Below, piece by piece: positions 1 to 64,000 of a stretch of DNA of 64,000 nucleotides (position 1 is its first letter; every line of letters starts with the position of its first letter). The notes under the pieces are model-generated. The model searched no databases. It was not told the DNA's origin and saw only the letters and a list, made by a program, of their open reading frames with translations. The stretch covers positions 1 to 64,000 of the forward strand of contig NZ_BRVO01000003.1 in the NCBI RefSeq assembly GCF_027924185.1. The letters are read 5' to 3'. Source of the DNA: Neptunitalea lumnitzerae. Its GTDB lineage: Bacteria > Bacteroidota > Bacteroidia > Flavobacteriales > Flavobacteriaceae. The position numbers and the translations under genes were made by a program.

Positions 1-19
1 CGCTACAAAGTCGTGCTGT

Positions 20-39
20 CAACAATATTTTCAATGAAC
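20..39 (-). promoter_or_regulatory. boxA-like antitermination site in rRNA leader
   Basis: The minus strand reads GTTCATTGAAAATATTG just before the left edge. A near copy, GTTCTTTAAAATATTG, lies at 181-200 after promoter P2. GTTCTTTGA-type boxA elements are typical of Bacteroidota rRNA leaders, so the gene beyond the window edge is probably 16S rRNA. The rRNA gene itself is not visible. Confidence 0.6.
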
Positions 40-80
40 TTATCTTCTTTATCTTTTCGCCTTCTCTCCGAAAGCGGGTG

Positions 81-112
81 CAAATATAAAAACTTTATTT
101 CTCTTAATCCAA
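81..112 (-). promoter_or_regulatory. rRNA-type promoter P1 (leftward)
   Basis: On the minus strand TTG (110-112) is followed by a 21-nt spacer and TATATTTG (81-88), the Bacteroidota sigma-A form TAnnTTTG. The stretch after it reads CACCCGCTTTC, shared with the two upstream copies. It is the promoter closest to the boxA-like leader at 20-39 and fires out of the left edge of the window. Confidence 0.75.
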
Positions 113-218
113 ATCTTTTTTCATCTTTTTTTTTCGAAACTTCCGTCTCTTAAAAAGTCACTCAAAAGCTTTATACTTACTCAATATTTTAAAGAACTGC
201 CTTCTCTGAAAGCGGATG

Positions 219-247
219 CAAAAGTAGTACTTTATTTTAAACTACAA
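219..247 (-). promoter_or_regulatory. rRNA-type promoter P2 (leftward)
   Basis: Minus-strand TTG (245-247), an 18-nt spacer and TACTTTTG (219-226), followed by the same CATCCGCTTTC-like initiation region as P1 and P3. A boxA-like leader at 181-200 follows it. Confidence 0.7.
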
Positions 248-323
248 AACCTTTTTTGAAAAAGTTTTTGTAAGCTTATTTCTAGTACCAATCTCTATAG
301 GAACATCGCCCTGAAAGCGGGTG

Positions 324-355
324 CAAATATAGAACTCTTTTATTTCAAAAAACAA
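324..355 (-). promoter_or_regulatory. rRNA-type promoter P3 (leftward)
   Basis: Minus-strand TTG (353-355), a 21-nt spacer and TATATTTG (324-331), followed by CACCCGCTTTC. It is the outermost of three tandem promoters pointing left. Confidence 0.72.
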
Positions 356-468
356 GGCTTTTGAAATAAAAAAATGCAGTTTTTTGCAATACGCTTTAAA
401 CTAGTACTTTAAAAATTTAGCTGGAAGATTAAAATTAATACAAACAGATGAATTACACAAATTTTATG

Positions 469-1137
469 TCACTTTTTCCATTTAGCCGCCAAAATATCGT
501 AGCTTAATCCTAGGGCATCCTCTTGTTTTTCTAATGTACCAGCCGCAAAAGCTCGTTGTAATACATCTTCAATTAAAAAGTCTTCTTTATTATTATAAGG
601 ATCATACTCTTCTTTCAAAGTAAGATTAAACATACTTGCAGTTGTATTATACCAAAAGGCCTTCCATCCACTTCTATATTCTTTTATTAAAGAAAAAGCA
701 CTCTCACCTGTTTGCCTATTGATTAACTTAATAAGTATTTGCCCTTCTGTACGTGTCATTTTCTTTAATTCTTCCGTAAACTCATCTTCAATATAATCCT
801 GCATTCGCTTAATGTATTTTTTCTTCAATCTTTTCGAATCTAAAGAATCTAACATAGCATTCATAGTCATCAACCTCTCTGCTGCCATTTTCGCATACGG
901 ATATACCTTATGCACTTTTCTCCTTAATATATAATAGTCTACTTTCTTTCTGTGTGATGTAAATTTCAATTTATCAAAAAGTACCACCTCCCCTAACTCA
1001 AAATAACTATTATAAGAACCCTCAACCAATGTAGTATCTACAGCTTCTTCTTGCTCATATACAGGTTCTACATCTTTTACTTGAGCAAAACCATGTATTC
1101 CTATTAATAGTATTATATATATGTATAGTCTATTCAT
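469..1137 (-). CDS. DUF4294 domain-containing exported protein
   Basis: A 222-residue protein that I match to the DUF4294 family, found widely in Flavobacteriia and without an assigned biochemical role. I place the start at the second in-frame ATG (1137), because the protein then opens with a clean signal peptide, MNRLYIYIILLIGIHGFAQ; a start at 1173 would put 12 residues in front of it. The core holds a basic stretch with YYILRRKVHKVYPYAK followed by charged helices, which is the region I recognise. It is divergent from the M42 peptidase gene at 1269. The 118 bases between it and the rRNA-type promoters to its left contain no gene. Family call moderately sure; function unknown. Confidence 0.75.
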   Translation of the reverse strand: MNRLYIYIILLIGIHGFAQVKDVEPVYEQEEAVDTTLVEGSYNSYFELGEVVLFDKLKFTSHRKKVDYYILRRKVHKVYPYAKMAAERLMTMNAMLDSLDSKRLKKKYIKRMQDYIEDEFTEELKKMTRTEGQILIKLINRQTGESAFSLIKEYRSGWKAFWYNTTASMFNLTLKEEYDPYNNKEDFLIEDVLQRAFAAGTLEKQEDALGLSYDILAAKWKK

Positions 1138-1268
1138 GTATTTTAAATCTTCCAAGCAATGCTTCAAAAACAATACCGAAAGTAAAAAAACATTCAGTAT
1201 CTTCGTTTCACTTTAAGTTTTTAAAGGAATACTTTTTTTAAAACAAATACTAATTTAAAACAGTTAAG

Positions 1269-2357
1269 ATGACAAAAAAAAGCATCCTAACAGAAAAATC
1301 AATCGATTTTTTAGAGCGCTATTTAAATAATGCGTCACCTACAGGATATGAATGGGAAGGGCAAAAACTTTGGATGGAGTATTTAAAACCCTATGTAGAC
1401 ACTTTTATTACAGATACCTACGGAACTGCCGTTGGAGTTATTAACCCAGATGCTCCTTATAAAGTAGTTATTGAAGGCCACTCTGACGAAATATCTTGGT
1501 ATGTAAATTATATTACAGACAATGGATTAATCTATGTGATTAGAAATGGAGGAAGCGACCACCAAATAGCTCCATCTAAATGGGTAGATATTCATACCAA
1601 AAAAGGAATAGTAAAAGGTGTTTTCGGATGGCCAGCTATTCACACCCGTAAACAAGGTAAAGAAGAATCTCCTAAACTAGAAAACATTTTTGTTGACATA
1701 GGAGCTAAAGATAAGGAAGAAGTTGAAAAAATGGGAGTTCATGTGGGTTGTGTAATTACCTACCCTGACACATTCCATATTTTAAACGAGAATAAATTTG
1801 TTTGTAGAGCAATAGACAACCGTGCAGGTGGATTTATGATTGCGGAAGTTGCAAGATTGTTACACGAAAATAAGAAAGAATTACCGTTTGGGCTTTATAT
1901 TACCAATTCTGTTCAAGAAGAAATTGGATTAAGAGGTGCTGAAATGATTACACAAACTATTAAACCTAATGTTGCTATTGTAACAGATGTGTGCCATGAT
2001 ACCACTACCCCAATGATTAACAAAATTACTGAAGGCCATACTGAAATAGGTAAAGGACCGGTAATTAGTTATGCTCCTGCAGTACAAAACAAATTGAGAG
2101 AACGCATTATTGAAACCGCTGAAGGTAAAGAAATTCCTTTTCAACGTTTAGCATCTTCAAGATTTACAGGAACTGACACCGATGCCTTTGCATATAGCAA
2201 TGGTGGTGTAGCTTCTGCACTGATATCTTTACCATTACGCTATATGCACACTACAGTAGAGATGATTCAGAAAGAAGACATGGAAAATGTGATTCGTTTA
2301 ATTTACGAAACACTTCTTACTATTAAAGAAGGAGAAACTTTTAGTTATTTTGACTAA
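1269..2357 (+). CDS. M42 family zinc metallopeptidase (glutamyl/deblocking aminopeptidase type)
   Basis: A 362-residue cytosolic aminopeptidase of the M42 (FrvX/PepA-like) family, which trims N-terminal residues from peptides using two metal ions. Visible ligands in the usual order are H71 and D73 in EGHSDEISW, the aspartate of AIDNRAGG near residue 182, the glutamate pair in QEEIGLRGAE near 217 (general base and ligand), the aspartate of VTDVCHD, and the C-terminal histidine of YMHTTVEM. Length is normal for the family. There is no signal peptide. The Nudix gene follows after 5 bases, so the two are probably co-transcribed. A TATCTTCG element at 1199-1206 is a weak promoter candidate. Substrate preference cannot be read from the sequence. 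Confidence 0.93.
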   Translation: MTKKSILTEKSIDFLERYLNNASPTGYEWEGQKLWMEYLKPYVDTFITDTYGTAVGVINPDAPYKVVIEGHSDEISWYVNYITDNGLIYVIRNGGSDHQIAPSKWVDIHTKKGIVKGVFGWPAIHTRKQGKEESPKLENIFVDIGAKDKEEVEKMGVHVGCVITYPDTFHILNENKFVCRAIDNRAGGFMIAEVARLLHENKKELPFGLYITNSVQEEIGLRGAEMITQTIKPNVAIVTDVCHDTTTPMINKITEGHTEIGKGPVISYAPAVQNKLRERIIETAEGKEIPFQRLASSRFTGTDTDAFAYSNGGVASALISLPLRYMHTTVEMIQKEDMENVIRLIYETLLTIKEGETFSYFD

Positions 2358-2362
2358 TTGAT

Positions 2363-2917
2363 TTGAAAGAATATGTAGACATACTCGATGCGCACGGTGA
2401 AAAAACCGGTACTACCTGTACCAGAGATCAGGCGCATCGGTATGGATACTTACATGCTACCGTGCATATTTGGTTCTACACTAGAAACCATGAAATACTT
2501 TTTCAAAAAAGAAGTACCAAAAAAGAAACATTTCCAGGTCTTTGGGATATTTCAGTAGCCGGACACGTCTCCGCAGGCGAAACCATTATAGAAGCTGCTA
2601 TTAAAGAAATTCATGAAGAAATTGGTGTATCTGTTAAAGCAACAGACCTATATAATATAGGAATTGAAGAAAAGTTAGTTAAACATAGCAACGAATTTAT
2701 TGATGCCGAATTCAATCATGTGTTTATTTGTGAGCTTACTGTTCCGTTTTCTCAACTTTCCAGACAAAAAGAAGAAGTAGATGAATTAAAACTTACATCG
2801 ATTAAAGAGTTTGAATCTATTTTAAACAACAATAGCTACCTTACCTCTTTTGTTCCTCGACAAAAAAGTTATTACCAAAACATTCTTAATCTACTCTACG
2901 AAACTTTAGATAGGTAA
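2363..2917 (+). CDS. Nudix hydrolase (IPP isomerase/YfcD-like)
   Basis: A 184-residue Nudix-fold protein. The Nudix box runs over GHVSAGETIIEAAIKEIHEE, with the catalytic EE pair and G, E and E in place; the usual arginine before the first helix glutamate is lysine. The N-terminal part with DILDAHGEKTG and HATVHIWFY resembles the isopentenyl-diphosphate isomerase/YfcD branch, whose hydrolytic substrates are poorly known. The start is TTG, 5 bases after the M42 stop codon, with no good Shine-Dalgarno sequence and no alternative ATG upstream, so translation is probably coupled to the upstream gene. The domain call is firm; the substrate is not known. Confidence 0.9.
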   Translation: MKEYVDILDAHGEKTGTTCTRDQAHRYGYLHATVHIWFYTRNHEILFQKRSTKKETFPGLWDISVAGHVSAGETIIEAAIKEIHEEIGVSVKATDLYNIGIEEKLVKHSNEFIDAEFNHVFICELTVPFSQLSRQKEEVDELKLTSIKEFESILNNNSYLTSFVPRQKSYYQNILNLLYETLDR

Positions 2918-3026
2918 AAAATACGTATCTTTAGTATTCTAAATACCATCTCTAAACTTTAACCGATAACTACACATTAAGGTCTGTTTATGGTCTATAG
3001 ATTTTGAGAATGAAACACAGGTGATT

Positions 3027-4949
3027 ATGAAAAATACAATTGCAGACAGGGTATATGACTTCCTTAAAAAATACCCTCCTTTTGATATTATAAAGAAAGA
3101 AGATTTAATTACCATTGCAGAAAATGTTATTATTGCTTATCTAGAAAAAGGAAAAGTACTTTTTAAAAACGATGACAACAGGCATGAACATTTCTATATA
3201 GTAAAAGAAGGTGGTGTTGTTTTAAAAAAGAATGAGCTTGCTGATGCAGAAATAATTGACATTTGTGATGAAGGTGATGTATTTGGACTTAGACCTCTTA
3301 TAACTAATGACAGTTATATGATGACAGCCATTGCCGAAGAAGAAGCCTTAGTATATGGCATACCAATAGAAGTTTTTAAACCTATATTAGCCAAAGAACA
3401 GAATGTGGGATTGTTTTTAATTGAAAGCTTCACTTCTAAAACAAAAAATCCGTTTACTAAAAAGTACAGTGACGATTTATACCAAAACACTGAAGCATTA
3501 AATGTTGGAGAAAAAGATTTTCAGGAACTACAAGTAATTAGATATACAAAAGATCCTTTTTGTATAGACAAGGACGATTTAGTAATAAAAGCTGCTACAA
3601 GGATGTCTGAAAACAAAGTTGGTAGCTTAATTGTAGTAGATGATGATAATTTACCTATTGGTATTTTAACCGATAAGGATTTTAGACACAAAATAGTTAC
3701 CGGTATGTTTAGTACCAAGGTTCCTGTTAGCCAAATTATGTCGTTTCCTGTAGAAACCTTTAAAAAAACATTAACGGTTACAGAAGCTCAGTTGGCCATG
3801 GTAAAAAACAAAACCGGCCACCTTGTTATTACAGAAGACGGAACCGACCAAACAAAGGCTATTGGTATTTTAACTGAACATGATGTGGTTATTTCGCAAG
3901 GTAACAGCGCTTCTGGTTTAATGAAAGCTATTAGAAGAAGCAGAAGCTCTAAAGAACTTAGAAAAATACGCCAGCAAATTACCCAATTATTAAAGGGCTA
4001 TATATTCCAGAACATTCCTTTAACTATTATAACTCAAATTATACATGAGCTTAATGAAGCACTTACGATACGAGTTATTGAGATAGCTTTAGATAGAATG
4101 CCCGAAAAACCACCTGTACAATTTGCTTGGTTAAGCTTAGGTAGCCATGGTAGAAAAGAACAACTTTTGGTAACCGACCAAGACAATGCTTTGGTTTTTG
4201 AAGATGTCCCAGAAGATAAATATGAAGAGGTTAAAAAGTATTTTCTTATACTTGCTACTAAAGTGAATATACTATTAAATAAGGTAGGATATGAATTTTG
4301 CCCGGCAGATATGATGGCACGTAACCCTAAATGGTGCCAAAGTTTAACAGAATGGAAAACACAATTTAGCCATTGGATTCACCATGTAGATAATGAAGAT
4401 ATACTGTATAGTTCTATTTTCTTTGATTTTAACAGAACCTATGGTAACAAAGAAATAGTAAAGGAATTATCTGATAGTATATTTTCTGCTACCGAATACA
4501 ATCCATTATTTTTTACCTTAATGGGTAGAAGTGCACTTCAGAACCCTTCCCCTCTAGGATTTTTTAGACAATTTTTGGTAGAACAAGACGGGGAACATAA
4601 AGATATGTTTGATATAAAAGCCCGTGCATTAATGCCTTTAATTGATGGAGCCAGAATTTTAATCTTATCACACAAAATAAAATCGGTAAATAATACCGCA
4701 GAGCGTTATGAGCGATTAGCCGAACTAGAGCCGGCAAATAAAGATTTTTATCTTTCTTGTTCTTATGCCGTAAAAGCTTTGATAAAATTTAGAACCAAAC
4801 ATGGATTACTTTACCATAGCACAGGTAGGTATATTGTGCTTAAAGAACTTACTAAGGAAGAGCGTTTAAAACTTAAACGTTGTTTTAAAACGATTAGTGA
4901 ATTACAAGAATTAATTAAAATAAGATTTAAAGTTGCACAATTTTTATAA
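3027..4949 (+). CDS. Cyclic-nucleotide-binding/CBS/DUF294 nucleotidyltransferase-like protein
   Basis: A 640-residue cytosolic signalling protein. From the N-terminus it has a cNMP-binding-like domain (about 20-145, with EHFYIVKEGGVVL), a CBS pair (about 175-300, two copies of the GILT-D/E-D/H motif), a DUF294 GlnD-like nucleotidyltransferase domain with GSHGRKEQLLVTDQDNALV, and the matching C-terminal substrate-binding helical domain. Such proteins are thought to sense nucleotides and modify a partner, but no target is established. I choose ATG 3027 over the GTG at 3021 because CACAGG lies just upstream. The stop codon overlaps the exonuclease start (TAATG), showing translational coupling. 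In other bacteria this pair often sits beside acetate permease or acs genes; here it does not. Confidence 0.88.
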   Translation: MKNTIADRVYDFLKKYPPFDIIKKEDLITIAENVIIAYLEKGKVLFKNDDNRHEHFYIVKEGGVVLKKNELADAEIIDICDEGDVFGLRPLITNDSYMMTAIAEEEALVYGIPIEVFKPILAKEQNVGLFLIESFTSKTKNPFTKKYSDDLYQNTEALNVGEKDFQELQVIRYTKDPFCIDKDDLVIKAATRMSENKVGSLIVVDDDNLPIGILTDKDFRHKIVTGMFSTKVPVSQIMSFPVETFKKTLTVTEAQLAMVKNKTGHLVITEDGTDQTKAIGILTEHDVVISQGNSASGLMKAIRRSRSSKELRKIRQQITQLLKGYIFQNIPLTIITQIIHELNEALTIRVIEIALDRMPEKPPVQFAWLSLGSHGRKEQLLVTDQDNALVFEDVPEDKYEEVKKYFLILATKVNILLNKVGYEFCPADMMARNPKWCQSLTEWKTQFSHWIHHVDNEDILYSSIFFDFNRTYGNKEIVKELSDSIFSATEYNPLFFTLMGRSALQNPSPLGFFRQFLVEQDGEHKDMFDIKARALMPLIDGARILILSHKIKSVNNTAERYERLAELEPANKDFYLSCSYAVKALIKFRTKHGLLYHSTGRYIVLKELTKEERLKLKRCFKTISELQELIKIRFKVAQFL

Positions 4950-5617
4950 TGCGTAGTTGGTTCAAGAAAAAAACTAAAATAAAGTATCCTAAGTTTTGGA
5001 ACACTTACAAGAGTTACTTTGAAAAGGAAGAATTAAACATTCCGCTTAAAGATGTTACTTTTGTTGTATTTGATACCGAAACTACTGGTTTTAATTATGC
5101 CAATGACAGAGTATTGTCTATAGGTGCTGTGAAAGTAATAGGTAATATTATAGATGTTAAAACCTCTTTTGAAGTGTATCTAGACCAAACTGCCTTTAAT
5201 CCTGAAACAGTTGAGATACATGGTATAATGAAAAACACCAAATTTGAAAAAATTCAGGAAACAAAAGCGTTAAGAGAGTTTTTAGCATATACTAAAGATG
5301 CCGTAATAGTGGCGCATCATGTGTATTTTGATATTACCATGATGAACAAAGTACTAGAAAGAAATGGTTTACCTCCATTATTAAATAGAACTTTAGATAC
5401 CGGATACTTATTCAAAAAAACAAAAGCTATCAATACGTTATTGAAAAATGATAGAGGGTATTCATTAGATGATGTTTGTAAAGAGTTAAACATTCCCATT
5501 AAAGACCGGCATACCGCTGCTGGAGATGCTATGCTAACTGCTCAAGCATTTTTAAAAATACTTGCTCGCTTAAAATTTAAACCAGAATCTACTCTAAAAT
5601 CACTCATAAGAAAATAG
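4949..5617 (+). CDS. DnaQ-like 3'-5' exonuclease (DEDDh)
   Basis: A 222-residue exonuclease of the PolC/DnaQ epsilon type. All three Exo motifs are present: Exo I FDTETTGF, Exo II around VAHHVYFDITMM, and Exo III with the DEDDh histidine in HTAAGDA. The EIHGI motif is also present. About 40 residues of basic N-terminal extension precede the nuclease domain. It starts in the stop codon of the DUF294 gene, so the two products are made together and probably act in one process. Whether it proofreads DNA or degrades a signalling nucleotide or RNA cannot be decided from the sequence. Confidence 0.88.
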   Translation: MRSWFKKKTKIKYPKFWNTYKSYFEKEELNIPLKDVTFVVFDTETTGFNYANDRVLSIGAVKVIGNIIDVKTSFEVYLDQTAFNPETVEIHGIMKNTKFEKIQETKALREFLAYTKDAVIVAHHVYFDITMMNKVLERNGLPPLLNRTLDTGYLFKKTKAINTLLKNDRGYSLDDVCKELNIPIKDRHTAAGDAMLTAQAFLKILARLKFKPESTLKSLIRK

Positions 5618-5709
5618 CGTGTATAGTATTTTAGCTACAAATACATAAATAATATACACGTAACTCTTTGTAATCCGTATCTTTACATTAACCAAATATA
5701 TATAGAGAT

Positions 5710-6195
5710 ATGAGTTCTACCTTTAATACTAAAGTAAATGGTAGTTTGGAGTTTACATTTTCTGAAGAGGAAGCAACCTCTTTAGATACTGTTATTACAA
5801 AACCAAATGCATACCACTTATTAGTTAATAATACATCTTATCACATAGAAATTTCGTCGGCTGATTTTTTGCTAAAGAACTACAACGTTAAAGTAAATAA
5901 TACGACCTATGAAGTTGCCATATCTGATGACTTAGATAAGTTAATTTCAGAAATGGGATTCTCCATTGGAGGTGCTAAGCATGTGAATGATATTAAAGCC
6001 CCAATGCCTGGTTTGATACTTGATATTAATATCAAAGAAGGTCAGGAAGTAAAAGAAGACGACCCATTATTAGTTTTAGAAGCTATGAAAATGGAGAACG
6101 TTATATCATCCCCTAGAGATGGAGTTATAAAATCAATAGTAATATCCCAAGGGCAAGCTGTAGATAAGAATGCTCTATTAATAGAATTTGAATAG
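5710..6195 (+). CDS. Biotin carboxyl carrier subunit of acyl-CoA carboxylase
   Basis: A 161-residue carrier protein. The C-terminal biotinyl domain (about 92-161) holds the biotinylation motif EAMKMEN with the acceptor lysine at K127. The N-terminal 90 residues form a beta-rich domain typical of the carriers paired with PccB-type subunits in Bacteroidota. The biotin carboxylase gene follows 4 bases later and the carboxyltransferase after that, so the three make one complete enzyme. It is probably a propionyl- or acetyl-CoA carboxylase acting in propionate or branched-chain catabolism or in methylmalonyl-CoA formation; the acyl-CoA specificity is not readable. Confidence 0.9.
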   Translation: MSSTFNTKVNGSLEFTFSEEEATSLDTVITKPNAYHLLVNNTSYHIEISSADFLLKNYNVKVNNTTYEVAISDDLDKLISEMGFSIGGAKHVNDIKAPMPGLILDINIKEGQEVKEDDPLLVLEAMKMENVISSPRDGVIKSIVISQGQAVDKNALLIEFE

Positions 6196-6199
6196 CATT

Positions 6200-7639
6200 A
6201 TGAAAAAAATACTAGTAGCAAATAGAGGTGAAATTGCTCTTAGAGTAATGAAAACAGCTAAAAAAATGGGAATTAAAACGGTAGCAGTTTACTCTGAAGC
6301 CGATAGATTTGCTCCTCACGTACGTTTTGCAGATGAGGCCGTTTGCATAGGTCCGGCTCCTTCTAACCAAAGTTACCTTTTAGCTGATAAAATAATAGAA
6401 GTTGCAAAATCTTTAAACGTAGAAGGTATTCACCCAGGTTATGGTTTTTTAAGTGAAAATTCCACTTTTTCTCAAAAGGTAGAAGAAAATGGTATTGCTT
6501 TTATTGGTCCCAAACCAAAAGCAATAGAAATAATGGGTAGTAAGTTAGCAGCAAAAGATGCTGTTAAAGCTTATGATATACCTATGGTACCCGGTATAGA
6601 CAAAGCTATAACCGATGTTAAAATAGCAAAAGAAATAGCCGATGAAATTGGATATCCAATATTAATAAAAGCCTCAGCAGGTGGTGGTGGTAAAGGAATG
6701 CGTGTAGTCTCTAAAGCAGAAGATTTAGAATCACAAATGAACCGAGCCATTAGTGAAGCTACATCTGCCTTTGGTGATGGCTCCGTTTTTATAGAAAAAT
6801 ATGTGACCTCTCCAAGACATATTGAAATTCAAGTAATGGCAGATACACATGGTAACATTGTACATCTTTTTGAAAGAGAGTGTAGCGTACAAAGAAGACA
6901 CCAAAAAGTAGTTGAAGAAGCTCCGTCTGCTGTATTGACCCCTGAATTGAGATCAAAAATGGGTGAAGCTGCTGTAAAAGTAGCCAGATCATGTGACTAT
7001 GTTGGTGCCGGTACAGTAGAATTTCTGCTAGATGACAATCATAATTTCTACTTTTTAGAAATGAATACCCGTTTACAAGTAGAACATCCGGTAACCGAAT
7101 TGATTACAGGATTAGACTTAGTAGAACTACAAATTAAAGTAGCAAGAGGAGAAAAATTACCTTTTTCTCAGGAAGACTTAACAATTAAGGGGCATGCTTT
7201 AGAACTAAGAGTATATGCAGAAGACCCTTTAAATGATTTCTTACCTAGTGTAGGACATTTAGATATATATAAACTTCCTACGGGTGAAGGCGTACGTGTG
7301 GATAATGGTTTTGATGAAGGTATGGATATTCCTATTTATTATGACCCTATGTTATCTAAACTAATCACTTATGCTGAAAATCGTGAAGCTGCAATGGGAC
7401 TCATGCTAAAAGCAATTGAAGAATATCAAGTTGAAGGCGTACAAACAACCTTGCCTTTTGGAAAATTTGTTTTTGAACATGAAGCATTTCGCTCTGGTAA
7501 CTTTGATACTCATTTTGTAAAAAAATATTATCAACCAGAAATGCTGCATGAGCAAACCGAAAAAGAAGCAAAAATTGCTGCTTTAATAGCTGTAAAGAAA
7601 TATTTAGAAGACAAAGAAGTATTACGCTTACCTAATTAA
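6200..7639 (+). CDS. accC: Biotin carboxylase subunit of acyl-CoA carboxylase
   Basis: A 479-residue ATP-grasp enzyme that carboxylates biotin on the carrier protein using ATP and bicarbonate. Visible are the N-terminal [14 protein letters not shown], the ATP-binding loop [14 protein letters not shown], the HIEIQVMAD and [19 protein letters not shown] segments, and the catalytic [16 protein letters not shown]. The start is ATG 6200; an upstream in-frame TTG at 6188 overlaps the carrier gene and is unlikely. Length matches standalone AccC. It lies between the carrier and carboxyltransferase genes with 4- and 10-base gaps, so it serves this acyl-CoA carboxylase. A separate AccC for fatty-acid synthesis may exist elsewhere in the genome. 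Confidence 0.94.
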
Positions 7640-7649
7640 GAACATTACC

Positions 7650-9191
7650 ATGAAAGATAAAATAGAAGTACTTAATGACAAAATAGCCGAGGCTCATTTA
7701 GGAGGTGGTGAAGTACGAATAAAAAAACAACACGAAAAAAGAAAACTTACCGCAAGAGAACGTGTTCATTATTTTTTAGATGAGGGATCTTTTGAGGAAA
7801 TAGGAATATTAGTAACCCACCGTACCACAGATTTTGGTATGGATAAAGAACAATATTACGGTGACGGTGTTGTTACAGGATACGGAACAGTTAATGGTAG
7901 ATTAGTGTATGTATTTGCTCAAGATTTTACCGTTTTTGGTGGAGCCTTATCTGAAACACACGCTGAAAAAATTTGTAAAATAATGGATCTAGCAGTTAAA
8001 ACCGGAGCTCCTTTAGTTGGGTTAAACGATTCTGGTGGTGCTAGAATACAAGAAGGAGTTCGATCCTTAGGTGGTTATGCCGATATTTTTTACAGAAATG
8101 TTCAGGCGTCTGGAGTAATTCCACAAATATCCGCTATTATGGGACCTTGCGCCGGTGGTGCTGTATATTCTCCATCAATGACAGACTTTACTTTAATGGT
8201 AGAAGATACCAGTTATATGTTTGTTACCGGACCTAATGTAGTTAAAACCGTAACCAACGAAACTGTAACTTCTGAAGAATTAGGTGGTGCGAGCACGCAT
8301 GCTACAAAATCTGGGGTTGCACATGTTACTTCCTCTAATGATATTCAGTGCTTAGAAGATGTTAAGAAACTATTGAGCTATTTGCCACAAAATAGTAAAG
8401 AAAAAGCTCAAAAGTTATCCTATATTGCAAATGACGAAAAAAGAGAAGTACTAGATAGTCTAATTCCGGATAATGCCAATAAACCCTATGACATGCATGA
8501 TGTGATAAAAGGTATTATTGATGAAGATTCTTTTTTTGAAATTCATAAAGATTTTGCAGAAAATATTATTGTTGGTTTCTCAAGAATTGGAGGGAGAAGT
8601 GTGGGTATTATAGCTAACAACCCAATGTATTTAGCAGGGGTATTGGATGTAAAAAGTTCAATTAAAGCTGCACGTTTTACTCGTTTTTGTGATGCCTTTA
8701 ATATTCCTCTATTGGTTTTAGTAGATGTACCTGGATTTTTACCTGGAACAGACCAAGAATGGAACGGTATTATTGTGCACGGTGCCAAATTATTATATGC
8801 TTTAAGCGAGGCTACCGTACCAAGAGTAACCGTAATTACACGTAAAGCTTATGGTGGAGCATACGATGTAATGAACTCTAAACATATTGGAGCAGATTTT
8901 AATTATGCATGGCCTAGTGCAGAAATTGCAGTTATGGGTGCTAAGGGTGCCAGTGAAATTATATTTAGAAAAGAGATTAATAGTGCTTCAGATCCGGCAG
9001 CTAAACTAGCAGAAAAAGAAGCAGAATATGCTGAAACTTTTGCGAATCCGTTTAAAGCTGCTCAAAGAGGCTTTATAGATGAAGTTATATTGCCACACGA
9101 TACGAGAAGAAAATTAATGAAAACATTTAGTATGTTAGAGAACAAAGAGGTAGTTGCACCTTCTCGTAAACATGGAAACATTCCATTATAA
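7650..9191 (+). CDS. pccB: Acyl-CoA carboxylase carboxyltransferase subunit (PccB type)
   Basis: A 513-residue carboxyltransferase with both crotonase-fold halves, as in propionyl-CoA carboxylase beta and methylmalonyl-CoA decarboxylase alpha. Motifs are [19 protein letters not shown], the acyl-CoA oxyanion region [12 protein letters not shown] with [12 protein letters not shown], the second-half [18 protein letters not shown], and [19 protein letters not shown]. The RERI-like opening and the GGA/GGAY loops are those of active enzymes. It is the last gene of the carrier-BC-CT set and is followed by a strong terminator at 9262. No membrane decarboxylase (OadB-like) subunit is nearby, which favours carboxylase over sodium-pumping decarboxylase. 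Confidence 0.93.
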
Positions 9192-9261
9192 ACAGAAATA
9201 ATCGAAGATGGTGTTTTAGTGTACTTATCTTTAATTATATTTTTTAGTTAGTTAGTTTTGT

Positions 9262-9296
9262 AAAAAGGCCGAATAGATATCTATTCGGCCTTTTTT
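9262..9296. terminator. Bidirectional intrinsic terminator
   Basis: A 15-bp perfect stem (9262-9276 with 9281-9295) around an ATAT loop, GGCC in the stem, and A- and T-runs on its two sides. It sits between the convergent pccB and the YadA-head gene and can serve both strands. Confidence 0.92.
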
Positions 9297-9322
9297 GTAT
9301 ATTCTATTTAAGAATGTATTTC

Positions 9323-10897
9323 TTAATAATTATAATTTAATAACTCAATATTAAACGAAGACCCTTGAGGTAAAAGATAAAATACATTGCTGTTACCTCC
9401 TATCTTTTCCCAATATACTCCAATATTATCACCTGCATCTAAGTGAATAAATTTATTAATAGTAATAGTTTTGTTAGTACTATTACTATCAAGAGAAACA
9501 TAGGCTGAAGAAGCTGGTACAGGGTTACTAGTATTTCCGTTAGTTGCTAAAAACATACGTAAATCTATACTATTACCACTACCTTTTCTTAAAGAAATAG
9601 TAAATGTAATTCTGTATAATCCTGAAACATCTGGCGAAATGGTGCTGTTAGTAGCTGTTACATTATTCTCATAATTACTAGAACCAAATGTTAACACAGA
9701 AATATTTCCATTCCAGTTGAAAGTTTGCTCAGTAGATCCACTGCTGTATATCTCGCCAAAAACTGCTGAACCACCGCCTAAAGCTACAGAAGAATCTACC
9801 CAACTTGCATTACCATTTGCATCAGATACTAAAAGCTTACCTGTTCCTTCCGTTCCATCAGCATATTTCATGGTACCACTAATATCAAGATTAGCAGTTG
9901 GATTAGTTAAACCAATACCAACTTTAGTACGGTTATAAGTATTGGTTGATGTATTTCCTAAAATAATAGTATTTGGATTATCTGCTACTGCCTCGTACCC
10001 TATAGCAATAGAGTTAGCTCCAGAAACATAAGCTCTACTACCCAATGAATATGAATTATAAGATATAATTTCAGAATCATAACCAACTGCTGCAGAATTA
10101 CTTCCAGAAACAACAGTTGAATAACCCAAGGCATAAGAATTCTGACCACTAACGCTGCTATATGCACCAAAGGCAACAGCATTATTGTTAGATGCACTAG
10201 CATTAGAGCCTAAAGCCATACTTCTATATCCACTAGATACAGCATACGGACCGAAACTCATAGAGTTTGTTTGTGTAGCAACAGAATTCATACCTATTGC
10301 AACAGAGGCATTACCAGATGCATTTGAATATGTTCCAAAAGCATAAGCATCTTGCTGTCCACTAGCATTTGCTCCCTCTCCTATTGCAAAAGAATGATAA
10401 CTGGGACTTATAACAGCATCCCTACCTAATGCCACACTTCCATTGGGATGAAATTGGGCTATAGTTACGTCATTAGCTCTAAAGTTTAGTTGTTGGTAAT
10501 TAGTAGTACCCAAAAATTGTCCATTACTTATATTATTACCACCTAAAGCCCATAAGCTATCTACATCAACTTCAGATGATACATCTGTCGTATTTAAAAG
10601 GCGTAACCAAGTACCATTTTTCCAATATACTAATCCAGGTGTTAAATCAGTCGTAGTTGCTGTATTAAATACTAATAAATACTCTGTAGGATTAGAAATT
10701 GTAGAAACATCTGCTGTAGATGATAAACTTACTCTGGGTATCAATAACCCTTTATTATTGCTAAAAATCTCTAAAGCTGATGAAGAATCAGGATTTGTAG
10801 TACCGATACCAACTTGACAATAAGTTGAAAAACAAAAACATAATAAGAAAGTTACAGTCAACGCTATAACTTTGAAAGAAAAATTAAAGGGGGTCAT
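9323..10897 (-). CDS. Surface protein with YadA-like head repeats
   Basis: A 524-residue exported protein. A signal peptide (1-27) leads to the Bacteroidota surface module QVGIGTTNPDSSSALEI and LLIPR. Residues 154-315 are eleven repeats, nearly all 14 residues long, of the YadA/Hep_Hag head type (consensus SxALGxxAxxSGxN), which build left-handed beta-roll trimers in adhesins. A second VGIGLTNPTANLDISG element follows, and the C-terminal 130 residues resemble a C1q/TNF-like beta-sandwich. No YadA membrane anchor and no T9SS sorting domain is visible, so how it is held at the surface is unclear. It is a leftward single-gene unit separated from 11082 by a 23-bp inverted repeat. Adhesion is inferred. 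Confidence 0.8.
   Translation of the reverse strand: MTPFNFSFKVIALTVTFLLCFCFSTYCQVGIGTTNPDSSSALEIFSNNKGLLIPRVSLSSTADVSTISNPTEYLLVFNTATTTDLTPGLVYWKNGTWLRLLNTTDVSSEVDVDSLWALGGNNISNGQFLGTTNYQQLNFRANDVTIAQFHPNGSVALGRDAVISPSYHSFAIGEGANASGQQDAYAFGTYSNASGNASVAIGMNSVATQTNSMSFGPYAVSSGYRSMALGSNASASNNNAVAFGAYSSVSGQNSYALGYSTVVSGSNSAAVGYDSEIISYNSYSLGSRAYVSGANSIAIGYEAVADNPNTIILGNTSTNTYNRTKVGIGLTNPTANLDISGTMKYADGTEGTGKLLVSDANGNASWVDSSVALGGGSAVFGEIYSSGSTEQTFNWNGNISVLTFGSSNYENNVTATNSTISPDVSGLYRITFTISLRKGSGNSIDLRMFLATNGNTSNPVPASSAYVSLDSNSTNKTITINKFIHLDAGDNIGVYWEKIGGNSNVFYLLPQGSSFNIELLNYNY
9952..10438 (-). repeat. Eleven 14-codon YadA-head repeats
   Basis: Within the gene at 9323-10897, residues 154-315 repeat with a 14-residue period, for example SVAIGMNSVATQTN, SMSFGPYAVSSGYR, SMALGSNASASNNN. 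Two of the first units are 15 residues. At DNA level the units have diverged, so recent slippage is unlikely. Confidence 0.85.
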
Positions 10898-11019
10898 ATT
10901 TTACAATTATTTGGTGTATAAAAATAGATATAAGCCCTATCTCGAATATTTAAATCAGACAAAATGCATAAATCATCGATTAAATGCAACACTAGAATAA
11001 GCTTACTATAAATCTTACG

Positions 11020-11070
11020 TATAAAAACAAATTAAGCCTACGTAAAACGTAGGCTTAATTTGTTTTTATA
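11020..11070. terminator. Long perfect inverted repeat, terminator
   Basis: The 23-bp arms (11020-11042 and 11048-11070) are perfectly complementary around a TAAAA loop. The minus strand ends in a T-rich tract, so it terminates the leftward gene ending at 11082. The stem is unusually long for an ordinary terminator. Confidence 0.85.
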
Positions 11071-11081
11071 TTAATATTTTT

Positions 11082-12851
11082 CTAAGACCCTCCTAGGTAA
11101 GATCCAGAAAAATAAGACCTTACATTTCTATTAACTGGAATACAGTCATACACAGGTTCGTCACTTGGCCATGTTCCATCGGCATTAGCACATTGATCAT
11201 AGTCTGTTATAACCGTGCATGTACTACAGGTACCAAAAACAATATCGGGCCCAAAGGTAACAGAAGTCCATTGACCAAACATTCCCGGATACGAAGTATC
11301 ATCCACAGTTCCAGGAGTAGTGGTAGTAAACATTAAATTACCGTCTACAAAACCACTTTGATTACTTTGAGAACCTGGCCATGAAAATCTTCCATAATTA
11401 GATGAAGTAGAATGACTAGGTTGGTAAGTAGAACCAGGACCTGCAAATTTAATAGTGGTATTAGGTGCTTCTGAAAATATAACTGCTCCTTCATTATAAA
11501 AGATGGTTGAATTATCCATTACAATTTGTTTTAAATGCATAACACTATAGTTTTCTATGGAAGCTCCCACTTCAAATCCTATACTTCCATTTGGTACATT
11601 ATAATTACCAGTATTAATAATTTTACCATTCAAATCAAACCAGTTTTCCATATCTAGTGTCCCACAATTAGAGAAAACACTTGTAGGTGTATCACCATAA
11701 TTAGATTCTAGCACCATATAACCTTCATTTTTCAAATGCAACGTAGGATCGTTAGAATACAATCCATCAGCATGAAAATTACCGTAATTCTCAAACTTAT
11801 TAGGCCCTTCAGTTCCATAAGTTAAATGATTATTCATATATAATGAAGCCCCGTCATAATTATAAAATTCTAACTGGCATTGTTCACTACTCATTTGCCC
11901 TCCTATATTTAAAGCACCATAATTAAACAAATAATTAGAAGCTCCACTTTCCCCCCAATTGAAGTTTCCACTTGTAGTAATAGTACCATTATTAGTCAGG
12001 TTCAAAACCCCTTCATCTAAGTTTATTTCACCACCAGTAGTTATTGTTCCATCATTCACAATAATAGAATTCCCATACAGTAAAGAAATATGTGAACTTA
12101 AAATAAATTCTGCTTCCGAAGAGTTTGTGAAATTCATAGTACCTATATTAGATCCTAACCTAAAAGAAGTTAAATCTATTAAAGAAGTATTATGAATATC
12201 TACAGTTGAAGCATTACGTAAAGTAAGATTATTAAGATTAATTTCACCACTATTTTCTAATGAAAAACTGTTAGAAGCAAAAACCGAGGTTGTGGTAGCA
12301 TTAAAGTCACCTGTATTAGTTATATCTATGTTACTAGGCTGATTAAATGTTAAGTTACTCACATCAAATGTTCCGTTATTTATAATAGTAACATTTTGTG
12401 GAGAGTTAAGGTTGGTAGTACTAAAATCAAATAATCCACCTTCGTCAATGGTTAAGTCAAAATTAGTTCCAATAACATCTAAATTTCCCCATAAAGGTTG
12501 CATAACGCCTCCATCTTCAATAGTAACATCCATCGAAAACGGAATATCACCTGCAAATATAAATGTTGCCCCAGAAGATACATTTACAGTAACATTACTA
12601 TCTGCATTTCCAATTAAGTCATTAGTTCTAAAAGTAGAACCAGGAGAAATACATAGGGTAACATTATCTTGAAAAGTAGCTCCAGTCCATTGTATCTGAA
12701 CGTTACCATCTATACAATAACTGGTATTAGCCAAAAAAGTATATGATGAGTAATTAGAATTTATAACTACATCTGCAGCACTACAATTACATTGTGCTTT
12801 ACTAACCCAAACGGTTGTTATAATAAGTAACAGGCTTAAAATCTTTTTCAT
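11082..12851 (-). CDS. Secreted beta-solenoid-like repeat protein, function unknown
   Basis: A 589-residue exported protein with a signal peptide MKKILSLLLIITTVWVSKAQ. From about residue 30 to 440 it is a run of short, loosely repeating segments built on N/T/I patterns (ITNTGDFNATT, LENSGEINLNNL, IHNTSLIDLTSF), spaced about 20-25 residues, as in parallel beta-helix surface proteins. The C-terminal part is cysteine-bearing (CSTCTVITDYDQC) and ends in SYLGGS with no recognisable T9SS sorting domain. The start lies 30 bases downstream of the 12882 gene's stop, so both are probably one leftward transcript. No family was recognised; surface polymer or adhesin roles are inference. Confidence 0.7.
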   Translation of the reverse strand: MKKILSLLLIITTVWVSKAQCNCSAADVVINSNYSSYTFLANTSYCIDGNVQIQWTGATFQDNVTLCISPGSTFRTNDLIGNADSNVTVNVSSGATFIFAGDIPFSMDVTIEDGGVMQPLWGNLDVIGTNFDLTIDEGGLFDFSTTNLNSPQNVTIINNGTFDVSNLTFNQPSNIDITNTGDFNATTTSVFASNSFSLENSGEINLNNLTLRNASTVDIHNTSLIDLTSFRLGSNIGTMNFTNSSEAEFILSSHISLLYGNSIIVNDGTITTGGEINLDEGVLNLTNNGTITTSGNFNWGESGASNYLFNYGALNIGGQMSSEQCQLEFYNYDGASLYMNNHLTYGTEGPNKFENYGNFHADGLYSNDPTLHLKNEGYMVLESNYGDTPTSVFSNCGTLDMENWFDLNGKIINTGNYNVPNGSIGFEVGASIENYSVMHLKQIVMDNSTIFYNEGAVIFSEAPNTTIKFAGPGSTYQPSHSTSSNYGRFSWPGSQSNQSGFVDGNLMFTTTTPGTVDDTSYPGMFGQWTSVTFGPDIVFGTCSTCTVITDYDQCANADGTWPSDEPVYDCIPVNRNVRSYFSGSYLGGS

Positions 12852-12881
12852 AATTTAAAAGGAATTATTTTAAGCTTACAA

Positions 12882-13463
12882 TTACTTAACTACCAGTACC
12901 ACATTGATAAAAGAACAAGCTGAAGCAGATCCAATTACATCATACGTCATAACACCATCAGCACTAATAGATAAATTCTCTAAAACTTCTGTATCATATG
13001 CGGTAACGTAATATTCTAATTCATTATCCTGAAAATAAGGAATGCTTCCAGAAGCACCTGAACTAGAAACTAAAGGTGCTGAAAATTGTGATTTATAAGC
13101 TTCGTACAAATCAACAGTAAAACCTGTACCTGTAGCAGAAGCATTAATGTTTATACTAGGTAAATAGAAAAAACGTGTAGCTGCCTCGGTCTTTAAACAC
13201 ATCCAATCTGGTGCAGAGGGCGTACCAACATTCTGACTTAAACAGTTATATTCTGTATTAAAAATCATTAATCCGGTTGCTGGGCTAGCAATTGCATCTC
13301 TTTGGGCCGTAGTTAATCTAGGTATTAATAGTCCTGAACTTGTACTAGAAATATCTAGTGCTGAAGATGCATCAGGGTTAGTAGTTCCTACACCTACTTG
13401 TGCTTGTGTAATTCCACAAATTAAAAGGAAAAAAAACAAGGGGATGATAAAATGTTTATTCAT
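12882..13463 (-). CDS. Small exported protein with VGIGTTNPD-type head module
   Basis: A 193-residue exported protein. The start is ATG 13463, giving the signal peptide MNKHFIIPLFFFLLICGITQ; an in-frame ATG at 13487 adds 8 residues and is less likely. Residues about 22-70 are the module QVGVGTTNPDASSALDI...GLLIPRLTTAQRDAI shared with the 9323 gene and common at the N-terminus of Bacteroidota surface proteins. The rest is a beta-rich domain without a known match. It is the first gene of a leftward pair with 11082. Its function is unknown; cell-surface location is inferred. Confidence 0.72.
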   Translation of the reverse strand: MNKHFIIPLFFFLLICGITQAQVGVGTTNPDASSALDISSTSSGLLIPRLTTAQRDAIASPATGLMIFNTEYNCLSQNVGTPSAPDWMCLKTEAATRFFYLPSININASATGTGFTVDLYEAYKSQFSAPLVSSSGASGSIPYFQDNELEYYVTAYDTEVLENLSISADGVMTYDVIGSASACSFINVVLVVK

Positions 13464-13640
13464 AGCTTTAGTAATAATTAATAGCAAACTTGGCGCAAGT
13501 TACTCGTAATCATTAAGAAACAACAACAGATCAATAGTTTATTCGACAACTGTAATATTTTATCGATAAATGTAGTTTTTGCATAATCCAAAGGAATATT
13601 GTAACATTACAAATCATATTTTAATTAACTAAACCTTAAC

Positions 13641-15137
13641 ATGGAAAGTCAAGACATCCAGCCTCAAGATCCTAACAAAGAAGAAATTATAACCAATAAA
13701 CAACTCAGCCTTTTTTCTGCGTTGATTCCTATTATTGCATTGGTAGGTATGTTGACGTATAATGTTAGAGGTGTTTTTGGAGATGATGCATTAAGTGGTT
13801 CAAATCAATTTATCTTATTATTAGGAGCAGCGGTAGCTGCTATCGTAGGTTTTTCTCATAAAGTAAAATATGAAGCCATGATAGAAGAAGTTGCTAAGAA
13901 TATTAAATCTACTGCAGGTGCCATTTTAATACTTTTATTTGTTGGGGCACTTTCTGGCACATGGTTAATAAGTGGTATTATACCGGCTATGATTTATTAT
14001 GGTTTAGACATCTTAAATCCAACCATATTTTTACCTGCTTCTGTAATAATATGTTCTATAATATCTATAGCTACTGGAAGTAGTTGGACCACCTCTGCTA
14101 CGGTAGGTATTGCGTTAGTAGGTATAGGTAATGCCCTAGGCATACCTATGGGGATGACTGCTGGTGCTGTTATATCTGGTGCTTATTTTGGTGATAAAAT
14201 ATCTCCTTTAAGTGACACCACCAACCTTGCTCCTGCTATGGCTGGTACAGATTTGTTTACTCATATTAGATATATGCTATATACAACGGTACCTAGTTTA
14301 GTGGTTTCATTAATACTTTTTATTATTATAGGATTATCTATAGACACCTCGGGAAGACCTGATGTTCATGTTATACAAAAAACAATTTCAGAATCTTTTA
14401 ATATTAGTCCTTGGTTATTTTTGGTACCTGCCATAGTAATTTTAATGATTGTAAGAAAAACACAGCCATTAATAGCCTTACTAATTGGTACATTACTAGG
14501 AGGTATTTTTGCTTTAATATTTCAACCAAATATTGTCTTACAAGTTGCAGGAGACAATGTAGAAGGGCTAAGTTACGCATCTAAATTTTATAAGGGTGTT
14601 ATGAATGCTATTACAGTTGATGTTTCTGTAGCCACTGAAGATGCAAGTCTTAACGATTTATTTTCATCAGGAGGAATGAAAGGTATGCTAGGCACCATTT
14701 GGTTAATTTTATGTGCAATGACTTTTGGGGGAATTATGGAAGCTATTGGAGCACTTTCAAAAATAACAGAGTTTTTATTAAAATTATTTAATTCTGCTTT
14801 TGGTTTATTTGCAAGTACAGTAGCAAGTTGTTTAACACTTAACCTAACAGCCTCTGACCAGTATTTAGCCATTGTGGTTCCTGGTAAGATGTTTGCACAA
14901 GCCTATAAAGATAAAGGTTTAGCTCCTGAAAACTTAAGTAGATCTTTAGAAGACTCTGGTACTGTAACCTCTGTTTTAGTTCCTTGGAACACCTGTGGAG
15001 CTTACCAAAGTGGTGTATTAGGTGTACCAACTGTTAGTTATCTTCCCTATGCTTTTTTCAACATACTAAGTCCGTTTATGACGTTATTATTCGCAGCACT
15101 TTCAATTAAAATAAGAATGATTAAAGACAAAATTTAA
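13641..15137 (+). CDS. nhaC: Na+/H+ antiporter, NhaC family
   Basis: A 498-residue inner-membrane transporter of the NhaC/ArsB-NhaD superfamily, with about 12 hydrophobic segments. The conserved family stretch IATGSSWTTSATVGIALVGI is followed by GAYFGDKISPLSDTTNLAP, the region lining the ion path. A second signature SGTVTSVLVPWNTCGAY lies near the C-terminus. Such proteins exchange sodium, or malate/sodium in one subgroup, for protons. The soluble N-terminal 25 residues are acidic. It stands alone: 153 bases separate it from the divergent surface-protein pair and 230 from the Prx gene. Substrate beyond Na+/H+ is not determined. Confidence 0.92.
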   Translation: MESQDIQPQDPNKEEIITNKQLSLFSALIPIIALVGMLTYNVRGVFGDDALSGSNQFILLLGAAVAAIVGFSHKVKYEAMIEEVAKNIKSTAGAILILLFVGALSGTWLISGIIPAMIYYGLDILNPTIFLPASVIICSIISIATGSSWTTSATVGIALVGIGNALGIPMGMTAGAVISGAYFGDKISPLSDTTNLAPAMAGTDLFTHIRYMLYTTVPSLVVSLILFIIIGLSIDTSGRPDVHVIQKTISESFNISPWLFLVPAIVILMIVRKTQPLIALLIGTLLGGIFALIFQPNIVLQVAGDNVEGLSYASKFYKGVMNAITVDVSVATEDASLNDLFSSGGMKGMLGTIWLILCAMTFGGIMEAIGALSKITEFLLKLFNSAFGLFASTVASCLTLNLTASDQYLAIVVPGKMFAQAYKDKGLAPENLSRSLEDSGTVTSVLVPWNTCGAYQSGVLGVPTVSYLPYAFFNILSPFMTLLFAALSIKIRMIKDKI

Positions 15138-15317
15138 AACAGTAGATTTTAATGCGCATTAGCATCCAAATACTAAAATATTAAGAGGTTCTAAATTATA
15201 GCTACCCTTAATTATTAAATCATCAAAAAAACAACTACTATAATAAACCCATTAGTCATACTTATTAGTTCATAAGAAATAGTAATCAAAACCTATTCTT
15301 AAACGGTAATCTTTACC

Positions 15318-15325
15318 TAAATTTG
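15318..15325 (+). promoter_or_regulatory. Putative -7 element upstream of the Prx gene
   Basis: TAAATTTG matches the Bacteroidota TAnnTTTG element 43 bases before the peroxiredoxin ATG. No TTG at the expected -33 spacing was found, so this is a half-site call. Confidence 0.45.
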
Positions 15326-15367
15326 CCATAGAAAAATTAAGAAAATTTAATCTTTAAACTTAAAAAT

Positions 15368-16006
15368 ATGACACTAGTAGGTAAAAAATTCCCTAATTTA
15401 TCAGTTGACGCAATGAATGATATGGGTGATACTTTTAAATTAAATGTTTTAAAAGAAGCTAAAAAAAATAATAAAAAAGTATTATTATTCTGGTATCCAA
15501 AAGATTTTACTTTTGTTTGCCCTACAGAATTACATGCGTTTCAAGCTGCTTTAGGAGAATTTGAAAAAAGAAATACCATGGTTATTGGTGCTTCATGTGA
15601 TACTCCAGAAGTACACTTTGCTTGGTTAAACACTGAGAAAGATAATGGAGGTATTGAAGGTGTTACCTACCCTATCTTAGCAGATAGCAACAGAAACTTA
15701 GCAAATGTTTTAGGTATTCTTGATATTCAGAAAGAAACTTTCAACGAAGAAACTAATTCATACATTGTTGAAGGAGATAACGTAACTTACAGAGCTACTT
15801 ACTTAATTGACGAAGAAGGTACTGTATTCCACGAAGGTGTTAACCACATGCCATTAGGAAGAAACGTTAGTGAATTCTTAAGAATGATTGACGCTTACGC
15901 TCACGTTCAAACTCATGGTGAGGTTTGTCCTGCTAACTGGGAAGAAGGAAAAGAAGCTATGACTGCCGACAGAAAAGGAGTTGCTAGCTATTTAAGTTCT
16001 AACTAA
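15368..16006 (+). CDS. Typical 2-Cys peroxiredoxin (AhpC/TSA)
   Basis: A 212-residue cytosolic peroxidase reducing hydrogen peroxide and organic hydroperoxides. The peroxidatic cysteine lies in DFTFVCPTELHAF and the resolving cysteine in HGEVCPANW near the C-terminus, the typical 2-Cys arrangement. YPKDF before the active site and the GVNHMPLGRN segment are family hallmarks. The thioredoxin gene starts 14 bases downstream and probably encodes its reductant. No ahpF is nearby. It heads a peroxide-defence cluster with trx, the DUF6952 gene and tpx. Synthesis may start from TAAATTTG at 15318. Confidence 0.94.
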   Translation: MTLVGKKFPNLSVDAMNDMGDTFKLNVLKEAKKNNKKVLLFWYPKDFTFVCPTELHAFQAALGEFEKRNTMVIGASCDTPEVHFAWLNTEKDNGGIEGVTYPILADSNRNLANVLGILDIQKETFNEETNSYIVEGDNVTYRATYLIDEEGTVFHEGVNHMPLGRNVSEFLRMIDAYAHVQTHGEVCPANWEEGKEAMTADRKGVASYLSSN

Positions 16007-16020
16007 TAAAAATTAGTATT

Positions 16021-16335
16021 ATGGTTCAAGATTTAGCACAAGATAATTTAGCAGAAATAATTGAAAATAACGATACCGTTATTGTACAATACTCTGCTAC
16101 TTGGTGTGGTAACTGCCGTATTATGAAGCCTAAATTCAAAAAACTTTCTGCAGAACATGAAGATGCAGTTTTTGTAATGGCAGATGCGGAAAAGTTCCCA
16201 GAATCAAGAAAATTAGCAACAGTAGATAACTTACCTACATTTGCTACTTTTAAAGGAGGTGCCTTTGTAAAACAGGTACAAACAAATAAGTTTGAAAATT
16301 TAAAAGAACTTGTAGATGAAGTTACCGGTAATTAA
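16021..16335 (+). CDS. Thioredoxin-family protein with CGNC active site
   Basis: A 104-residue single-domain thioredoxin. The redox motif is YSATWCGNCRIMKP, that is CGNC where classical thioredoxin has CGPC. The cis-proline is kept in NLPTFATF. No signal peptide, so cytosolic. It lies directly after the 2-Cys peroxiredoxin and is likely its electron donor. Its last 20 bases are overlapped by the start of the DUF6952 gene in another frame. Replacing proline by asparagine between the cysteines is expected to shift redox potential, so it may be a dedicated rather than a general thioredoxin. Confidence 0.88.
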   Translation: MVQDLAQDNLAEIIENNDTVIVQYSATWCGNCRIMKPKFKKLSAEHEDAVFVMADAEKFPESRKLATVDNLPTFATFKGGAFVKQVQTNKFENLKELVDEVTGN

Positions 16336-16576
16336 ACATTTAACTCAATTTATTGAAGAGAATGATCAGGATTATATCCTTGAGACCATTGAAACACTGG
16401 AAGCTTTAACAGAAGTTCCTTCATTAAAAGATGAAGAATTAGATGTTATTGGAGAATTAATTTCTAATATGTACGGAGCCATTGAAGTAGATAAAATGAT
16501 AAAAGAAGAAGGCATGGATAAAAAAGCGGCATTAAACGCTTTTATGAAACGTGTTTTAGGCTCTATAGACAAATAA
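16316..16576 (+). CDS. DUF6952-like small protein
   Basis: An 86-residue acidic, mostly helical cytosolic protein opening MKLPVIKHLTQFIEEND. I associate it with the flavobacterial family DUF6952, which as far as I know has no assigned function. Its ATG lies inside the thioredoxin gene (20-base overlap, different frame), so translation is coupled to trx. The constant position behind peroxiredoxin and thioredoxin suggests a role in the same peroxide response. A strong terminator follows at 16603. Confidence 0.72.
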   Translation: MKLPVIKHLTQFIEENDQDYILETIETLEALTEVPSLKDEELDVIGELISNMYGAIEVDKMIKEEGMDKKAALNAFMKRVLGSIDK

Positions 16577-16602
16577 TTAATTGCTCTTTATAAAAAAGTA
16601 CT

Positions 16603-16632
16603 AAAGTCCTCTATCCATAGAGGACTTTTTTT
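16603..16632 (+). terminator. Intrinsic terminator after prx-trx-DUF6952
   Basis: A 12-bp stem (16603-16614 with 16617-16628) containing GTCCTCTAT, a 2-base apparent loop (larger in practice) and a run of T ending at 16632. Confidence 0.88.
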
Positions 16633-16670
16633 TATCTTCAAACTTTAATTAAAAAATCAAAACCAAAATT

Positions 16671-17165
16671 ATGGCAACTGTAAAATTTAAAGGAAGCGAT
16701 GTACATACCGCTGGTAGCTTACCTGCTGAAGGTTCTAAAGCACCTGCATTTTCATTAACCGATACTGACTTAGGTACTAAAACACTTGAAGACTTTAAAG
16801 GAAGTAAAGTAGTATTAAATATTTTCCCAAGTGTTGATACAGGAGTATGCGCCGCTTCTGTAAGAAAGTTTAATGAAGAGGCATCTAAATTAGATAACAC
16901 TAAAGTGTTATGTATTTCTAAAGATCTTCCGTTTGCACTAGCTCGTTTTTGTGGTGCAGAAGGGTTAGATAACGTAATTAGCCTTTCTGATTTTAAAAAC
17001 GGATTTGCAGAATACGGAGTAGTATTTACAGACGGACCATTAGACGGCTTATTATCTAGATCGGTTGTAGTGGTAGATGAAGAAGGACAAGTAGTATACA
17101 CTGAACAAGTAGCAGAAACAGTGGAAGAACCTAATTACGAAGCTGCAATTGCTGCTTTAAGTTAA
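16671..17165 (+). CDS. tpx: Thiol peroxidase
   Basis: A 164-residue atypical 2-Cys peroxiredoxin of the Tpx family. The peroxidatic cysteine sits in [17 protein letters not shown] and the resolving cysteine in [12 protein letters not shown], both at family positions, and the family length is met exactly. It reduces lipid and alkyl hydroperoxides with thioredoxin as donor, presumably the product at 16021. It is separated from the prx-trx genes by a terminator, so it has its own transcript, probably shared with dgkA 16 bases downstream. Confidence 0.95.
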
Positions 17166-17181
17166 AAGTATATTTTTTTGA

Positions 17182-17541
17182 ATGCTCAATTTTTTAAAAA
17201 ACAGGATTAAAAGCTTTGGTTTCGCCTTTAAGGGTATTTTACATTTATTATCCTCTGAGCCAAACAGTAAAGTACATTTAGTAGCTGCAATTACAATTAC
17301 CGTTGTAGGGTTTATGGTTAAGCTATCTGCCACAGAATGGATATTACAAACCCTAGCCATTGCCTTGGTAATTAGCATGGAGGCAATAAATACTGCTGTA
17401 GAAAAACTATGTGACTTTGTACATCCTGAACAGCATAAAAAAATTGGCATTATTAAAGACCTTGCAGCAGGGGCTGTGCTAGTTACAGCCATTGCTGCAA
17501 TAATTATTGGGGCTATTATTTATCTCCCTAAATTTTTATAA
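17182..17541 (+). CDS. dgkA: Diacylglycerol/undecaprenol kinase family protein
   Basis: A 119-residue inner-membrane kinase of the DgkA family, phosphorylating diacylglycerol or undecaprenol with ATP. Three hydrophobic helices are visible, and the family signature EAINTAVEKLCDFV lies near residue 75, with the catalytic glutamate and metal-binding asparagine present. FGFAFKGI at the N-terminus and the soluble amphipathic opening helix also match. It is 16 bases after tpx and 49 before ftsK. Which lipid it uses is not readable; in bacteria with undecaprenol-linked cell-wall synthesis either is possible. Confidence 0.88.
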   Translation: MLNFLKNRIKSFGFAFKGILHLLSSEPNSKVHLVAAITITVVGFMVKLSATEWILQTLAIALVISMEAINTAVEKLCDFVHPEQHKKIGIIKDLAAGAVLVTAIAAIIIGAIIYLPKFL

Positions 17542-17561
17542 CAATAAATGTATGTTTATTG

Positions 17562-17569
17562 TATTTTTG
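17562..17569 (+). promoter_or_regulatory. Putative -7 element of ftsK
   Basis: TATTTTTG matches TAnnTTTG, 21 bases before the ftsK ATG. The -33 part is not clear. Confidence 0.45.
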
Positions 17570-17590
17570 TCCGCAAATCTGTGATAGCCC

Positions 17591-20128
17591 ATGGCCAAAC
17601 AAAAAAGTAAAAAAGTAAAAAAAGAATCTAAATTTTCTATTCCGCAAATTAAATTAAGTAGACCCTATAAAATTATTATAGGTGTAATGCTTATGATATT
17701 TAGTGTAGCATTATTTATATCCTTTATATCTTTCTTTTTTACTTGGAAACAAGACCAAAGTCAGCTATTTGAATTTACAGACAGAAACGTTCCTACACAA
17801 AATCTACTAAGAAAATTCGGTGCTGCCGTAAGTCATTTTTTTATTTATAATGGCTTTGGTATTGCAGCTTTTGTTTTTAGTTACCTAATTTTTATATCAG
17901 GACTAGCACTGGTGTTTAACTCCAGTAAAAAAGCTTTAGTAAACAAATGGTTTTGGGGATTACTCTCTGCTACATGGTTAGCCATATTATTTGGTTTCTT
18001 TGCTAGCCAAGCTCCTTTATTGGGCGGAAAAATTGGATTTGAAATGAATGACTTTCTTCAAATCTATATTGGTAAAATTGGGGTAACACTTCTCCTATTA
18101 TTTGGACTGATATTTTATTTAGTATTTAAACTAAAACTAACCCCTGAACATTTTGTTTCTTTCTATAACAAAAAGAAAGAGAGCTTTAAAAAAGCTGCCG
18201 ATTTAAATGAAGAAGAAACAACAGAATCAATAACAAACAACAACGATACTACTGATTACTCTATATTAGAAGAAAATGCCAATCCGTTTGAAAACGTAGA
18301 AGAACAACCAAAACGTTCTTCTTTTGAAATGGCTATTGAAAATCAGCAACCGACTATTAATAATTTTTCTACGATATCAAAAGATGACGATGTAGCCATT
18401 GAAAATTCTTTTGAAGTAAAAACTGGTGGTGAAGAAGAAATAGATTTAGAAGAAGAATTAACAATTGAACAAGAACCTGTATTAAAATCATCTTTACAAA
18501 TAGAAAAACCGACAGAAGAGGAAACAGATGATTTAGCTATGGAGGTTGAAAAAGTTCAAGAAGAAAAAGAAGTTAAAGACAACCTTTCTGATAAATTAGT
18601 AAAAGACTTTGGAGAATTTGATCCTAAGCTAGAATTAGGTAATTACAAATTCCCTACCCTAAATCTTTTAGAAGAATACGGTGATGGTGGTGGTATTACC
18701 ATTAACCAAGAAGAGTTAGAAGAAAATAAAAATACCATTGTAAACACGCTAAAGAATTATAAAATTGAAATAGCGCAAATTAAAGCTACCATAGGACCTA
18801 CAGTAACCTTGTATGAAATTGTTCCTGAAGCTGGTATTCGTATTTCAAAAATTAAAAATTTAGAAGACGACATAGCGCTTTCTTTAGCGGCATTAGGTAT
18901 TAGAATTATAGCACCAATTCCTGGTAAAGGTACCATTGGTATAGAAGTGCCTAACAAAAAACCATCTATGGTTTCTATGCGTTCGGTAATTGCTTCGCAA
19001 CGATTCCAAAAAGCAGAAATGGAACTACCTATTGCTTTTGGTAAAAATATTAGTAACGAAACCTTTGTTGTAGACTTGGCCAAGATGCCACACATGCTTA
19101 TGGCAGGTGCTACAGGGCAAGGTAAATCGGTAGGATTAAATGCTATTTTAACTTCATTGCTATACAAAAAGCACCCTGCAGAAGTTAAATTTGTACTAGT
19201 TGACCCTAAAAAGGTAGAGCTTACTATATACAACAAAATTGAAAGACATTATCTGGCGAAACTACCAGATTCTGAAGAGGCTATTATAACAGATAACGGT
19301 AAAGTTATTAATACATTGAACTCACTTTGTATAGAAATGGACAACCGTTATGAATTGCTTAAAAATGCCATGGTTAGAAATATTAAAGAGTATAACCATA
19401 AGTTTAAGCAACGTAAATTAAACCCTAACGACGGTCATAAATTTTTACCATATATAGTATTGGTAGTAGATGAATTTGCCGACCTTATTATGACGGCTGG
19501 TAAAGAAGTAGAAACACCTATTGCACGTTTAGCTCAGCTTGCCCGTGCTATTGGAATTCACTTAATTATTGCTACCCAAAGACCATCGGTAAACGTTATT
19601 ACCGGTATTATTAAAGCTAACTTCCCTGCCAGAGTGGCATTTAGGGTTACCTCTAAAATTGACTCCAGAACTATTTTAGATAGCCCGGGGGCAGACCAGT
19701 TAATTGGTAAGGGAGATATGTTATATACCCAAGGTAATATGCTTACTAGAATTCAGTGTGCCTTTGTAGACACCCCTGAAGTAGATAAAATAGCTGAATA
19801 CATTGGTTCACAAAAGGCTTATCCAGATGCGCACTTATTACCAGAATACGTAGGAGAAGAAGGCGAAGGATCTTCTTTAGATATAGATATTTCTGAAAGA
19901 GATAAATTGTTTAAAGATGCAGCAGAAGTAATTGTAACCGCACAGCAAGGTTCGGCATCATTATTGCAAAGAAAATTGAAATTAGGATATAACCGCGCCG
20001 GTAGACTTATAGATCAATTAGAAGCTGCGGGTATTGTGGGTCCTTTTGAAGGCAGTAAAGCCAGACAAGTTTTGGTACCTGATTTAATTGCCTTAGAAGA
20101 GTTATTAGAAAATGAAAAAAATAATTAA
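17591..20128 (+). CDS. ftsK: DNA translocase FtsK/SpoIIIE
   Basis: An 845-residue septal DNA pump for chromosome segregation and dimer resolution. The first 200 residues hold four membrane helices, followed by an acidic, low-complexity linker (about 205-345) that is short compared with E. coli FtsK. The motor follows: Walker A MAGATGQGKSVGLN near 505, Walker B LVVDEFADL, and ATQRPSVNVITG. The C-terminal gamma winged helix (about 775-845, with QQGSASLLQRKLKLGYNRAGR) reads KOPS/SRS-type DNA sites. The start is ATG 17591. The lolA frame begins within its last codons. The neighbourhood of dgkA, lolA and lptF is an envelope/division operon seen in flavobacteria. Confidence 0.97.
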   Translation: MAKQKSKKVKKESKFSIPQIKLSRPYKIIIGVMLMIFSVALFISFISFFFTWKQDQSQLFEFTDRNVPTQNLLRKFGAAVSHFFIYNGFGIAAFVFSYLIFISGLALVFNSSKKALVNKWFWGLLSATWLAILFGFFASQAPLLGGKIGFEMNDFLQIYIGKIGVTLLLLFGLIFYLVFKLKLTPEHFVSFYNKKKESFKKAADLNEEETTESITNNNDTTDYSILEENANPFENVEEQPKRSSFEMAIENQQPTINNFSTISKDDDVAIENSFEVKTGGEEEIDLEEELTIEQEPVLKSSLQIEKPTEEETDDLAMEVEKVQEEKEVKDNLSDKLVKDFGEFDPKLELGNYKFPTLNLLEEYGDGGGITINQEELEENKNTIVNTLKNYKIEIAQIKATIGPTVTLYEIVPEAGIRISKIKNLEDDIALSLAALGIRIIAPIPGKGTIGIEVPNKKPSMVSMRSVIASQRFQKAEMELPIAFGKNISNETFVVDLAKMPHMLMAGATGQGKSVGLNAILTSLLYKKHPAEVKFVLVDPKKVELTIYNKIERHYLAKLPDSEEAIITDNGKVINTLNSLCIEMDNRYELLKNAMVRNIKEYNHKFKQRKLNPNDGHKFLPYIVLVVDEFADLIMTAGKEVETPIARLAQLARAIGIHLIIATQRPSVNVITGIIKANFPARVAFRVTSKIDSRTILDSPGADQLIGKGDMLYTQGNMLTRIQCAFVDTPEVDKIAEYIGSQKAYPDAHLLPEYVGEEGEGSSLDIDISERDKLFKDAAEVIVTAQQGSASLLQRKLKLGYNRAGRLIDQLEAAGIVGPFEGSKARQVLVPDLIALEELLENEKNN

Positions 20129-20138
20129 AAAATTAAAC

Positions 20139-20786
20139 ATGAAGAAATTTGCTATAACAGCATTGATGGTATGTATAGGAATAAACTCTTTAGTAGCACA
20201 AAGCTCATCTAAAGCAAAAACTTTGTTAGATGAAGTATATACCAAAGTTAAAAGCTATAACAATTTATACATTGACTTTAAGTTTGAGTTAGACAATAAA
20301 ACAGAAGGTATTCACCAAGAAACTAAAGGAAATGTAACCATTGACGGAGATAAGTATGTATTAAATTATTTAGGGGCTACCAAAATTTTTGATGGTCATA
20401 AAATATACACTATCATTCCTGACAACGAAGAAGTTACCATTGAAAATAAAGGAGCCGATGACGAAGGTACCATTACACCTTCTAAAATGCTAACCTTCTA
20501 CAAAGATGGCTATAACTACAAATGGAAAGAATCTAAAAACATAAAAGGTAGAGAAATTCAGTTTATTGAATTAGTACCTATTTCTGCAAATGCAGAAGTT
20601 ACTAACTTACTTTTAGGTATTGACACCCAAACAAAACACATTTATAGTTTGGTAGAAAATGGCAAAAATGGTACCGCTACAACTATTACGGTGAATACCA
20701 TGAAAACGAACCAGCCATTACCTAAAAACACATTTGTTTTTAACAAAGACAAATACAAAAAGTTAGGATATTATATTAGTGAATAA
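20139..20786 (+). CDS. lolA: Outer-membrane lipoprotein carrier protein LolA
   Basis: A 215-residue periplasmic chaperone that carries lipoproteins from the inner to the outer membrane. I use ATG 20139, giving the signal peptide MKKFAITALMVCIGINSLVA; an in-frame ATG at 20112 lies inside ftsK and adds 9 lysine-rich residues. The mature part shows the LolA pattern: a helix with AKTLLDEVYTKVKSYNNL, the beta half-barrel DFKFELDNKTEG, and GNVTIDGDKYVLN. It sits between ftsK and an LptF/G permease, all envelope biogenesis. No LolB gene is nearby, as expected in Bacteroidota. Confidence 0.9.
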   Translation: MKKFAITALMVCIGINSLVAQSSSKAKTLLDEVYTKVKSYNNLYIDFKFELDNKTEGIHQETKGNVTIDGDKYVLNYLGATKIFDGHKIYTIIPDNEEVTIENKGADDEGTITPSKMLTFYKDGYNYKWKESKNIKGREIQFIELVPISANAEVTNLLLGIDTQTKHIYSLVENGKNGTATTITVNTMKTNQPLPKNTFVFNKDKYKKLGYYISE

Positions 20787-20833
20787 GCACTTGTAAAATT
20801 TGTTTCTATTATAAGAAACAATGAACCTTTAGA

Positions 20834-22306
20834 ATGAAAATATTAGACCGCTATATATTAAAACGTTTTTTAACTAATTTTCTTAGTGCCTACATCATCT
20901 TAACTATTATTTTCATCTTCCAGTTTATTTGGATGATTATAGATGATTTAGCAGGAAAAGGGTTAGACCTTTTAATTATTTCTAAATTTATTTTATACAA
21001 CATACCTGGGTTAACACCACTGGTTTTGCCGTTAACGGTTTTATTAGCATCGCTGTTAACATTTGGCTCATTAGCCGAAAACTATGAGTTTGCCGCCATG
21101 AAATCTACAGGGTTTTCTCTTATTAGAGCTATGAAATCTTTAATTGGTTTCATGATTTTATTAAGCATTGCTACCTTTTTTATAAACAACAATGTTATAC
21201 CAGCGGCAGAGCTTACCAACGTTAACCTTAAGAATAATATTAAAAAAGCAAAACCTGCCTTAGCCATTACCACTGGAGCTTTTAACAATTTAGAATCTTT
21301 GAATTTAAAAGTGGATGAAAAATACGGAGAAAACGACCGTTTTCTTAAAAACGTAGTAATTCACAAAAATTCTAAAGACAAAAAAAACCATACGGTAATT
21401 AAAGCCAAAGAAGGTGAATTATTTAGTAGCGAGGAGTCTAATATTCTTCAGTTAATACTAAAAGATGGTAATTATTACGAAGACATTGTATCTAAAGACC
21501 CGAAGAAAAGAGATAATTTTCCACATGCGAAAGCTAAGTTTGAAAAATATATTATTAATGTAGACGTATCTGGGTTTGATAATGAAGATCTTGACCAGAT
21601 AAAAATTGAGAATACCTTTAAAATGATGAATGTAACGGAGCTAAATTATGCCATCGATTCATTTAAAAATGGGTATTTAAACAATATGCATTCTTTTGGT
21701 GACAACTTGTATCGCCGTTCTGGATTTACAGAAATATATAATGCCAAACCCGAAGAAAATAAAAAGGATACAACTGTTACTGCAGCTACCAAGGCGGGTA
21801 TTATAGCCTCTGACGAATTGATCAATTTAATATCTGCAAACAAGAAAAAACAAGTACTTGATATTGCTGTAAACGGTGTATCAAACAAATACAATACATT
21901 GAAAAGTAAAAAAGGTGATTTCTTTTTCAGAAAAAAATTTTTGAATAAACATATCATCACCTATCAAAAGAAGTTTTCATTATCCGTTGCCTGCTTAGTA
22001 TTATTCTTTATTGGTGCTCCATTGGGTGCTATTATTAGAAAAGGAGGACTAGGATTGCCTATTATTATCTCTATGGTAATTTTCTTAGCATATCACTTTT
22101 TAGGTATGTTCTTAGAAAACTTCTCTGAAGATGGTTCGGTAAGTCCAACTATGGCAGCTTGGTTACCTACCATTATAATGCTACCATTTGGTATTTACCT
22201 TACCGATAGAGCTTCTAAAGACCGACCTGTTGCAGAATTGTATAAGTATTTTGCACCTATAGGCGCCTTTTTTAAGAAAATCTATAAAGCTTTAAACGCT
22301 TTATAA
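20834..22306 (+). CDS. LptF/LptG family LPS-export permease
   Basis: A 490-residue inner-membrane permease of the YjgP/YjgQ family. Three membrane helices lie in the first 125 residues, starting with MKILDRYILKRFLTNF, then a large periplasmic jellyroll-type domain, then three more helices near the C-terminus (about 375-470). With LptB and LptC it extracts LPS from the inner membrane. The periplasmic domain is longer than in proteobacterial LptF/G, with an inserted lysine-rich region around 300-340. Whether it takes the F or the G place cannot be told here. It lies 47 bases after lolA and 12 before ribB. Confidence 0.92.
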   Translation: MKILDRYILKRFLTNFLSAYIILTIIFIFQFIWMIIDDLAGKGLDLLIISKFILYNIPGLTPLVLPLTVLLASLLTFGSLAENYEFAAMKSTGFSLIRAMKSLIGFMILLSIATFFINNNVIPAAELTNVNLKNNIKKAKPALAITTGAFNNLESLNLKVDEKYGENDRFLKNVVIHKNSKDKKNHTVIKAKEGELFSSEESNILQLILKDGNYYEDIVSKDPKKRDNFPHAKAKFEKYIINVDVSGFDNEDLDQIKIENTFKMMNVTELNYAIDSFKNGYLNNMHSFGDNLYRRSGFTEIYNAKPEENKKDTTVTAATKAGIIASDELINLISANKKKQVLDIAVNGVSNKYNTLKSKKGDFFFRKKFLNKHIITYQKKFSLSVACLVLFFIGAPLGAIIRKGGLGLPIIISMVIFLAYHFLGMFLENFSEDGSVSPTMAAWLPTIIMLPFGIYLTDRASKDRPVAELYKYFAPIGAFFKKIYKALNAL

Positions 22307-22314
22307 TACCTTTG
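22307..22314 (+). promoter_or_regulatory. Putative -7 element placing ribB on a leaderless mRNA
   Basis: TACCTTTG ends 4 bases before the ribB ATG at 22319. Transcription from it would begin at or next to the start codon. No Shine-Dalgarno sequence precedes the ATG. No clear TTG is seen at -33. Confidence 0.45.
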
Positions 22315-22318
22315 CACT

Positions 22319-23461
22319 ATGAATACGTTAGTAAAAGAAATACAACTTAATACTATTGAAGAAGCCATTGCAGATATTAGAAATGGTAAAGTAGTTATTG
22401 TAGTTGACGATGAAAATAGAGAAAATGAGGGAGACTTTTTAGCAGCTGCTGAAACAGTTACACCTGAAATGATAAACTTCATGGCCACTCATGGTAGAGG
22501 TCTAATCTGTGCCCCACTAACCGAAAGCCGTTGTAAAGAACTTGGCTTACACTCTATGGTAGTAAACAACACAGACCATATGGAAACTGCTTTTACAGTT
22601 TCTGTAGATTTAAGAGGTTATGGAGTAACTACTGGTATATCTGCCGGAGACAGAGCCAAAACAGTTCAGGCTTTAGTAAACCCTGAAATTAAATCGCACG
22701 AATTGGCACGCCCTGGGCATATTTTCCCATTAATTGCAAAAGAAGGTGGTGTACTTAGAAGAACCGGACATACAGAGGCTGCAATAGACTTAGCCAGATT
22801 AGCTGGTTTTGAACCTGCAGGTGTGATCTGTGAAATTATGAACGAGGATGGTTCTATGGCACGTTTACCGCACTTAGTGGAAGTAGCACAGAAATTTGAC
22901 ATTAAGCTTATTTCTATTGAAGATTTAGTTGCCTACAGAATGCAACACGACAGTTTAATAGAAAAACGTGAAGATTTTGATATTACTACCCGATTTGGTG
23001 AGTTTAGATTACGTGCTTATGAACAAACCACCAATCATCAAATTCACATTGCACTTACCAAAGGAAATTGGAAAAAAGGTGATGAAGTATTAGCCAGAAT
23101 TAATTCCACCTTAGTAAATAACGATCTTTTAGGTACGCTTACAAACGATGCTGATGACAAATTGAAAGATATGTTCAATTTGATTAATAAAGAGGGAAAA
23201 GGTGCTATTATTTTTATCAACCAGAACAACCAAAGTGTAAGCATGCTAAGCAGATTGGCTGAGCTAAAAAGTTTACAAGAAAACGGTGAGGTAAAAGCTC
23301 CTAAAATTGTAATGGACGATAAGGACTATGGAATTGGAGCCCAAATTTTACATGACTTAGATATTTCTAAAATACGTTTGATATCTAACTCTACCCCTAA
23401 AACAAACAGAGTTGGTATTTCTGGGTATGGTTTAGACATTGTAGAGTATGTAAACTATTAG
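22319..23461 (+). CDS. ribB: 3,4-dihydroxy-2-butanone-4-phosphate synthase with degenerate GTP cyclohydrolase II domain (RibBX-like)
   Basis: A 380-residue protein for the ribulose-5-phosphate branch of riboflavin synthesis. The N-terminal 200 residues are a full RibB domain: DDENRENEGDFL, ATHGRGLICAPL, and the RRTGHTEAAIDLARLAG segment with catalytic H and E. The C-terminal 165 residues keep the RibA fold (RFGEFRLRAYE, EGKGAIIFI, GIGAQILHDL) but the three zinc-binding cysteines of GTP cyclohydrolase II (CxxxxxxxxxxCxCG) are absent. It therefore should not make the GTP-derived intermediate, and a separate RibA must exist. It resembles the RibBX hybrids described in other bacteria. No FMN riboswitch precedes it. 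Confidence 0.9.
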   Translation: MNTLVKEIQLNTIEEAIADIRNGKVVIVVDDENRENEGDFLAAAETVTPEMINFMATHGRGLICAPLTESRCKELGLHSMVVNNTDHMETAFTVSVDLRGYGVTTGISAGDRAKTVQALVNPEIKSHELARPGHIFPLIAKEGGVLRRTGHTEAAIDLARLAGFEPAGVICEIMNEDGSMARLPHLVEVAQKFDIKLISIEDLVAYRMQHDSLIEKREDFDITTRFGEFRLRAYEQTTNHQIHIALTKGNWKKGDEVLARINSTLVNNDLLGTLTNDADDKLKDMFNLINKEGKGAIIFINQNNQSVSMLSRLAELKSLQENGEVKAPKIVMDDKDYGIGAQILHDLDISKIRLISNSTPKTNRVGISGYGLDIVEYVNY

Positions 23462-23483
23462 AAACAATAGTATTCCACATCAT

Positions 23484-23516
23484 AAAAAATGCTCCTACAA
23501 ATTAGGAGCATTTTTA
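23484..23516. terminator. Bidirectional terminator between ribB and nitroreductase
   Basis: A stem of 13-14 bp (23484-23497 with 23503-23515) around a CAAAT loop, with A-run and T-run flanks. It lies between convergent genes. Confidence 0.88.
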
Positions 23517-23541
23517 TTTAAGTTATTATTTACATTATTGA

Positions 23542-24171
23542 TTACAAATCAATTACCGTATCTGTTACATTTTTTCTAACCTTTTTAAAGTCGGCAAACA
23601 TATCATCTACCGCCCTATACCCTACCGGCATAATTAATACCGATTTCAATTGCTTACTTTTCAAATCGAGCACTTGATCAAACATATCCGTTTTAAAGCC
23701 CTCCATAGGGCAAGCGTCTATTTCTTCTAACGCACATACCGTCATTAAGTTTCCTAAGGCTAAATACGCTTGTTTAGCTGCCCAAACCTCTATCTCTTCT
23801 AACTTTTTACCTCCAAAATCATTCACTAAAAAATTTTGGTACGGTTCCAAAATATCATCTGGCGTGTTTCTAATATCTTTTACCAAGGTAAAATACTCTT
23901 TTATAAAATTATCATCTACATTGGTAGTTATACAAAAAACCAACAGGTGAGAACAATCTCCCACTTGGCTTTGGTTATAGGCGTGCGTTTGCAATTCCTT
24001 TTTTAATTCATCATTACTAATTACAAACAAAGTAACCGGTTGTAATCCGTATGAAGTAGCAGTCAAATTAAAAGCTTCTTTCAGTAAAGTTACTTTATCA
24101 ACCGTCAATTTCTTCTCAGTATCAAATTTTTTAGTAGCATATCTCCAATTCAATTGTTCAATTACGCTCAT
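23542..24171 (-). CDS. NAD(P)H-dependent oxidoreductase, nitroreductase family
   Basis: A 209-residue flavoprotein of the NfsB/NfnB type, reducing nitro compounds or quinones with FMN and NAD(P)H. The N-terminal RYATKKFD, the FMN-contact region SYGLQPVTLFV, and the AKQAYLALGNLMTVCALEE helix with the CPMEGF segment that follows are family features. No signal peptide. The AraC regulator gene ends 36 bases upstream of it in the same direction, so they may be co-transcribed. Physiological substrate unknown. Confidence 0.9.
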   Translation of the reverse strand: MSVIEQLNWRYATKKFDTEKKLTVDKVTLLKEAFNLTATSYGLQPVTLFVISNDELKKELQTHAYNQSQVGDCSHLLVFCITTNVDDNFIKEYFTLVKDIRNTPDDILEPYQNFLVNDFGGKKLEEIEVWAAKQAYLALGNLMTVCALEEIDACPMEGFKTDMFDQVLDLKSKQLKSVLIMPVGYRAVDDMFADFKKVRKNVTDTVIDL

Positions 24172-24206
24172 ACCTGAATATTCTAATTTTTTATTGCAAT
24201 TTTTAT

Positions 24207-25025
24207 TTATGAAGCCACATATATTTCGTTTGCCTTTCTGTATTCAGATGGACGCTTCCCCATCAGTTTCTCAAAAGTATTACTAAACGTAGGCACACTA
24301 GTATATCCAACCTTATTAGCAATCTCGGCAATGGTATACGTATGATCTACCAACAGCTCTAACGACTTAAATATGCGCAACAATGCAAAGTAACGAATAA
24401 ATGGCATGCCTACCTCTTTTTTAAACAAACGATACAATGTTTTTTCTGATACCCCATACCGCTCAGACAACGCTGCCAACGTATGTGGCTCATGTACATG
24501 AGTGGTTATGTAATTAATAATTTTGTTCAACCGTTCATCTGACGCTTGTGGCAAATTCAATAATAAAGATTGTGTAGCACATTGCTCTAGCAATGCTTTA
24601 AACGCCATTACTATAACATATTTATTTTTTGTCTTTTTTATAATATCTCCCTTCCAGTCTTTGGTATGTAGCAACATCTCAAAAAGTAAATTATTCACCG
24701 GATAAATACCTTCCTTAAAAAAAAAGTTATGATCTAACGCCTTGATAGGAAAATATAAATTACGCATAATTACCTTTGGAGAACTTGGGTAAATGGCATG
24801 TGGCACATTAGGTGGTATCCACATAAAATGGCGCGCAGGCAAATAATGCGTTTTAGTTTTTGTTTTAATAAAAACCACTCCGCCTTCTGTATAAATAAAT
24901 TGTCCTTTCTTATGTATATGAGATTCAATTAAGATTTCTCCCATTAAATCATGATAACAATATACACTCCCTGGAATTTTATCAACTTCTGTAAGATAAT
25001 ATTTCTTTTGTATGCTTTCACTCAT
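24207..25025 (-). CDS. AraC-family transcriptional regulator
   Basis: A 272-residue regulator. The N-terminal half (about 25-125) is an AraC-type cupin sensing domain (HIHKKGQFIYTEGGVV, FMWIPPNVPHAIYP). The C-terminal 100 residues carry two helix-turn-helix motifs, the first around TLAALSERYGVSEKTLYRLF and the second around IAEIANKVGYTSVPTFSNTF, with the conserved end GKRPSEYRK. It is divergent from the CoA-transferase gene at 25199 with 173 bases between, the usual layout for a regulator and its target. Its inducer is unknown; an organic acid or acyl-CoA-related ligand would fit the context. Confidence 0.9.
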   Translation of the reverse strand: MSESIQKKYYLTEVDKIPGSVYCYHDLMGEILIESHIHKKGQFIYTEGGVVFIKTKTKTHYLPARHFMWIPPNVPHAIYPSSPKVIMRNLYFPIKALDHNFFFKEGIYPVNNLLFEMLLHTKDWKGDIIKKTKNKYVIVMAFKALLEQCATQSLLLNLPQASDERLNKIINYITTHVHEPHTLAALSERYGVSEKTLYRLFKKEVGMPFIRYFALLRIFKSLELLVDHTYTIAEIANKVGYTSVPTFSNTFEKLMGKRPSEYRKANEIYVAS

Positions 25026-25198
25026 GAAAATAAATACGATTGTCCGTTTTGAATAAGTAATTGTCTTTTTTTAATAAAATACGACTTAACATATTTTCTA
25101 ATTTAGATATAAATATAAAACATATCCCTATTAAAATATACATCAAATTAACAAATTATAATTTTTTAGGGTTATAACATATTAAAACCAAACACCAA

Positions 25199-26707
25199 AT
25201 GCATATTAAACGAATACGATATAGTGAATATCATAAGCTTATTACATCCCCTTCTGAAGCAGCCAAACTGATTAATAAAAATGACATATTAGGCGTTAGT
25301 GGATTTACCAAAGCAGGCGATAGTAAAAGTGTTTTACCAGAGATAGCGAAACGTGCGTTATCAGAAGAACTTTCGTTAACCGTGTTAAGCGGTGCTTCTT
25401 TAGGCTACAATACAGACGCCGATTTAGCTAAAAACGGAGCCTTACATAAAAGGTTACCTTTTCAAGCAGACCCTACTCTTAGAAAGGCTATAAATAACCA
25501 TGAAGTACTTTATGTAGACCAACATTTGAGCTACACTGCCGAAATGTTGCAAAATATTTCTGAATACCGAATTGATGTTGCCATTATAGAGGCCGTTAGT
25601 ATTACTGAAGATGGTTATATAGTACCCACAACTTCTGTAGGCAACTCTGCTAGCTTTGCGCAAAACGCTAATAAAATAATTATAGAGGTTAACACCTCTA
25701 TGCCACTAGACTTTCAGGGGATGCACGATGTAAAACTACAGAAAAAGCAACCCCACAGAGAGGTAATAAACATTACCGAAGTAGATGATAGAATTGGCGA
25801 GCCATACATTAAAATAGCGCCAGATAAGGTTATTGCCGTAGTGTACACCAACGTACCCGATTGCCCTGCCGTAATAGCCGCACCTGATGATAAAACCTCA
25901 GCGATCTCTAAGCATATTCTAACGTTTTTAGAAAAAGAAGTAGAAGCTGGTAGATTAACCAACTCGTTATTACCTCTACAAGCTGGTATTGGTAAAATTG
26001 CCAATGCCGTGTTAAGCGGATTTACCAAAAGTAACTTTGACAACCTTACCATGTACTCAGAAGTACTGCAAGACAGCACCTTTGAACTGTTTGATTCTGG
26101 TAAACTAAGCTTTGCCTCTGCCTCTTCTATTACCGTAACGGAAGGATGTTTAAAAAACATGGTTCAGCATTTTGACAAGTATAAAGACAAATTAATTCTG
26201 CGACCTCAAAATATAAGTAATGCCGGAGAGGTAATACGTAGACTGGGAGTTATTGCCATTAATACCGCCATTGAGTTTGATATGTATGGCAATGTAAACT
26301 CTACCCATATTACCGGTACTAAAATGATGAATGGTATTGGAGGCTCTGGAGATTTTGCCAGAAATGCCTACCTCAGCATATTTGTATGCCCATCTATCTC
26401 AAAAGAAAATAAAATATCGCATATAGTGCCTATGGTATCTCATACAGACCATACAGAGCACGATGTAGACATATTAGTAACAGAACAAGGGCTAGCCGAT
26501 ATACGCGGCTTAGCGCCAAGAGAACGTGCGGAAGTAATTATAGAAAATTGTGTGCACCCATTTTACAAAAAGCAATTGTTAGATTATTTTAAAGAAGCCT
26601 CAGCTGCCGGAGGGCAAACGCCACATATCCTAGAAAAGGCGTTTAGCTGGCATACCAATTTAATTGAAAATGGTACCATGAAGTTTCCTGAATTAGTGAA
26701 TCAATAA
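25199..26707 (+). CDS. Acetyl-CoA hydrolase/succinyl-CoA:acetate CoA-transferase family
   Basis: A 502-residue class I CoA-transferase of the Cat1/AarC/Ach1 type. The catalytic glutamate is E288 in MYSEVLQDS, the position used by AarC-type enzymes to form the enzyme-CoA thioester. LQAGIGKIANAVLSG and VTEQGLADIRGLAPRERA are further family motifs. It moves CoA between acetate and succinate or similar acids, linking acetate handling with the TCA cycle; some members hydrolyse acetyl-CoA. Divergent AraC control is probable. No acs or ack gene is near. Specificity within the family cannot be assigned by eye. Confidence 0.9.
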   Translation: MHIKRIRYSEYHKLITSPSEAAKLINKNDILGVSGFTKAGDSKSVLPEIAKRALSEELSLTVLSGASLGYNTDADLAKNGALHKRLPFQADPTLRKAINNHEVLYVDQHLSYTAEMLQNISEYRIDVAIIEAVSITEDGYIVPTTSVGNSASFAQNANKIIIEVNTSMPLDFQGMHDVKLQKKQPHREVINITEVDDRIGEPYIKIAPDKVIAVVYTNVPDCPAVIAAPDDKTSAISKHILTFLEKEVEAGRLTNSLLPLQAGIGKIANAVLSGFTKSNFDNLTMYSEVLQDSTFELFDSGKLSFASASSITVTEGCLKNMVQHFDKYKDKLILRPQNISNAGEVIRRLGVIAINTAIEFDMYGNVNSTHITGTKMMNGIGGSGDFARNAYLSIFVCPSISKENKISHIVPMVSHTDHTEHDVDILVTEQGLADIRGLAPRERAEVIIENCVHPFYKKQLLDYFKEASAAGGQTPHILEKAFSWHTNLIENGTMKFPELVNQ

Positions 26708-26810
26708 TTGTACGAGCATTTTTTTTGCTAGAAAATAGTTCATTTTTAAGTAGTTAGTTTTTAATCTATTTTTTTTTCAAAAAAAGTGTTTCACTATTGA
26801 AAAATCTTTC

Positions 26811-26818
26811 TATATTTG
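26811..26818 (+). promoter_or_regulatory. -7 element of tRNA-Ser copy A
   Basis: TATATTTG lies 10 bases before the tRNA. The 26 bases at 26800-26825 are identical to those before copy B. The -33 region is poorly matched. Confidence 0.65.
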
Positions 26819-26828
26819 CAACCGCAAA

Positions 26829-26913
26829 GGAGAAATGGCAGAGTGGTCGAATGCGGCGGTCTTGAAAACCGTTGAGGGTCACACCTCCGGGGGTTCGAAT
26901 CCCTCTTTCTCCG
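26829..26913 (+). tRNA. tRNA-Ser(UGA), copy A
   Basis: An 85-nt class II tRNA. Acceptor GGAGAAA (26829-26835) pairs with TTTCTCC (26906-26912), with G as discriminator. The anticodon stem GCGGT/ACCGT encloses CTTGAAA with anticodon TGA at 26863-26865. There is a long variable arm and a T-loop GTTCGAAT. CCA is not encoded. It is identical base for base to copy B at 32882. A rho-independent terminator follows at 26941. Its 3' end is the left edge of a 160-bp direct repeat. Confidence 0.97.
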
Positions 26914-27060
26914 CTGAGTAAGTCGGCAAACTAACCTAAGCCCTGTAGAGTCTAACTTTACAGGGTTTTTTTTGTGTTCTATATCACCAAAATTCACAAC
27001 CAAAAAGTAGTCTAACTAAGCATCCCTGATAGGAAATACCCAACCAGCTGGAAAGAAGTA
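26901..27060 (+). repeat. Direct repeat R1: tRNA-Ser 3' end plus 147 bp downstream
   Basis: It is repeated at 29556-29715 with offset 2655. The repeat starts in the T-arm of tRNA-Ser and covers the terminator and a stretch up to AGCTGGAAAGAAGTA. Differences seen by eye are one base less in the GGG/T run of the second copy, a changed AT-rich patch (ATCACCAAAATTC against ATCTGCCTAAATTC), and one substitution in AGTAGTCTAAC. Confidence 0.9.
26941..26973 (+). terminator. Terminator of tRNA-Ser copy A
   Basis: CCCTGTAGAG (26941-26950) pairs with CTTTACAGGG (26956-26965), one G-T wobble, followed by eight T. Confidence 0.85.
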
Positions 27061-27109
27061 CCCCTGAATACCAAATAGGAAGGATACATCACTTTATTCC
27101 ATAAACACA

Positions 27110-27140
27110 TTGCATAACTATGTATTTTATTATACCTTTA
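27110..27140 (+). promoter_or_regulatory. Promoter candidate for the padR cassette
   Basis: TTG (27110-27112), a 20-nt spacer and TACCTTTA (27133-27140), one mismatch to TAnnTTTG, end 4 bases before the GTG start of the PadR gene. This predicts a mRNA with almost no leader. Confidence 0.5.
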
Positions 27141-27144
27141 TCAT

Positions 27145-27477
27145 GTGAATGAGAATTTTTTACATAAATGGAAATCGCAAGTTAAAAAAGGAACACTTGC
27201 TTTTATTGCTCTAAATGTCTTGAAAGACCATGAATATTATGGTTACGAATTGATAGAGCAAATAAAAAAAAATACGCGAATTGAAATTGCAGAAGGTACA
27301 CTCTACCCTTTAATGAACCGTTTAAAAAAAGAAGGGCTTGTCACATCTAAATGGGTTGAACAAACATCCGGTATTCCACGAAAATACTATACCCTAACCA
27401 ATACAGGCGAAGCCACTTTATCAGAAATGAGCAACTTTTGGTTTGACCTAGAAAAATCAATAAAAAGAATATCCTAA
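27145..27477 (+). CDS. PadR-family transcriptional regulator
   Basis: A 110-residue winged-helix repressor of the PadR-s1 type. KKGTLAFIALNVL, YYGYELIEQIKK, the wing IAEGTLYPLMNRLKKEGLV and SGIPRKYYTLTNTGE are the family's conserved blocks. The start is GTG 27145; an ATG two bases earlier in that frame meets a stop at once. The stop overlaps the start of the next gene by one base. PadR genes next to HAAS/DUF1700-like membrane genes are a recurring pair. It is the first gene of the tRNA-bounded compartment and probably represses its own cassette. Confidence 0.92.
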   Translation: MNENFLHKWKSQVKKGTLAFIALNVLKDHEYYGYELIEQIKKNTRIEIAEGTLYPLMNRLKKEGLVTSKWVEQTSGIPRKYYTLTNTGEATLSEMSNFWFDLEKSIKRIS

Positions 27478-28100
27478 TGAAACCTATACAGTTCACCAAT
27501 CAAACGGCACAAAAAATATACAGTGATTATATCACAAGAATTAAACGTACCACTCAGCCATTGGATAAAAAGGACCAAGAAGAAATTCTAATGGAACTCA
27601 ACAGTCATATTTACGAAGGATTACTTCAGCTTGACCCTACAAACGAAATTGAAAATTTAGTTAATTTACTTGACAAATTAGGAGCTCCCGAAGAAGTTTT
27701 GAAGCCCTTAGTTGCTCAAAAAAAATTAGAGCAAGCAACAAAAACTTTCAATCCTAAACATATATTTAAAGCATTAGCTCTCAACCTTTCTAATGGTGTA
27801 CTGTACATAGTCTTCGCATTCTTGTACTTGACATTATTTGGTTTTGTTTATTTAATTATTGCCAAAATTCTACATCCCAATCAAGTAGGTCTTTTTTTCA
27901 AAGAGGGTAAATTTCATTTATTGGGTATTAGAAATTCTCATCAAGTGAAAATTCTGGAACTTACCGAGGTATTAGGATATTGGTTTATTCCTACAATGCT
28001 ATTCATAATCGTAGTTCTTTATATACTCATTACTCTTTTACTAAGAATGAAAAGAAAAAAATTTACATTATTACATAGCATAACAATGTATTATTTATAA
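27477..28100 (+). CDS. HAAS/DUF1700-like membrane protein
   Basis: A 207-residue protein. The N-terminal 100 residues form an acidic helical domain (KKDQEEILMELNSHIYEGLL, ENLVNLLDKLGAPEEVLKPL) of the HAAS type (helical domain associated with PadR-type regulators). Two to three hydrophobic segments follow (about 105-135 and 168-190). The start codon overlaps the padR stop codon (TAATG). Such proteins are thought to act as membrane partners of the PadR regulator; the signal is unknown. It precedes a serine hydrolase gene by 16 bases. Confidence 0.8.
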   Translation: MKPIQFTNQTAQKIYSDYITRIKRTTQPLDKKDQEEILMELNSHIYEGLLQLDPTNEIENLVNLLDKLGAPEEVLKPLVAQKKLEQATKTFNPKHIFKALALNLSNGVLYIVFAFLYLTLFGFVYLIIAKILHPNQVGLFFKEGKFHLLGIRNSHQVKILELTEVLGYWFIPTMLFIIVVLYILITLLLRMKRKKFTLLHSITMYYL

Positions 28101-28116
28101 CTAAAAATTAATTTTT

Positions 28117-29436
28117 ATGAAATCAATTTCAGCAACCATAACACTACTCTTTCTAAGTTTCCTTACGTACGGTCAGCAATCTGCTCTTCTAAATGAGCTA
28201 AAAAATAAATATGAGCCTTATTACCAAGCTACCCATATTAAAATGGGAATTTTACTAAAACAAAACGATCATTTCTTAGCTACACGGTTAAATTTCGATA
28301 ATGATAGAAATACTGTTTTCAACATTGGAAGTGCGACTAAAACATTCACTGCTATACTGATTTTACAGGAAGTTGAAAGAGGTACCTTAAAATTATCTGA
28401 TAGCATTGGTAAATTCTTGAGCCCAATACAAAATATATCAGGGAGTCTTTCCGTGGAGCAATTGCTAAGGCATGAAACGGGACTCGCTGAAACTGTGGGT
28501 AATCAAGAATGGGATGCATATCACATACCTACTGATAGTATTTTAAGAGCTGATGTCTTGCAAAATGTAAAACCTCAAAACAAAAAACAAATAGGTCATT
28601 TTGTATATACAAACACCAATTACATTTTACTAGGGCAAATTCTTGAAAAAATAAATGACCAAAGTTATTTTGACTTACTAAAAAACCGAATATTCACTCC
28701 CTGTGGTCTTAAGAACACCTATCCCTATGTCTCCAAAAGCATAACAAATTTAGTTCATCCCACTGATGAATTAAATGAACAAGATCAATACCAAGGAATT
28801 AACTACAAGTTTTTTGCAGATTATGCCTTTGCTGCCGGGAGTATTGCTTCAAATCTTGAAGACATGGCTTTATTTTATGAACATCTCTATAAAAAGCAAA
28901 CCTTAATTAGCCAAAAAAGTTTACTTCAAATGACCAATTTTAAAAATGGCAAATATGGCTTAGGCCTTCAAAAATTAACCATCGATGAAACTGAATATTG
29001 GGGACATGGAGGAAACAACTACGGCTACGCTTTCAGAAATTTTTACAACCCACAAACTGGGGATATGATACTCTATTTTATTAATCGATTCAGAGTTCCC
29101 ATGAAAAATAGTTTAAATAAAGATTTGAAAGCCATACTAAATCATCAATCAATTCCAAAATTTAGAACGTATAAAACGAAAGAATTTAAAGATTTTATTG
29201 GCGAATATGTCCTAGATGGACTTAACATAAAGTTTTCCATTTTTGAAAAAGAGAATTTCATCTATTTTCAAATGCAACACCTAAAAGTTCCATTAGTAAG
29301 TTACGAACCCAATGTATTGTTGGATGTTTCCTCAGGTATTAAGTTTATGAAATCATCAGAAAATCCAAATCAACTTATTTGGTTTCAAAATAGAAAAAAA
29401 CTTATGGCCAAAAAGACTTTATTAAATATAGATTGA
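28117..29436 (+). CDS. Serine hydrolase, class C beta-lactamase/PBP fold
   Basis: A 439-residue exported hydrolase with a signal peptide ending LFLSFLTYGQ. The active-site serine is S72 in GSATK (SxxK, K75); the second motif is Y-x-N in YTNTNYILLG, and the third is HGG in WGHGGNNYGY in place of KTG. These are the features of beta-lactamase-related peptidases and esterases. A C-terminal extension of about 80 residues (from about 355, starting TYKTKEFKDFIGEYVLDG) has the DUF3471-like look. It is the last gene of the padR cassette. Antibiotic hydrolysis should not be assumed; a D-amino-acid peptide or ester substrate is as likely. Confidence 0.9.
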   Translation: MKSISATITLLFLSFLTYGQQSALLNELKNKYEPYYQATHIKMGILLKQNDHFLATRLNFDNDRNTVFNIGSATKTFTAILILQEVERGTLKLSDSIGKFLSPIQNISGSLSVEQLLRHETGLAETVGNQEWDAYHIPTDSILRADVLQNVKPQNKKQIGHFVYTNTNYILLGQILEKINDQSYFDLLKNRIFTPCGLKNTYPYVSKSITNLVHPTDELNEQDQYQGINYKFFADYAFAAGSIASNLEDMALFYEHLYKKQTLISQKSLLQMTNFKNGKYGLGLQKLTIDETEYWGHGGNNYGYAFRNFYNPQTGDMILYFINRFRVPMKNSLNKDLKAILNHQSIPKFRTYKTKEFKDFIGEYVLDGLNIKFSIFEKENFIYFQMQHLKVPLVSYEPNVLLDVSSGIKFMKSSENPNQLIWFQNRKKLMAKKTLLNID

Positions 29437-29551
29437 ATGTTTCCAAACTTTAATTTTAGTTAAAATTAGAATATAGAGACTAATTAGGTGTCACAATATT
29501 CTTTTAATAGTTTCTAAGCCCCTATAAATACAAGAAAAACAAAAACTCAGA

Positions 29552-29568
29552 GAACCCCTCTTTCTCCG
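29552..29568 (+). pseudogene. tRNA-Ser 3'-end remnant
   Basis: GAACCCCTCTTTCTCCG matches the last 17 bases of tRNA-Ser with one change (T to C). No acceptor or anticodon part precedes it, so it is not a gene. It forms the left end of repeat R2. Confidence 0.85.
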
Positions 29569-29715
29569 CTGAGTAAGTCGGCAAACTAACCTAAGCCCTG
29601 TAGAGTCTAACTTTACAGGTTTTTTTTGTGTTCTATATCTGCCTAAATTCACAACCAAAAAGTAGACTAACTAAGCATCCCTGATAGGAAATACCCAACC
29701 AGCTGGAAAGAAGTA
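29556..29715 (+). repeat. Direct repeat R2 (partner of R1)
   Basis: The second copy of the 160-bp repeat, starting in the tRNA remnant. The terminator in it is weakened (CAGG instead of CAGGG). Together with R1 it bounds the padR-HAAS-hydrolase cassette. Sequences diverge immediately after AGAAGTA on the right side. Confidence 0.9.
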
Positions 29716-29747
29716 TAGATGCTCCATAATGATAGTAATAAACTTAA

Positions 29748-29864
29748 CTACAACTGCAAAGTACCGGTCAGCTTTTTATCTTCTTCACTCTTACCGCCAT
29801 TGGCGTTACGCTAACGGGAGCTGGTGCTGCTTTAATGGTTCAGGTATTTTATCTACCTGAATGA
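29748..29864 (+). pseudogene. Relic of a small membrane-protein gene (left copy)
   Basis: An open stretch of 38 codons without a start, ending in TGA, reads LFIFFTLTAIGVTLTGAG then ALMVQVFYLPE. It is related to the stretch at 32796-32852. Both contain TAACGGGAGCTGG. No intact gene of this type is in the window. Confidence 0.5.
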
Positions 29865-29903
29865 GTTTGTTCTATTAGATAATACCTGTGGTATTTTTTC
29901 TAT

Positions 29904-30596
29904 TTAGTTTTCATAGATATCATCTCCTACTGTATAGTTTTTTTCAAAAAGGGTTTCTATTTTTCCATAATTATCAACCTTAACCTTTTTATTAAAAACA
30001 TCTGGGGTACTTTCGTAATATGAAAAGTTTATAGCTTCAATTGTTAAATCTTTTGATACAATAACTCCTTGATATACGTACATATCGTACCTCAAATAAT
30101 CTGTAACACCCAAAAAGGAATAATCAATTATTCCTTCATCAGGTTTATAGGTGAATATAAAACAAGCGGACAGTGATTTAGAATTTAACTTTGATAGGAA
30201 TAGAGAAACAGAATCATTTATTTTTATCTTTTTAATAATACCACAACTACAAATACCAAAGTTTGCCTCAAACCCATTATCAAACTTATAGTTCAACGAG
30301 TCCTTATAAGATTCAAATTTTTGACATTCTTTATTATAAGGTAAATTTTCAAAGCTAAAATCTAACAAGTCTTGTTGATTAGTTAAGCCATTTGTAAATA
30401 ATTGCTTGTTGTAATAAAATGGCAGTGTATCATAAGACCTCACGTTCAAAAACTCTTCAAACTCTTTTTTATTTAAATTAATATTAGTTTCTATATCTAT
30501 TACAGATTCTTTAGTTTCATTAACGCTCGTTTTATTGTTTTCTTTACAAGAAACCAATATGCTAATCATTAATAAATATATATACAATCCCTTCAT
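29904..30596 (-). CDS. Hypothetical lipoprotein
   Basis: A 230-residue protein with a lipoprotein signal: MKGLYIYLLMISILVSCKEN, acylated cysteine C17 in LVSC. The mature part is acidic and AT-rich in codon use, with a CGICS-like FGICSCGIIKKIKIN segment. I do not recognise a family. It is the last of four leftward genes that lie downstream of a decayed RHS core fragment at 32569-32700, the place where immunity genes of RHS toxins are kept. An immunity role is inference only. Upstream, a 37-codon open fragment at 30644-30754 separates it from the next gene. Confidence 0.65.
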   Translation of the reverse strand: MKGLYIYLLMISILVSCKENNKTSVNETKESVIDIETNINLNKKEFEEFLNVRSYDTLPFYYNKQLFTNGLTNQQDLLDFSFENLPYNKECQKFESYKDSLNYKFDNGFEANFGICSCGIIKKIKINDSVSLFLSKLNSKSLSACFIFTYKPDEGIIDYSFLGVTDYLRYDMYVYQGVIVSKDLTIEAINFSYYESTPDVFNKKVKVDNYGKIETLFEKNYTVGDDIYEN

Positions 30597-30732
30597 CTTA
30601 GATGCTATTTATAATTTGCTTTAAAGTATTATATGTAAATAGATTAATGATCAAATAACACTTCATTTTCATATCCAACATTAAATTGATATTTTTCTTT
30701 TTGATTTCCTTTTAACTCCGTTGTTTCTTGAA

Positions 30733-31473
30733 TTACTTTAAAGGTTTTAAAATGCTTTCACTAATTTTTTTAATTCTTTCTTCATTTGATATTTTGTACC
30801 TAGACACTATTTCTATTTCATCATACTTTTCTACATTAACATCTCCTAGTTCAGCGCAATATGATAAATCGTTTACGGTTAAGCTATAATTTTTTGAAAT
30901 TGAAAATGTTCTTTTCCATCCGCACTCATAATACAAGCCATCTTGAATAATCATTTTATCTACTAACACATTCTTATCATTAAATATTTGTAACTCAATA
31001 GTGCAAGTTTTATAATCTGATGCTTCACCTTCATAATAAGAAAAGAGCAACACTCTATTATTATCTATATCTGGCAAACGTAATCCAAAATAACCTTGTT
31101 TTTTAGATGGATGCCCATTATCATAATGATTCGCTTTAGTCTCATACTCCGTATTAACACTAAACATAACATCTAGTTCATTTAAATTAAATTCTTGATG
31201 ACAGTTTGGTGAACAACAATACTTTTTTAATTTAATCTCACCATTTTCTATCATATCGGTATCAATAGGTAATTTACATATAGGTATCGAATCCCAGTGA
31301 ATCTTAATTTGTTTAAGAGAATCTATCATTTCCTCCTTAGTAGTCAATGATTTTTTTGTTTTTTCACGATCATTACTGATTTCAATTTTTTTAACTATTG
31401 ATTTCTTTTGCTTAGACTCATTACAATTTTGAAACAAAAATAGTGCTGATAAAAAAAATAAAAACTTATTCAT
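30733..31473 (-). CDS. Hypothetical lipoprotein
   Basis: A 246-residue protein with signal MNKFLFFLSALFLFQNCNES and lipobox cysteine C17. The lysine-rich linker (about 20-50) leads to a globular part containing a CCSPNCHQEFNLNELDVMF segment and several cysteines. No family recognised. Its start overlaps the end of the membrane-protein gene at 31466 by 8 bases, so the two are translated together and may form a unit. It belongs to the very AT-rich leftward block behind the RHS relic. Confidence 0.68.
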   Translation of the reverse strand: MNKFLFFLSALFLFQNCNESKQKKSIVKKIEISNDREKTKKSLTTKEEMIDSLKQIKIHWDSIPICKLPIDTDMIENGEIKLKKYCCSPNCHQEFNLNELDVMFSVNTEYETKANHYDNGHPSKKQGYFGLRLPDIDNNRVLLFSYYEGEASDYKTCTIELQIFNDKNVLVDKMIIQDGLYYECGWKRTFSISKNYSLTVNDLSYCAELGDVNVEKYDEIEIVSRYKISNEERIKKISESILKPLK

Positions 31474-31984
31474 TATTGCTCTTTAATTTAAATAAACTAT
31501 AAAGGTGAAACACTAGAATACTACTGTAAATAATAAAACTCATCACGTAGTTTATTGTATTGTGTAGCGTGTAATTTTTCTTGCTATAAGGAGGGGGAAG
31601 CTCTTTTGGATAATCTATATAAGGAGGAATTTCTATAAACCAATAAATAGCAATAATTAGTATACAAATAGAAATAACAATTTGCGGTATACTTTTTAGT
31701 CTATATGGTAATAATGTATTTACACTATATAAAGAATAAACTAAAAATATAGTAAGGGTTATGAAAAGAGTAAAACTAAATATAGGTATAGAATAAAACT
31801 CTGGCAATATAGTATACTTTACTCCAGGAATTAATGTGTTAGGCACAAAAAATAAAAGTGCCAAAATAAAGACTACTTTAGAAGGTAAGTGAAATTTATC
31901 AGTAGTCTTACGAACTAAATAGCTAATTTCAGTAATGAATGATATCATCAGTATAAAAAACATAATGTAGGTCAAACTTTTCAT
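31466..31984 (-). CDS. Hypothetical membrane protein
   Basis: A 172-residue integral membrane protein with four to five hydrophobic segments (about 1-20, 33-55, 64-90, 97-118, 140-165). A cytosolic or periplasmic loop with PPYIDYPKELPPPYSKK is rich in proline. I do not recognise a family. It overlaps the lipoprotein gene downstream by 8 bases, suggesting a two-gene unit. Possible roles in a toxin-immunity setting come only from its position near the RHS core remnant. Confidence 0.62.
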   Translation of the reverse strand: MKSLTYIMFFILMISFITEISYLVRKTTDKFHLPSKVVFILALLFFVPNTLIPGVKYTILPEFYSIPIFSFTLFITLTIFLVYSLYSVNTLLPYRLKSIPQIVISICILIIAIYWFIEIPPYIDYPKELPPPYSKKNYTLHNTINYVMSFIIYSSILVFHLYSLFKLKSNNE

Positions 31985-32062
31985 GACTCAACTGGTATTT
32001 TTAATGTTTGAGTTTATTCTTTAACAACTGAGTAGATAGTAAAATCTTCACCTCTTTTAAAG

Positions 32063-32527
32063 TCACTTCAATTCATACCTGGTAAACTCTACCGAGTTTA
32101 AATCATCAACAGTAGTAAGTATATTATAGCCGTTTGGAATATAAAGCTTATTTTCAAATATGATATACGGACTTGGAACTCCTTGATTAATTTTATAAAT
32201 AGTATTATTCTTTATATTTATTAATTTTTCGTGTGATACCCATGGACCTATCCATGTCTTAACAGTTTCTAATTTATATTCGTTTTCTTTCTCTTTAGGT
32301 AATTCTAACAACATTGTAGATATGTCATTCTGAACATCCGTTGGATTTCGAAGATATTGAGTAATCTCTACAGGCAAATCCGTAAATTTTACATTCTTCA
32401 CTTTTAGGGTATTGATATTTTGCTCTTTACAACTGTTAAAAAGCAATACAATAAATAAAAAATTCAAATATTTCAATTTGTTCTCAAGTTTAGTTTTATC
32501 AATACTACTGTCAGTACTGGTATACAA
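32063..32527 (-). CDS. Hypothetical lipoprotein
   Basis: Up to 154 residues. Taken from ATG 32527 it has 17 polar residues before the hydrophobic stretch; a TTG at 32476 would give LKYLNFLFIVLLFNSCKEQN, a proper lipoprotein signal with a lipobox ending FNSC, and is the likelier start in my view. The remainder is a short beta-rich domain with KTWIGPWVSHEKL. No family recognised. It is the first complete gene after the RHS core fragment, 42 bases downstream of that fragment's stop, which is where a cognate immunity gene would normally sit. Confidence 0.6.
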   Translation of the reverse strand: MYTSTDSSIDKTKLENKLKYLNFLFIVLLFNSCKEQNINTLKVKNVKFTDLPVEITQYLRNPTDVQNDISTMLLELPKEKENEYKLETVKTWIGPWVSHEKLINIKNNTIYKINQGVPSPYIIFENKLYIPNGYNILTTVDDLNSVEFTRYELK

Positions 32528-32568
32528 GTTTTGAAAATTTTGTAAATCACCATAAGGTTGGTCAAAAA

Positions 32569-32700
32569 TTAATTATAAGAAATCCATCCCAGGTATTTCT
32601 CCGCCAACGGGTCTACTACACTTAACCAAATACTAGTTTTAAGGTTGTAATAGTGGGTACCATAATAATAGTTGCTAATTATTGGCATTTCAAAAAGTAA
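32569..32700 (-). pseudogene. RHS repeat-associated core fragment (decayed)
   Basis: The minus strand in one frame reads YYYGTHYYNLKTSIWLS, then VVDPLAEKYLGWISYN and a stop. This is the hallmark C-terminal junction of RHS/YD-repeat toxins in Bacteroidota (YYGxRYYxPxTSxWLSVDPLAEKYPGxSPYxY). An extra valine codon interrupts SVDP, the proline after KY is leucine, and a stop replaces the toxin part. No RHS repeats precede it. It is therefore a remnant of a lost polymorphic toxin. Confidence 0.82.
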
Positions 32701-32764
32701 AACTTTTAATAATTTAAATATAGTAAGAAGTTTCTTAACTTAAAACTATTACAAATAAAAAGGC

Positions 32765-32782
32765 TACCTCTTTAAAGAGGTA
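32765..32782. repeat. 18-nt perfect palindrome
   Basis: TACCTCTTTAAAGAGGTA reads the same on both strands. It lies between the RHS relic and the right relic ORF. It could be an operator or the remains of a terminator; nothing else supports either. Confidence 0.5.
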
Positions 32783-32795
32783 AAATCCAACATAA

Positions 32796-32852
32796 TTTAT
32801 CACTATTACCGCAACTAGTGTGATGATAACGGGAGCTGGGCTTTCAATATTC
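32796..32852 (+). pseudogene. Relic of a small membrane-protein gene (right copy)
   Basis: After a stop codon, the frame reads FITITATSVMITGAGLSIF and runs into the tRNA promoter. About half of 16 aligned residues match the left relic (29748-29864), and TAACGGGAGCTGG is shared exactly. Confidence 0.45.
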
Positions 32853-32863
32853 AAAAATCTTTC

Positions 32864-32871
32864 TATATTTG
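32864..32871 (+). promoter_or_regulatory. -7 element of tRNA-Ser copy B
   Basis: TATATTTG, 10 bases before the tRNA, in a stretch (32853-32878) identical to that upstream of copy A. Confidence 0.65.
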
Positions 32872-32881
32872 CAACCGCTAA

Positions 32882-32966
32882 GGAGAAATGGCAGAGTGGT
32901 CGAATGCGGCGGTCTTGAAAACCGTTGAGGGTCACACCTCCGGGGGTTCGAATCCCTCTTTCTCCG
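32882..32966 (+). tRNA. tRNA-Ser(UGA), copy B
   Basis: Identical in all 85 bases to copy A, anticodon TGA at 32916-32918. Its own promoter and an own, better-paired terminator (32980-33016) are present, so it should be expressed. Downstream sequence differs from copies R1 and R2 after GCTGAGTA, apart from the related terminator hairpin. Confidence 0.97.
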
Positions 32967-32979
32967 CTGAGTACTGCGT

Positions 32980-33016
32980 AAGCCCTGTAAAGTTTAACTT
33001 TACAGGGCTTTTTTTA
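32980..33016 (+). terminator. Terminator of tRNA-Ser copy B
   Basis: AAGCCCTGTAAAG (32980-32992) pairs perfectly with CTTTACAGGGCTT (32998-33010) around TTTAA, then a T-run. Confidence 0.9.
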
Positions 33017-33141
33017 ACCTTTATGTTTCGGCTATTGTGCTATATTTTCAATTATTACATCTCCCCTATTCCTTATACCTAAATTATATTATTAAGATTT
33101 GACTACGTATAAAAACAAGAGAATATGTATATTTAAACACT

Positions 33142-33810
33142 ATGAATAATCAATCTGCTCTAATGAAATTATATACATACCTTATTATCTCTTTTCTTTT
33201 TTGCAACATAGCCAAAAGTCAAATTCAAACAAATTACTTTGTAGATGATGTGAACACTGTTGACTGTGCTTTTTTCGAATTCTGCGTTAACGACAACGCT
33301 AAGATTACCGAAGTGAATCTCATCGAAAATATGTCTACTTATAAAAATAAAGAGACTCTACAACAATTAAAAGATTATCTACTAAGTCTGGAATTTCACC
33401 CTGATACTAAACTGAAAAACGCTTGTCATAATATCACCTTTACCTTTATAAACTCAAAGTATGAGCACATGCAGGTTGCAAGTAACGCCAATACTCCAGA
33501 AACCCAATTATTAAAAGGAGCATTTCGCTATAAGAATCCTTACTACCAGAAAACTGTAATTAAAAGGACAAAAAGAATTCAAAAAGAAAAATCGAAGGAT
33601 GACAATCAAATTTATGATATTGAGTGGATATCAAATCGCCAATACAATTTAATTTACAAAAGAATGCCTAGTGAACGACTAAAAAAATACATAGGCGAAT
33701 CTATTAAAGTAGATATTCTAGAAGTTTTTAATGATGGTAGCTATGTATTTAGAGCCACCAACGAGCACAATGATGACATTACGTTTGGAGTTATCATTAA
33801 AGTAAAATAA
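33142..33810 (+). CDS. Hypothetical exported protein
   Basis: A 222-residue protein, or 215 if ATG 33163 is used, which gives the cleaner signal peptide MKLYTYLIISFLFCNIAKSQ. TATATTTA, one base off the -7 consensus, lies 7 bases before the first ATG. The mature part has a cysteine pair (DCAFFEFCVND), a middle basic stretch KRTKRIQKEKSK and a C-terminal beta-rich part. I do not recognise a family. It is the first gene to the right of tRNA-Ser copy B, and the next unknown gene follows 28 bases later. Confidence 0.62.
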   Translation: MNNQSALMKLYTYLIISFLFCNIAKSQIQTNYFVDDVNTVDCAFFEFCVNDNAKITEVNLIENMSTYKNKETLQQLKDYLLSLEFHPDTKLKNACHNITFTFINSKYEHMQVASNANTPETQLLKGAFRYKNPYYQKTVIKRTKRIQKEKSKDDNQIYDIEWISNRQYNLIYKRMPSERLKKYIGESIKVDILEVFNDGSYVFRATNEHNDDITFGVIIKVK

Positions 33811-33838
33811 ACCAGAAGTACCTAACCTAACAAAATAA

Positions 33839-34630
33839 ATGATCGAACAAAAAGACCCTAGTAAAAACGTAAAACTCTATTCACAAAAATCAATTGCACT
33901 AGCCACCTTTTTAGGCGGGCCATTAGCTGCGGGTTATTTAATTAGCAAAAACTATAGCAATATTGAAGAGCCTACACATAGCAAAAATGCTCTTATTATA
34001 GGTATCTTAAGTACCCTTATCCTATTTGGAATATTACTACAATTAGATGATGCGGTTATAGATAAAATTCCTTCTGCCATCATACCTGCTATGTATACTA
34101 TTATAATTTATTTCGTAGTTGAAAAATATCAAGGTACCATCCTTACTCTACACAAAGAAAATGGAAATGAGTTTTACTCTCAAGGCAAAGCTGCGCTTAT
34201 AGGTATTATTTCATTACTAACTATTGTAACCGTAATATTTGGCTATTTCTTCTTAAGTACTGATGAGGAAGTATATAACCGTTATGATGCTGAATTAGCT
34301 GTTTTTTCAGAAAATGAAAATGAGACATTGGTTTTCTATGACCATTTAGATACCGAATCGAATGCTACCCTCATCTACGAATTAGAAAATTCAATCATTC
34401 CGAAGTGGAAAGAAAACATTGAGATAATTCATAAAACCAATGAATTTAAAAATCTACCCTCAGAATTAAAGGCGCAAAATGACTTACTCTTAAACTATGC
34501 AGAGCTAAGACTTGAAGCCTTTGAACTTTTTAAAAAAGCAATTAAAGAAGACTCTACTGAGTACAGCAATCAAATAGAGCAACTTCATTACCATATAGAT
34601 GTAGTACTTAACAAACTAAATAACCTTTAA
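33839..34630 (+). CDS. Hypothetical membrane protein
   Basis: A 263-residue protein with four hydrophobic segments in the first half (about 20-36, 48-66, 80-96, 116-140) and a soluble, acidic, helical C-terminal half (about 145-263) with heptad-like patterns. The opening SIALATFLGGPLAAGYLISKN is reminiscent of small Bacteroidota membrane proteins of unknown role. No known domain is seen in the C-terminal part. It is probably co-transcribed with 33142 and ends before a terminator at 34638. Confidence 0.68.
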   Translation: MIEQKDPSKNVKLYSQKSIALATFLGGPLAAGYLISKNYSNIEEPTHSKNALIIGILSTLILFGILLQLDDAVIDKIPSAIIPAMYTIIIYFVVEKYQGTILTLHKENGNEFYSQGKAALIGIISLLTIVTVIFGYFFLSTDEEVYNRYDAELAVFSENENETLVFYDHLDTESNATLIYELENSIIPKWKENIEIIHKTNEFKNLPSELKAQNDLLLNYAELRLEAFELFKKAIKEDSTEYSNQIEQLHYHIDVVLNKLNNL

Positions 34631-34637
34631 AAATTTG

Positions 34638-34660
34638 AAGCCGCTTTTACAGCGGCTTTC
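34638..34660 (+). terminator. Terminator after 33839 gene
   Basis: AAGCCGCT (34638-34645) pairs with AGCGGCTT (34651-34658) around TTTAC. The T-tract is short. Confidence 0.7.
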
Positions 34661-34827
34661 TTATGTGCTTCTTTATCACAATTTAACTGCCTAACCTCTC
34701 AAACCATCAACGTTTACCATACCTCACCACCTAAACCTCTGAAAGTGTGAAAACAACACATATACATCATGTATAAAAATAAAGCAGGTGTATATATTTT
34801 TAATTTTACGAAAACGTTTGAATTATA

Positions 34828-34835
34828 TATTTTTG
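34828..34835 (+). promoter_or_regulatory. Putative -7 element of gap
   Basis: TATTTTTG matches TAnnTTTG, 34 bases before the ATG. The -33 element is unclear. Confidence 0.45.
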
Positions 34836-34869
34836 TATTACTAAAATCACAAAAACAAACAAATATATA

Positions 34870-36318
34870 ATGACTAGTAACGCCACTTACGAAAAAGAAC
34901 TTTCTTTTCAAGCAGACAGGAGACGTGCCACTGTTGAGTTTATTAAAGTTGTTAGCGATCTATGGTATGAAAAAGCTATAGAGCTTGTGTTCTTCAGAAA
35001 TCAATTATTAGACAACAGTGTAAGTCAAATTTTAAATTTACACGAATATGCTGCAGAATTTGTAGAAAAACCAATCTCTGTTTTTGATTCGGTTGAAATT
35101 GCTAAAGCTATTTATTCATCAGACCTACCTCCTGCCAAATTAGATATTGGTAAACTTACGTATGAATATCAACTTGAAGACGAGAAGCACGGTAATGCGC
35201 GTTCTTTTGTTATTAATAAACTTAAAGACGCCAACAAAACTAAAAAAATAGTACCAAGAGACGTGGTATTATACGGCTTTGGTAGAATTGGAAGGCTTTT
35301 AGCCAGAGAGTTAATGACTAAAGTAGGTAGAGGTGGTCAATTACGTCTTAGAGCTATTGTAACTAGAGATAAAAATACTCCAGAGTCTTTAGAAAAAAGA
35401 GCAGCTTTGTTAAGAAGTGATTCGGTACACGGGCATTTCCCTGGGGTAGTTACGGTAGATCTAGAAAATGAAGCCTTAACTATTAATGGTACTACAGTGC
35501 ATATGATTTCATCTCACGCACCAGAAAACATTAACTATACCGAATATGGAATAGATAATGCGCTAGTAATAGATAATACAGGAGCCTTTAGAGACAAAGA
35601 AGCACTAAGCAGACATTTAGTAGCCAAAGGTACTAGCCACGTGCTATTAACGGCACCAGGAAAAGAAATACCAAACATTGTACATGGGGTAAACCATTTA
35701 ACATACAACCCTAAAGAGCAATTTATTTTTTCTGCAGCATCTTGTACCACCAATGCCATTACTCCTATTTTAAAAGCTATTGAAGATTCACTTGGGGTGG
35801 TTAAAGGTCATTTAGAAACCATACACGCCTACACTAACGACCAGAACCTGGTAGACAATATGCACGGCAAATACCGAAGAGGAAGAGCTGCGGCCATTAA
35901 CATGGTTATTACAGAAACCGGCGCTGGAAAAGCCGTAGCTAAAGCACTACCTTCATTAAGTGGTAAACTTACCTCTAATGCCATTAGAGTGCCAGTTCCA
36001 AACGGATCTTTAGCCGTATTAAACTTAGAGGTAGAAAAAACCACTTCTGTAGATGATGTAAATAATATTATTAAAAAATATGCCTTAGAAGGTAATTTAG
36101 TAGAGCAAATTCAATATTCTTTGAGTAACGAATTAGTGTCCTCTGACATTGTAGGATCTTCTGCCCCTTCTATTTATGATAGCAAGGCAACCATTGTAAA
36201 TAAAGATGGTAAAAATATAATTCTGTATATATGGTATGATAATGAATACGGATACTCTAACCAAGTAATACGCCTAGCCAAATATATAGCTCAAGTGAGA
36301 AGATTTACTTATTATTAA
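34870..36318 (+). CDS. gap: Glyceraldehyde-3-phosphate dehydrogenase, long form
   Basis: A 482-residue GAPDH. Residues 131-482 are the enzyme proper: NAD-binding YGFGRIGRLLAREL (134-148), catalytic C292 in SAASCTTNAITPI, the histidine of HAYTNDQ that activates it, and WYDNEYGYS near the end. The first 130 residues are an extra helical domain (DLWYEKAIELVFFRNQLLD) absent from the usual 330-residue GAPDH but known in a long Bacteroidota form. The function of the extension is not known; it may tune cofactor use or oligomerisation. The gene stands alone between terminators. A second, short GAPDH elsewhere would suggest this one works in gluconeogenesis, which cannot be checked here. Confidence 0.92.
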   Translation: MTSNATYEKELSFQADRRRATVEFIKVVSDLWYEKAIELVFFRNQLLDNSVSQILNLHEYAAEFVEKPISVFDSVEIAKAIYSSDLPPAKLDIGKLTYEYQLEDEKHGNARSFVINKLKDANKTKKIVPRDVVLYGFGRIGRLLARELMTKVGRGGQLRLRAIVTRDKNTPESLEKRAALLRSDSVHGHFPGVVTVDLENEALTINGTTVHMISSHAPENINYTEYGIDNALVIDNTGAFRDKEALSRHLVAKGTSHVLLTAPGKEIPNIVHGVNHLTYNPKEQFIFSAASCTTNAITPILKAIEDSLGVVKGHLETIHAYTNDQNLVDNMHGKYRRGRAAAINMVITETGAGKAVAKALPSLSGKLTSNAIRVPVPNGSLAVLNLEVEKTTSVDDVNNIIKKYALEGNLVEQIQYSLSNELVSSDIVGSSAPSIYDSKATIVNKDGKNIILYIWYDNEYGYSNQVIRLAKYIAQVRRFTYY

Positions 36319-36342
36319 ATCATATTGTTAGTATTGTTGTTG

Positions 36343-36376
36343 AAAATCCTGAGAACCATTTCTCAGGATTTTTTTT
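36343..36376 (+). terminator. Terminator after gap
   Basis: AAAATCCTGAGAA (36343-36355) pairs with TTCTCAGGATTTT (36360-36372) around CCAT, with a T-run. Confidence 0.9.
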
Positions 36377-36439
36377 ATATTTTTTTTATTATAATCGTAT
36401 ATATTTTTACGTAATTTGATTTTTAAAACTTAGATACAC

Positions 36440-37813
36440 ATGAACGATAAAATAATAGTTGGTAGCGAAGAATGGGTTAAATTACCTAAAATTAATGTTC
36501 CAGCAATTAAAGTAAGAGTAGATAGTGGTGCCAAAACATCTGCCTTACACGCGGTTAATATTGAGCCTTTCATTAAAGAGGGAGAACATTGGGTTAGGTA
36601 TGATGTATACCCTGTTCAAGCTAATGGTAAAACTGTTGTTCATTGTGAATCGCCAATTGCAGACAAACGTATAATTAAAAGTTCTACAGGCACCAAAGAG
36701 AGCAGGTATGTAATTAAAACATTACTACATATTTCAGACGATGTTTGGGAGATAGAACTTACTTTAACCAACCGCGACTCTATGGGGTACCGCATGCTTT
36801 TAGGTAGAGAAGCTATGAACGGAAGAATTTTGGTTGATCCAGAAAGCAGCTTTTTGTTAGGTACCGTAGAAGATTCTGAATTGAGTCAATTATACAAGTC
36901 TAAAGACATTGAGAAAAAAGGACTTAAAATTGGATTACTAGCTAGTAATCCAGACCTATATAGCAATAAAAGAATTATTGAAGCAGGAGAACGTTTAGGG
37001 CATGAAATGATATTTTTAAACATTGCTCAATGTTACATGAAATTAGATGCTAAGACTCCTGAAATTCATTTTAGAGGAGGTAAAATTTTAAACGATCTAG
37101 ATGCAGTTATTCCTAGAATAAGACCTAGTATGACATTCTATGGTTGTGCATTAACCAGACAATTTGAGGCGCTTAATATCTTTTGTTTAAACTCTGCTGC
37201 GGCTATTACCCAGTCTAGAGATAAATTATACTCGTTACAGTTACTACTTAACAACGGTATTAATATACCTACTACTGGATTTGCTAACTCACCCCTAGAT
37301 ACATCTGATTTAATTAAAATGGTTGGTGGCTCTCCTCTTATAGTAAAACTATTAGAAGGTACACAAGGAAAAGGAGTTGTATTAGCTGAAACTAAAAAAG
37401 CTGCTGAAAGTGTTATTAATGCTTTCAAGAGTTTAAAAGCAAACATCTTAGTACAAGAGTTTATTAAAGAAGCTAGTGGTAAAGATCTTAGATTATTTGT
37501 AATTGATGGTAAAGTAGTTGCTGCAATACAAAGAGAAGCCTTGCCTGGCGAATTTAGAGCTAATATTCACTTGGGAGGTACGGCAAGTATTATTAAACCT
37601 ACTATTGACGAAAAGAAAATAGCTGTAAAAGCTGCCAAAGCAATGGGGCTAAAAGTTGCAGGGGTAGATATTATAAGATCTTCTAAAGGACCCTTATTAT
37701 TAGAAGTTAACTCTTCTCCTGGTTTAGAGGGTATTGAAACTGCTACAGAAAAAGATGTAGCTTCTTTAATGATTAATGCGATAGAAAAAAGTTTAAAATG
37801 GTCTAAGAAATAA
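36440..37813 (+). CDS. rimK: RimB-RimK fusion: retropepsin-like protease domain plus S6 glutamate ligase
   Basis: A 457-residue two-domain protein. Residues 1-150 match the RimB/DUF785 ATP-dependent zinc protease family, a retropepsin-like fold; its aspartyl motif is D28-S-G in VDSGAKTSALHA, and LLGREAMNGRILVDP closes the domain. Residues about 160-457 are a RimK ATP-grasp ligase: SRDKLYSLQLLL, IVKLLEGTQGKGVVLAE, RLFVIDGKVVAAIQRE, and the metal-binding LLEVNSSPGLEGIE. RimK adds glutamate to the C-terminus of ribosomal protein S6, and RimB is its partner in organisms with separate genes. Here both are one chain. The start is ATG 36440; a small unknown gene follows after 54 bases. Confidence 0.9.
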   Translation: MNDKIIVGSEEWVKLPKINVPAIKVRVDSGAKTSALHAVNIEPFIKEGEHWVRYDVYPVQANGKTVVHCESPIADKRIIKSSTGTKESRYVIKTLLHISDDVWEIELTLTNRDSMGYRMLLGREAMNGRILVDPESSFLLGTVEDSELSQLYKSKDIEKKGLKIGLLASNPDLYSNKRIIEAGERLGHEMIFLNIAQCYMKLDAKTPEIHFRGGKILNDLDAVIPRIRPSMTFYGCALTRQFEALNIFCLNSAAAITQSRDKLYSLQLLLNNGINIPTTGFANSPLDTSDLIKMVGGSPLIVKLLEGTQGKGVVLAETKKAAESVINAFKSLKANILVQEFIKEASGKDLRLFVIDGKVVAAIQREALPGEFRANIHLGGTASIIKPTIDEKKIAVKAAKAMGLKVAGVDIIRSSKGPLLLEVNSSPGLEGIETATEKDVASLMINAIEKSLKWSKK

Positions 37814-37867
37814 ATCACAAACTTGTAAGTTTAATCACCCAAATTTTACACACAAATTTAATTCAAC

Positions 37868-38278
37868 ATGCTATCAACTATTAGTGATTTAGAAGTACAA
37901 TTCACCTATAATTTAGATGAAGTGGTACTATATATATATGATTATTTTGTTCTTTCGGTTGTTAAAGAAGGTGTAATGATAGATAAGAATTTATGCCTGA
38001 GAGCTATGAATATATTTACGGATCACTTTGGTGAAGATAAACCTTTTGCATATATAACATTAAGAGAAAACTCTTATTCTGTAGATCCTACTGTATATTT
38101 TACATTACGAAATCAAAAAAATTTAAAAGCATTTGCTGTTATTTCTAAAAAAGAAATAGATTTCTTCAATTTTAAAATTGAAAAGTTCTTTTTTAAACAA
38201 CCAAACATGAAGATTTTCTACGATAAGAAAAGTGCTTTTATGTGGGTTAATAATATCTTAGGAGTAAACAACTCCTAA
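37868..38278 (+). CDS. Hypothetical small cytosolic protein
   Basis: A 136-residue protein without signal peptide or membrane segment. It shows alternating strands and helices (LEVQFTYNLDEVVLYIYDYF, FAYITLRENSYSVDP, AFAVISKKEIDFF, KSAFMWVNNILG) that resemble a SpoIIAA/STAS-like alpha/beta fold, but I cannot assign a family. It lies 54 bases behind rimK and is probably co-transcribed. Its last codons form the left arm of the terminator at 38252-38284, so gene end and transcript end coincide. Confidence 0.68.
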   Translation: MLSTISDLEVQFTYNLDEVVLYIYDYFVLSVVKEGVMIDKNLCLRAMNIFTDHFGEDKPFAYITLRENSYSVDPTVYFTLRNQKNLKAFAVISKKEIDFFNFKIEKFFFKQPNMKIFYDKKSAFMWVNNILGVNNS

Positions 38279-38284
38279 GATATT
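38252..38284. terminator. Bidirectional terminator overlapping the end of a CDS
   Basis: A 14-bp perfect stem, AATATCTTAGGAGT (38252-38265) with ACTCCTAAGATATT (38271-38284), around AAACA. It overlaps the last codons and stop of the 37868 gene and faces the convergent hutH. The T-tracts are short. Confidence 0.75.
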
Positions 38285-38291
38285 GTATGTT

Positions 38292-39806
38292 TTAATTCAT
38301 GTATATTTCTGAAAAATCAACTTCATAAGCATCTATAAAGTCAATTGATTTTTCAATATCTAGGTGAAGAAAACGGTCTTGTTCTACAAAAGGAACTTCT
38401 TTAACAAAAGCACTTAAAAACTCCTCTATTAGTATAGAACTTTTATTTGGTCTTCTGAATTCAATAGCTTGAGATGCATTTAAAAGTTCTATGGCTAATA
38501 TACGCTCTACATTATCTAATATTCTAAGACATTTTGTAGCTGCATTAGCCCCCATACTCACGTGGTCTTCTTGTCCGTTAGAAGACACAATACTATCTAT
38601 ACTACTTGGTGAGGCAAGTTGTTTATTCTGACTTACAATACTTGCTGCAGTATATTGCGGAATCATAAACCCAGAATTAATTCCCGGATCATTCACTAAA
38701 AACACTGGTAACTCACGTAGGCCCGAAACCAATTGGAAAATTCTACGTTCAGATATATTACCCAATTCTGCCATCGCAATACCTAGGTAGTCTAAGCCTA
38801 AAGCCAAAGGTTGCCCATGAAAGTTTCCTCCAGATATAATCTTATCTTCTTTTACAAATATGTTTGGGTTATCTGTTACCGAGTTTATTTCAGTTTTAAA
38901 GGTTTTTCTAACAAAAGTTAAAGTGTCTTTTGTAGCTCCATGTACCTGTGGCATACACCTAAAAGAATAAGGGTCTTGTACGTGTTTCTTTTCTCTAGAA
39001 ATCAATTCACTTCCTTCTAAAAAACTCAATACACGTTCAGCTGTTTTTATTTGCCCCCTGTGCGGTCTTATAAGATGAATTAAATCTGTAAAAGGCTCCT
39101 TTCTACCATCAAAAGCTTCTAGAGATATGGTTCCTATCAAATCTGCCAAATAAGATAATTTATAAGCTTTTAGTAAACAATACACCCCGTAAGCACTCAT
39201 AAACTGCGTACCATTTAACAATGCCAATCCTTCTTTAGAACGTAACTCAAGTGGTTCCCATCCAAATTTTTCTTGTAAAATACTAGCATCTTTTATCTCA
39301 CCATTTACATACACCTCTCCCATTCCTAACAAAGGCAATGCTAAATGGGCTAATGGAGCCAAATCTCCTGATGCACCTAACGATCCTTGTGTGTACACTA
39401 CCGGATATACATCATTATTAAAAAAATCAATTAACCTATTAACAGTTGCCAATTGCACACCACTATGCCCATAACTTAAAGATTGTACCTTTAGTAAAAG
39501 CATTAACTTAATAATACCCACCGGTACTTTTTCTCCTGTTCCGCAAGCGTGAGATTTGACTAGATTTTCTTGTAGTTTAGATAAATTAGAAGTAGATATT
39601 TTAACATTATACAGCGCTCCAAAACCTGTATTAATACCATAAATAGGCTCTTTATGAGCCTTCATTTTTTCATCTAAATAGGTTCTGCTTTTTTCAATTA
39701 AGTACTTTGATTCATCCGAAAGTTTAATGTTCTTATTTTGAGAAATTATTGTATTTATCTCCGATAAATCAAGTATATTGCTGCTTATATAATGTATTTG
39801 CGTCAT
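38292..39806 (-). CDS. hutH: Histidine ammonia-lyase
   Basis: A 504-residue enzyme converting L-histidine to urocanate and ammonia, the first step of histidine degradation. The tripeptide Ala-Ser-Gly that cyclises to the MIO cofactor lies in GSLGASGDLAPLAH. YGINTGFGALYNVKIS at the N-terminus, GNFHGQPLALGLDYLGIAM, and QEDHVSMGANAATK are further family blocks. No hutU, hutI or hutG lies nearby, unlike the usual hut operon, so the other steps are encoded elsewhere or the product serves another use. Phenylalanine or tyrosine lyases are similar; the length and motifs favour histidine. Confidence 0.92.
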   Translation of the reverse strand: MTQIHYISSNILDLSEINTIISQNKNIKLSDESKYLIEKSRTYLDEKMKAHKEPIYGINTGFGALYNVKISTSNLSKLQENLVKSHACGTGEKVPVGIIKLMLLLKVQSLSYGHSGVQLATVNRLIDFFNNDVYPVVYTQGSLGASGDLAPLAHLALPLLGMGEVYVNGEIKDASILQEKFGWEPLELRSKEGLALLNGTQFMSAYGVYCLLKAYKLSYLADLIGTISLEAFDGRKEPFTDLIHLIRPHRGQIKTAERVLSFLEGSELISREKKHVQDPYSFRCMPQVHGATKDTLTFVRKTFKTEINSVTDNPNIFVKEDKIISGGNFHGQPLALGLDYLGIAMAELGNISERRIFQLVSGLRELPVFLVNDPGINSGFMIPQYTAASIVSQNKQLASPSSIDSIVSSNGQEDHVSMGANAATKCLRILDNVERILAIELLNASQAIEFRRPNKSSILIEEFLSAFVKEVPFVEQDRFLHLDIEKSIDFIDAYEVDFSEIYMN

Positions 39807-39913
39807 TTAATTAAATTCTTAGGAGTTCAAAAATCCGCATAAACATTATATTTTCCAAATTAATAACTATTGATACTAACAATTATTTAAATTATTTTAC
39901 TTAGAATACTAAT

Positions 39914-41281
39914 ATGAAAAAATTCTCCGTTTTACTTGCCTCTCTGGCAATATTCAGCTGTCAAAAAACACCTAAAGATTACATGGTTTTAAGTGGTACA
40001 GTTACCAACCCAAATACAGAAAATGTATTGGTTTCTGGACACGGATTAAGAGAAAAACTACCTTTGACTGCTGACGGTACATTTTCAGACACTTTGAAAA
40101 TTAAAGAGCCTGGTTATTACACCTTACGAATAGGAAAAGAATCATCTACTTTTTACTTAGCAAACGGTGGAGATATTGATTTAACTATAGACACTAAACT
40201 TTTTGACGAAACCTTAAAATATACAGGTGAAGGAGCTGCTGAAAATAATTATTTAGCAGCAAAATATTTAAGTAACGAAGAGTTAACAGCTAATCAAAAG
40301 GAATTTTATTCATTAGATGAAAAAGCTTTTGTAGCTAAAGTAGACAGTATAGAAAAAGCATACAAAGACAAATTAGACGATGCTGATGTTAGTGATGAGT
40401 TTGAAGCTCTAGAGACTAAGAACTTAAAATACGATACGTATACATATTTAAATTACTACCAAAGAGCGTACCCTCATTACACAGGAAATCCTGAGTATAC
40501 ACCTTCTGAAACTATTACAAGCTACAAATCAGAAATTGATTATGATAACGATGCCGATGCCAAAGCATATTCAAACTATGCTGGGTTAGTGATTAGTGAT
40601 TTCTATGCTAAAACCAATGCTTTAGAAAATGAAGATTCTCTTAAATATAAAACAATTGAGCTTTTAAAAGCTAAGAAAAGTCCGGTACTACAACAAAAAA
40701 TAATGGACGAATTGGCTTTTGAAATTAGACCAGGAAATATGGAGATTGCACCTTATTATTTTGATGAGTTTATGGAGCTATCTACCGATGAAGCTTTTAA
40801 AGAAAATCTTATTGTTCAGTATGAACTTTTTAAAAAGCTAATTGCAGGAGCACCTTCTCCTACCTTTAAAAACTATGAAAGTATTGACCGCAAAGAAATG
40901 TCTTTAGCTGACTTTAAAGGTAAATATGTTTACATAGATGTTTGGGCTACTTGGTGCGGGCCTTGTAAAAGAGAAATCCCATACTTAAAACAAGTAGAAG
41001 AACAATTTAAAGATAAAAATATTGAGTTTGTTGGTATTTCTGTTGATGTAAAAGCCGATAAAAATACTTGGAGAACTTTTGTAGAAGAAAATGAATTGGT
41101 AGGTACGCAATTATTTGCTGATAAAGATTGGAGTTCTGATTTTATGGTGGAATATGGTGTACAATACATCCCAAGATTTATTCTTATTGATACCGAAGGA
41201 AACATTATTAATGCTGCTGCTCCTAACCCATCTAGCGGAGAAGAGCTAACAGATTTACTAAGTTCTTTAGAAAATATATAA
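39914..41281 (+). CDS. TlpA-like redoxin lipoprotein with DUF4369-type N-terminus
   Basis: A 455-residue envelope protein. A lipoprotein signal, MKKFSVLLASLAIFSCQKTP with lipobox cysteine C16, is followed by a beta-rich DUF4369-like domain (about 20-110), a helical middle region (about 120-300) and a thioredoxin-like domain from about 315. The redox site is WATWCGPCKREIP near residue 345-355 and the cis-proline is in YIPRFILID. It probably keeps disulfides of periplasmic or surface proteins in order. It is one of the large set of such lipoproteins in Bacteroidota. It is single, with a strong terminator at 41302 facing nnrD/nnrE. Confidence 0.88.
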   Translation: MKKFSVLLASLAIFSCQKTPKDYMVLSGTVTNPNTENVLVSGHGLREKLPLTADGTFSDTLKIKEPGYYTLRIGKESSTFYLANGGDIDLTIDTKLFDETLKYTGEGAAENNYLAAKYLSNEELTANQKEFYSLDEKAFVAKVDSIEKAYKDKLDDADVSDEFEALETKNLKYDTYTYLNYYQRAYPHYTGNPEYTPSETITSYKSEIDYDNDADAKAYSNYAGLVISDFYAKTNALENEDSLKYKTIELLKAKKSPVLQQKIMDELAFEIRPGNMEIAPYYFDEFMELSTDEAFKENLIVQYELFKKLIAGAPSPTFKNYESIDRKEMSLADFKGKYVYIDVWATWCGPCKREIPYLKQVEEQFKDKNIEFVGISVDVKADKNTWRTFVEENELVGTQLFADKDWSSDFMVEYGVQYIPRFILIDTEGNIINAAAPNPSSGEELTDLLSSLENI

Positions 41282-41301
41282 GTAGGATACCTCTAGCTTA
41301 T

Positions 41302-41337
41302 AAAAAAGCGGATTCTTATATAAGAATCCGCTTTTTT
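41302..41337. terminator. Bidirectional terminator
   Basis: An 18-bp near-continuous palindrome (41302-41319 with 41320-41337) containing GCGGATTCTTAT, flanked by A6 and T7. It serves two convergent genes. Confidence 0.92.
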
Positions 41338-41355
41338 TATTTTTGATGTTAATAT

Positions 41356-42867
41356 TTAAGCCTGCGAAAATAAGTCTAAATAAGCATCTCCAAGAAAATC
41401 AATAATTTCTGTTGCAGTTAAAGCTTGGTAACTATTTTTTTCTACGGATAAATCTCCTGCCTTTCCATGCAAGTAAACCCCAAAAACAGCAGCTTCTACT
41501 TCGGTATATTGTTGCGCTACTAAACCAGCAATTATGCCTGTTAAAGTATCTCCACTACCTGCCGTAGCCATTCCAGGATTTCCGGTAGTATTAATGTACA
41601 AAGCATCATGATACACCGTAATACTATGCGCTCCTTTTATAACCACTATCAGATCATATGCTTTTGAGAAAGCTTTTACCTTAGCAAGTTTATCAAAATC
41701 ATCTTTCCACGCTCCTATCAAACGTTTTAACTCTCCTGGGTGTGGCGTTAGAATAGTTTTGCTTGGCAGCTTTTCCAATAAATCCTGTTCTTGCGCCAAT
41801 ATATTTAAACCATCTGCATCTATTACTAGCGGTAGTGTATTAACTTCTAAAAACTGTCGGAATGCATTTTTTGTAACTGGTTTTGTATCCATACCCATTC
41901 CAACCGCTACCACCGTTGGTTTTACCTCAAATTCTATTTCCGAAATATATTCATCATGTTTAGAGGTTAACACCATAATTTCTGGTAAAGCAGTTTGCAT
42001 AATCTGGTAACCACATTTAGGCAAATAAGCTGTAACCAATCCTGCACCAGAGTTTAAAGCAGCCTCAGAACTCAACATAGCAGCTCCTATTTTGCCATAA
42101 CTACCCCCTACTACTAACACATGCCCATAGGTATTTTTATGAGAAAACTTTTCTCGTGGTTTGTACATTTCAAGAGCCTCTTGTTTTCCTATTACATAGG
42201 TTGAACTATCAGATTGGGTTATATACTCCATATCTAACCCAATATCTAAAACTTCAAAATTATTAGAATAAATTCCGGTATCAGGTAAAAAGAAAGGTAG
42301 TTTTGGTAATTGAAAACTTAACGTATGATTAGCTTGTATAACTGCTGATGTATCTTCCGGCACTGCTTCCATATACAATCCAGAAGGAATATCAACAGAA
42401 ACCACAAAGGCCTTCGATTGGTTTATGTATTGTATCAAATTAGCTACCCAGTTTTCAGGGGGTCTGTTTAAGCCTTGCCCAAAAATAGCATCAACTATAA
42501 TGTCTTCTTTTGCTAATTCAGGAAAATCATTTGATTCTTTAATCACTTCAGGCCAGTAATTCATTTCCTTTAATCGCTCATAATTTACTAAAAAGTCAGC
42601 AGACCTTTGCTCACTAAAATTTACTATATATACAGCAACATTATACTTTTCTTTCACTAACATTCTAGCAAGCGCTAAACCGTCTCCACCGTTATTTCCT
42701 ACCCCACAAAATATATGTAACTTAACATTAGCTCCTTGCAATCTGCTATGTAACCAATTAAAAAGCTCACTAGCAGCTCTTTCCATTAACTCTATACTAG
42801 TAATTCCTTGATTTTGTATTGTATAATTATCAGCTTCCTTTAGCTGTTTCGCATTTAAAATTTTCAT
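41356..42867 (-). CDS. nnr: Bifunctional NAD(P)H-hydrate epimerase/ADP-dependent dehydratase
   Basis: A 503-residue fusion repairing damaged NAD(P)H hydrates. The N-terminal YjeF_N domain (about 1-215) has the glycine-rich GVGNNGGDGLALAR of the epimerase. The C-terminal YjeF_C kinase-like domain has GHVLVVGGSYGKIGAAMLSS, LTPHPGELKRLIG, KGAHSITVY, and the catalytic NPGMATAGSGDTLTGI. Full-length and typical. It is divergent from the thr promoter (42920) with a 52-base gap to the -33 element and stands alone on the leftward strand. Confidence 0.95.
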   Translation of the reverse strand: MKILNAKQLKEADNYTIQNQGITSIELMERAASELFNWLHSRLQGANVKLHIFCGVGNNGGDGLALARMLVKEKYNVAVYIVNFSEQRSADFLVNYERLKEMNYWPEVIKESNDFPELAKEDIIVDAIFGQGLNRPPENWVANLIQYINQSKAFVVSVDIPSGLYMEAVPEDTSAVIQANHTLSFQLPKLPFFLPDTGIYSNNFEVLDIGLDMEYITQSDSSTYVIGKQEALEMYKPREKFSHKNTYGHVLVVGGSYGKIGAAMLSSEAALNSGAGLVTAYLPKCGYQIMQTALPEIMVLTSKHDEYISEIEFEVKPTVVAVGMGMDTKPVTKNAFRQFLEVNTLPLVIDADGLNILAQEQDLLEKLPSKTILTPHPGELKRLIGAWKDDFDKLAKVKAFSKAYDLIVVIKGAHSITVYHDALYINTTGNPGMATAGSGDTLTGIIAGLVAQQYTEVEAAVFGVYLHGKAGDLSVEKNSYQALTATEIIDFLGDAYLDLFSQA

Positions 42868-42919
42868 TTATTAATGATTATTCTGTTTAATTGTTAATTT
42901 AATAAAAATAAGTTTATTG

Positions 42920-42950
42920 TTTGTCTATTTAACTAAATAGCCTACATTTG
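42920..42950 (+). promoter_or_regulatory. Promoter of the thr operon
   Basis: TTTG (42920-42923), 19-nt spacer and TACATTTG (42943-42950): a full match to the Bacteroidota TTTG/TAnnTTTG form. It lies about 115 bases before the leader peptide start. Confidence 0.8.
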
Positions 42951-43022
42951 AAAAACCACTTATTAAAAATAGATACTTCTGATGATACGAAGAAGTTTTT
43001 GATAAGAAACATTTTTTTAAGC

Positions 43023-43062
43023 AAGAGACAAGTCTCTTAATAATAATCTCGAATTTTCGAGT
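43023..43062 (+). promoter_or_regulatory. Two hairpins in the thr leader RNA
   Basis: AAGAGAC AA GTCTCTT (43023-43038) and CTCGAA TT TTCGAG (43049-43062) are short hairpins just before the leader-peptide ATG. They may influence leader translation. Confidence 0.5.
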
Positions 43063-43064
43063 AC

Positions 43065-43193
43065 ATGAAAGCAAAAACTAATACATACAACTTCTTTACT
43101 AGTACGCCATCTATTTTAGGGCGCACCAGATTAGTTTTTGGTATATTCACCTCTATTATTACCACCATTATTATTACCCCTTTAGGGGTTTAA
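43065..43193 (+). CDS. thrL: thr operon leader peptide
   Basis: A 42-codon open frame, ATG 43065 to TAA 43193, lies between the thr promoter and thrA. It encodes nine threonine and seven isoleucine codons; residues 29-38 are TSIITTIIIT. This is the composition expected when threonine and isoleucine supply decide ribosome stalling, as in the E. coli thrL attenuator (different sequence). The last codons (P-L-G-V) form a CCCC-TTTA-GGGG hairpin, so a stalled or moving ribosome will affect its folding. The N-terminus MKAKTNTYNFFTSTPS has no feature beyond this. The gene is shorter than the usual ORF cut-off and would be missed by standard tracks. Confidence 0.88.
   Translation: MKAKTNTYNFFTSTPSILGRTRLVFGIFTSIITTIIITPLGV
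43176..43189 (+). terminator. Candidate attenuator hairpin of thr operon
   Basis: ACCCC (43176-43180) pairs with GGGGT (43185-43189) around TTTA, at the very end of the leader peptide frame. A T-rich, not pure T, stretch follows. A second AT-only hairpin lies at 43223-43244. Which one acts as the terminator is unclear. Confidence 0.5.
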
Positions 43194-43307
43194 TTTATAC
43201 ATATCACACGTCCATATTTCCTATTTTTTATTCAAATAAAAAATCAGATATAACTATATTTAAGTCATAAATTTATTGATCTCTGTTATCAGAAAAAAAA
43301 GAAACTC

Positions 43308-45755
43308 ATGAAAGTTTTAAAATTTGGCGGAACTTCTGTTGCTAATGCCGAGAATATAAAAAAAGTACAAGCAATTGTTGCTTCAGAAAGTGAAGAAAAG
43401 AAAATGGCGGTAGTCGTTTCAGCCCTAGGTGGTGTTACCGACTTACTTTTAAAAACTGCTGACCTAGCGGTTAAACAAGATGAATCTTATAAAGATACAC
43501 TTCAACACATTGAAGACAGACATCTTGAAACCATTCAACAACTAATTCCTATTACTTCTCAAAGTGCTATTATTAGTAAGGTAAAACAACATCTTAACCA
43601 ATTAGAAACCCTATATGAAGGTTTGTACTTGTTAGGTGAAATAACGCCAAGAACCTCTGATAAGATTGTAAGTTATGGAGAATTATTATCGTCTTACATT
43701 ATATCAGAATTTTTTAAAGTTGCAGGTTTAGACGCTGCGCTTAAAGACTCTAGAGACCTTATTAAAACTAACAAGCATTTTGGTAAAGCTCAGGTTAACT
43801 TTAAACTTACCAATACCAATTGCTACTTTTACCTTAAAGGTGCCAAACATCAAGTTACAGTTTTACCAGGGTTTGTTGCCAGCACTGTAGAAGGCGAAAC
43901 TACCACCTTAGGTCGTGGTGGGTCTGACTATACCGCTGCAATTATTGCAGGAGCGGTAGATGCAAAAACATTAGAAATATGGACCGACGTAAGTGGTATG
44001 TATACCGCAAACCCAAAGGTGGTTAAACAGGCTAAAGCCATAGCTAAAATATCGTATGAAGAAGCTATGGAACTTTCTCATTTTGGCGCTAAAGTACTAT
44101 ACCCACCAACGGTTCAACCAGTGTTAGAGAAGAAAATTCCAATTCATATAAAAAACACTTTTCAACCGCATGAGGTTGGAACTTTAATAGTACAAGAAGA
44201 TTTTAAAGAAGAGCTACCTGTAAAAGGAATCTCAAACGTAGACAAAATAGCGTTATTAACACTTGAAGGTGTTGGTATGGTAGGTATACCAGGAATTTCA
44301 AAACGCTTGTTTGAAGTTTTATCTCAAGAAGAAATTAGTGTTGTATTAATTACACAAGCATCTTCAGAGCACTCTATATGTTTAGGTATTAATGCTGCCG
44401 AAACGGAAAAAGCAGAGTGTGCCGTTAATGAAGCTTTTGCTTACGAAATATCCTTAAATAAAATTAAACCAGTAATTATAGAATCTGGGCTTTCAATTAT
44501 TGCTTTGGTGGGTGACCAAATGAAGAGTCATCAAGGGCTTAGCGGTAAAATGTTTAGTACCCTAGGTAAAAACAACGTAAATATTAGAGCTATTGCTCAA
44601 GGAGCCTCTGAAAGAAACATCTCTGCCGTAATAGATGAGAAAGATGTAAACAAAGCATTGAATGTTTTACATGAGCGATTTTTTGAAGAGCAAACTAAAC
44701 AATTAAACCTTTTTGTAACGGGTGTAGGTAATGTTGGAGAAAAATTCTTAGCTCAAATTAATCAGCAAAAGAAATTTTTAAAAGAACGTTTAAAACTAAA
44801 TATTCGTGTAGTTGCGCTGTCTAATTCTAAAAAAATGGTATTTAATGAAAGTGGTATTTCATTAAGCAATTGGCAAGAAGAATTAGCAGAAGGAGAAGCT
44901 GCTTCTTTAGATGGGTTCTTTGAAAAAGTTAAGAGTTGTAACCTACGTAATAGTGTATTTGTAGATAATACAGCAAATGATGTAGTAGCTGCTACGTATC
45001 ATAAGTATCTTAAAAATAGTATTGCGGTAGTTACCTGTAATAAAATTGCTGCTGCTTCAGATTACCAGAACTATCAATTACTTAAAAAGCTTGCTTTTAA
45101 TTATAACGTTCCATTTTTATTTGAAACTAATGTAGGTGCTGGTTTACCTATTATAGATACCTTGAAAAACCTAATAGCTTCAGGAGACCGCATACATACC
45201 ATTAAAGCTGTCCTATCTGGTAGTTTAAACTTTGTTTTTAACAACTTTGATAATGATCATAACTTTCATGATGTTGTTCAACAAGCAAAAGTTGAAGGAT
45301 ATACAGAACCAGACCCTAAAATTGATTTAAGTGGTGTAGACGTTGCTCGTAAAATATTAATTCTAGCACGTGAAAGTGGATATCAAATAGATATGGAAGA
45401 TATTGAGAACATTCCTTTTTTACCACAAGAAAGTTTAGATGCGCCAAGTGTACCAGAATTTTTTGAAACTCTTAAAACTCATGATACACATTTTAATAAT
45501 ATATATGAACAAGCAACTGAAAAAGGAGCGCGTTTAAAATATGTAGCTACGTTTGAAAACGGAAAGGCAAAAGTAGGATTAGAAGAAATCCCAGCAGACC
45601 ATCCGTTCTATAACTTAGAAGGAAAAGATAACATTGTTCTTTTCTATACAGATAGATACCAAGAACAACCATTATTAATTAAAGGTGCAGGTGCAGGTGC
45701 AGATGTAACTGCCTCTGGAATATTTGCCGACATTATACGCGTAGGTAGCAACTAA
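43308..45755 (+). CDS. thrA: Bifunctional aspartokinase/homoserine dehydrogenase
   Basis: An 815-residue enzyme doing the first and third steps from aspartate to threonine. Residues 1-290 are aspartokinase (KFGGTSVANAENIKKV, GRGGSDYTAAIIAGA). Two ACT regulatory domains follow (about 315-455; GMVGIPGISKRLFEVL, QGASERNISAVI). From about 465 the homoserine dehydrogenase has NAD(P)-binding FVTGVGNVGEKFLAQI and SGSLNFVFNNFDN, GYTEPDPKIDLSGVDVARK. Length fits ThrA of enterobacteria. It is the first gene after the leader peptide; thrB starts 5 bases after it. Feedback inhibition by threonine through ACT is expected. Confidence 0.97.
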   Translation: MKVLKFGGTSVANAENIKKVQAIVASESEEKKMAVVVSALGGVTDLLLKTADLAVKQDESYKDTLQHIEDRHLETIQQLIPITSQSAIISKVKQHLNQLETLYEGLYLLGEITPRTSDKIVSYGELLSSYIISEFFKVAGLDAALKDSRDLIKTNKHFGKAQVNFKLTNTNCYFYLKGAKHQVTVLPGFVASTVEGETTTLGRGGSDYTAAIIAGAVDAKTLEIWTDVSGMYTANPKVVKQAKAIAKISYEEAMELSHFGAKVLYPPTVQPVLEKKIPIHIKNTFQPHEVGTLIVQEDFKEELPVKGISNVDKIALLTLEGVGMVGIPGISKRLFEVLSQEEISVVLITQASSEHSICLGINAAETEKAECAVNEAFAYEISLNKIKPVIIESGLSIIALVGDQMKSHQGLSGKMFSTLGKNNVNIRAIAQGASERNISAVIDEKDVNKALNVLHERFFEEQTKQLNLFVTGVGNVGEKFLAQINQQKKFLKERLKLNIRVVALSNSKKMVFNESGISLSNWQEELAEGEAASLDGFFEKVKSCNLRNSVFVDNTANDVVAATYHKYLKNSIAVVTCNKIAAASDYQNYQLLKKLAFNYNVPFLFETNVGAGLPIIDTLKNLIASGDRIHTIKAVLSGSLNFVFNNFDNDHNFHDVVQQAKVEGYTEPDPKIDLSGVDVARKILILARESGYQIDMEDIENIPFLPQESLDAPSVPEFFETLKTHDTHFNNIYEQATEKGARLKYVATFENGKAKVGLEEIPADHPFYNLEGKDNIVLFYTDRYQEQPLLIKGAGAGADVTASGIFADIIRVGSN

Positions 45756-45760
45756 TAGTT

Positions 45761-46687
45761 ATGAAAGCAGTAAAAGTATTTTGCCCGGGTACTATAGCCA
45801 ATGTTTCATGTGGTTTTGATGTATTAGGCTTATGTTTAGATTCGGTTGGTGATGAAATGATTGTACGCAAATCTGACGTTCCAGGTATACGAATCACAAA
45901 AATTGAAGGAGCAGATCTTCCTCTAGAAACAAAAAAAAATGTAGCTGGTGTAGCTGCCTTGGCTATGCTCAAAGAAATTACCTTTGAAGGTGGTTTTGAT
46001 ATTGAAATTTATAAAAAAATTAAAGCTGGTAGCGGTATTGGTAGCAGTGCTGCCAGTGCTGCTGGCGCAGTATATGGTATTAATGCATTACTAGGAAACC
46101 CGTTCACCAATGCTAAATTAGTTGAGTTTGCTATGCAAGGAGAAGCTTTAGCTAGTGGTGCACCTCATGCAGACAATGTAGCACCAGCACTTATGGGCGG
46201 TTGTACCTTAGTAAGAAGTTACACTCCTTTAGATGTAATTGCATTGCCTACCCCATCTGAGTTATATGCTACCGTGGTGCATCCGCAAATTGAGGTAAAA
46301 ACAGCCGACTCAAGGGCTATCTTAAAACACAATGTAACCCTTAAAAAAGCCATACAGCAATGGGGTAATGTAGGCGGATTTGTAAGCGGACTATTTTTAA
46401 ACGATTATGACCTTATATCAAGATCGTTAGAAGATGTAATTGTAGAACCTATACGCTCGGTATTAATACCTTACTTTAAAACAGTTAAAGTAGCTACTAA
46501 AAATGCAGGAGCCTTAGGTAGTGGTATCTCAGGTTCTGGTCCTTCTATTTTTGCTTTAAGCAAAGGTGCCGATACTGCCCACAAAGTAGCTGATGCGATA
46601 CACGATATTTATAAAAATTCAGAAATTAAATTTGACATCCATATCTCTAAAGTAAATCCGAAAGGATGTAAAGTTTTACCATTATGA
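45761..46687 (+). CDS. thrB: Homoserine kinase
   Basis: A 308-residue GHMP kinase phosphorylating L-homoserine. The ATP loop is GSGIGSSAASAAGAV, and the C-terminal motif is LGSGISGSGPSIFAL. The N-terminal FCPGTIANVSCGFDVLG is typical for ThrB. The start lies 5 bases after thrA; the end overlaps the ATG of thrC by 4 bases (ATTATGAAA). It is the second gene of the thrA-thrB-thrC operon and has no other neighbours in the frame. Confidence 0.97.
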   Translation: MKAVKVFCPGTIANVSCGFDVLGLCLDSVGDEMIVRKSDVPGIRITKIEGADLPLETKKNVAGVAALAMLKEITFEGGFDIEIYKKIKAGSGIGSSAASAAGAVYGINALLGNPFTNAKLVEFAMQGEALASGAPHADNVAPALMGGCTLVRSYTPLDVIALPTPSELYATVVHPQIEVKTADSRAILKHNVTLKKAIQQWGNVGGFVSGLFLNDYDLISRSLEDVIVEPIRSVLIPYFKTVKVATKNAGALGSGISGSGPSIFALSKGADTAHKVADAIHDIYKNSEIKFDIHISKVNPKGCKVLPL

Positions 46688-47982
46688 AATACTATAGTTT
46701 AAACAATAAAGAACATAAAGTTAGTTTTAAAGAAGCTGTTATAAATGGTATAGCACCAGACAGAGGGTTGTACTTTCCTGAAGAAATAACAGCTTTAGAC
46801 GCTCATTTTATTGATAACATAACACAATTTAGTAACGAGGAAATAGCCTATAAAGTAATTGCTCAATTTGTGGGAGATGAGATTGACGAAGCATCTTTAA
46901 AAGAAATTATAAAAGATACCTTGGTTTTTGATTTTCCGACAGTAAAGGTGGAAGATGATATTTATTCATTAGAATTATTTCATGGACCAACCATGGCTTT
47001 TAAAGATGTAGGTGGGCGCTTTATGGCACGTTGCTTAGGCTACTTTAATAAAGATGTACAACAAGAACAAGTTACAGTTTTAGTGGCTACTTCAGGTGAT
47101 ACCGGTGGTGCTGTGGCAAGTGGCTTTTTGGGTGTTGATGGGGTTAATGTGGTAATATTATACCCTAGTGGTAAAGTAAGTGATATACAAGAAAAACAAT
47201 TAACTACGCTTGGACAAAACATAACTGCTCTAGAGGTTAATGGTGTTTTTGACGACTGCCAAGATATGGTTAAAAATGCTTTTTTAGATGAAGAACTAAA
47301 AGACCAAAACCTAACTTCTGCTAACTCTATTAACGTAGCAAGATGGTTACCTCAAATGTTTTATTTTTTCTTTGCTTACAAACAATTAAAACAACTAAAC
47401 AAAGAGTTTGTATTTGTGGTACCTAGTGGTAACTTCGGTAACATTTGTGCTGGTATGATGGCTGCTAAATTAGGCTTACCCGTTAAACACTTTGTAGCGG
47501 CTACCAATGTGAACGATACCGTACCTCGATTTTTAGTTACCGGTACATACGAGCCTAAACCTTCTAAGCAGACTATTTCTAATGCTATGGATGTTGGTAA
47601 TCCGAGCAACTTTGTGAGAATACAAGAAATTTACAACCAAAATACAGAAGCTTTAAAAGCCCATTTTTCATCTTTTAGTTATACCGATGAGGATACTCGA
47701 AAAGCTATGAAGAGCATCTATGAAACTTCTAGTTATGTAGCAGACCCACATGGTGCCGTTGGTTATTTAGGAGCTAAAAACTATTTGAAAACGAATAATG
47801 ATTTATGTGTATTTTTAGAAACAGCTCACCCCGTTAAGTTTTTAGATGTTGTTACTGACACCCTATCTATAGAGGTACCAATCCCAACACAAATAGAGGC
47901 TGTTTTAGATAAAGAAAAGAAAAGTATTGTTATTGATACGTATTCCGATTTAAAATCGTTTTTAAACAATAGAACTCTTTAA
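46684..47982 (+). CDS. thrC: Threonine synthase
   Basis: A 432-residue PLP enzyme converting O-phosphohomoserine to L-threonine. The PLP lysine lies in GPTMAFKDVGGRFMAR, and LVATSGDTGGAVASGF binds the phosphate. NSINVARWLPQMFYFFFA, VVPSGNFGNICAGMMA and VADPHGAVGYLG complete the family set. It overlaps thrB by 4 bases, so translation is coupled. An unknown secreted protein gene starts only 1 base after its stop, extending the transcript. Confidence 0.97.
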   Translation: MKYYSLNNKEHKVSFKEAVINGIAPDRGLYFPEEITALDAHFIDNITQFSNEEIAYKVIAQFVGDEIDEASLKEIIKDTLVFDFPTVKVEDDIYSLELFHGPTMAFKDVGGRFMARCLGYFNKDVQQEQVTVLVATSGDTGGAVASGFLGVDGVNVVILYPSGKVSDIQEKQLTTLGQNITALEVNGVFDDCQDMVKNAFLDEELKDQNLTSANSINVARWLPQMFYFFFAYKQLKQLNKEFVFVVPSGNFGNICAGMMAAKLGLPVKHFVAATNVNDTVPRFLVTGTYEPKPSKQTISNAMDVGNPSNFVRIQEIYNQNTEALKAHFSSFSYTDEDTRKAMKSIYETSSYVADPHGAVGYLGAKNYLKTNNDLCVFLETAHPVKFLDVVTDTLSIEVPIPTQIEAVLDKEKKSIVIDTYSDLKSFLNNRTL

Positions 47983-47983
47983 C

Positions 47984-48964
47984 ATGAATAAACTACTTAC
48001 CATATTTTTATTATGTTTTGTTTTACATGGGAATGCTTTTCATAAAAACAAAATATATCAGGAAAAATATGGTAACGTAGTTACTTTTGTCAGAATTCCT
48101 TTTGAAAATTATGCAGTTACCGAGAAAATTAAAATAATAGGTCAACTAGCTGAACAATTATCCAATAAATTAGCTTACAAAGACACTATTCTTATCGAGT
48201 TTCATCACTTAGGCTCTACTCCTTTACGACCTAAAAACTTATGGATTGTAGAGAAAAACTATTGTAAAGATTTAGTACTTTTTAATCCCATTGATTATAG
48301 TAATTATCCCCCTCAAGATTCTGTTGTAACCAATCAGCGGAAAAGCCACAGACCTAATTACAAAGGAATTTCTATTAGACATATAGGGCTAGACATTTCT
48401 ATTGAAAATATATTAAGATACATTGAATTCTCCATACTTCATGAAGAACAAAATAGCATAAATTCCTATTATTATACAGTACATTGGTTTGAACCAGAAA
48501 AAATTTATGAAGGCCATTATATAGGTTTATCAAAACAGCAATTGCTCACCATTGAAAAAAGTCCACTTTCGAAAGTTTTAAAAAAACTACTACAAAAGAA
48601 AACTGATATCATAAACGATAAAGGAGTAGATTTTTATTTTAAAAATAACAACTTTTACTTTAAAAACAGTCATACCAAAATGAAAAGTGATGAATTCACT
48701 TTTATAGTTCCAGGTAAAAAGGGTTATTTATTTTTTACAACGGCTAATAGTTTTATCTATTTAAATAAGCGCACTCCAAAAATTAAACTACATACATTAA
48801 GTAATGTAGATCCTGAATGGAACTATTATGCCTTTATTACATATCCCTTCAACTTTGCAACCCATAACAAAACAAAAAATCTGTTTGTATATAAATATAG
48901 AATACAAGGGAGTAGTTTCCTTTTTTCAGAAGAAACGAACGATTTACTAACTACTTATCATTAA
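47984..48964 (+). CDS. Hypothetical secreted protein behind thrC
   Basis: A 326-residue protein with a probable signal peptide MNKLLTIFLLCFVLHGNAFH. The rest is mixed alpha/beta, rich in lysine and tyrosine, with several aromatic YF repeats such as GVDFYFKNNNFYFKNSH. I do not recognise a family. The start is 1 base after the thrC stop, so it is translated from the thr mRNA, though nothing links it to threonine synthesis. No RBS of its own is visible beyond the end of thrC. It may simply be a passenger. Confidence 0.7.
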   Translation: MNKLLTIFLLCFVLHGNAFHKNKIYQEKYGNVVTFVRIPFENYAVTEKIKIIGQLAEQLSNKLAYKDTILIEFHHLGSTPLRPKNLWIVEKNYCKDLVLFNPIDYSNYPPQDSVVTNQRKSHRPNYKGISIRHIGLDISIENILRYIEFSILHEEQNSINSYYYTVHWFEPEKIYEGHYIGLSKQQLLTIEKSPLSKVLKKLLQKKTDIINDKGVDFYFKNNNFYFKNSHTKMKSDEFTFIVPGKKGYLFFTTANSFIYLNKRTPKIKLHTLSNVDPEWNYYAFITYPFNFATHNKTKNLFVYKYRIQGSSFLFSEETNDLLTTYH

Positions 48965-49020
48965 GAGTAAGGTTTTATCTTTTTATCCTACTAAGTAATA
49001 GAATATAAAAAACTTCTATT

Positions 49021-49716
49021 ATGAAAAAACTACTTTGCAGTATATCTGCTATAGTACTATTTGCTTCGTGCAATGAAACACCAAAGACTACTAACCCAGA
49101 AAAACAGGAGAAAGAACCTAACACAGAAGTGGTAAAAGACACCACCCCTATCCTTACACAATATGGCATTGTAGAGGGAGAAAATCCACTAGGATTAACT
49201 GTTGGAGAAAAAGCACCAGACGTAACACTAACTTTTGAAAATGGAACTACCCTAAACCTACAAGAACTTGCTTCTAAGCAACCTTTAGTAGTTTTCTTTT
49301 ACAGAGGTTATTGGTGCCCTTATTGTAGCAAATACTTAACTGAAATGGCTACTGAAGCCAAAGAATTGGAACTTGCTGGGGCTAAACTTATAGCTATTAC
49401 CCCAGAGTCTTATGAAAACGTAGTTAAAACCAAAAGTAATACACAAGCTACTTTTGATATTGTTTCTGATATTGATGGTAGTATCATGAAAGCCTTTAAA
49501 GTAAATTTTGATGTAACAGATGATTATCAAGGGAAACTTAAAAAAGGATTAAATACAGGGCTAGAAGACTTAAACTCATCTGGAGAGGCTGTACTTCCAA
49601 TTCCTGCAACCTACGTTATAGATACGGATGGAAAAATAACATATAGCTTTACCAATCCAGACTATACAGAACGAGCGCCAATTTCAGAAATTTTAAATCA
49701 TATACCAGCTCATTAA
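49021..49716 (+). CDS. Peroxiredoxin-like (AhpC/TSA-type) lipoprotein
   Basis: A 231-residue envelope redoxin. The lipoprotein signal MKKLLCSISAIVLFASCNE ends in a lipobox cysteine C18. A linker rich in T, P and E follows. The thioredoxin-like domain (about 65-231) has the redox site FFYRGYWCPYCSKYLTEM, CPYC instead of CGPC, and cis-proline in IPATYVIDTDG. The family 'peroxiredoxin-like' has uncertain substrates. It lies 56 bases behind the unknown 47984 gene, probably with its own promoter, and ends at a strong bidirectional terminator at 49731. Confidence 0.88.
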   Translation: MKKLLCSISAIVLFASCNETPKTTNPEKQEKEPNTEVVKDTTPILTQYGIVEGENPLGLTVGEKAPDVTLTFENGTTLNLQELASKQPLVVFFYRGYWCPYCSKYLTEMATEAKELELAGAKLIAITPESYENVVKTKSNTQATFDIVSDIDGSIMKAFKVNFDVTDDYQGKLKKGLNTGLEDLNSSGEAVLPIPATYVIDTDGKITYSFTNPDYTERAPISEILNHIPAH

Positions 49717-49730
49717 AAAATGAGTCCATA

Positions 49731-49760
49731 AAAAAAAGCCGCTATACAGCGGCTTTTTTT
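49731..49760. terminator. Bidirectional terminator
   Basis: A 13-bp perfect stem (49731-49743 with 49748-49760), AGCCGCT in the GC part, with A7 and T7 flanks, between the convergent redoxin and OmpA-type genes. Confidence 0.93.
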
Positions 49761-49763
49761 ATA

Positions 49764-51638
49764 TTATTTAGTTAAGATAAACTCACATCGTCTATTTATG
49801 GAATGTTCTATTTCAGAACAATTATCTCCACATGGTACTAACGGTCTACTCTCACCATATCCATTATAACGCAATCTACTTCTCTTAATACCATTCTTTG
49901 CTAAGTAATCTACTGCAGCTTTGGCTCTGTTAGCAGATAAGTGCATGTTATAAGCATCGGTACCTTGCGTATCTGTATGTGCATTAATTTCAATCTCCAT
50001 AGTTGGGTACTCCTTCAATAATTTCACTACAAAATCTAATGTAGTTGCAGATTGTGGTTTAATATCCCATTTATCAAAGTCAAAATAAATATTTTCTAGC
50101 TCAATATAAATAACGCCATCATTACGCATTTTAACCTCCGGAATTCTATCTACAAACGATTCCATTGCTAATTCTATAGCATAATAGAAAACTCCATCTT
50201 CACCCGTTGTAAACTCATCCTCAAACGGAATATAAAAGTCTCGTTCAGCTACAATTTTATACGTAGTATTTGGCGATGTACCAAACTTATAATGTCCGTC
50301 TTCCTTCACCGTAATAGAATCCACCAAATTACCATTCATATCGTATAAAGAAACTTTAGAACCAGGCAATAAATTCTTAGAAACTTTATCTTTCACATCT
50401 CCTTCAACAAAGTACTTGTTTTTATTGTCTTCACGTGTGAATGTATACAAATTATCATACCCCTCTCTGTTAGAACTAAAATATCCCATATCCTCTTCTG
50501 CCTTTAAAGAATAAGCAAAATCATCCATACCACCGTTAATAGTATTACCCAAATTCAATGGTCTGCTGAATATAGAATCTTTAATTTCGGTTCTAAAAAT
50601 ATCCAATCCGCCTAAACCTTTTAAACCATTAGAAGCAAAATACAAAACACCATCTTCAGACATAAAAGGAAATTGTTCTCTATGCTTAGTATTAATAGCT
50701 GAACCTGCATTTATAGGAAAGCTATAAGATCCGTCGTCATTAATAGTTACATAAAAAATATCAAAGGAACCAAGACTTCCTGGCATATCACTAGCAAAGT
50801 ATAAAACTTTACCATCAGGACTTAAAGTAGGGTGTTCTGTATTCCATTTCTCAGAAGAAAAAGGCAACTCCTGTTCATTAGTCCATTTACCGTCTACCAA
50901 TTCTGCTTTAAACATACGTACAGAGGCAAACTTCTGTCCTCCTATTTTAACACGTTTATCAGCCGTTCTATTAAAGTACATAATCTTACCATCTTTAGTA
51001 AAAGCTGGCGAACTTTCATGACTATCGGTATTAATTTTGTCTGGAAACAATTGTACACTATCAAGTTTACCATTATCTCCTATTGCCCCAATATATAAAT
51101 CTAAATAAGGCTCTTCATTCCAAGTATATACAGGTCTTTTTTTATTTCTAGTAGAAGCAAAAACTACTTTCTCTCCTAAAAAAGCAACACCAAAATCGCC
51201 TTTAGAATTTTCATACAAAAACTGTATTTTATATTCGTAAGGCACTACATTAGTTAAGCTATCAATAAATTCTTTGGTATTATAAGACTTACTTGTATCA
51301 TATAACCCCATAATAGAATCTGCTTTCTCATAGCTTTCAGTTCCCATTAATGCGTGTGCATATCTAAACAGGTATTCTTTAGGTATACTATCCGACTTAT
51401 ATTCTGAAAACAATTTACCATACGCTTCAGACGCTTTTGCCATCATGGAATTATACAAGTAACAATCACCAAGATTTTTAAGTATATGCTCGTTCTTAGG
51501 TAATCCTTCATACATTTCTGAAGCTTCCAGATACGCTCTGCTCTTAAACAAAATATCTGCTTTTTTTTCAGAGGGCTTTTCTTGAGCAAAAGCTCCAAAA
51601 ACAATAAAAAATAATATTAAAGTAAAATTATGCTTCAT
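49764..51638 (-). CDS. OmpA-family protein with TPR-like, PD40 and CarboxypepD-like regions
   Basis: A 624-residue outer-membrane-linked protein. After a signal peptide (MKHNFTLILFFIVFGAFAQ) come TPR-like helices (about 25-125), PD40/WD40-like propeller repeats (about 150-395; TLSPDGKVLYFASDM, EQFPFMSEDGVLYFAS), a carboxypeptidase-regulatory-like domain (about 405-480), and an OmpA peptidoglycan-binding domain at the C-terminus (YFDFDKWDIKPQSA, HTDTQGTDAYNMHLSANRA). This architecture accompanies T9SS type B-secreted proteins together with a PorP/SprF protein. It is the third gene of the leftward unit and 17 bases after the PorP/SprF gene. Role: anchoring the secretion or adhesin complex to peptidoglycan, inferred. 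Confidence 0.9.
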   Translation of the reverse strand: MKHNFTLILFFIVFGAFAQEKPSEKKADILFKSRAYLEASEMYEGLPKNEHILKNLGDCYLYNSMMAKASEAYGKLFSEYKSDSIPKEYLFRYAHALMGTESYEKADSIMGLYDTSKSYNTKEFIDSLTNVVPYEYKIQFLYENSKGDFGVAFLGEKVVFASTRNKKRPVYTWNEEPYLDLYIGAIGDNGKLDSVQLFPDKINTDSHESSPAFTKDGKIMYFNRTADKRVKIGGQKFASVRMFKAELVDGKWTNEQELPFSSEKWNTEHPTLSPDGKVLYFASDMPGSLGSFDIFYVTINDDGSYSFPINAGSAINTKHREQFPFMSEDGVLYFASNGLKGLGGLDIFRTEIKDSIFSRPLNLGNTINGGMDDFAYSLKAEEDMGYFSSNREGYDNLYTFTREDNKNKYFVEGDVKDKVSKNLLPGSKVSLYDMNGNLVDSITVKEDGHYKFGTSPNTTYKIVAERDFYIPFEDEFTTGEDGVFYYAIELAMESFVDRIPEVKMRNDGVIYIELENIYFDFDKWDIKPQSATTLDFVVKLLKEYPTMEIEINAHTDTQGTDAYNMHLSANRAKAAVDYLAKNGIKRSRLRYNGYGESRPLVPCGDNCSEIEHSINRRCEFILTK

Positions 51639-51655
51639 GAGGTTTGCAAGTATTG

Positions 51656-52594
51656 TTAAAAGAATCGGGGTGATATATCAAAGCCATTATTCTTACCTAA
51701 TTTATTGATGTCGAATAATACCATAATTTCATGTGATCCAGAATTAAATCTTCCTAAATTAGACAATGTATGATCGTAAGCATAACCAATACGTAAACTA
51801 GGTGACAATCTAAAATTTATCAAACCACTAACAGCATCATCCCATCTATAAGCTGCTCCCATTTCTACTCTATTATTAAATAAAAAGTTAGCAGTTACGT
51901 CTAACGACATTGGAGCATCAAACACAGTTTTAGCCATAAAAGCAGGCTTAAACTTAAGGTTATCATTTAAATTGAAAACATATCCACCGGTAAAAAAGAA
52001 ATGATAATCTTCTACTGATTGGTACGAAATACCATCTTGGTTTTCTATATGGTGCGATTTTAAAAGGTTAGGTACAGATAATCCTAAATAATATTTATCA
52101 CTAAAATAAAATACCCCTGCCCCAACATTTGGAAAAATTCTACTAATATTTTCAGAAAAGGCAGTATCGGGCATATCATCAGTAAGTACAAAGTTACTAA
52201 AGTCAGTATCGTAAAAAGTAGCTCCTGCTTTTAAACCAAACGATAATCTTGATGTTTCCGATAAAGATAATACGTAAGCAAAATCTACATAAGCATTATT
52301 CTCATTAACAATATTACCAATTTCATCATGCACTACAGAAAGTCCCATTTCTACTTTTCTAGAAAGAGGGGTATGAACAAAAAAGCTAGCTGTTCTAGGT
52401 GCTCCTTCAATACTCATCCATTGTGCTCTATAAATACCTCCTAAATTAACAATATCAGGATTGTCTGTTGCATAAGCAGGGTTTATCACACTCATATTAT
52501 ACATATACTGTGTATACTGAGGATCTTGTTGGGCTTTTGCTACAAGTGAGAAAAGCGCAACAATTAAAACCACTAATATCTTATTGTTCTTCAT
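51656..52594 (-). CDS. PorP/SprF family type IX secretion-associated membrane protein
   Basis: A 312-residue outer-membrane beta-barrel-like protein. The signal peptide (about 1-21) is followed by the family opening QQDPQYTQYMYNMSVINPAYA. Further strands alternate, as GLSVVHDEIGNIVNENNAYVDFAYV and RIGYAYDHTLSNLGR near the end. SprF-like proteins are needed for export or attachment of a partner adhesin in gliding flavobacteria, and each partner usually lies upstream, as the giant repeat protein does here (20 bases). It is the second gene of the unit. Confidence 0.93.
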   Translation of the reverse strand: MKNNKILVVLIVALFSLVAKAQQDPQYTQYMYNMSVINPAYATDNPDIVNLGGIYRAQWMSIEGAPRTASFFVHTPLSRKVEMGLSVVHDEIGNIVNENNAYVDFAYVLSLSETSRLSFGLKAGATFYDTDFSNFVLTDDMPDTAFSENISRIFPNVGAGVFYFSDKYYLGLSVPNLLKSHHIENQDGISYQSVEDYHFFFTGGYVFNLNDNLKFKPAFMAKTVFDAPMSLDVTANFLFNNRVEMGAAYRWDDAVSGLINFRLSPSLRIGYAYDHTLSNLGRFNSGSHEIMVLFDINKLGKNNGFDISPRFF

Positions 52595-52614
52595 TTATTA
52601 TAAATGTTGAAATT

Positions 52615-55600
52615 CTATCTATTTAAATATAAGCGTCCCTGAATAACTCTGTTCTCTTCATCATGAAGTTCTAGTATAAAGAAATATACCCCAGCTGGTA
52701 CTTTATTGTCTCCAATAATAACACCACCTTCTGTAGCGTTACCACTCCAGTTTGGTGTATTGTAATCTCCTCTATACAAAATGTTACCGTAACGGTTAAA
52801 TATTTCTATTTTAAAATCAGGATAATATAATCTTAAATCTTTAATGTCAAATGTTTCATTTACACCATCATTGTTAGGCGAAAATCCATCTGGTATAATT
52901 ATATCACAAAAATCTACTTCAATAGTAACCTGTAATCTTTCTACAGCACTACAAATAGCATACATTACATATACACCATAAACGGTTTGGTTTTCTGTTA
53001 ACACAGCGTCATTATCCAATGGTGTAGTTCCATCTATAGTAGTATACCATAAAACATTATCCACAGGAGCCTCCAGATTATTGTTTAAATCAGATACTCT
53101 AATGACTGGAAAATCTTGAGAACAGAAAATATTTCCTTCATCCATTAATACAGGAGCCTCACCTTGTATCACTTCAAAATCAACTTGGAAAATATCTGTA
53201 AAAGTAACAGGACATAGTAAATCATCCACAATCATTGATGTTATAGAAAAGGTCACTGTTCCACCACTTGTTAAAATTCCTTCTGGTATGGTTAATAAAG
53301 CACTACCATTTACAAATGTTACAGAAACATTAGTAGCTGAATAAATAGTAGCTCCAGATAAATCATATGATACTTCATAATTTCCGTCAGCTACAGTATT
53401 ATTAATAATAGTAATATATCCCTCAGAGTTTATACAAGTATCCTCCGCTTCTAATTTTGTTGCTAAATAATTAATGCCCGAAGATGGATACACATCAAAA
53501 ATAGTAGCTGCATTTTCATTTAAATTAGCACAGCCTAAATCTAAATTAGTGATAGCTGTAATTTCAAATAAATACGCATCATCTTCTATTGGTACATTTG
53601 CAGCAGGTATTATAATTGTTGCATCACCACCAGCTACTACAACGGTAACTGTATAAGTAGCAGTACTACCCGTAGTTTCTAACAGATATTCTATTTCATA
53701 CGTACCGTCAACTAAATTAGTTCCAGAAAGTAGTACTATTACGTCTTCTCCAAAACAAATATTATCAGCACTTAATTGATTACTTGAAATGTCTATTAGT
53801 GGCACTACTTCAATATCAGCAGACACTCCTACCACAGTAAAGTTACAACCATTAATACTTACAAAATCAACAGCATCTATAGTAATTGTAGTAGTACCCT
53901 CATTAATCAAATCTGTAGTCCCTGGTAAATAAAATGTACCAGATCCTCCTGTCATAGTTACAGGTATACTTTGAGAGGGTTGGTTATTAGCCCCAGATAG
54001 TGTATAATAAATATCATATACACCATCTATCATATTAGTGTTAGTAAGCGTTACTTCGGCATCACCTTCGTAACATACAGGTGACTGAATAGCGATACTA
54101 CTATTATCAAACTGAATATCTCCTAAAACATTGATTTGCACATCTTGTTCAGAAACTCCACATGAATTTAATATTTGGTAAGTATATGTATATACGCCTG
54201 TAGAAAAACTACTAACATCTAAAGGATTGGTAATTATATTTCCTGTACTTGTTTCTACCCAAGTACCTGCATTAGTTGACGACCCAGATAGTAAGGTCAT
54301 TAAATCAAATGTTCCAGAGTTAATACACACATCTTCAATACCTGTAAAAATACCTGCATGTGGAACTTCCGAAGAAACATTTACTAAAACTTCAGCACTA
54401 TTTTGAAAACAGCCGCCTGCAGAAGTAACCGTATAAGTATATACACCGGCTGCATCAACACTAGGGTCAAACACTCCTGTGCCACTAGCCAAAGCAGGTG
54501 ACCAAGTACCACCAGTTTCAGGCGTACCCGCTAAATAATTAAATAAATCGTCACTAGCACCAGTTATGCAAAATTCTACCGCGCTATTTCCTCCTGCATC
54601 AGGTAGATCAGGAACCACAAAATTAACTGTTGTTACTGAATCTGCACAAATATTGGAAACTGTATAATCATAACTATAGGTACCAGATGTAAATCCTGAA
54701 ACATCTAAAGGATTTGAAACTACTGAAGTTGTAGAAGCTACCGTCCATGTTCCACCTGCATCTTGCGAACCATCTAATAATGTTTCAAGATCAAAAGTAA
54801 CCGCACTAGGACAAACGTCAAGTGGTCCAGCAAAAACACCAGAATTTGGCAATGGATCAAATATTACTTCCATTTGAGCACTAGCTTGAAAACAATTACC
54901 TGCTGATGAAACCGTATACGTATAGATTCCTTCAGCATCTACACTTGGATCAAAAGTATTTGTACCACTTGCAAGCGCAGGACTCCAGACACCTCCGGTT
55001 TCTGGGGTACCACCTAAATTAACCAATAGATCTACTGGTGGTGAATTAGGACAAATATTAAAAGTACTATCTAATCCCGCATCTGGTAAATTAGGCACTT
55101 CAAAAGATACTTGTGTAGCACTAGTACCACAAACATTAAGAACAGAATAGGTATATTCATAAGTTCCTGATGTTAATAAACTAACATCAATAGGATTAGT
55201 AACTACATTATTAGCCCCATCAATCCAGGTACCATAATCTTCTTCACTTCCGTCTAATAAAGCATATAAATCAAACGTAATATCAGAAGGACAAACTAAC
55301 TGCGAGCCAGTAAATGTACCAGAAGATGGATTGTTAAAAATTTCTACTGTTACATCTGTAGAAGATGTATCACACGCACTAGACACTGTATATGTATATG
55401 TATAAGAAGCTTCTACAAGGCTTAAAATATTTAATGGGTTAGTAACTGCTACACCATCAATATTATACCATGTACCACCAGCATCTTGCGTACCATCTAA
55501 CAACGTAAATAAATCAAAAGTACCATTATTAGCACACGCTTGTTGTATACCCGTTGCAGTACCTGAATTAGCCAATGGTAAAATAGAAACAGTTACAGTT

Positions 55601-58600
55601 GCACTATTTTGTAAACAACCACCCGAAGTAGTTACTGTGTATGTATATACGCCAGGTGCATCTACTGTTGGATCATAAAATCCGGTACCACTTGCTAATG
55701 CAGGTGACCAAACACCACCGGTTTCAGGTGAACCTCCTAATGAATTAAATAAATCTGCACCCGTATCTGCAGGACAAAAAGCAACTGTACCATCTGTACC
55801 AGCATCAGGCGTATCAGGAAACATTAATGTAACTGTTGTAGATTCTGTACCACATACATTGGTAACTTCATAAATGAAATCATAAGTACCTGATGAATAT
55901 CCACTAACATCTACATTACTGTTTACTGCCGTATTTGAGCTATCATACCAAGTACCACCTGTATCCTGAGTACCATCTAATAAATCAAACAAATCATAAA
56001 CACCCGCTGTTGTACAATTTTCTTGAATTCCTGTAAACACACCAGAAGACGGAGCCGTAAAAACAGCTAAACTAACTGCTGTATCATCACTACCACAAGA
56101 ATTAGATACCGAATATGTATAAGAATAAACTCCATCAACAAAAGATGAAATATCAACTATATTACTAATCACATTGTTAGAAGCATCTGTCCATTGTCCG
56201 CCTGCAGCCTGAGATCCATCTAATAAATCAAATAAATCAAAAGTACCAGCAGTTACACAAACATTTTGCACACCACCAAAAACACCGGCTGTTATAGATT
56301 CTTGAACATTAAATGTTACATCTGTACTAACTGTATTACAAAAATTAGTAACACTATATGTATACGTATGGTTACCAATGCTTAATGAGGCTAAAGCAAC
56401 AGCATTAGCTACTGCATTATTAGAGCTATCATACCACTGACCACCAGCATCTTCACTACCATCTAATAAGGTAAATAAATCAAAATTACCTGTATTGTTA
56501 CATATATCAACAGAACCAGTATACACCCCTGAATGAGGCACATCATGAACTGTTACTACTACAGAAGCACTGCTTTGTAAACATCCTCCAGACGAAGTTA
56601 CTGTATATGTATAGGTACCGCTAGTATCAACTGAAGGATCGAAGATATTTGTTCCACTGCTTAATGCTGGAGACCAAACCCCACCTGAATCAGGTGTACC
56701 TCCTAAAAGTGTAAATAAATCTGCACTGGCACTAGTAATACAAATATCAAAAGTACTGTTTGTACCAGCATCAGGATCTTCAGGGAAGACAATTGTCACA
56801 TCCTCTGTATCGTTTCCACAAACATTAGTTACACTATAAGTATATGTATAAGACCCTGCTGCATAATTGGCAACATCTATAGGGTTTACTATTGGTGTAT
56901 TAGTACTATCTAACCAAGTTCCACCTGTATCCTGAGTACCATCTAATAAAGTAGACAGATCAAATTGACCTGTAGTTGAGCAATTAACAACTGCTCCTGT
57001 AAACGTACCAGCATTCGGTGGATTAAATACACTAACACTCACCGTAGTTGAAGATGTACCACAAACATTTTCTACTGAATACTCATAATCATAAATACCT
57101 GTTGCAAAGGTTGATATATCAATTACATTACTTACTGGATTACCAGAGCTATCTTCCCAGCTTCCTGTCATATCTTGTGATCCATCTAATAAAGTAAATA
57201 AATCAAAGGTACCATCTAAAACACAAACTTCTGCTGTAGTAGTAAAAACACCAGAAGTAATTGGCACAGATATCTCAAACGTAATATCAGTTGCAGAAGA
57301 AAAACATGCATTGGTAACTGTATAAGTATAGGTATAATTACCATTTGAAAAACTTGATACATCAATAGGATTTGTAACGGCATTACCTCCATTATCTGAC
57401 CAAACTCCTCCAGCATCTTCAGACCCATCCAAAAAGTCAAATAAATCAACATCACCAGAAACGGCACACAAATCTTGCGACCCAGTATAAGAACCAGAAG
57501 AAACATCATATACAACATCTACACTAACCCCAGAACTACTCTGCGAACAACTACCAGGACTCGTTACCGTATAAGTGTACACACCTGGTGCATCCACTGC
57601 CGGATCAAAAACTCCAGTACCACTAGTTAACGTAGGTGACCATACTCCTCCAGTCATTGGGCTACCGCCTAGTAGATCCCACAAATTAATTGGAGTATCG
57701 TACGAACATAAGGAAACACTATTATCTATTCCTGAATTTGGATTACCTGGTATAATTATAGATACAACAGAAGTATCTGTTGGACAATTTACCGAATTAC
57801 TAACCGAATAGGTGAAATCAAAAGTATCTCCAGCAGTCATACTAGTAATATCAACAACTCCGCCCGTCACTGGTAAAGGACCCGACCAAGTACCACCCGA
57901 TTCAGGTGTACCTGTTAATTCTGCAAATAAATCTACGGTTCCTGTTCCTGCTATATCAGCTTCACAAATAATAACATCTGCTCCTTCTCCTGCTTCATTT
58001 TGCGGATAAATAGTTACCGTAACAGGTAAACGCTCATCACTTTCACAAGGAGGTGCTACATTCGTAGAATAATAAGTTTCTCCATCTACCAATACAGTAG
58101 TTTCAGCTAATGGCGTTGTAGATGTTTCAGTCTCGTACCAATTGCTATCGCCAGACACAACTAAATCACCAATTGTTGGTGGGTTTGACGAATCTTCACA
58201 AAAATATTGTTCTGTATTTCCAACAGGCACCAAAGCAACATCAACAAAATATACTAAAACCCCCACTGATGTTGATTCACAGCTACCATCTGGACTTTGA
58301 GTTGCATAATAAACCGTATTATTAACCAATGTTGTAGACATAGGCAAAGCTGTACCTCCTACAGCAGCATCATACCATTGGACATTAACTCCGTCTACAT
58401 AAACATCTGCCAATGTTGGTATAGGATCAACCGATGAAGTAATACAAAAACCCTGAAAGTTTACCACTTCAGGAGGACCATAAATTTCTACAGTAACAGC
58501 TCCTCTTGTTCCACAAGAACCTGTAGTATCATCTACATAATATGTTACTCCGTCTTGCAAAGAGTTAGCCCCTATTAAAGGCGCTGAACTTGTAGGACTC

Positions 58601-58782
58601 GCATACCATTGAACTCCTCCTCCGTTATCAACGGCAGACAAATCTGAAATGGTAGCATCTTGAGTGTCACAAAAACTTTGCGTACTTTCAACTACAGTTG
58701 GACATTGAGAAAACCCTATCTCAACACCAAAAACTGATAGTAAAAGCAACATATAAAATCCTCTAAAGGTATTTTTTCCCAT
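52615..58782 (-). CDS. Giant T9SS type B (CHU_C) multi-repeat surface protein
   Basis: A 2055-residue protein. I use ATG 58782 (MGKNTFRGFYMLLLLSVFG...), dropping 9 residues. A signal peptide is followed by three Ig-like CHU-type domains (about 25-260, each with a VQWYDA/NWYETET core), sixteen related ~80-residue modules (about 263-1552) with paired cysteines and the cores DLFDLLDG or GTWYDSS, four further Ig-like domains, and at the C-terminus the CHU_C/gliding-motility sorting domain (FSPNNDGVNETFDIKDL, IEIFNRYGN, VPAGVYFFIL). It is exported by the type IX system and needs the PorP/SprF protein encoded next. Adhesion or gliding is the likely role. Confidence 0.93.
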   Translation of the reverse strand: MGKNTFRGFYMLLLLSVFGVEIGFSQCPTVVESTQSFCDTQDATISDLSAVDNGGGVQWYASPTSSAPLIGANSLQDGVTYYVDDTTGSCGTRGAVTVEIYGPPEVVNFQGFCITSSVDPIPTLADVYVDGVNVQWYDAAVGGTALPMSTTLVNNTVYYATQSPDGSCESTSVGVLVYFVDVALVPVGNTEQYFCEDSSNPPTIGDLVVSGDSNWYETETSTTPLAETTVLVDGETYYSTNVAPPCESDERLPVTVTIYPQNEAGEGADVIICEADIAGTGTVDLFAELTGTPESGGTWSGPLPVTGGVVDITSMTAGDTFDFTYSVSNSVNCPTDTSVVSIIIPGNPNSGIDNSVSLCSYDTPINLWDLLGGSPMTGGVWSPTLTSGTGVFDPAVDAPGVYTYTVTSPGSCSQSSSGVSVDVVYDVSSGSYTGSQDLCAVSGDVDLFDFLDGSEDAGGVWSDNGGNAVTNPIDVSSFSNGNYTYTYTVTNACFSSATDITFEISVPITSGVFTTTAEVCVLDGTFDLFTLLDGSQDMTGSWEDSSGNPVSNVIDISTFATGIYDYEYSVENVCGTSSTTVSVSVFNPPNAGTFTGAVVNCSTTGQFDLSTLLDGTQDTGGTWLDSTNTPIVNPIDVANYAAGSYTYTYSVTNVCGNDTEDVTIVFPEDPDAGTNSTFDICITSASADLFTLLGGTPDSGGVWSPALSSGTNIFDPSVDTSGTYTYTVTSSGGCLQSSASVVVTVHDVPHSGVYTGSVDICNNTGNFDLFTLLDGSEDAGGQWYDSSNNAVANAVALASLSIGNHTYTYSVTNFCNTVSTDVTFNVQESITAGVFGGVQNVCVTAGTFDLFDLLDGSQAAGGQWTDASNNVISNIVDISSFVDGVYSYTYSVSNSCGSDDTAVSLAVFTAPSSGVFTGIQENCTTAGVYDLFDLLDGTQDTGGTWYDSSNTAVNSNVDVSGYSSGTYDFIYEVTNVCGTESTTVTLMFPDTPDAGTDGTVAFCPADTGADLFNSLGGSPETGGVWSPALASGTGFYDPTVDAPGVYTYTVTTSGGCLQNSATVTVSILPLANSGTATGIQQACANNGTFDLFTLLDGTQDAGGTWYNIDGVAVTNPLNILSLVEASYTYTYTVSSACDTSSTDVTVEIFNNPSSGTFTGSQLVCPSDITFDLYALLDGSEEDYGTWIDGANNVVTNPIDVSLLTSGTYEYTYSVLNVCGTSATQVSFEVPNLPDAGLDSTFNICPNSPPVDLLVNLGGTPETGGVWSPALASGTNTFDPSVDAEGIYTYTVSSAGNCFQASAQMEVIFDPLPNSGVFAGPLDVCPSAVTFDLETLLDGSQDAGGTWTVASTTSVVSNPLDVSGFTSGTYSYDYTVSNICADSVTTVNFVVPDLPDAGGNSAVEFCITGASDDLFNYLAGTPETGGTWSPALASGTGVFDPSVDAAGVYTYTVTSAGGCFQNSAEVLVNVSSEVPHAGIFTGIEDVCINSGTFDLMTLLSGSSTNAGTWVETSTGNIITNPLDVSSFSTGVYTYTYQILNSCGVSEQDVQINVLGDIQFDNSSIAIQSPVCYEGDAEVTLTNTNMIDGVYDIYYTLSGANNQPSQSIPVTMTGGSGTFYLPGTTDLINEGTTTITIDAVDFVSINGCNFTVVGVSADIEVVPLIDISSNQLSADNICFGEDVIVLLSGTNLVDGTYEIEYLLETTGSTATYTVTVVVAGGDATIIIPAANVPIEDDAYLFEITAITNLDLGCANLNENAATIFDVYPSSGINYLATKLEAEDTCINSEGYITIINNTVADGNYEVSYDLSGATIYSATNVSVTFVNGSALLTIPEGILTSGGTVTFSITSMIVDDLLCPVTFTDIFQVDFEVIQGEAPVLMDEGNIFCSQDFPVIRVSDLNNNLEAPVDNVLWYTTIDGTTPLDNDAVLTENQTVYGVYVMYAICSAVERLQVTIEVDFCDIIIPDGFSPNNDGVNETFDIKDLRLYYPDFKIEIFNRYGNILYRGDYNTPNWSGNATEGGVIIGDNKVPAGVYFFILELHDEENRVIQGRLYLNR
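54125..57993 (-). repeat. Sixteen ~80-codon repeat modules in the giant surface protein
   Basis: Two module types are seen. Type A has a core like DLFTLLDGSQDAGGTW with PIDVSSF and YTYTYSVTNVCG. Type B has LGGTPETGGVWSPALASG, FDPSVDAPGVYTYTV and SGGC. Reading the protein from its N-terminus, the order is A, then BAAA, BAAA, BAA, BA, BA. Block length falls toward the C-terminus, which suggests growth by unequal exchange from one end. At DNA level, modules are clearly diverged. Confidence 0.85.
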
Positions 58783-58841
58783 GTTAAAAATAAATATTAA
58801 TCTAACCAATATTTAGACCAACATAAACTATTGGTAATTTA

Positions 58842-60437
58842 TTAATTCAGTTGTTTAACAGTTTCCTGATCTGTTAACTGGTAAATTTTAAATGCTCTAT
58901 TCACAAACACATTTGAAGAAGTCTCTGAATACTCAAAAGGCATTACTACTTGTTTTGTTGACTTCTCTAAAACAGCATCCATATTTTCCTTTTGAGATAA
59001 TCTTAAAAGAAAATCGAATGTTATATCAAACCCAGAAATTGCTTCCTCAGATGGTTGTTCGTTATAAAATGCGTTATACTTAGCTACAAATTGGTTCATA
59101 TAAGTACTTTTCACATTGTATCCTTCGTATTCTGGGAAAATAAAATTTAAGATAACATATCTCTTCACAGAAATTTTACTAGTAACAATATTCTTGTATG
59201 AATTAAATGAAGCTAAATGAATAGCATAGCTTTTATATTTTGGCAATAAACTATTTGTAACACTTAAAATGGTATTAACATCTGTAGTATTTAAAATAAC
59301 AAAATTGGTTTTAACATCTGACAAAGCACTATACAGCTCATCATTATCAAGCACTTCATTTTTTGCCACTTTAATAACTTTCAATCCTACATAAGAATTT
59401 TTTATATCATTAGACAATTTCTTATCTGCATCGCTTATAATAATAATATTTCCATTTTGTTGATTAATGTAATCTAGCAAGGCCTTTTGCTTGTAAAAAT
59501 CTGTAGACTTAGAAAACAAGGTAAGGTTATCAGATTTTTTAACCTGTCCGTCAGTAGTAATTGCAAAAGCAGTATTCACCTTACTCTTACTCTTACTCTT
59601 ATCTACTACACTCTCTGTTGCTTTTACATTACACAACGTAATAATATTGGTAATATCTTTAAGCCTACTTAAGTTAGTACCTGCAACATAGGTTAAATTA
59701 ACATTTTCAGACTGTACTCCTCCTCCTAAACTGTTAATAGAGTCAATAGCCAATTGAGCTCCTCTATCAAAATCTTCATATTCCTTCTTACTCGAAATAT
59801 CTTCAGGATATAAAAAAGTAAGATTTAGTCCATTCCCAAACTCTGCAGACGCTTTTAAATCTGCGTACTTATTTCTATTATCATCAACTTCAATTTTGGT
59901 ATTTACCTCCCAAGTAGTTTTTTCTTCCTTATCGGCAACAACTTGTGGTGTAGCTGTAGTTGTTTCTTTTACAACCGTATTATCAACTTTCGTATCGTTT
60001 ACTTTGGTTGTTACAACAGGGTTATTACTCATAGGTGCACCATCAGTTGGCACATATACATATTCAAATGCAAGCAATTTATCAGCAATACTTGGGTTAG
60101 CTTGCACTAACTGCGCAACAGTAATATCAAACTTTTTAGCTATTGAAGCTTTTGTTTCTCCTTGCTGAACAAAATACTTCGTATAATTCCCATCAGGTTT
60201 TTCCTTTGAATGCGAATACGAAGTATCAATAGTTAAAACCTGCCCTGCATATAACCCATTGGCTAATTCAGGATTTTGTCTTTCAAGTTCTGCAATAGAA
60301 ATTTCATAGATTTTTGACAATCTATATTTAGTTTCCCCGTATTTTACAGTGTGCTTAATTATTTGTTGAGCAAAAGCTCCAGAACTAAGAAGTAACAAGA
60401 AAGTACTAATTAAATATTTTATTGGTCGGTGGTGCAT
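58842..60437 (-). CDS. LysM peptidoglycan-binding protein with periplasmic binding fold
   Basis: A 531-residue periplasmic or surface protein. The signal peptide ends near SGAFAQ. Two LysM domains follow (about 28-72 with VKYGETKYRLSKIYEIS, and about 88-131 with VQQGETKASIAKKFDIT). After a T/V/K-rich linker (about 135-195) comes a type 1 periplasmic-binding-protein-like domain (about 200-520), as in LpoA-type proteins. It lies 59 bases upstream of the giant repeat-protein gene on the same strand and may be in the same transcript. It probably ties the wall to envelope machinery, though its ligand is unknown. Confidence 0.85.
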   Translation of the reverse strand: MHHRPIKYLISTFLLLLSSGAFAQQIIKHTVKYGETKYRLSKIYEISIAELERQNPELANGLYAGQVLTIDTSYSHSKEKPDGNYTKYFVQQGETKASIAKKFDITVAQLVQANPSIADKLLAFEYVYVPTDGAPMSNNPVVTTKVNDTKVDNTVVKETTTATPQVVADKEEKTTWEVNTKIEVDDNRNKYADLKASAEFGNGLNLTFLYPEDISSKKEYEDFDRGAQLAIDSINSLGGGVQSENVNLTYVAGTNLSRLKDITNIITLCNVKATESVVDKSKSKSKVNTAFAITTDGQVKKSDNLTLFSKSTDFYKQKALLDYINQQNGNIIIISDADKKLSNDIKNSYVGLKVIKVAKNEVLDNDELYSALSDVKTNFVILNTTDVNTILSVTNSLLPKYKSYAIHLASFNSYKNIVTSKISVKRYVILNFIFPEYEGYNVKSTYMNQFVAKYNAFYNEQPSEEAISGFDITFDFLLRLSQKENMDAVLEKSTKQVVMPFEYSETSSNVFVNRAFKIYQLTDQETVKQLN

Positions 60438-60893
60438 ATTTTATTCTATTAATTTACATCTATTTCCTTTTAGTGAAATTTTATAAATCTTATTTTTACT
60501 CAAAATCTTTTTGTTATAAACAAAAATAAATATAAAAAACATAATTATACGGCTAAAAAAATGTTAGAACAAAAAAACTATTAACAATTTTAGTAACTAT
60601 AATATTAAAAAATGGCATACTTATTTCAGATAGCTAATATAGAAATGATTTATTATTCTTAAACCCACAATTGTAAGTATTTTTATCATATTGTTAAAAC
60701 TATAGCATTTTTTAAACAAAAACACACATATAAACACCTCGCTACCTTACACTTACAACAAAAAATAACCTATAATTTCATTTTACCCTAGTTAAGGTTG
60801 AAAAATAGATTTTCATAAGAACAAATTTCAATACCTTTGCGCAAAATACGATTCGTATTACAACTACATTATAAACACACTTGATTTAGAATT
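60438..60893. other. 456-bp AT-rich intergenic region with gcvT promoter side
   Basis: The region separates divergent genes and has no open frame I can support. It contains TACCTTTG (60832-60839), a -7 element for gcvT 54 bases before the ATG, and a short hairpin AATACG-ATT-CGTATT (60845-60859) in the predicted leader. No glycine riboswitch-like structure was recognised. Confidence 0.6.
60832..60839 (+). promoter_or_regulatory. Putative -7 element of gcvT
   Basis: TACCTTTG matches TAnnTTTG. No convincing TTG lies at 19-21 bases upstream. Confidence 0.5.
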
Positions 60894-61979
60894 ATGAAAA
60901 ACACAGCACTTTACGATACACATGTTGAATTAAATGCTAAAATGGTTCCTTTTGCTGGATATAATATGCCAGTACAATATGAAGGAGTAACTATAGAACA
61001 CCAAACGGTTAGAGAAGGTGTTGGAGTTTTTGATGTTTCTCACATGGGTGAGTTTTTGGTTTCAGGCCCTAATGCCTTAGAACTTATTCAAAAAATTTCT
61101 TCGAACGACGCTACTAAACTAACCATAGGCAAAGCGCAATATGCATGCATGCCGAATGAAAATGGTGGTATTGTTGACGATTTAATTATTTACCAAATAA
61201 AAGAAGAACAATACCTGTTAGTTGTAAATGCATCTAATATAGAAAAAGACTGGAATTGGATTTCTGCCCACAATACCATGAATGCAGATATGAGAAATAT
61301 TTCGGAAGAGTATTCTTTATTAGCTATTCAAGGACCAAAAGCTGTAGAAGCTATGCAAAGCTTAACTTCTACTGATTTATCTGCTATAAAATACTACCAT
61401 TTTGAAGTAAACGATTTTGCAGGGATTGAGCATGTAATTATTTCTGCTACCGGATATACAGGAAGCGGAGGTTTTGAGATTTATTGTAAAAATACCGAAG
61501 TAAAACAAGTTTGGGACAAGGTTATGGAAGCCGGCGCCTCTTTTGGTATTAAACCTATTGGTTTAGCAGCAAGAGATACTTTACGTTTAGAAATGGGATT
61601 TTGCTTATACGGCAATGATATTAATGATGAGACCTCCCCTATTGAGGCTGGTTTAGGATGGATTACTAAGTTCACAAAAGATTTTATTAACTCAGAAAAC
61701 CTTAAAGCACAAAAGGAAAATGGTGTTACTAAAAAACTTGTAGGATTTAAAATGAATGAAAAGGCTATTCCAAGACATGGATATGAAATATTAGACACAG
61801 AAGGTAAAACAATTGGTGAAGTTACCAGCGGAACTATGTCTCCATCATTAGGAATAGGAATTGGTTTAGGCTACGTTACCATTGCTAATAGCAACATAGA
61901 CACACAAATTCAAATTCAAATTAGAAAAAAACAAATACCAGCTACAGTAGTAAAACTTCCTTTTTACTCAAACAAATAA
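60894..61979 (+). CDS. gcvT: Aminomethyltransferase (glycine cleavage T-protein)
   Basis: A 361-residue folate-dependent enzyme of the glycine cleavage system, transferring the methylene group from the aminomethyl-H protein to tetrahydrofolate. The motifs are [30 protein letters not shown], the folate-binding DLIIYQI and [18 protein letters not shown], and a C-terminal [17 protein letters not shown]. GcvP and GcvH are not next to it, as is usual in flavobacteria. It is a single gene with a terminator at 61989. The leader has a small hairpin, and regulation by glycine is not visible. Confidence 0.96.
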
Positions 61980-62310
61980 AAAACATAAGAAGACTACCTT
62001 AAGGCTTCTCGCTACGAGGTAGTCTTCCTTATTCTAATTAAAAAATCCTTGACAATTCAATCTTTATTTTTTGAGTAGAAGTTTTAACTAAGTATTAAAT
62101 ATTATTAAGAGATGAACCCCCAGCGTATATCCTTAGAATATATTTAAAATGTTAAATCTTTTACCTTATTTATACTTACACTTATATTAGTATTGAATTA
62201 CGTTTAACCAAACATAATGCTAAAAGCTTAACGGAGAAGGACATAAGGTTAACAAAAACATTTTCTCAATTACCTCACAGCATAAATGTTACAAAATAAA
62301 TTAATAGAAT
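61980..62310. other. 331-bp intergenic region
   Basis: Apart from the gcvT terminator I see no gene, tRNA or repeat. No clear TAnnTTTG element precedes the 62311 gene. Confidence 0.5.
61989..62027 (+). terminator. Terminator after gcvT
   Basis: GAAGACTACCT (61989-61999) pairs with AGGTAGTCTTC (62017-62027) over a 17-base loop. The T-tract is short, so efficiency is uncertain. Confidence 0.7.
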
Positions 62311-63126
62311 TTGAACCGAATATTAATCATAGGAGCCAGTGGTTTTATAGGTAACGCTATCTATAAAGATTTATGCTCATATTTTGATGTATACGGAACC
62401 TACTACTCTCAAAAATCATATAGACAAAACCAACATTTCTATCATTTTGACATGGAACTTGAGGGTATAGATTTAATATTAAAAAAATTAAAACCAACCA
62501 TCATTATTTCTGCTTTAAGAGGAGATTTTGAAAATCAAATAGAAGTTCACGATACTCTTATTGATTATATTAAAGGATCTAATAGAAAACTTATTTTTCT
62601 TTCTTCAGCCAATGTTTTTGATGCTTTTAGCAATTATCCTTCCTACGAGTTTGACAAAACATTGTCGCAAAGTATTTGGGGAAAACTAAAAATAAGAATT
62701 GAAAGTAAGCTATTAAGACTTCCCGAGCACAACTACGTTATTGCCCGTCTACCTATGGTTTTTGGGTACAAATCTCCTAGAGTAAAAGAATTAACAGAAT
62801 ATGCTAAAGTAGGTGTACCTTTTGAGGTATTCCCAGATTTGGTAATGAACACAACGTATGCAGATAAAGTAGCTCAGCAAATTCACTACCTTATTAACCG
62901 AAATAAAAAAGGGATATTTCACTTAGGAAGTAGTGATTTAATACACCACGATGAATTTATAAAAGAAATTTGCAATGGTCTTGATATACGTAATATGGTA
63001 TTTAAAAATGTATACACTACAAACTTCGACAGATTTTTAGCTGTTATACCTAAAGACAAAAAACTTCCCAAACACCTTCAAATCAATAATGAAAATGTGA
63101 TAGAGAATAGTATAAAATTACTATGA
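62311..63126 (+). CDS. SDR-family NAD-dependent epimerase/dehydratase-like protein (RmlD-type)
   Basis: A 271-residue extended-SDR protein. The N-terminal dinucleotide motif ILIIGASGFIGNAIY is standard. The active-site region YPSYEFDKTLSQS has the YxxxK-like tyrosine, but spacing (Y-x-F-D-K) needs checking. LPMVFGYKSPRVKEL and the FHLGSSDLIHHDEF segment point to dTDP-4-dehydrorhamnose reductase/sugar nucleotide epimerases. The start is TTG 62311; no upstream ATG is in frame nearby. The tail-specific protease gene follows after 55 bases. Substrate unknown. Confidence 0.8.
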   Translation: MNRILIIGASGFIGNAIYKDLCSYFDVYGTYYSQKSYRQNQHFYHFDMELEGIDLILKKLKPTIIISALRGDFENQIEVHDTLIDYIKGSNRKLIFLSSANVFDAFSNYPSYEFDKTLSQSIWGKLKIRIESKLLRLPEHNYVIARLPMVFGYKSPRVKELTEYAKVGVPFEVFPDLVMNTTYADKVAQQIHYLINRNKKGIFHLGSSDLIHHDEFIKEICNGLDIRNMVFKNVYTTNFDRFLAVIPKDKKLPKHLQINNENVIENSIKLL

Positions 63127-63181
63127 TTATCTTCTATCTTTAAGATGATTTTTTATTTTTACATAAAACTATTCTTAAAAG

Positions 63182-64000
63182 ATGAAGTTCAGACCCTACC
63201 TAATCACTTTAATAATACTATGCTCGTTGAAAGGGTTTTCGCAAACTGATGATTTTTGCGAAACCTTATCATCTGTAAATTCTATCATACAAAAATACCA
63301 TTACGCTCCAAAAGCTGTAGATGACTCTTTATCTGCTTATGTTTTTCATAATTTTTTAGAAAAATTAGATGAAGATGAAATGTATTTTTTAAAAGAGGAT
63401 TTTGAAAAATTAAACTCTTATTTTGAGTATAATTTAGACGATGCCATTCTAAACAACAATTGTAGCTTTATAGATACCTTCTACACTATTTACAAAATAA
63501 GACTAGATGAAACTAAAAAAGTATTGGAAGAAATAGATATTCAACAATTGGACTTTTCCGGAACCGATTCTTTATACTTTACGAAACGTGGCACTGGCTA
63601 TAGATTTGCCAAAACCAAAGAAAAAAAAGCTACCTACTGGTCTAGAAAAATACGAAGAGATGCCATTTATAAATTTTTAGATTTAACAGATAGTACAGAA
63701 ACGTTCAATACCAAAATAAACACTGTAACAAAACAGGTAATAGATAATGAAATTTGTATTATTGAAGACAAGTTAAAAACCGATCATAACCTAAAAAAAA
63801 CAATGCAAGATGCATTTTTAGATACATTTTGTAGCTATTTTGATCCACACACTAACTATTTCAACCCAAGCGATAAAAGCTACTTTGACGAAAGCTTACA
63901 TGATGACTACAACTCTATTGGCTTGAAATTCTCTAAAACCGATAACGGAAACATTGTAGTAAGTGAAATTCAGGCAGGCTGCACAGCTTGGAAAGAAAAT
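63182..64000 (+). CDS. Tail-specific (C-terminal processing) protease, partial
   Basis: 273 codons are open from ATG 63182 to the right edge with no stop, so the gene is cut. The signal peptide MKFRPYLITLIILCSLKGFS is followed by the N-terminal helical domain of Prc/Tsp-like S41 proteases (KYHYAPKAVDDSLSAYVF, FLEKLDEDEMYFL), and near residue 220 FDPHTNYFNPSD, the S41 family's DPHTxYF motif. The frame ends in the start of the PDZ region (VVSEIQAGCTAW). The catalytic serine and lysine lie beyond the window. It would process exported proteins at their C-termini. Confidence 0.88.
   Translation, partial: MKFRPYLITLIILCSLKGFSQTDDFCETLSSVNSIIQKYHYAPKAVDDSLSAYVFHNFLEKLDEDEMYFLKEDFEKLNSYFEYNLDDAILNNNCSFIDTFYTIYKIRLDETKKVLEEIDIQQLDFSGTDSLYFTKRGTGYRFAKTKEKKATYWSRKIRRDAIYKFLDLTDSTETFNTKINTVTKQVIDNEICIIEDKLKTDHNLKKTMQDAFLDTFCSYFDPHTNYFNPSDKSYFDESLHDDYNSIGLKFSKTDNGNIVVSEIQAGCTAWKEN

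Follow-up and report, generated by a model that had tools for sequence, protein, structure and literature searches.

A probable integrase-less remnant of a mobile element in a repeatedly rebuilt tRNA-Ser hotspot of Neptunitalea lumnitzerae

Two of the closest described systems come from Bacteroides fragilis, which belongs to the same phylum as Neptunitalea lumnitzerae, and from Riemerella anatipestifer, a related bacterium. According to an excerpt of PMC5704250, NBU2 of B. fragilis encodes a tyrosine integrase and targets the 3' end of tRNA-Ser; by this description it shares its class of target gene with the locus examined here and differs in bearing the integrase. The 50K island of R. anatipestifer carries a 19-bp repeat, TCCCTCTCTCTCCGCAAAA, downstream of a tRNA (excerpt of PMC9745183). 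This att repeat closely resembles the tRNA-Ser core described below, although the island, as portrayed in that excerpt, is phage-like, 50 kb long and equipped with an integrase that was tested. Longer att repeats are found in excerpts on a Riemerella island at tRNA-Arg (53 bp, PMC6764341) and on the Frankia AICE Fean6303, with direct repeats that extend beyond the tRNA-Arg 3' end (attL of 81 bp, PMC3218068). As excerpted, Fean6303 is a precedent for long repeats and for more than two copies at one tRNA, although its repeats are the attachment sites of an integrase-bearing element. Finally, cis-mobilizable elements (CIMEs) are decayed ICEs or IMEs that retain both attL and attR (excerpt of PMC5704250).

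The DNA analyzed here, hereafter the window, is a stretch of 64,000 nt from N. lumnitzerae (GCF_027924185.1, NZ_BRVO01000003.1, positions 1-64,000, forward strand). Judged from sequence comparison, its tRNA-Ser locus (Table 1) is probably a decayed, integrase-less remnant of a mobile element within an AT-rich, many-times-rebuilt tRNA-Ser hotspot. It is a fresh case of an already known phenomenon and a product of ordinary genome evolution. The G+C content of positions 26972-34803 (0.302) is lower than that of all 82 other stretches of the same length tested in the window (0.325-0.356), and the segment is absent from both matching junctions in the sister species, so we count it as foreign DNA. 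The sister species (G001, the only other Neptunitalea genome compared) has a single tRNA-Ser(TGA) and lacks both the cassette and a second copy here. An old vertical arrangement, with relatives all carrying both repeats and the cassette, is not what this genome shows, a weak test with one relative.

Table 1. Features of the tRNA-Ser locus, in window coordinates
Feature	Position	Strand	Evidence or remark
Upstream region of tRNA-Ser A, probable promoter (putative role); copied before tRNA C	26789..26828	+	132-nt repeat
tRNA-Ser(TGA) copy A, complete	26829..26914	+	ARAGORN, Rfam tRNA
Attachment core CCCTCTTTCTCCGC in tRNA 3' end	26901..26914	+	common to other elements' right ends, whole or minus one base
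Left copy of R, with terminator stem (26938-26968), spacer and the first 39 nt of 66-nt motif; read as host	26915..27060	+	
66-nt motif, complete here, only first 39 nt in right copy	27022..27087	+	second copy at G000:C2, 86% over 66 nt
padR regulator gene	27145..27477	+	PF03551, E 3.2e-22
HAAS-domain protein gene, membrane protein by reading	27477..28100	+	PF22564, E 8.7e-7
Serine hydrolase gene, beta-lactamase/D-aminopeptidase superfamily	28117..29436	+	PF00144, E 6.7e-37
Arm-like site AATTAGGTGTCAC of putative lost element, right end	29482..29494	+	exact match to AATTMGGTGTCAC, 62 nt before CCTCTTTCTCCGC
Right end and attachment core (probable attR)	29482..29569	+	aligned to G232 and G166 right ends
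Right repeat copy: core and R, truncated within 66-nt motif	29556..29715	+	
40-nt repeat D, left copy, edging AT-rich orphan-gene segment	29785..29824	+	80% to 32800-32839
Four orphan genes	29904..32527	-	no family assigned by Pfam (E 0.001), PADLOC or NCBIfam (E 0.01)
40-nt repeat D, right copy, immediately 5' of tRNA C upstream region	32800..32839	+	
tRNA-Ser(TGA) copy C, complete	32882..32967	+	ARAGORN
tRNA C terminator, 15-bp perfect stem	32980..33010	+	

The locus had been singled out for a direct repeat of about 160 bp, and this repeat is real: the left copy (A, 26901-27060) and the right copy (B, 29556-29715) are identical in 156 of 161 aligned columns, differ by three substitutions and two single-base gaps, and start 2655 positions apart, as claimed. 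Judged from its length, a 160-bp repeat at 97% identity is far above chance. The left copy does complete a full tRNA-Ser(TGA) according to ARAGORN. The right copy was said to hold the last 17 bases of the tRNA; the exact match is 14 bases long, or 18 if one mismatch is allowed. Both copies of the original prediction are thus confirmed, but a further partial copy, which includes the complete tRNA C, had been overlooked. Rfam models above the gathering score returned only tRNAs, and among the 51 plasmid records retrieved with the tRNA and R none covers 80% of the query; the 20 listed match the tRNA part only.

The stated absence of an integrase from the window also agrees with our searches. Our search of the genome gave five PF00589 hits (E <= 1e-5), none of them on C3:1-64000, and tblastn with three integrase queries against 26901-34900 detected no remnant in the island (best E 0.75). 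Having lost integrase and transfer genes while retaining a probable attR (putatively at 29482-29569), and lying in a tandem structure associated with a tRNA, the locus resembles a CIME, and between the repeat copies we find only the padR, HAAS and hydrolase ORFs, with no genes for integration or transfer. As to attL, tRNA A contains the core, but our search for the left arm region found none, and flank sequence occurs on both sides; the locus therefore falls outside the CIME definition.

A family of tyrosine integrases in Flavobacteriaceae sits 3' of tRNA-Ser. Among 30 loci with homologues of the integrase of genome G018 (the best match per genome, the query's own included and three second matches of the same rank range left out), 25 are at tRNA-Ser(TGA), two at tRNA-Ser(GGA) and one at tRNA-Lys, and two have no called tRNA. 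Integrase relatives occur in 186 of 397 sampled Flavobacteriaceae genomes (E <= 1e-30), a wider family with targets checked in those 30 loci only. We also surveyed the flanks of 39 tRNA-Ser(TGA) loci in 37 genomes, setting aside G002, G005 and G036 with less than 260 nt downstream. An integrase or integrase fragment lies within 260 nt in four of the 36 loci, namely G007, G019, the query G018 and, on the opposite strand, G031; beyond this distance integrase hits appear only in G007 and G013. We suggest that integration recurs at tRNA-Ser(TGA) within Flavobacteriaceae.

Elements of this family end on the right with an arm-like site, a spacer of about 60 nt and then the tRNA 3' core; at the six left ends measured, the arm lies 109-110 nt past the tRNA. 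Candidate att repeats could be found in four of ten genomes searched (G166, G195, G232, G406), where they match over 13-26 nt; in G359, also searched, the tRNA was not found, and no attR was found in the 59 kb read for the G018 element. The Neptunitalea locus shares with these elements (G018, G232, G166, G406 and others) the target core within the tRNA-Ser 3' end, the arm-like site and its right-end spacing. It differs in having no integrase, left end or transfer genes: where the integrase gene of the family would be expected, about 240 nt past the tRNA, padR starts instead, 231 nt past it.

Because an arm-like site, a spacer of about 60 nt and the tRNA 3' core occur there as in the family elements, the start of the right repeat copy at 29556 is probably the attR core at the right end of a tRNA-Ser-targeting element. 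The distance from arm to core is 62 nt in the window and 60 nt in G232. When the 90 nt of 29467-29556, without the core, were aligned to the right end of G232 (z 6.0), one of 1000 mononucleotide shuffles and none of 634 other 90-nt stretches from 20-36 kb scored as well; the right end of G166 gave the same counts (z 3.9). The other five of the seven right ends compared are not significantly similar to the window overall (79, 927, 332, 554 and 134 of 1000 shuffles score as well, as do 70 to 574 of the 634 other sites), and the case for attR therefore rests on G232, G166, the arm and the spacing. These seven were drawn from ten non-window sequences, omitting two G195 rows and L039 (G027). In L039 and one G195 row the arm is not visible by eye.

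The 13-mer AATTMGGTGTCAC, which was defined after viewing the window and the ends of G232, G297 and G406, occurs exactly at nine distinct sites in 244 loci (2.13 Mb, overlapping) that are enriched for such elements. Seven of these sites are left ends, one is the right end of G232 and one is in the window; it occurs nowhere else in the 244 loci. The window contains it once, compared with a first-order expectation of 0.003. If up to two mismatches are allowed, the window should hold 2.53 matches by chance and has one; we therefore give inexact matches no weight.

The left boundary looks different. At the expected position 109-110 nt past tRNA A there is no match to the arm, and hence this boundary is not an intact attL of the family kind. 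For want of such an arm we also disfavor R as the left end of the element that would have left attR. R aligns to the tRNA flank of the sister species through the terminator, and the remainder has no counterpart there. Since R is partly alignable to this flank and arm sites are absent, we read the roughly 146 bp of the repeat outside the core as host sequence of the tRNA 3' flank, apparently present twice. The repeat as a whole is unlikely to be a single long att site, given that the candidate att repeats of the family match over so few nucleotides; the attachment site is probably the core of about 14 nt. The repeats of 53 and 81 bp known elsewhere count against this reading. Integration at the tRNA 3' end, as originally predicted, is thus supported at the right boundary by its match to G232 and G166, but neither by the left boundary nor, probably, by the 160-bp repeat; to account for the other 146 bp or so, the alternative offered with it (duplication or homologous exchange) has to be invoked.

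We propose that a mobile element of the Flavobacteriaceae tRNA-Ser 3'-end integrase family once integrated at this tRNA and that its right end, from arm-like site to core, would be the part that survives, left end and integrase having not been found. Two routes to the present arrangement appear likeliest, and we prefer neither. Repair or recombination via the shared core may have copied host flank from attR to behind tRNA A, with loss of the left end; or the tRNA unit may have been duplicated beforehand, the element sitting in the second copy. We put forward only tentatively that break repair through the 14-nt core copied the host flank back behind the tRNA and at once deleted the left end together with the integrase. 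If true, this would be a one-step route by which the tRNA regains its own terminator and passenger genes become locked in the chromosome, and its signature, a solitary right end bordered by host flank to either side, would be searchable at other tRNA islands. We also suggest that element fossils without integrase and left end could be recognized by the arm-like site of a surviving right end together with its fixed spacing. Truncation of the right copy at 29715 and addition of the AT-rich orphan segment (G+C of 29716-32841, 0.275) would be later events, and tRNA C would be a further copy of the tRNA unit.

The completeness of copy C lends some weight to plain tandem duplication, by which A, B and C would be one tRNA-plus-flank unit with later insertions between them and B would have arisen without an integrase. 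From the upstream region through the tRNA, C (32842-32973) is identical to A (26789-26920) at 129 of 132 positions, with three differences, and the terminators that follow are alike (37 nt, 92%). Similar tRNA-Ser(TGA) duplications exist in G033 (119 nt, 8737 bp apart), G034 (tandem) and G004 (68 nt, 1089 bp apart), and in G033 and G004 no arm is visible by eye ahead of the second copy. Nevertheless, we consider this origin unlikely: it explains neither the start of B's homology at the attachment core nor the right-end-like bases that precede it. Neither the bases preceding B nor those preceding C gave a local alignment to the left flank that exceeded shuffles.

The 66-nt motif begins 108 nt past tRNA A, close to the arm offset in other elements, and may therefore be the diverged left end of another element. 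This offset would also suit an accretion of two sibling elements, in which R would be the left end of both, A the newer left end and B the newer right end joined to the older left end. Parallels can be seen in G007, where 139 nt from the tRNA 3' end are found again (69%) 10.5 kb downstream and both copies are followed by an integrase start fragment, and in G232, where the right end is followed by sequence resembling the G195 left end (by eye). Such an accretion is very doubtful, as R lacks a GGTGTCAC-type arm though the right end at B has one, the G166, G232, G406 and G007 elements have left and right arms that resemble each other (by eye), and R aligns in its first part to the tRNA flank of the sister species. 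A second copy of the motif lies in the same genome (G000:C2, about 320.64-320.71 kb). An 18-mer of the motif had no match in viral_contigs, and a 21-letter pattern (<=2 mismatches) matched 4 of 199 genomes, the only motif-like matches being the two copies of its own genome. In folding, a 101-nt stretch containing the motif does not surpass its shuffles, 127 of 200 of which are as good.

The padR, HAAS and hydrolase genes are probably cargo of the element whose right end appears to follow them. The first two have the layout of the HAAS-PadR dyad, in which a HAAS protein is encoded beside a standalone PadR-like regulator (excerpt of PMC11237479). Among the best 25 of 45 NCBIfam families the hydrolase scores far under the cut-offs, and a weak PADLOC match to AbiEi (E 0.005) was taken as chance. 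A homologous padR-HAAS-hydrolase gene order is found in G297.

The original prediction described a long direct repeat at tRNA-Ser, and alignment bears this out, with 156 of 161 columns identical between 26901–27060 and 29556–29715. The left copy completes a tRNA (copy A) as described, but in the right one (copy B) the exact match covers the last 14 tRNA bases and not 17. Immediately behind the right copy of a 40-nt direct repeat follows the upstream region of a second complete tRNA-Ser(TGA), copy C, which had been overlooked. From 40 nt upstream to just beyond the tRNA, C matches A at 129 of 132 positions. The G+C content over 26972–34803 is 0.302, compared to 0.325–0.356 in 82 other window stretches of the same length. 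These comparisons support the reading that the AT-rich island ahead of a GAPDH-like gene holds three tRNA-derived copies (A, B and C).

Features of the tRNA-Ser island and related loci
Feature	Position	Description
Left repeat copy	26901–27060	3′ end of tRNA-Ser(TGA) 26829–26914 plus flank
66-nt motif	27022–27087	several GAATACC-like words
66-nt motif, second copy	L115:4644–4709, G000:C2 ~320.7 kb	beside orphan gene
Right end, arm	29482–29494	AATTAGGTGTCAC, then 62-nt spacer
Right end, core	at 29557	CCTCTTTCTCCGC
Right repeat copy B	29556–29715	last 14 tRNA bases exact
40-nt imperfect direct repeat	29785–29824 / 32800–32839	80% identity; borders AT-rich four-orphan-gene segment between B and C
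Second complete tRNA-Ser(TGA), copy C	32882–32967	
Exchanged-neighbour regions	window 26971–34804; G001 contigs C21 + C8; G000 C2 ~862–868 kb	

In another Flavobacteriaceae genome (G018) an integrase gene begins 241 nt past tRNA-Ser(TGA). Searching 397 genomes of the family for homologues (best match per genome, query included) yielded 30 loci, located at tRNA-Ser(TGA) (25), tRNA-Ser(GGA) (2), tRNA-Lys (1) or no called tRNA (2). Among 39 tRNA-Ser(TGA) loci surveyed in 37 genomes, 36 had enough sequence, and 4 of these, including G018, carry an integrase or part of one no more than 260 nt from the tRNA; the survey also revealed downstream direct repeats containing tRNA sequence in G007, G033, G034, G004 and the window's genome. 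We read the tRNA-Ser locus as a hotspot that has an integrase family of its own. Among the papers listed from the open-licence literature, we recognised by title or abstract no account of this family in Flavobacteriaceae.

At 8 of 10 downstream core copies outside the window, an arm-like site is followed, by eye, by ~60 nt and the core, a layout that the window shares ahead of B. With the core left out, a 90-nt stretch of the window resembles the right ends in G232 (z 6.0) and G166 (z 3.9), and in both cases none of 634 other window stretches was as good; for five other right ends there was no significant overall alignment with the window, which was equalled by 79–927 of 1000 shuffles and by 70–574 of the 634 stretches. 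The exact 13-mer AATTMGGTGTCAC occurs at 9 distinct sites in 244 loci, of which seven are left ends, one is the right end in G232 and one lies in the window, a count that describes specificity and is no independent test, since the 13-mer was defined after such ends had been inspected and the loci are enriched for these elements. Its exact match in the window has a chance expectation of 0.003; with up to two mismatches 2.53 matches are expected and 1 was found. The comparison supports B as holding the right end of an element together with its attachment core. To this extent the predicted integration at a tRNA 3′ end is supported, but the left arm was not found.

Measured in six left ends, the offset from the tRNA to the start of the arm is 109–110 nt; no arm match follows tRNA A in the window. 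An integrase remnant was found neither in the window, as predicted, nor in the island. Behind A lie a terminator and spacer, the first part alignable to the flank in the sister species (G001), and then a 66-nt motif that is complete here and of which only 39 nt are kept behind B. This motif occurs twice in the window's genome, and a search for its function found none. At the terminator G, the sole differing A/B site that G001 can polarise, the derived state sits in B (by reading). Because no arm follows A, the first part aligns to G001 and B is derived at this site, the ~146 bp of repeat beyond the core would most simply be host flank. Possibly this segment is instead a diverged left end, as the 66-nt motif begins 108 nt after the tRNA, near the offset of the arm. 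Host flank on both sides of the cassette requires a second event beyond integration, which lends partial support to the duplication or exchange originally offered as an alternative.

G001 shares its genus with the window's genome by taxonomic placement. The block 20205–26971 is collinear with G001 (76.5%) up to a point just past the single tRNA-Ser(TGA) of that genome, where transposase-like ORFs and a peptidase gene follow (by reading). Since the cassette is absent there, it is not an arrangement common to all relatives, in line with the prediction, G001 being the sole relative compared; the best match to the hydrolase anywhere in G001 has 31% identity. The GAPDH-like gene 3′ of the island is on a different G001 contig, behind a DegP-like gene. 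The DegP-like gene of the window's genome has one further gene behind it and then homologues (by ORF reading) of the G001 genes ~6 kb past the tRNA. Between the two Neptunitalea genomes, the block that follows the tRNA and the one that follows the DegP-like gene have swapped partners, which implies a rearrangement breakpoint between tRNA A and the GAPDH-like gene.

We propose that an element integrated at the tRNA-Ser 3′ end and left at B its right end together with the core, while its left end and integrase would have gone missing from the remnant. The flank duplication could stem from copy-back repair via the shared core, plausible because the homology begins at the core, or the tRNA unit may have been duplicated, with the element sitting in the second copy, plausible in view of copy C and of what was seen in G033, G034 and G004. 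CIMEs are described as elements devoid of integration and transfer genes that retain attL and attR, and their accretion is also described (PMC5704250). The remnant differs from the definition quoted from this source because no intact attL was found in it. The same source gives the 3′ end of a tRNA-Ser as the integration site of NBU2. The 19-bp repeat reported for a Riemerella island closely resembles the tRNA-Ser core (PMC9745183), and another Riemerella island is reported with a 53-bp repeat at tRNA-Arg (PMC6764341).

The remnant's cargo would be the padR–HAAS–hydrolase genes. PadR and HAAS genes form a dyad that has been proposed to stand in for two-component systems (PMC11237479). The hydrolase is a PF00144 member, and its scores for the listed NCBIfam models lie far under their cut-offs. 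The same gene order occurs in G297 (72.5%, 56.7% and 27.7% identity, respectively), ~48 kb from tRNA-Ser and outside the ~26 kb taken to be the element of that genome (boundary inferred). Among the matches listed, the closest relatives of the hydrolase (39–44% identity) neighbour histidine-kinase-like genes at 3 of 3 loci and an ABC-transporter gene at 2 of 3 (by reading), and padR is not adjacent.

Further observations concern related loci. In G007 (L160), the tRNA-Ser 3′ end and flank occur twice, 10.5 kb apart, with an integrase start fragment after each; this double copy resembles the fossil of a tandem accretion. In G033 (L128), a 119-nt repeat of almost the entire tRNA-Ser and 37 nt of flank encloses 8.7 kb, within which the integrase query found nothing. 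The window's own genome contains a relative of the integrase family with an internal stop (L246, G000:C2:386000–392000), and no tRNA was called in the 6 kb around it. Finally, draft contigs of G005, G036, G004 and G002 stop no more than ~215 nt from the 3′ end of tRNA-Ser(TGA) or else within a second copy, a hint that the assemblies did not resolve repeats at this place.
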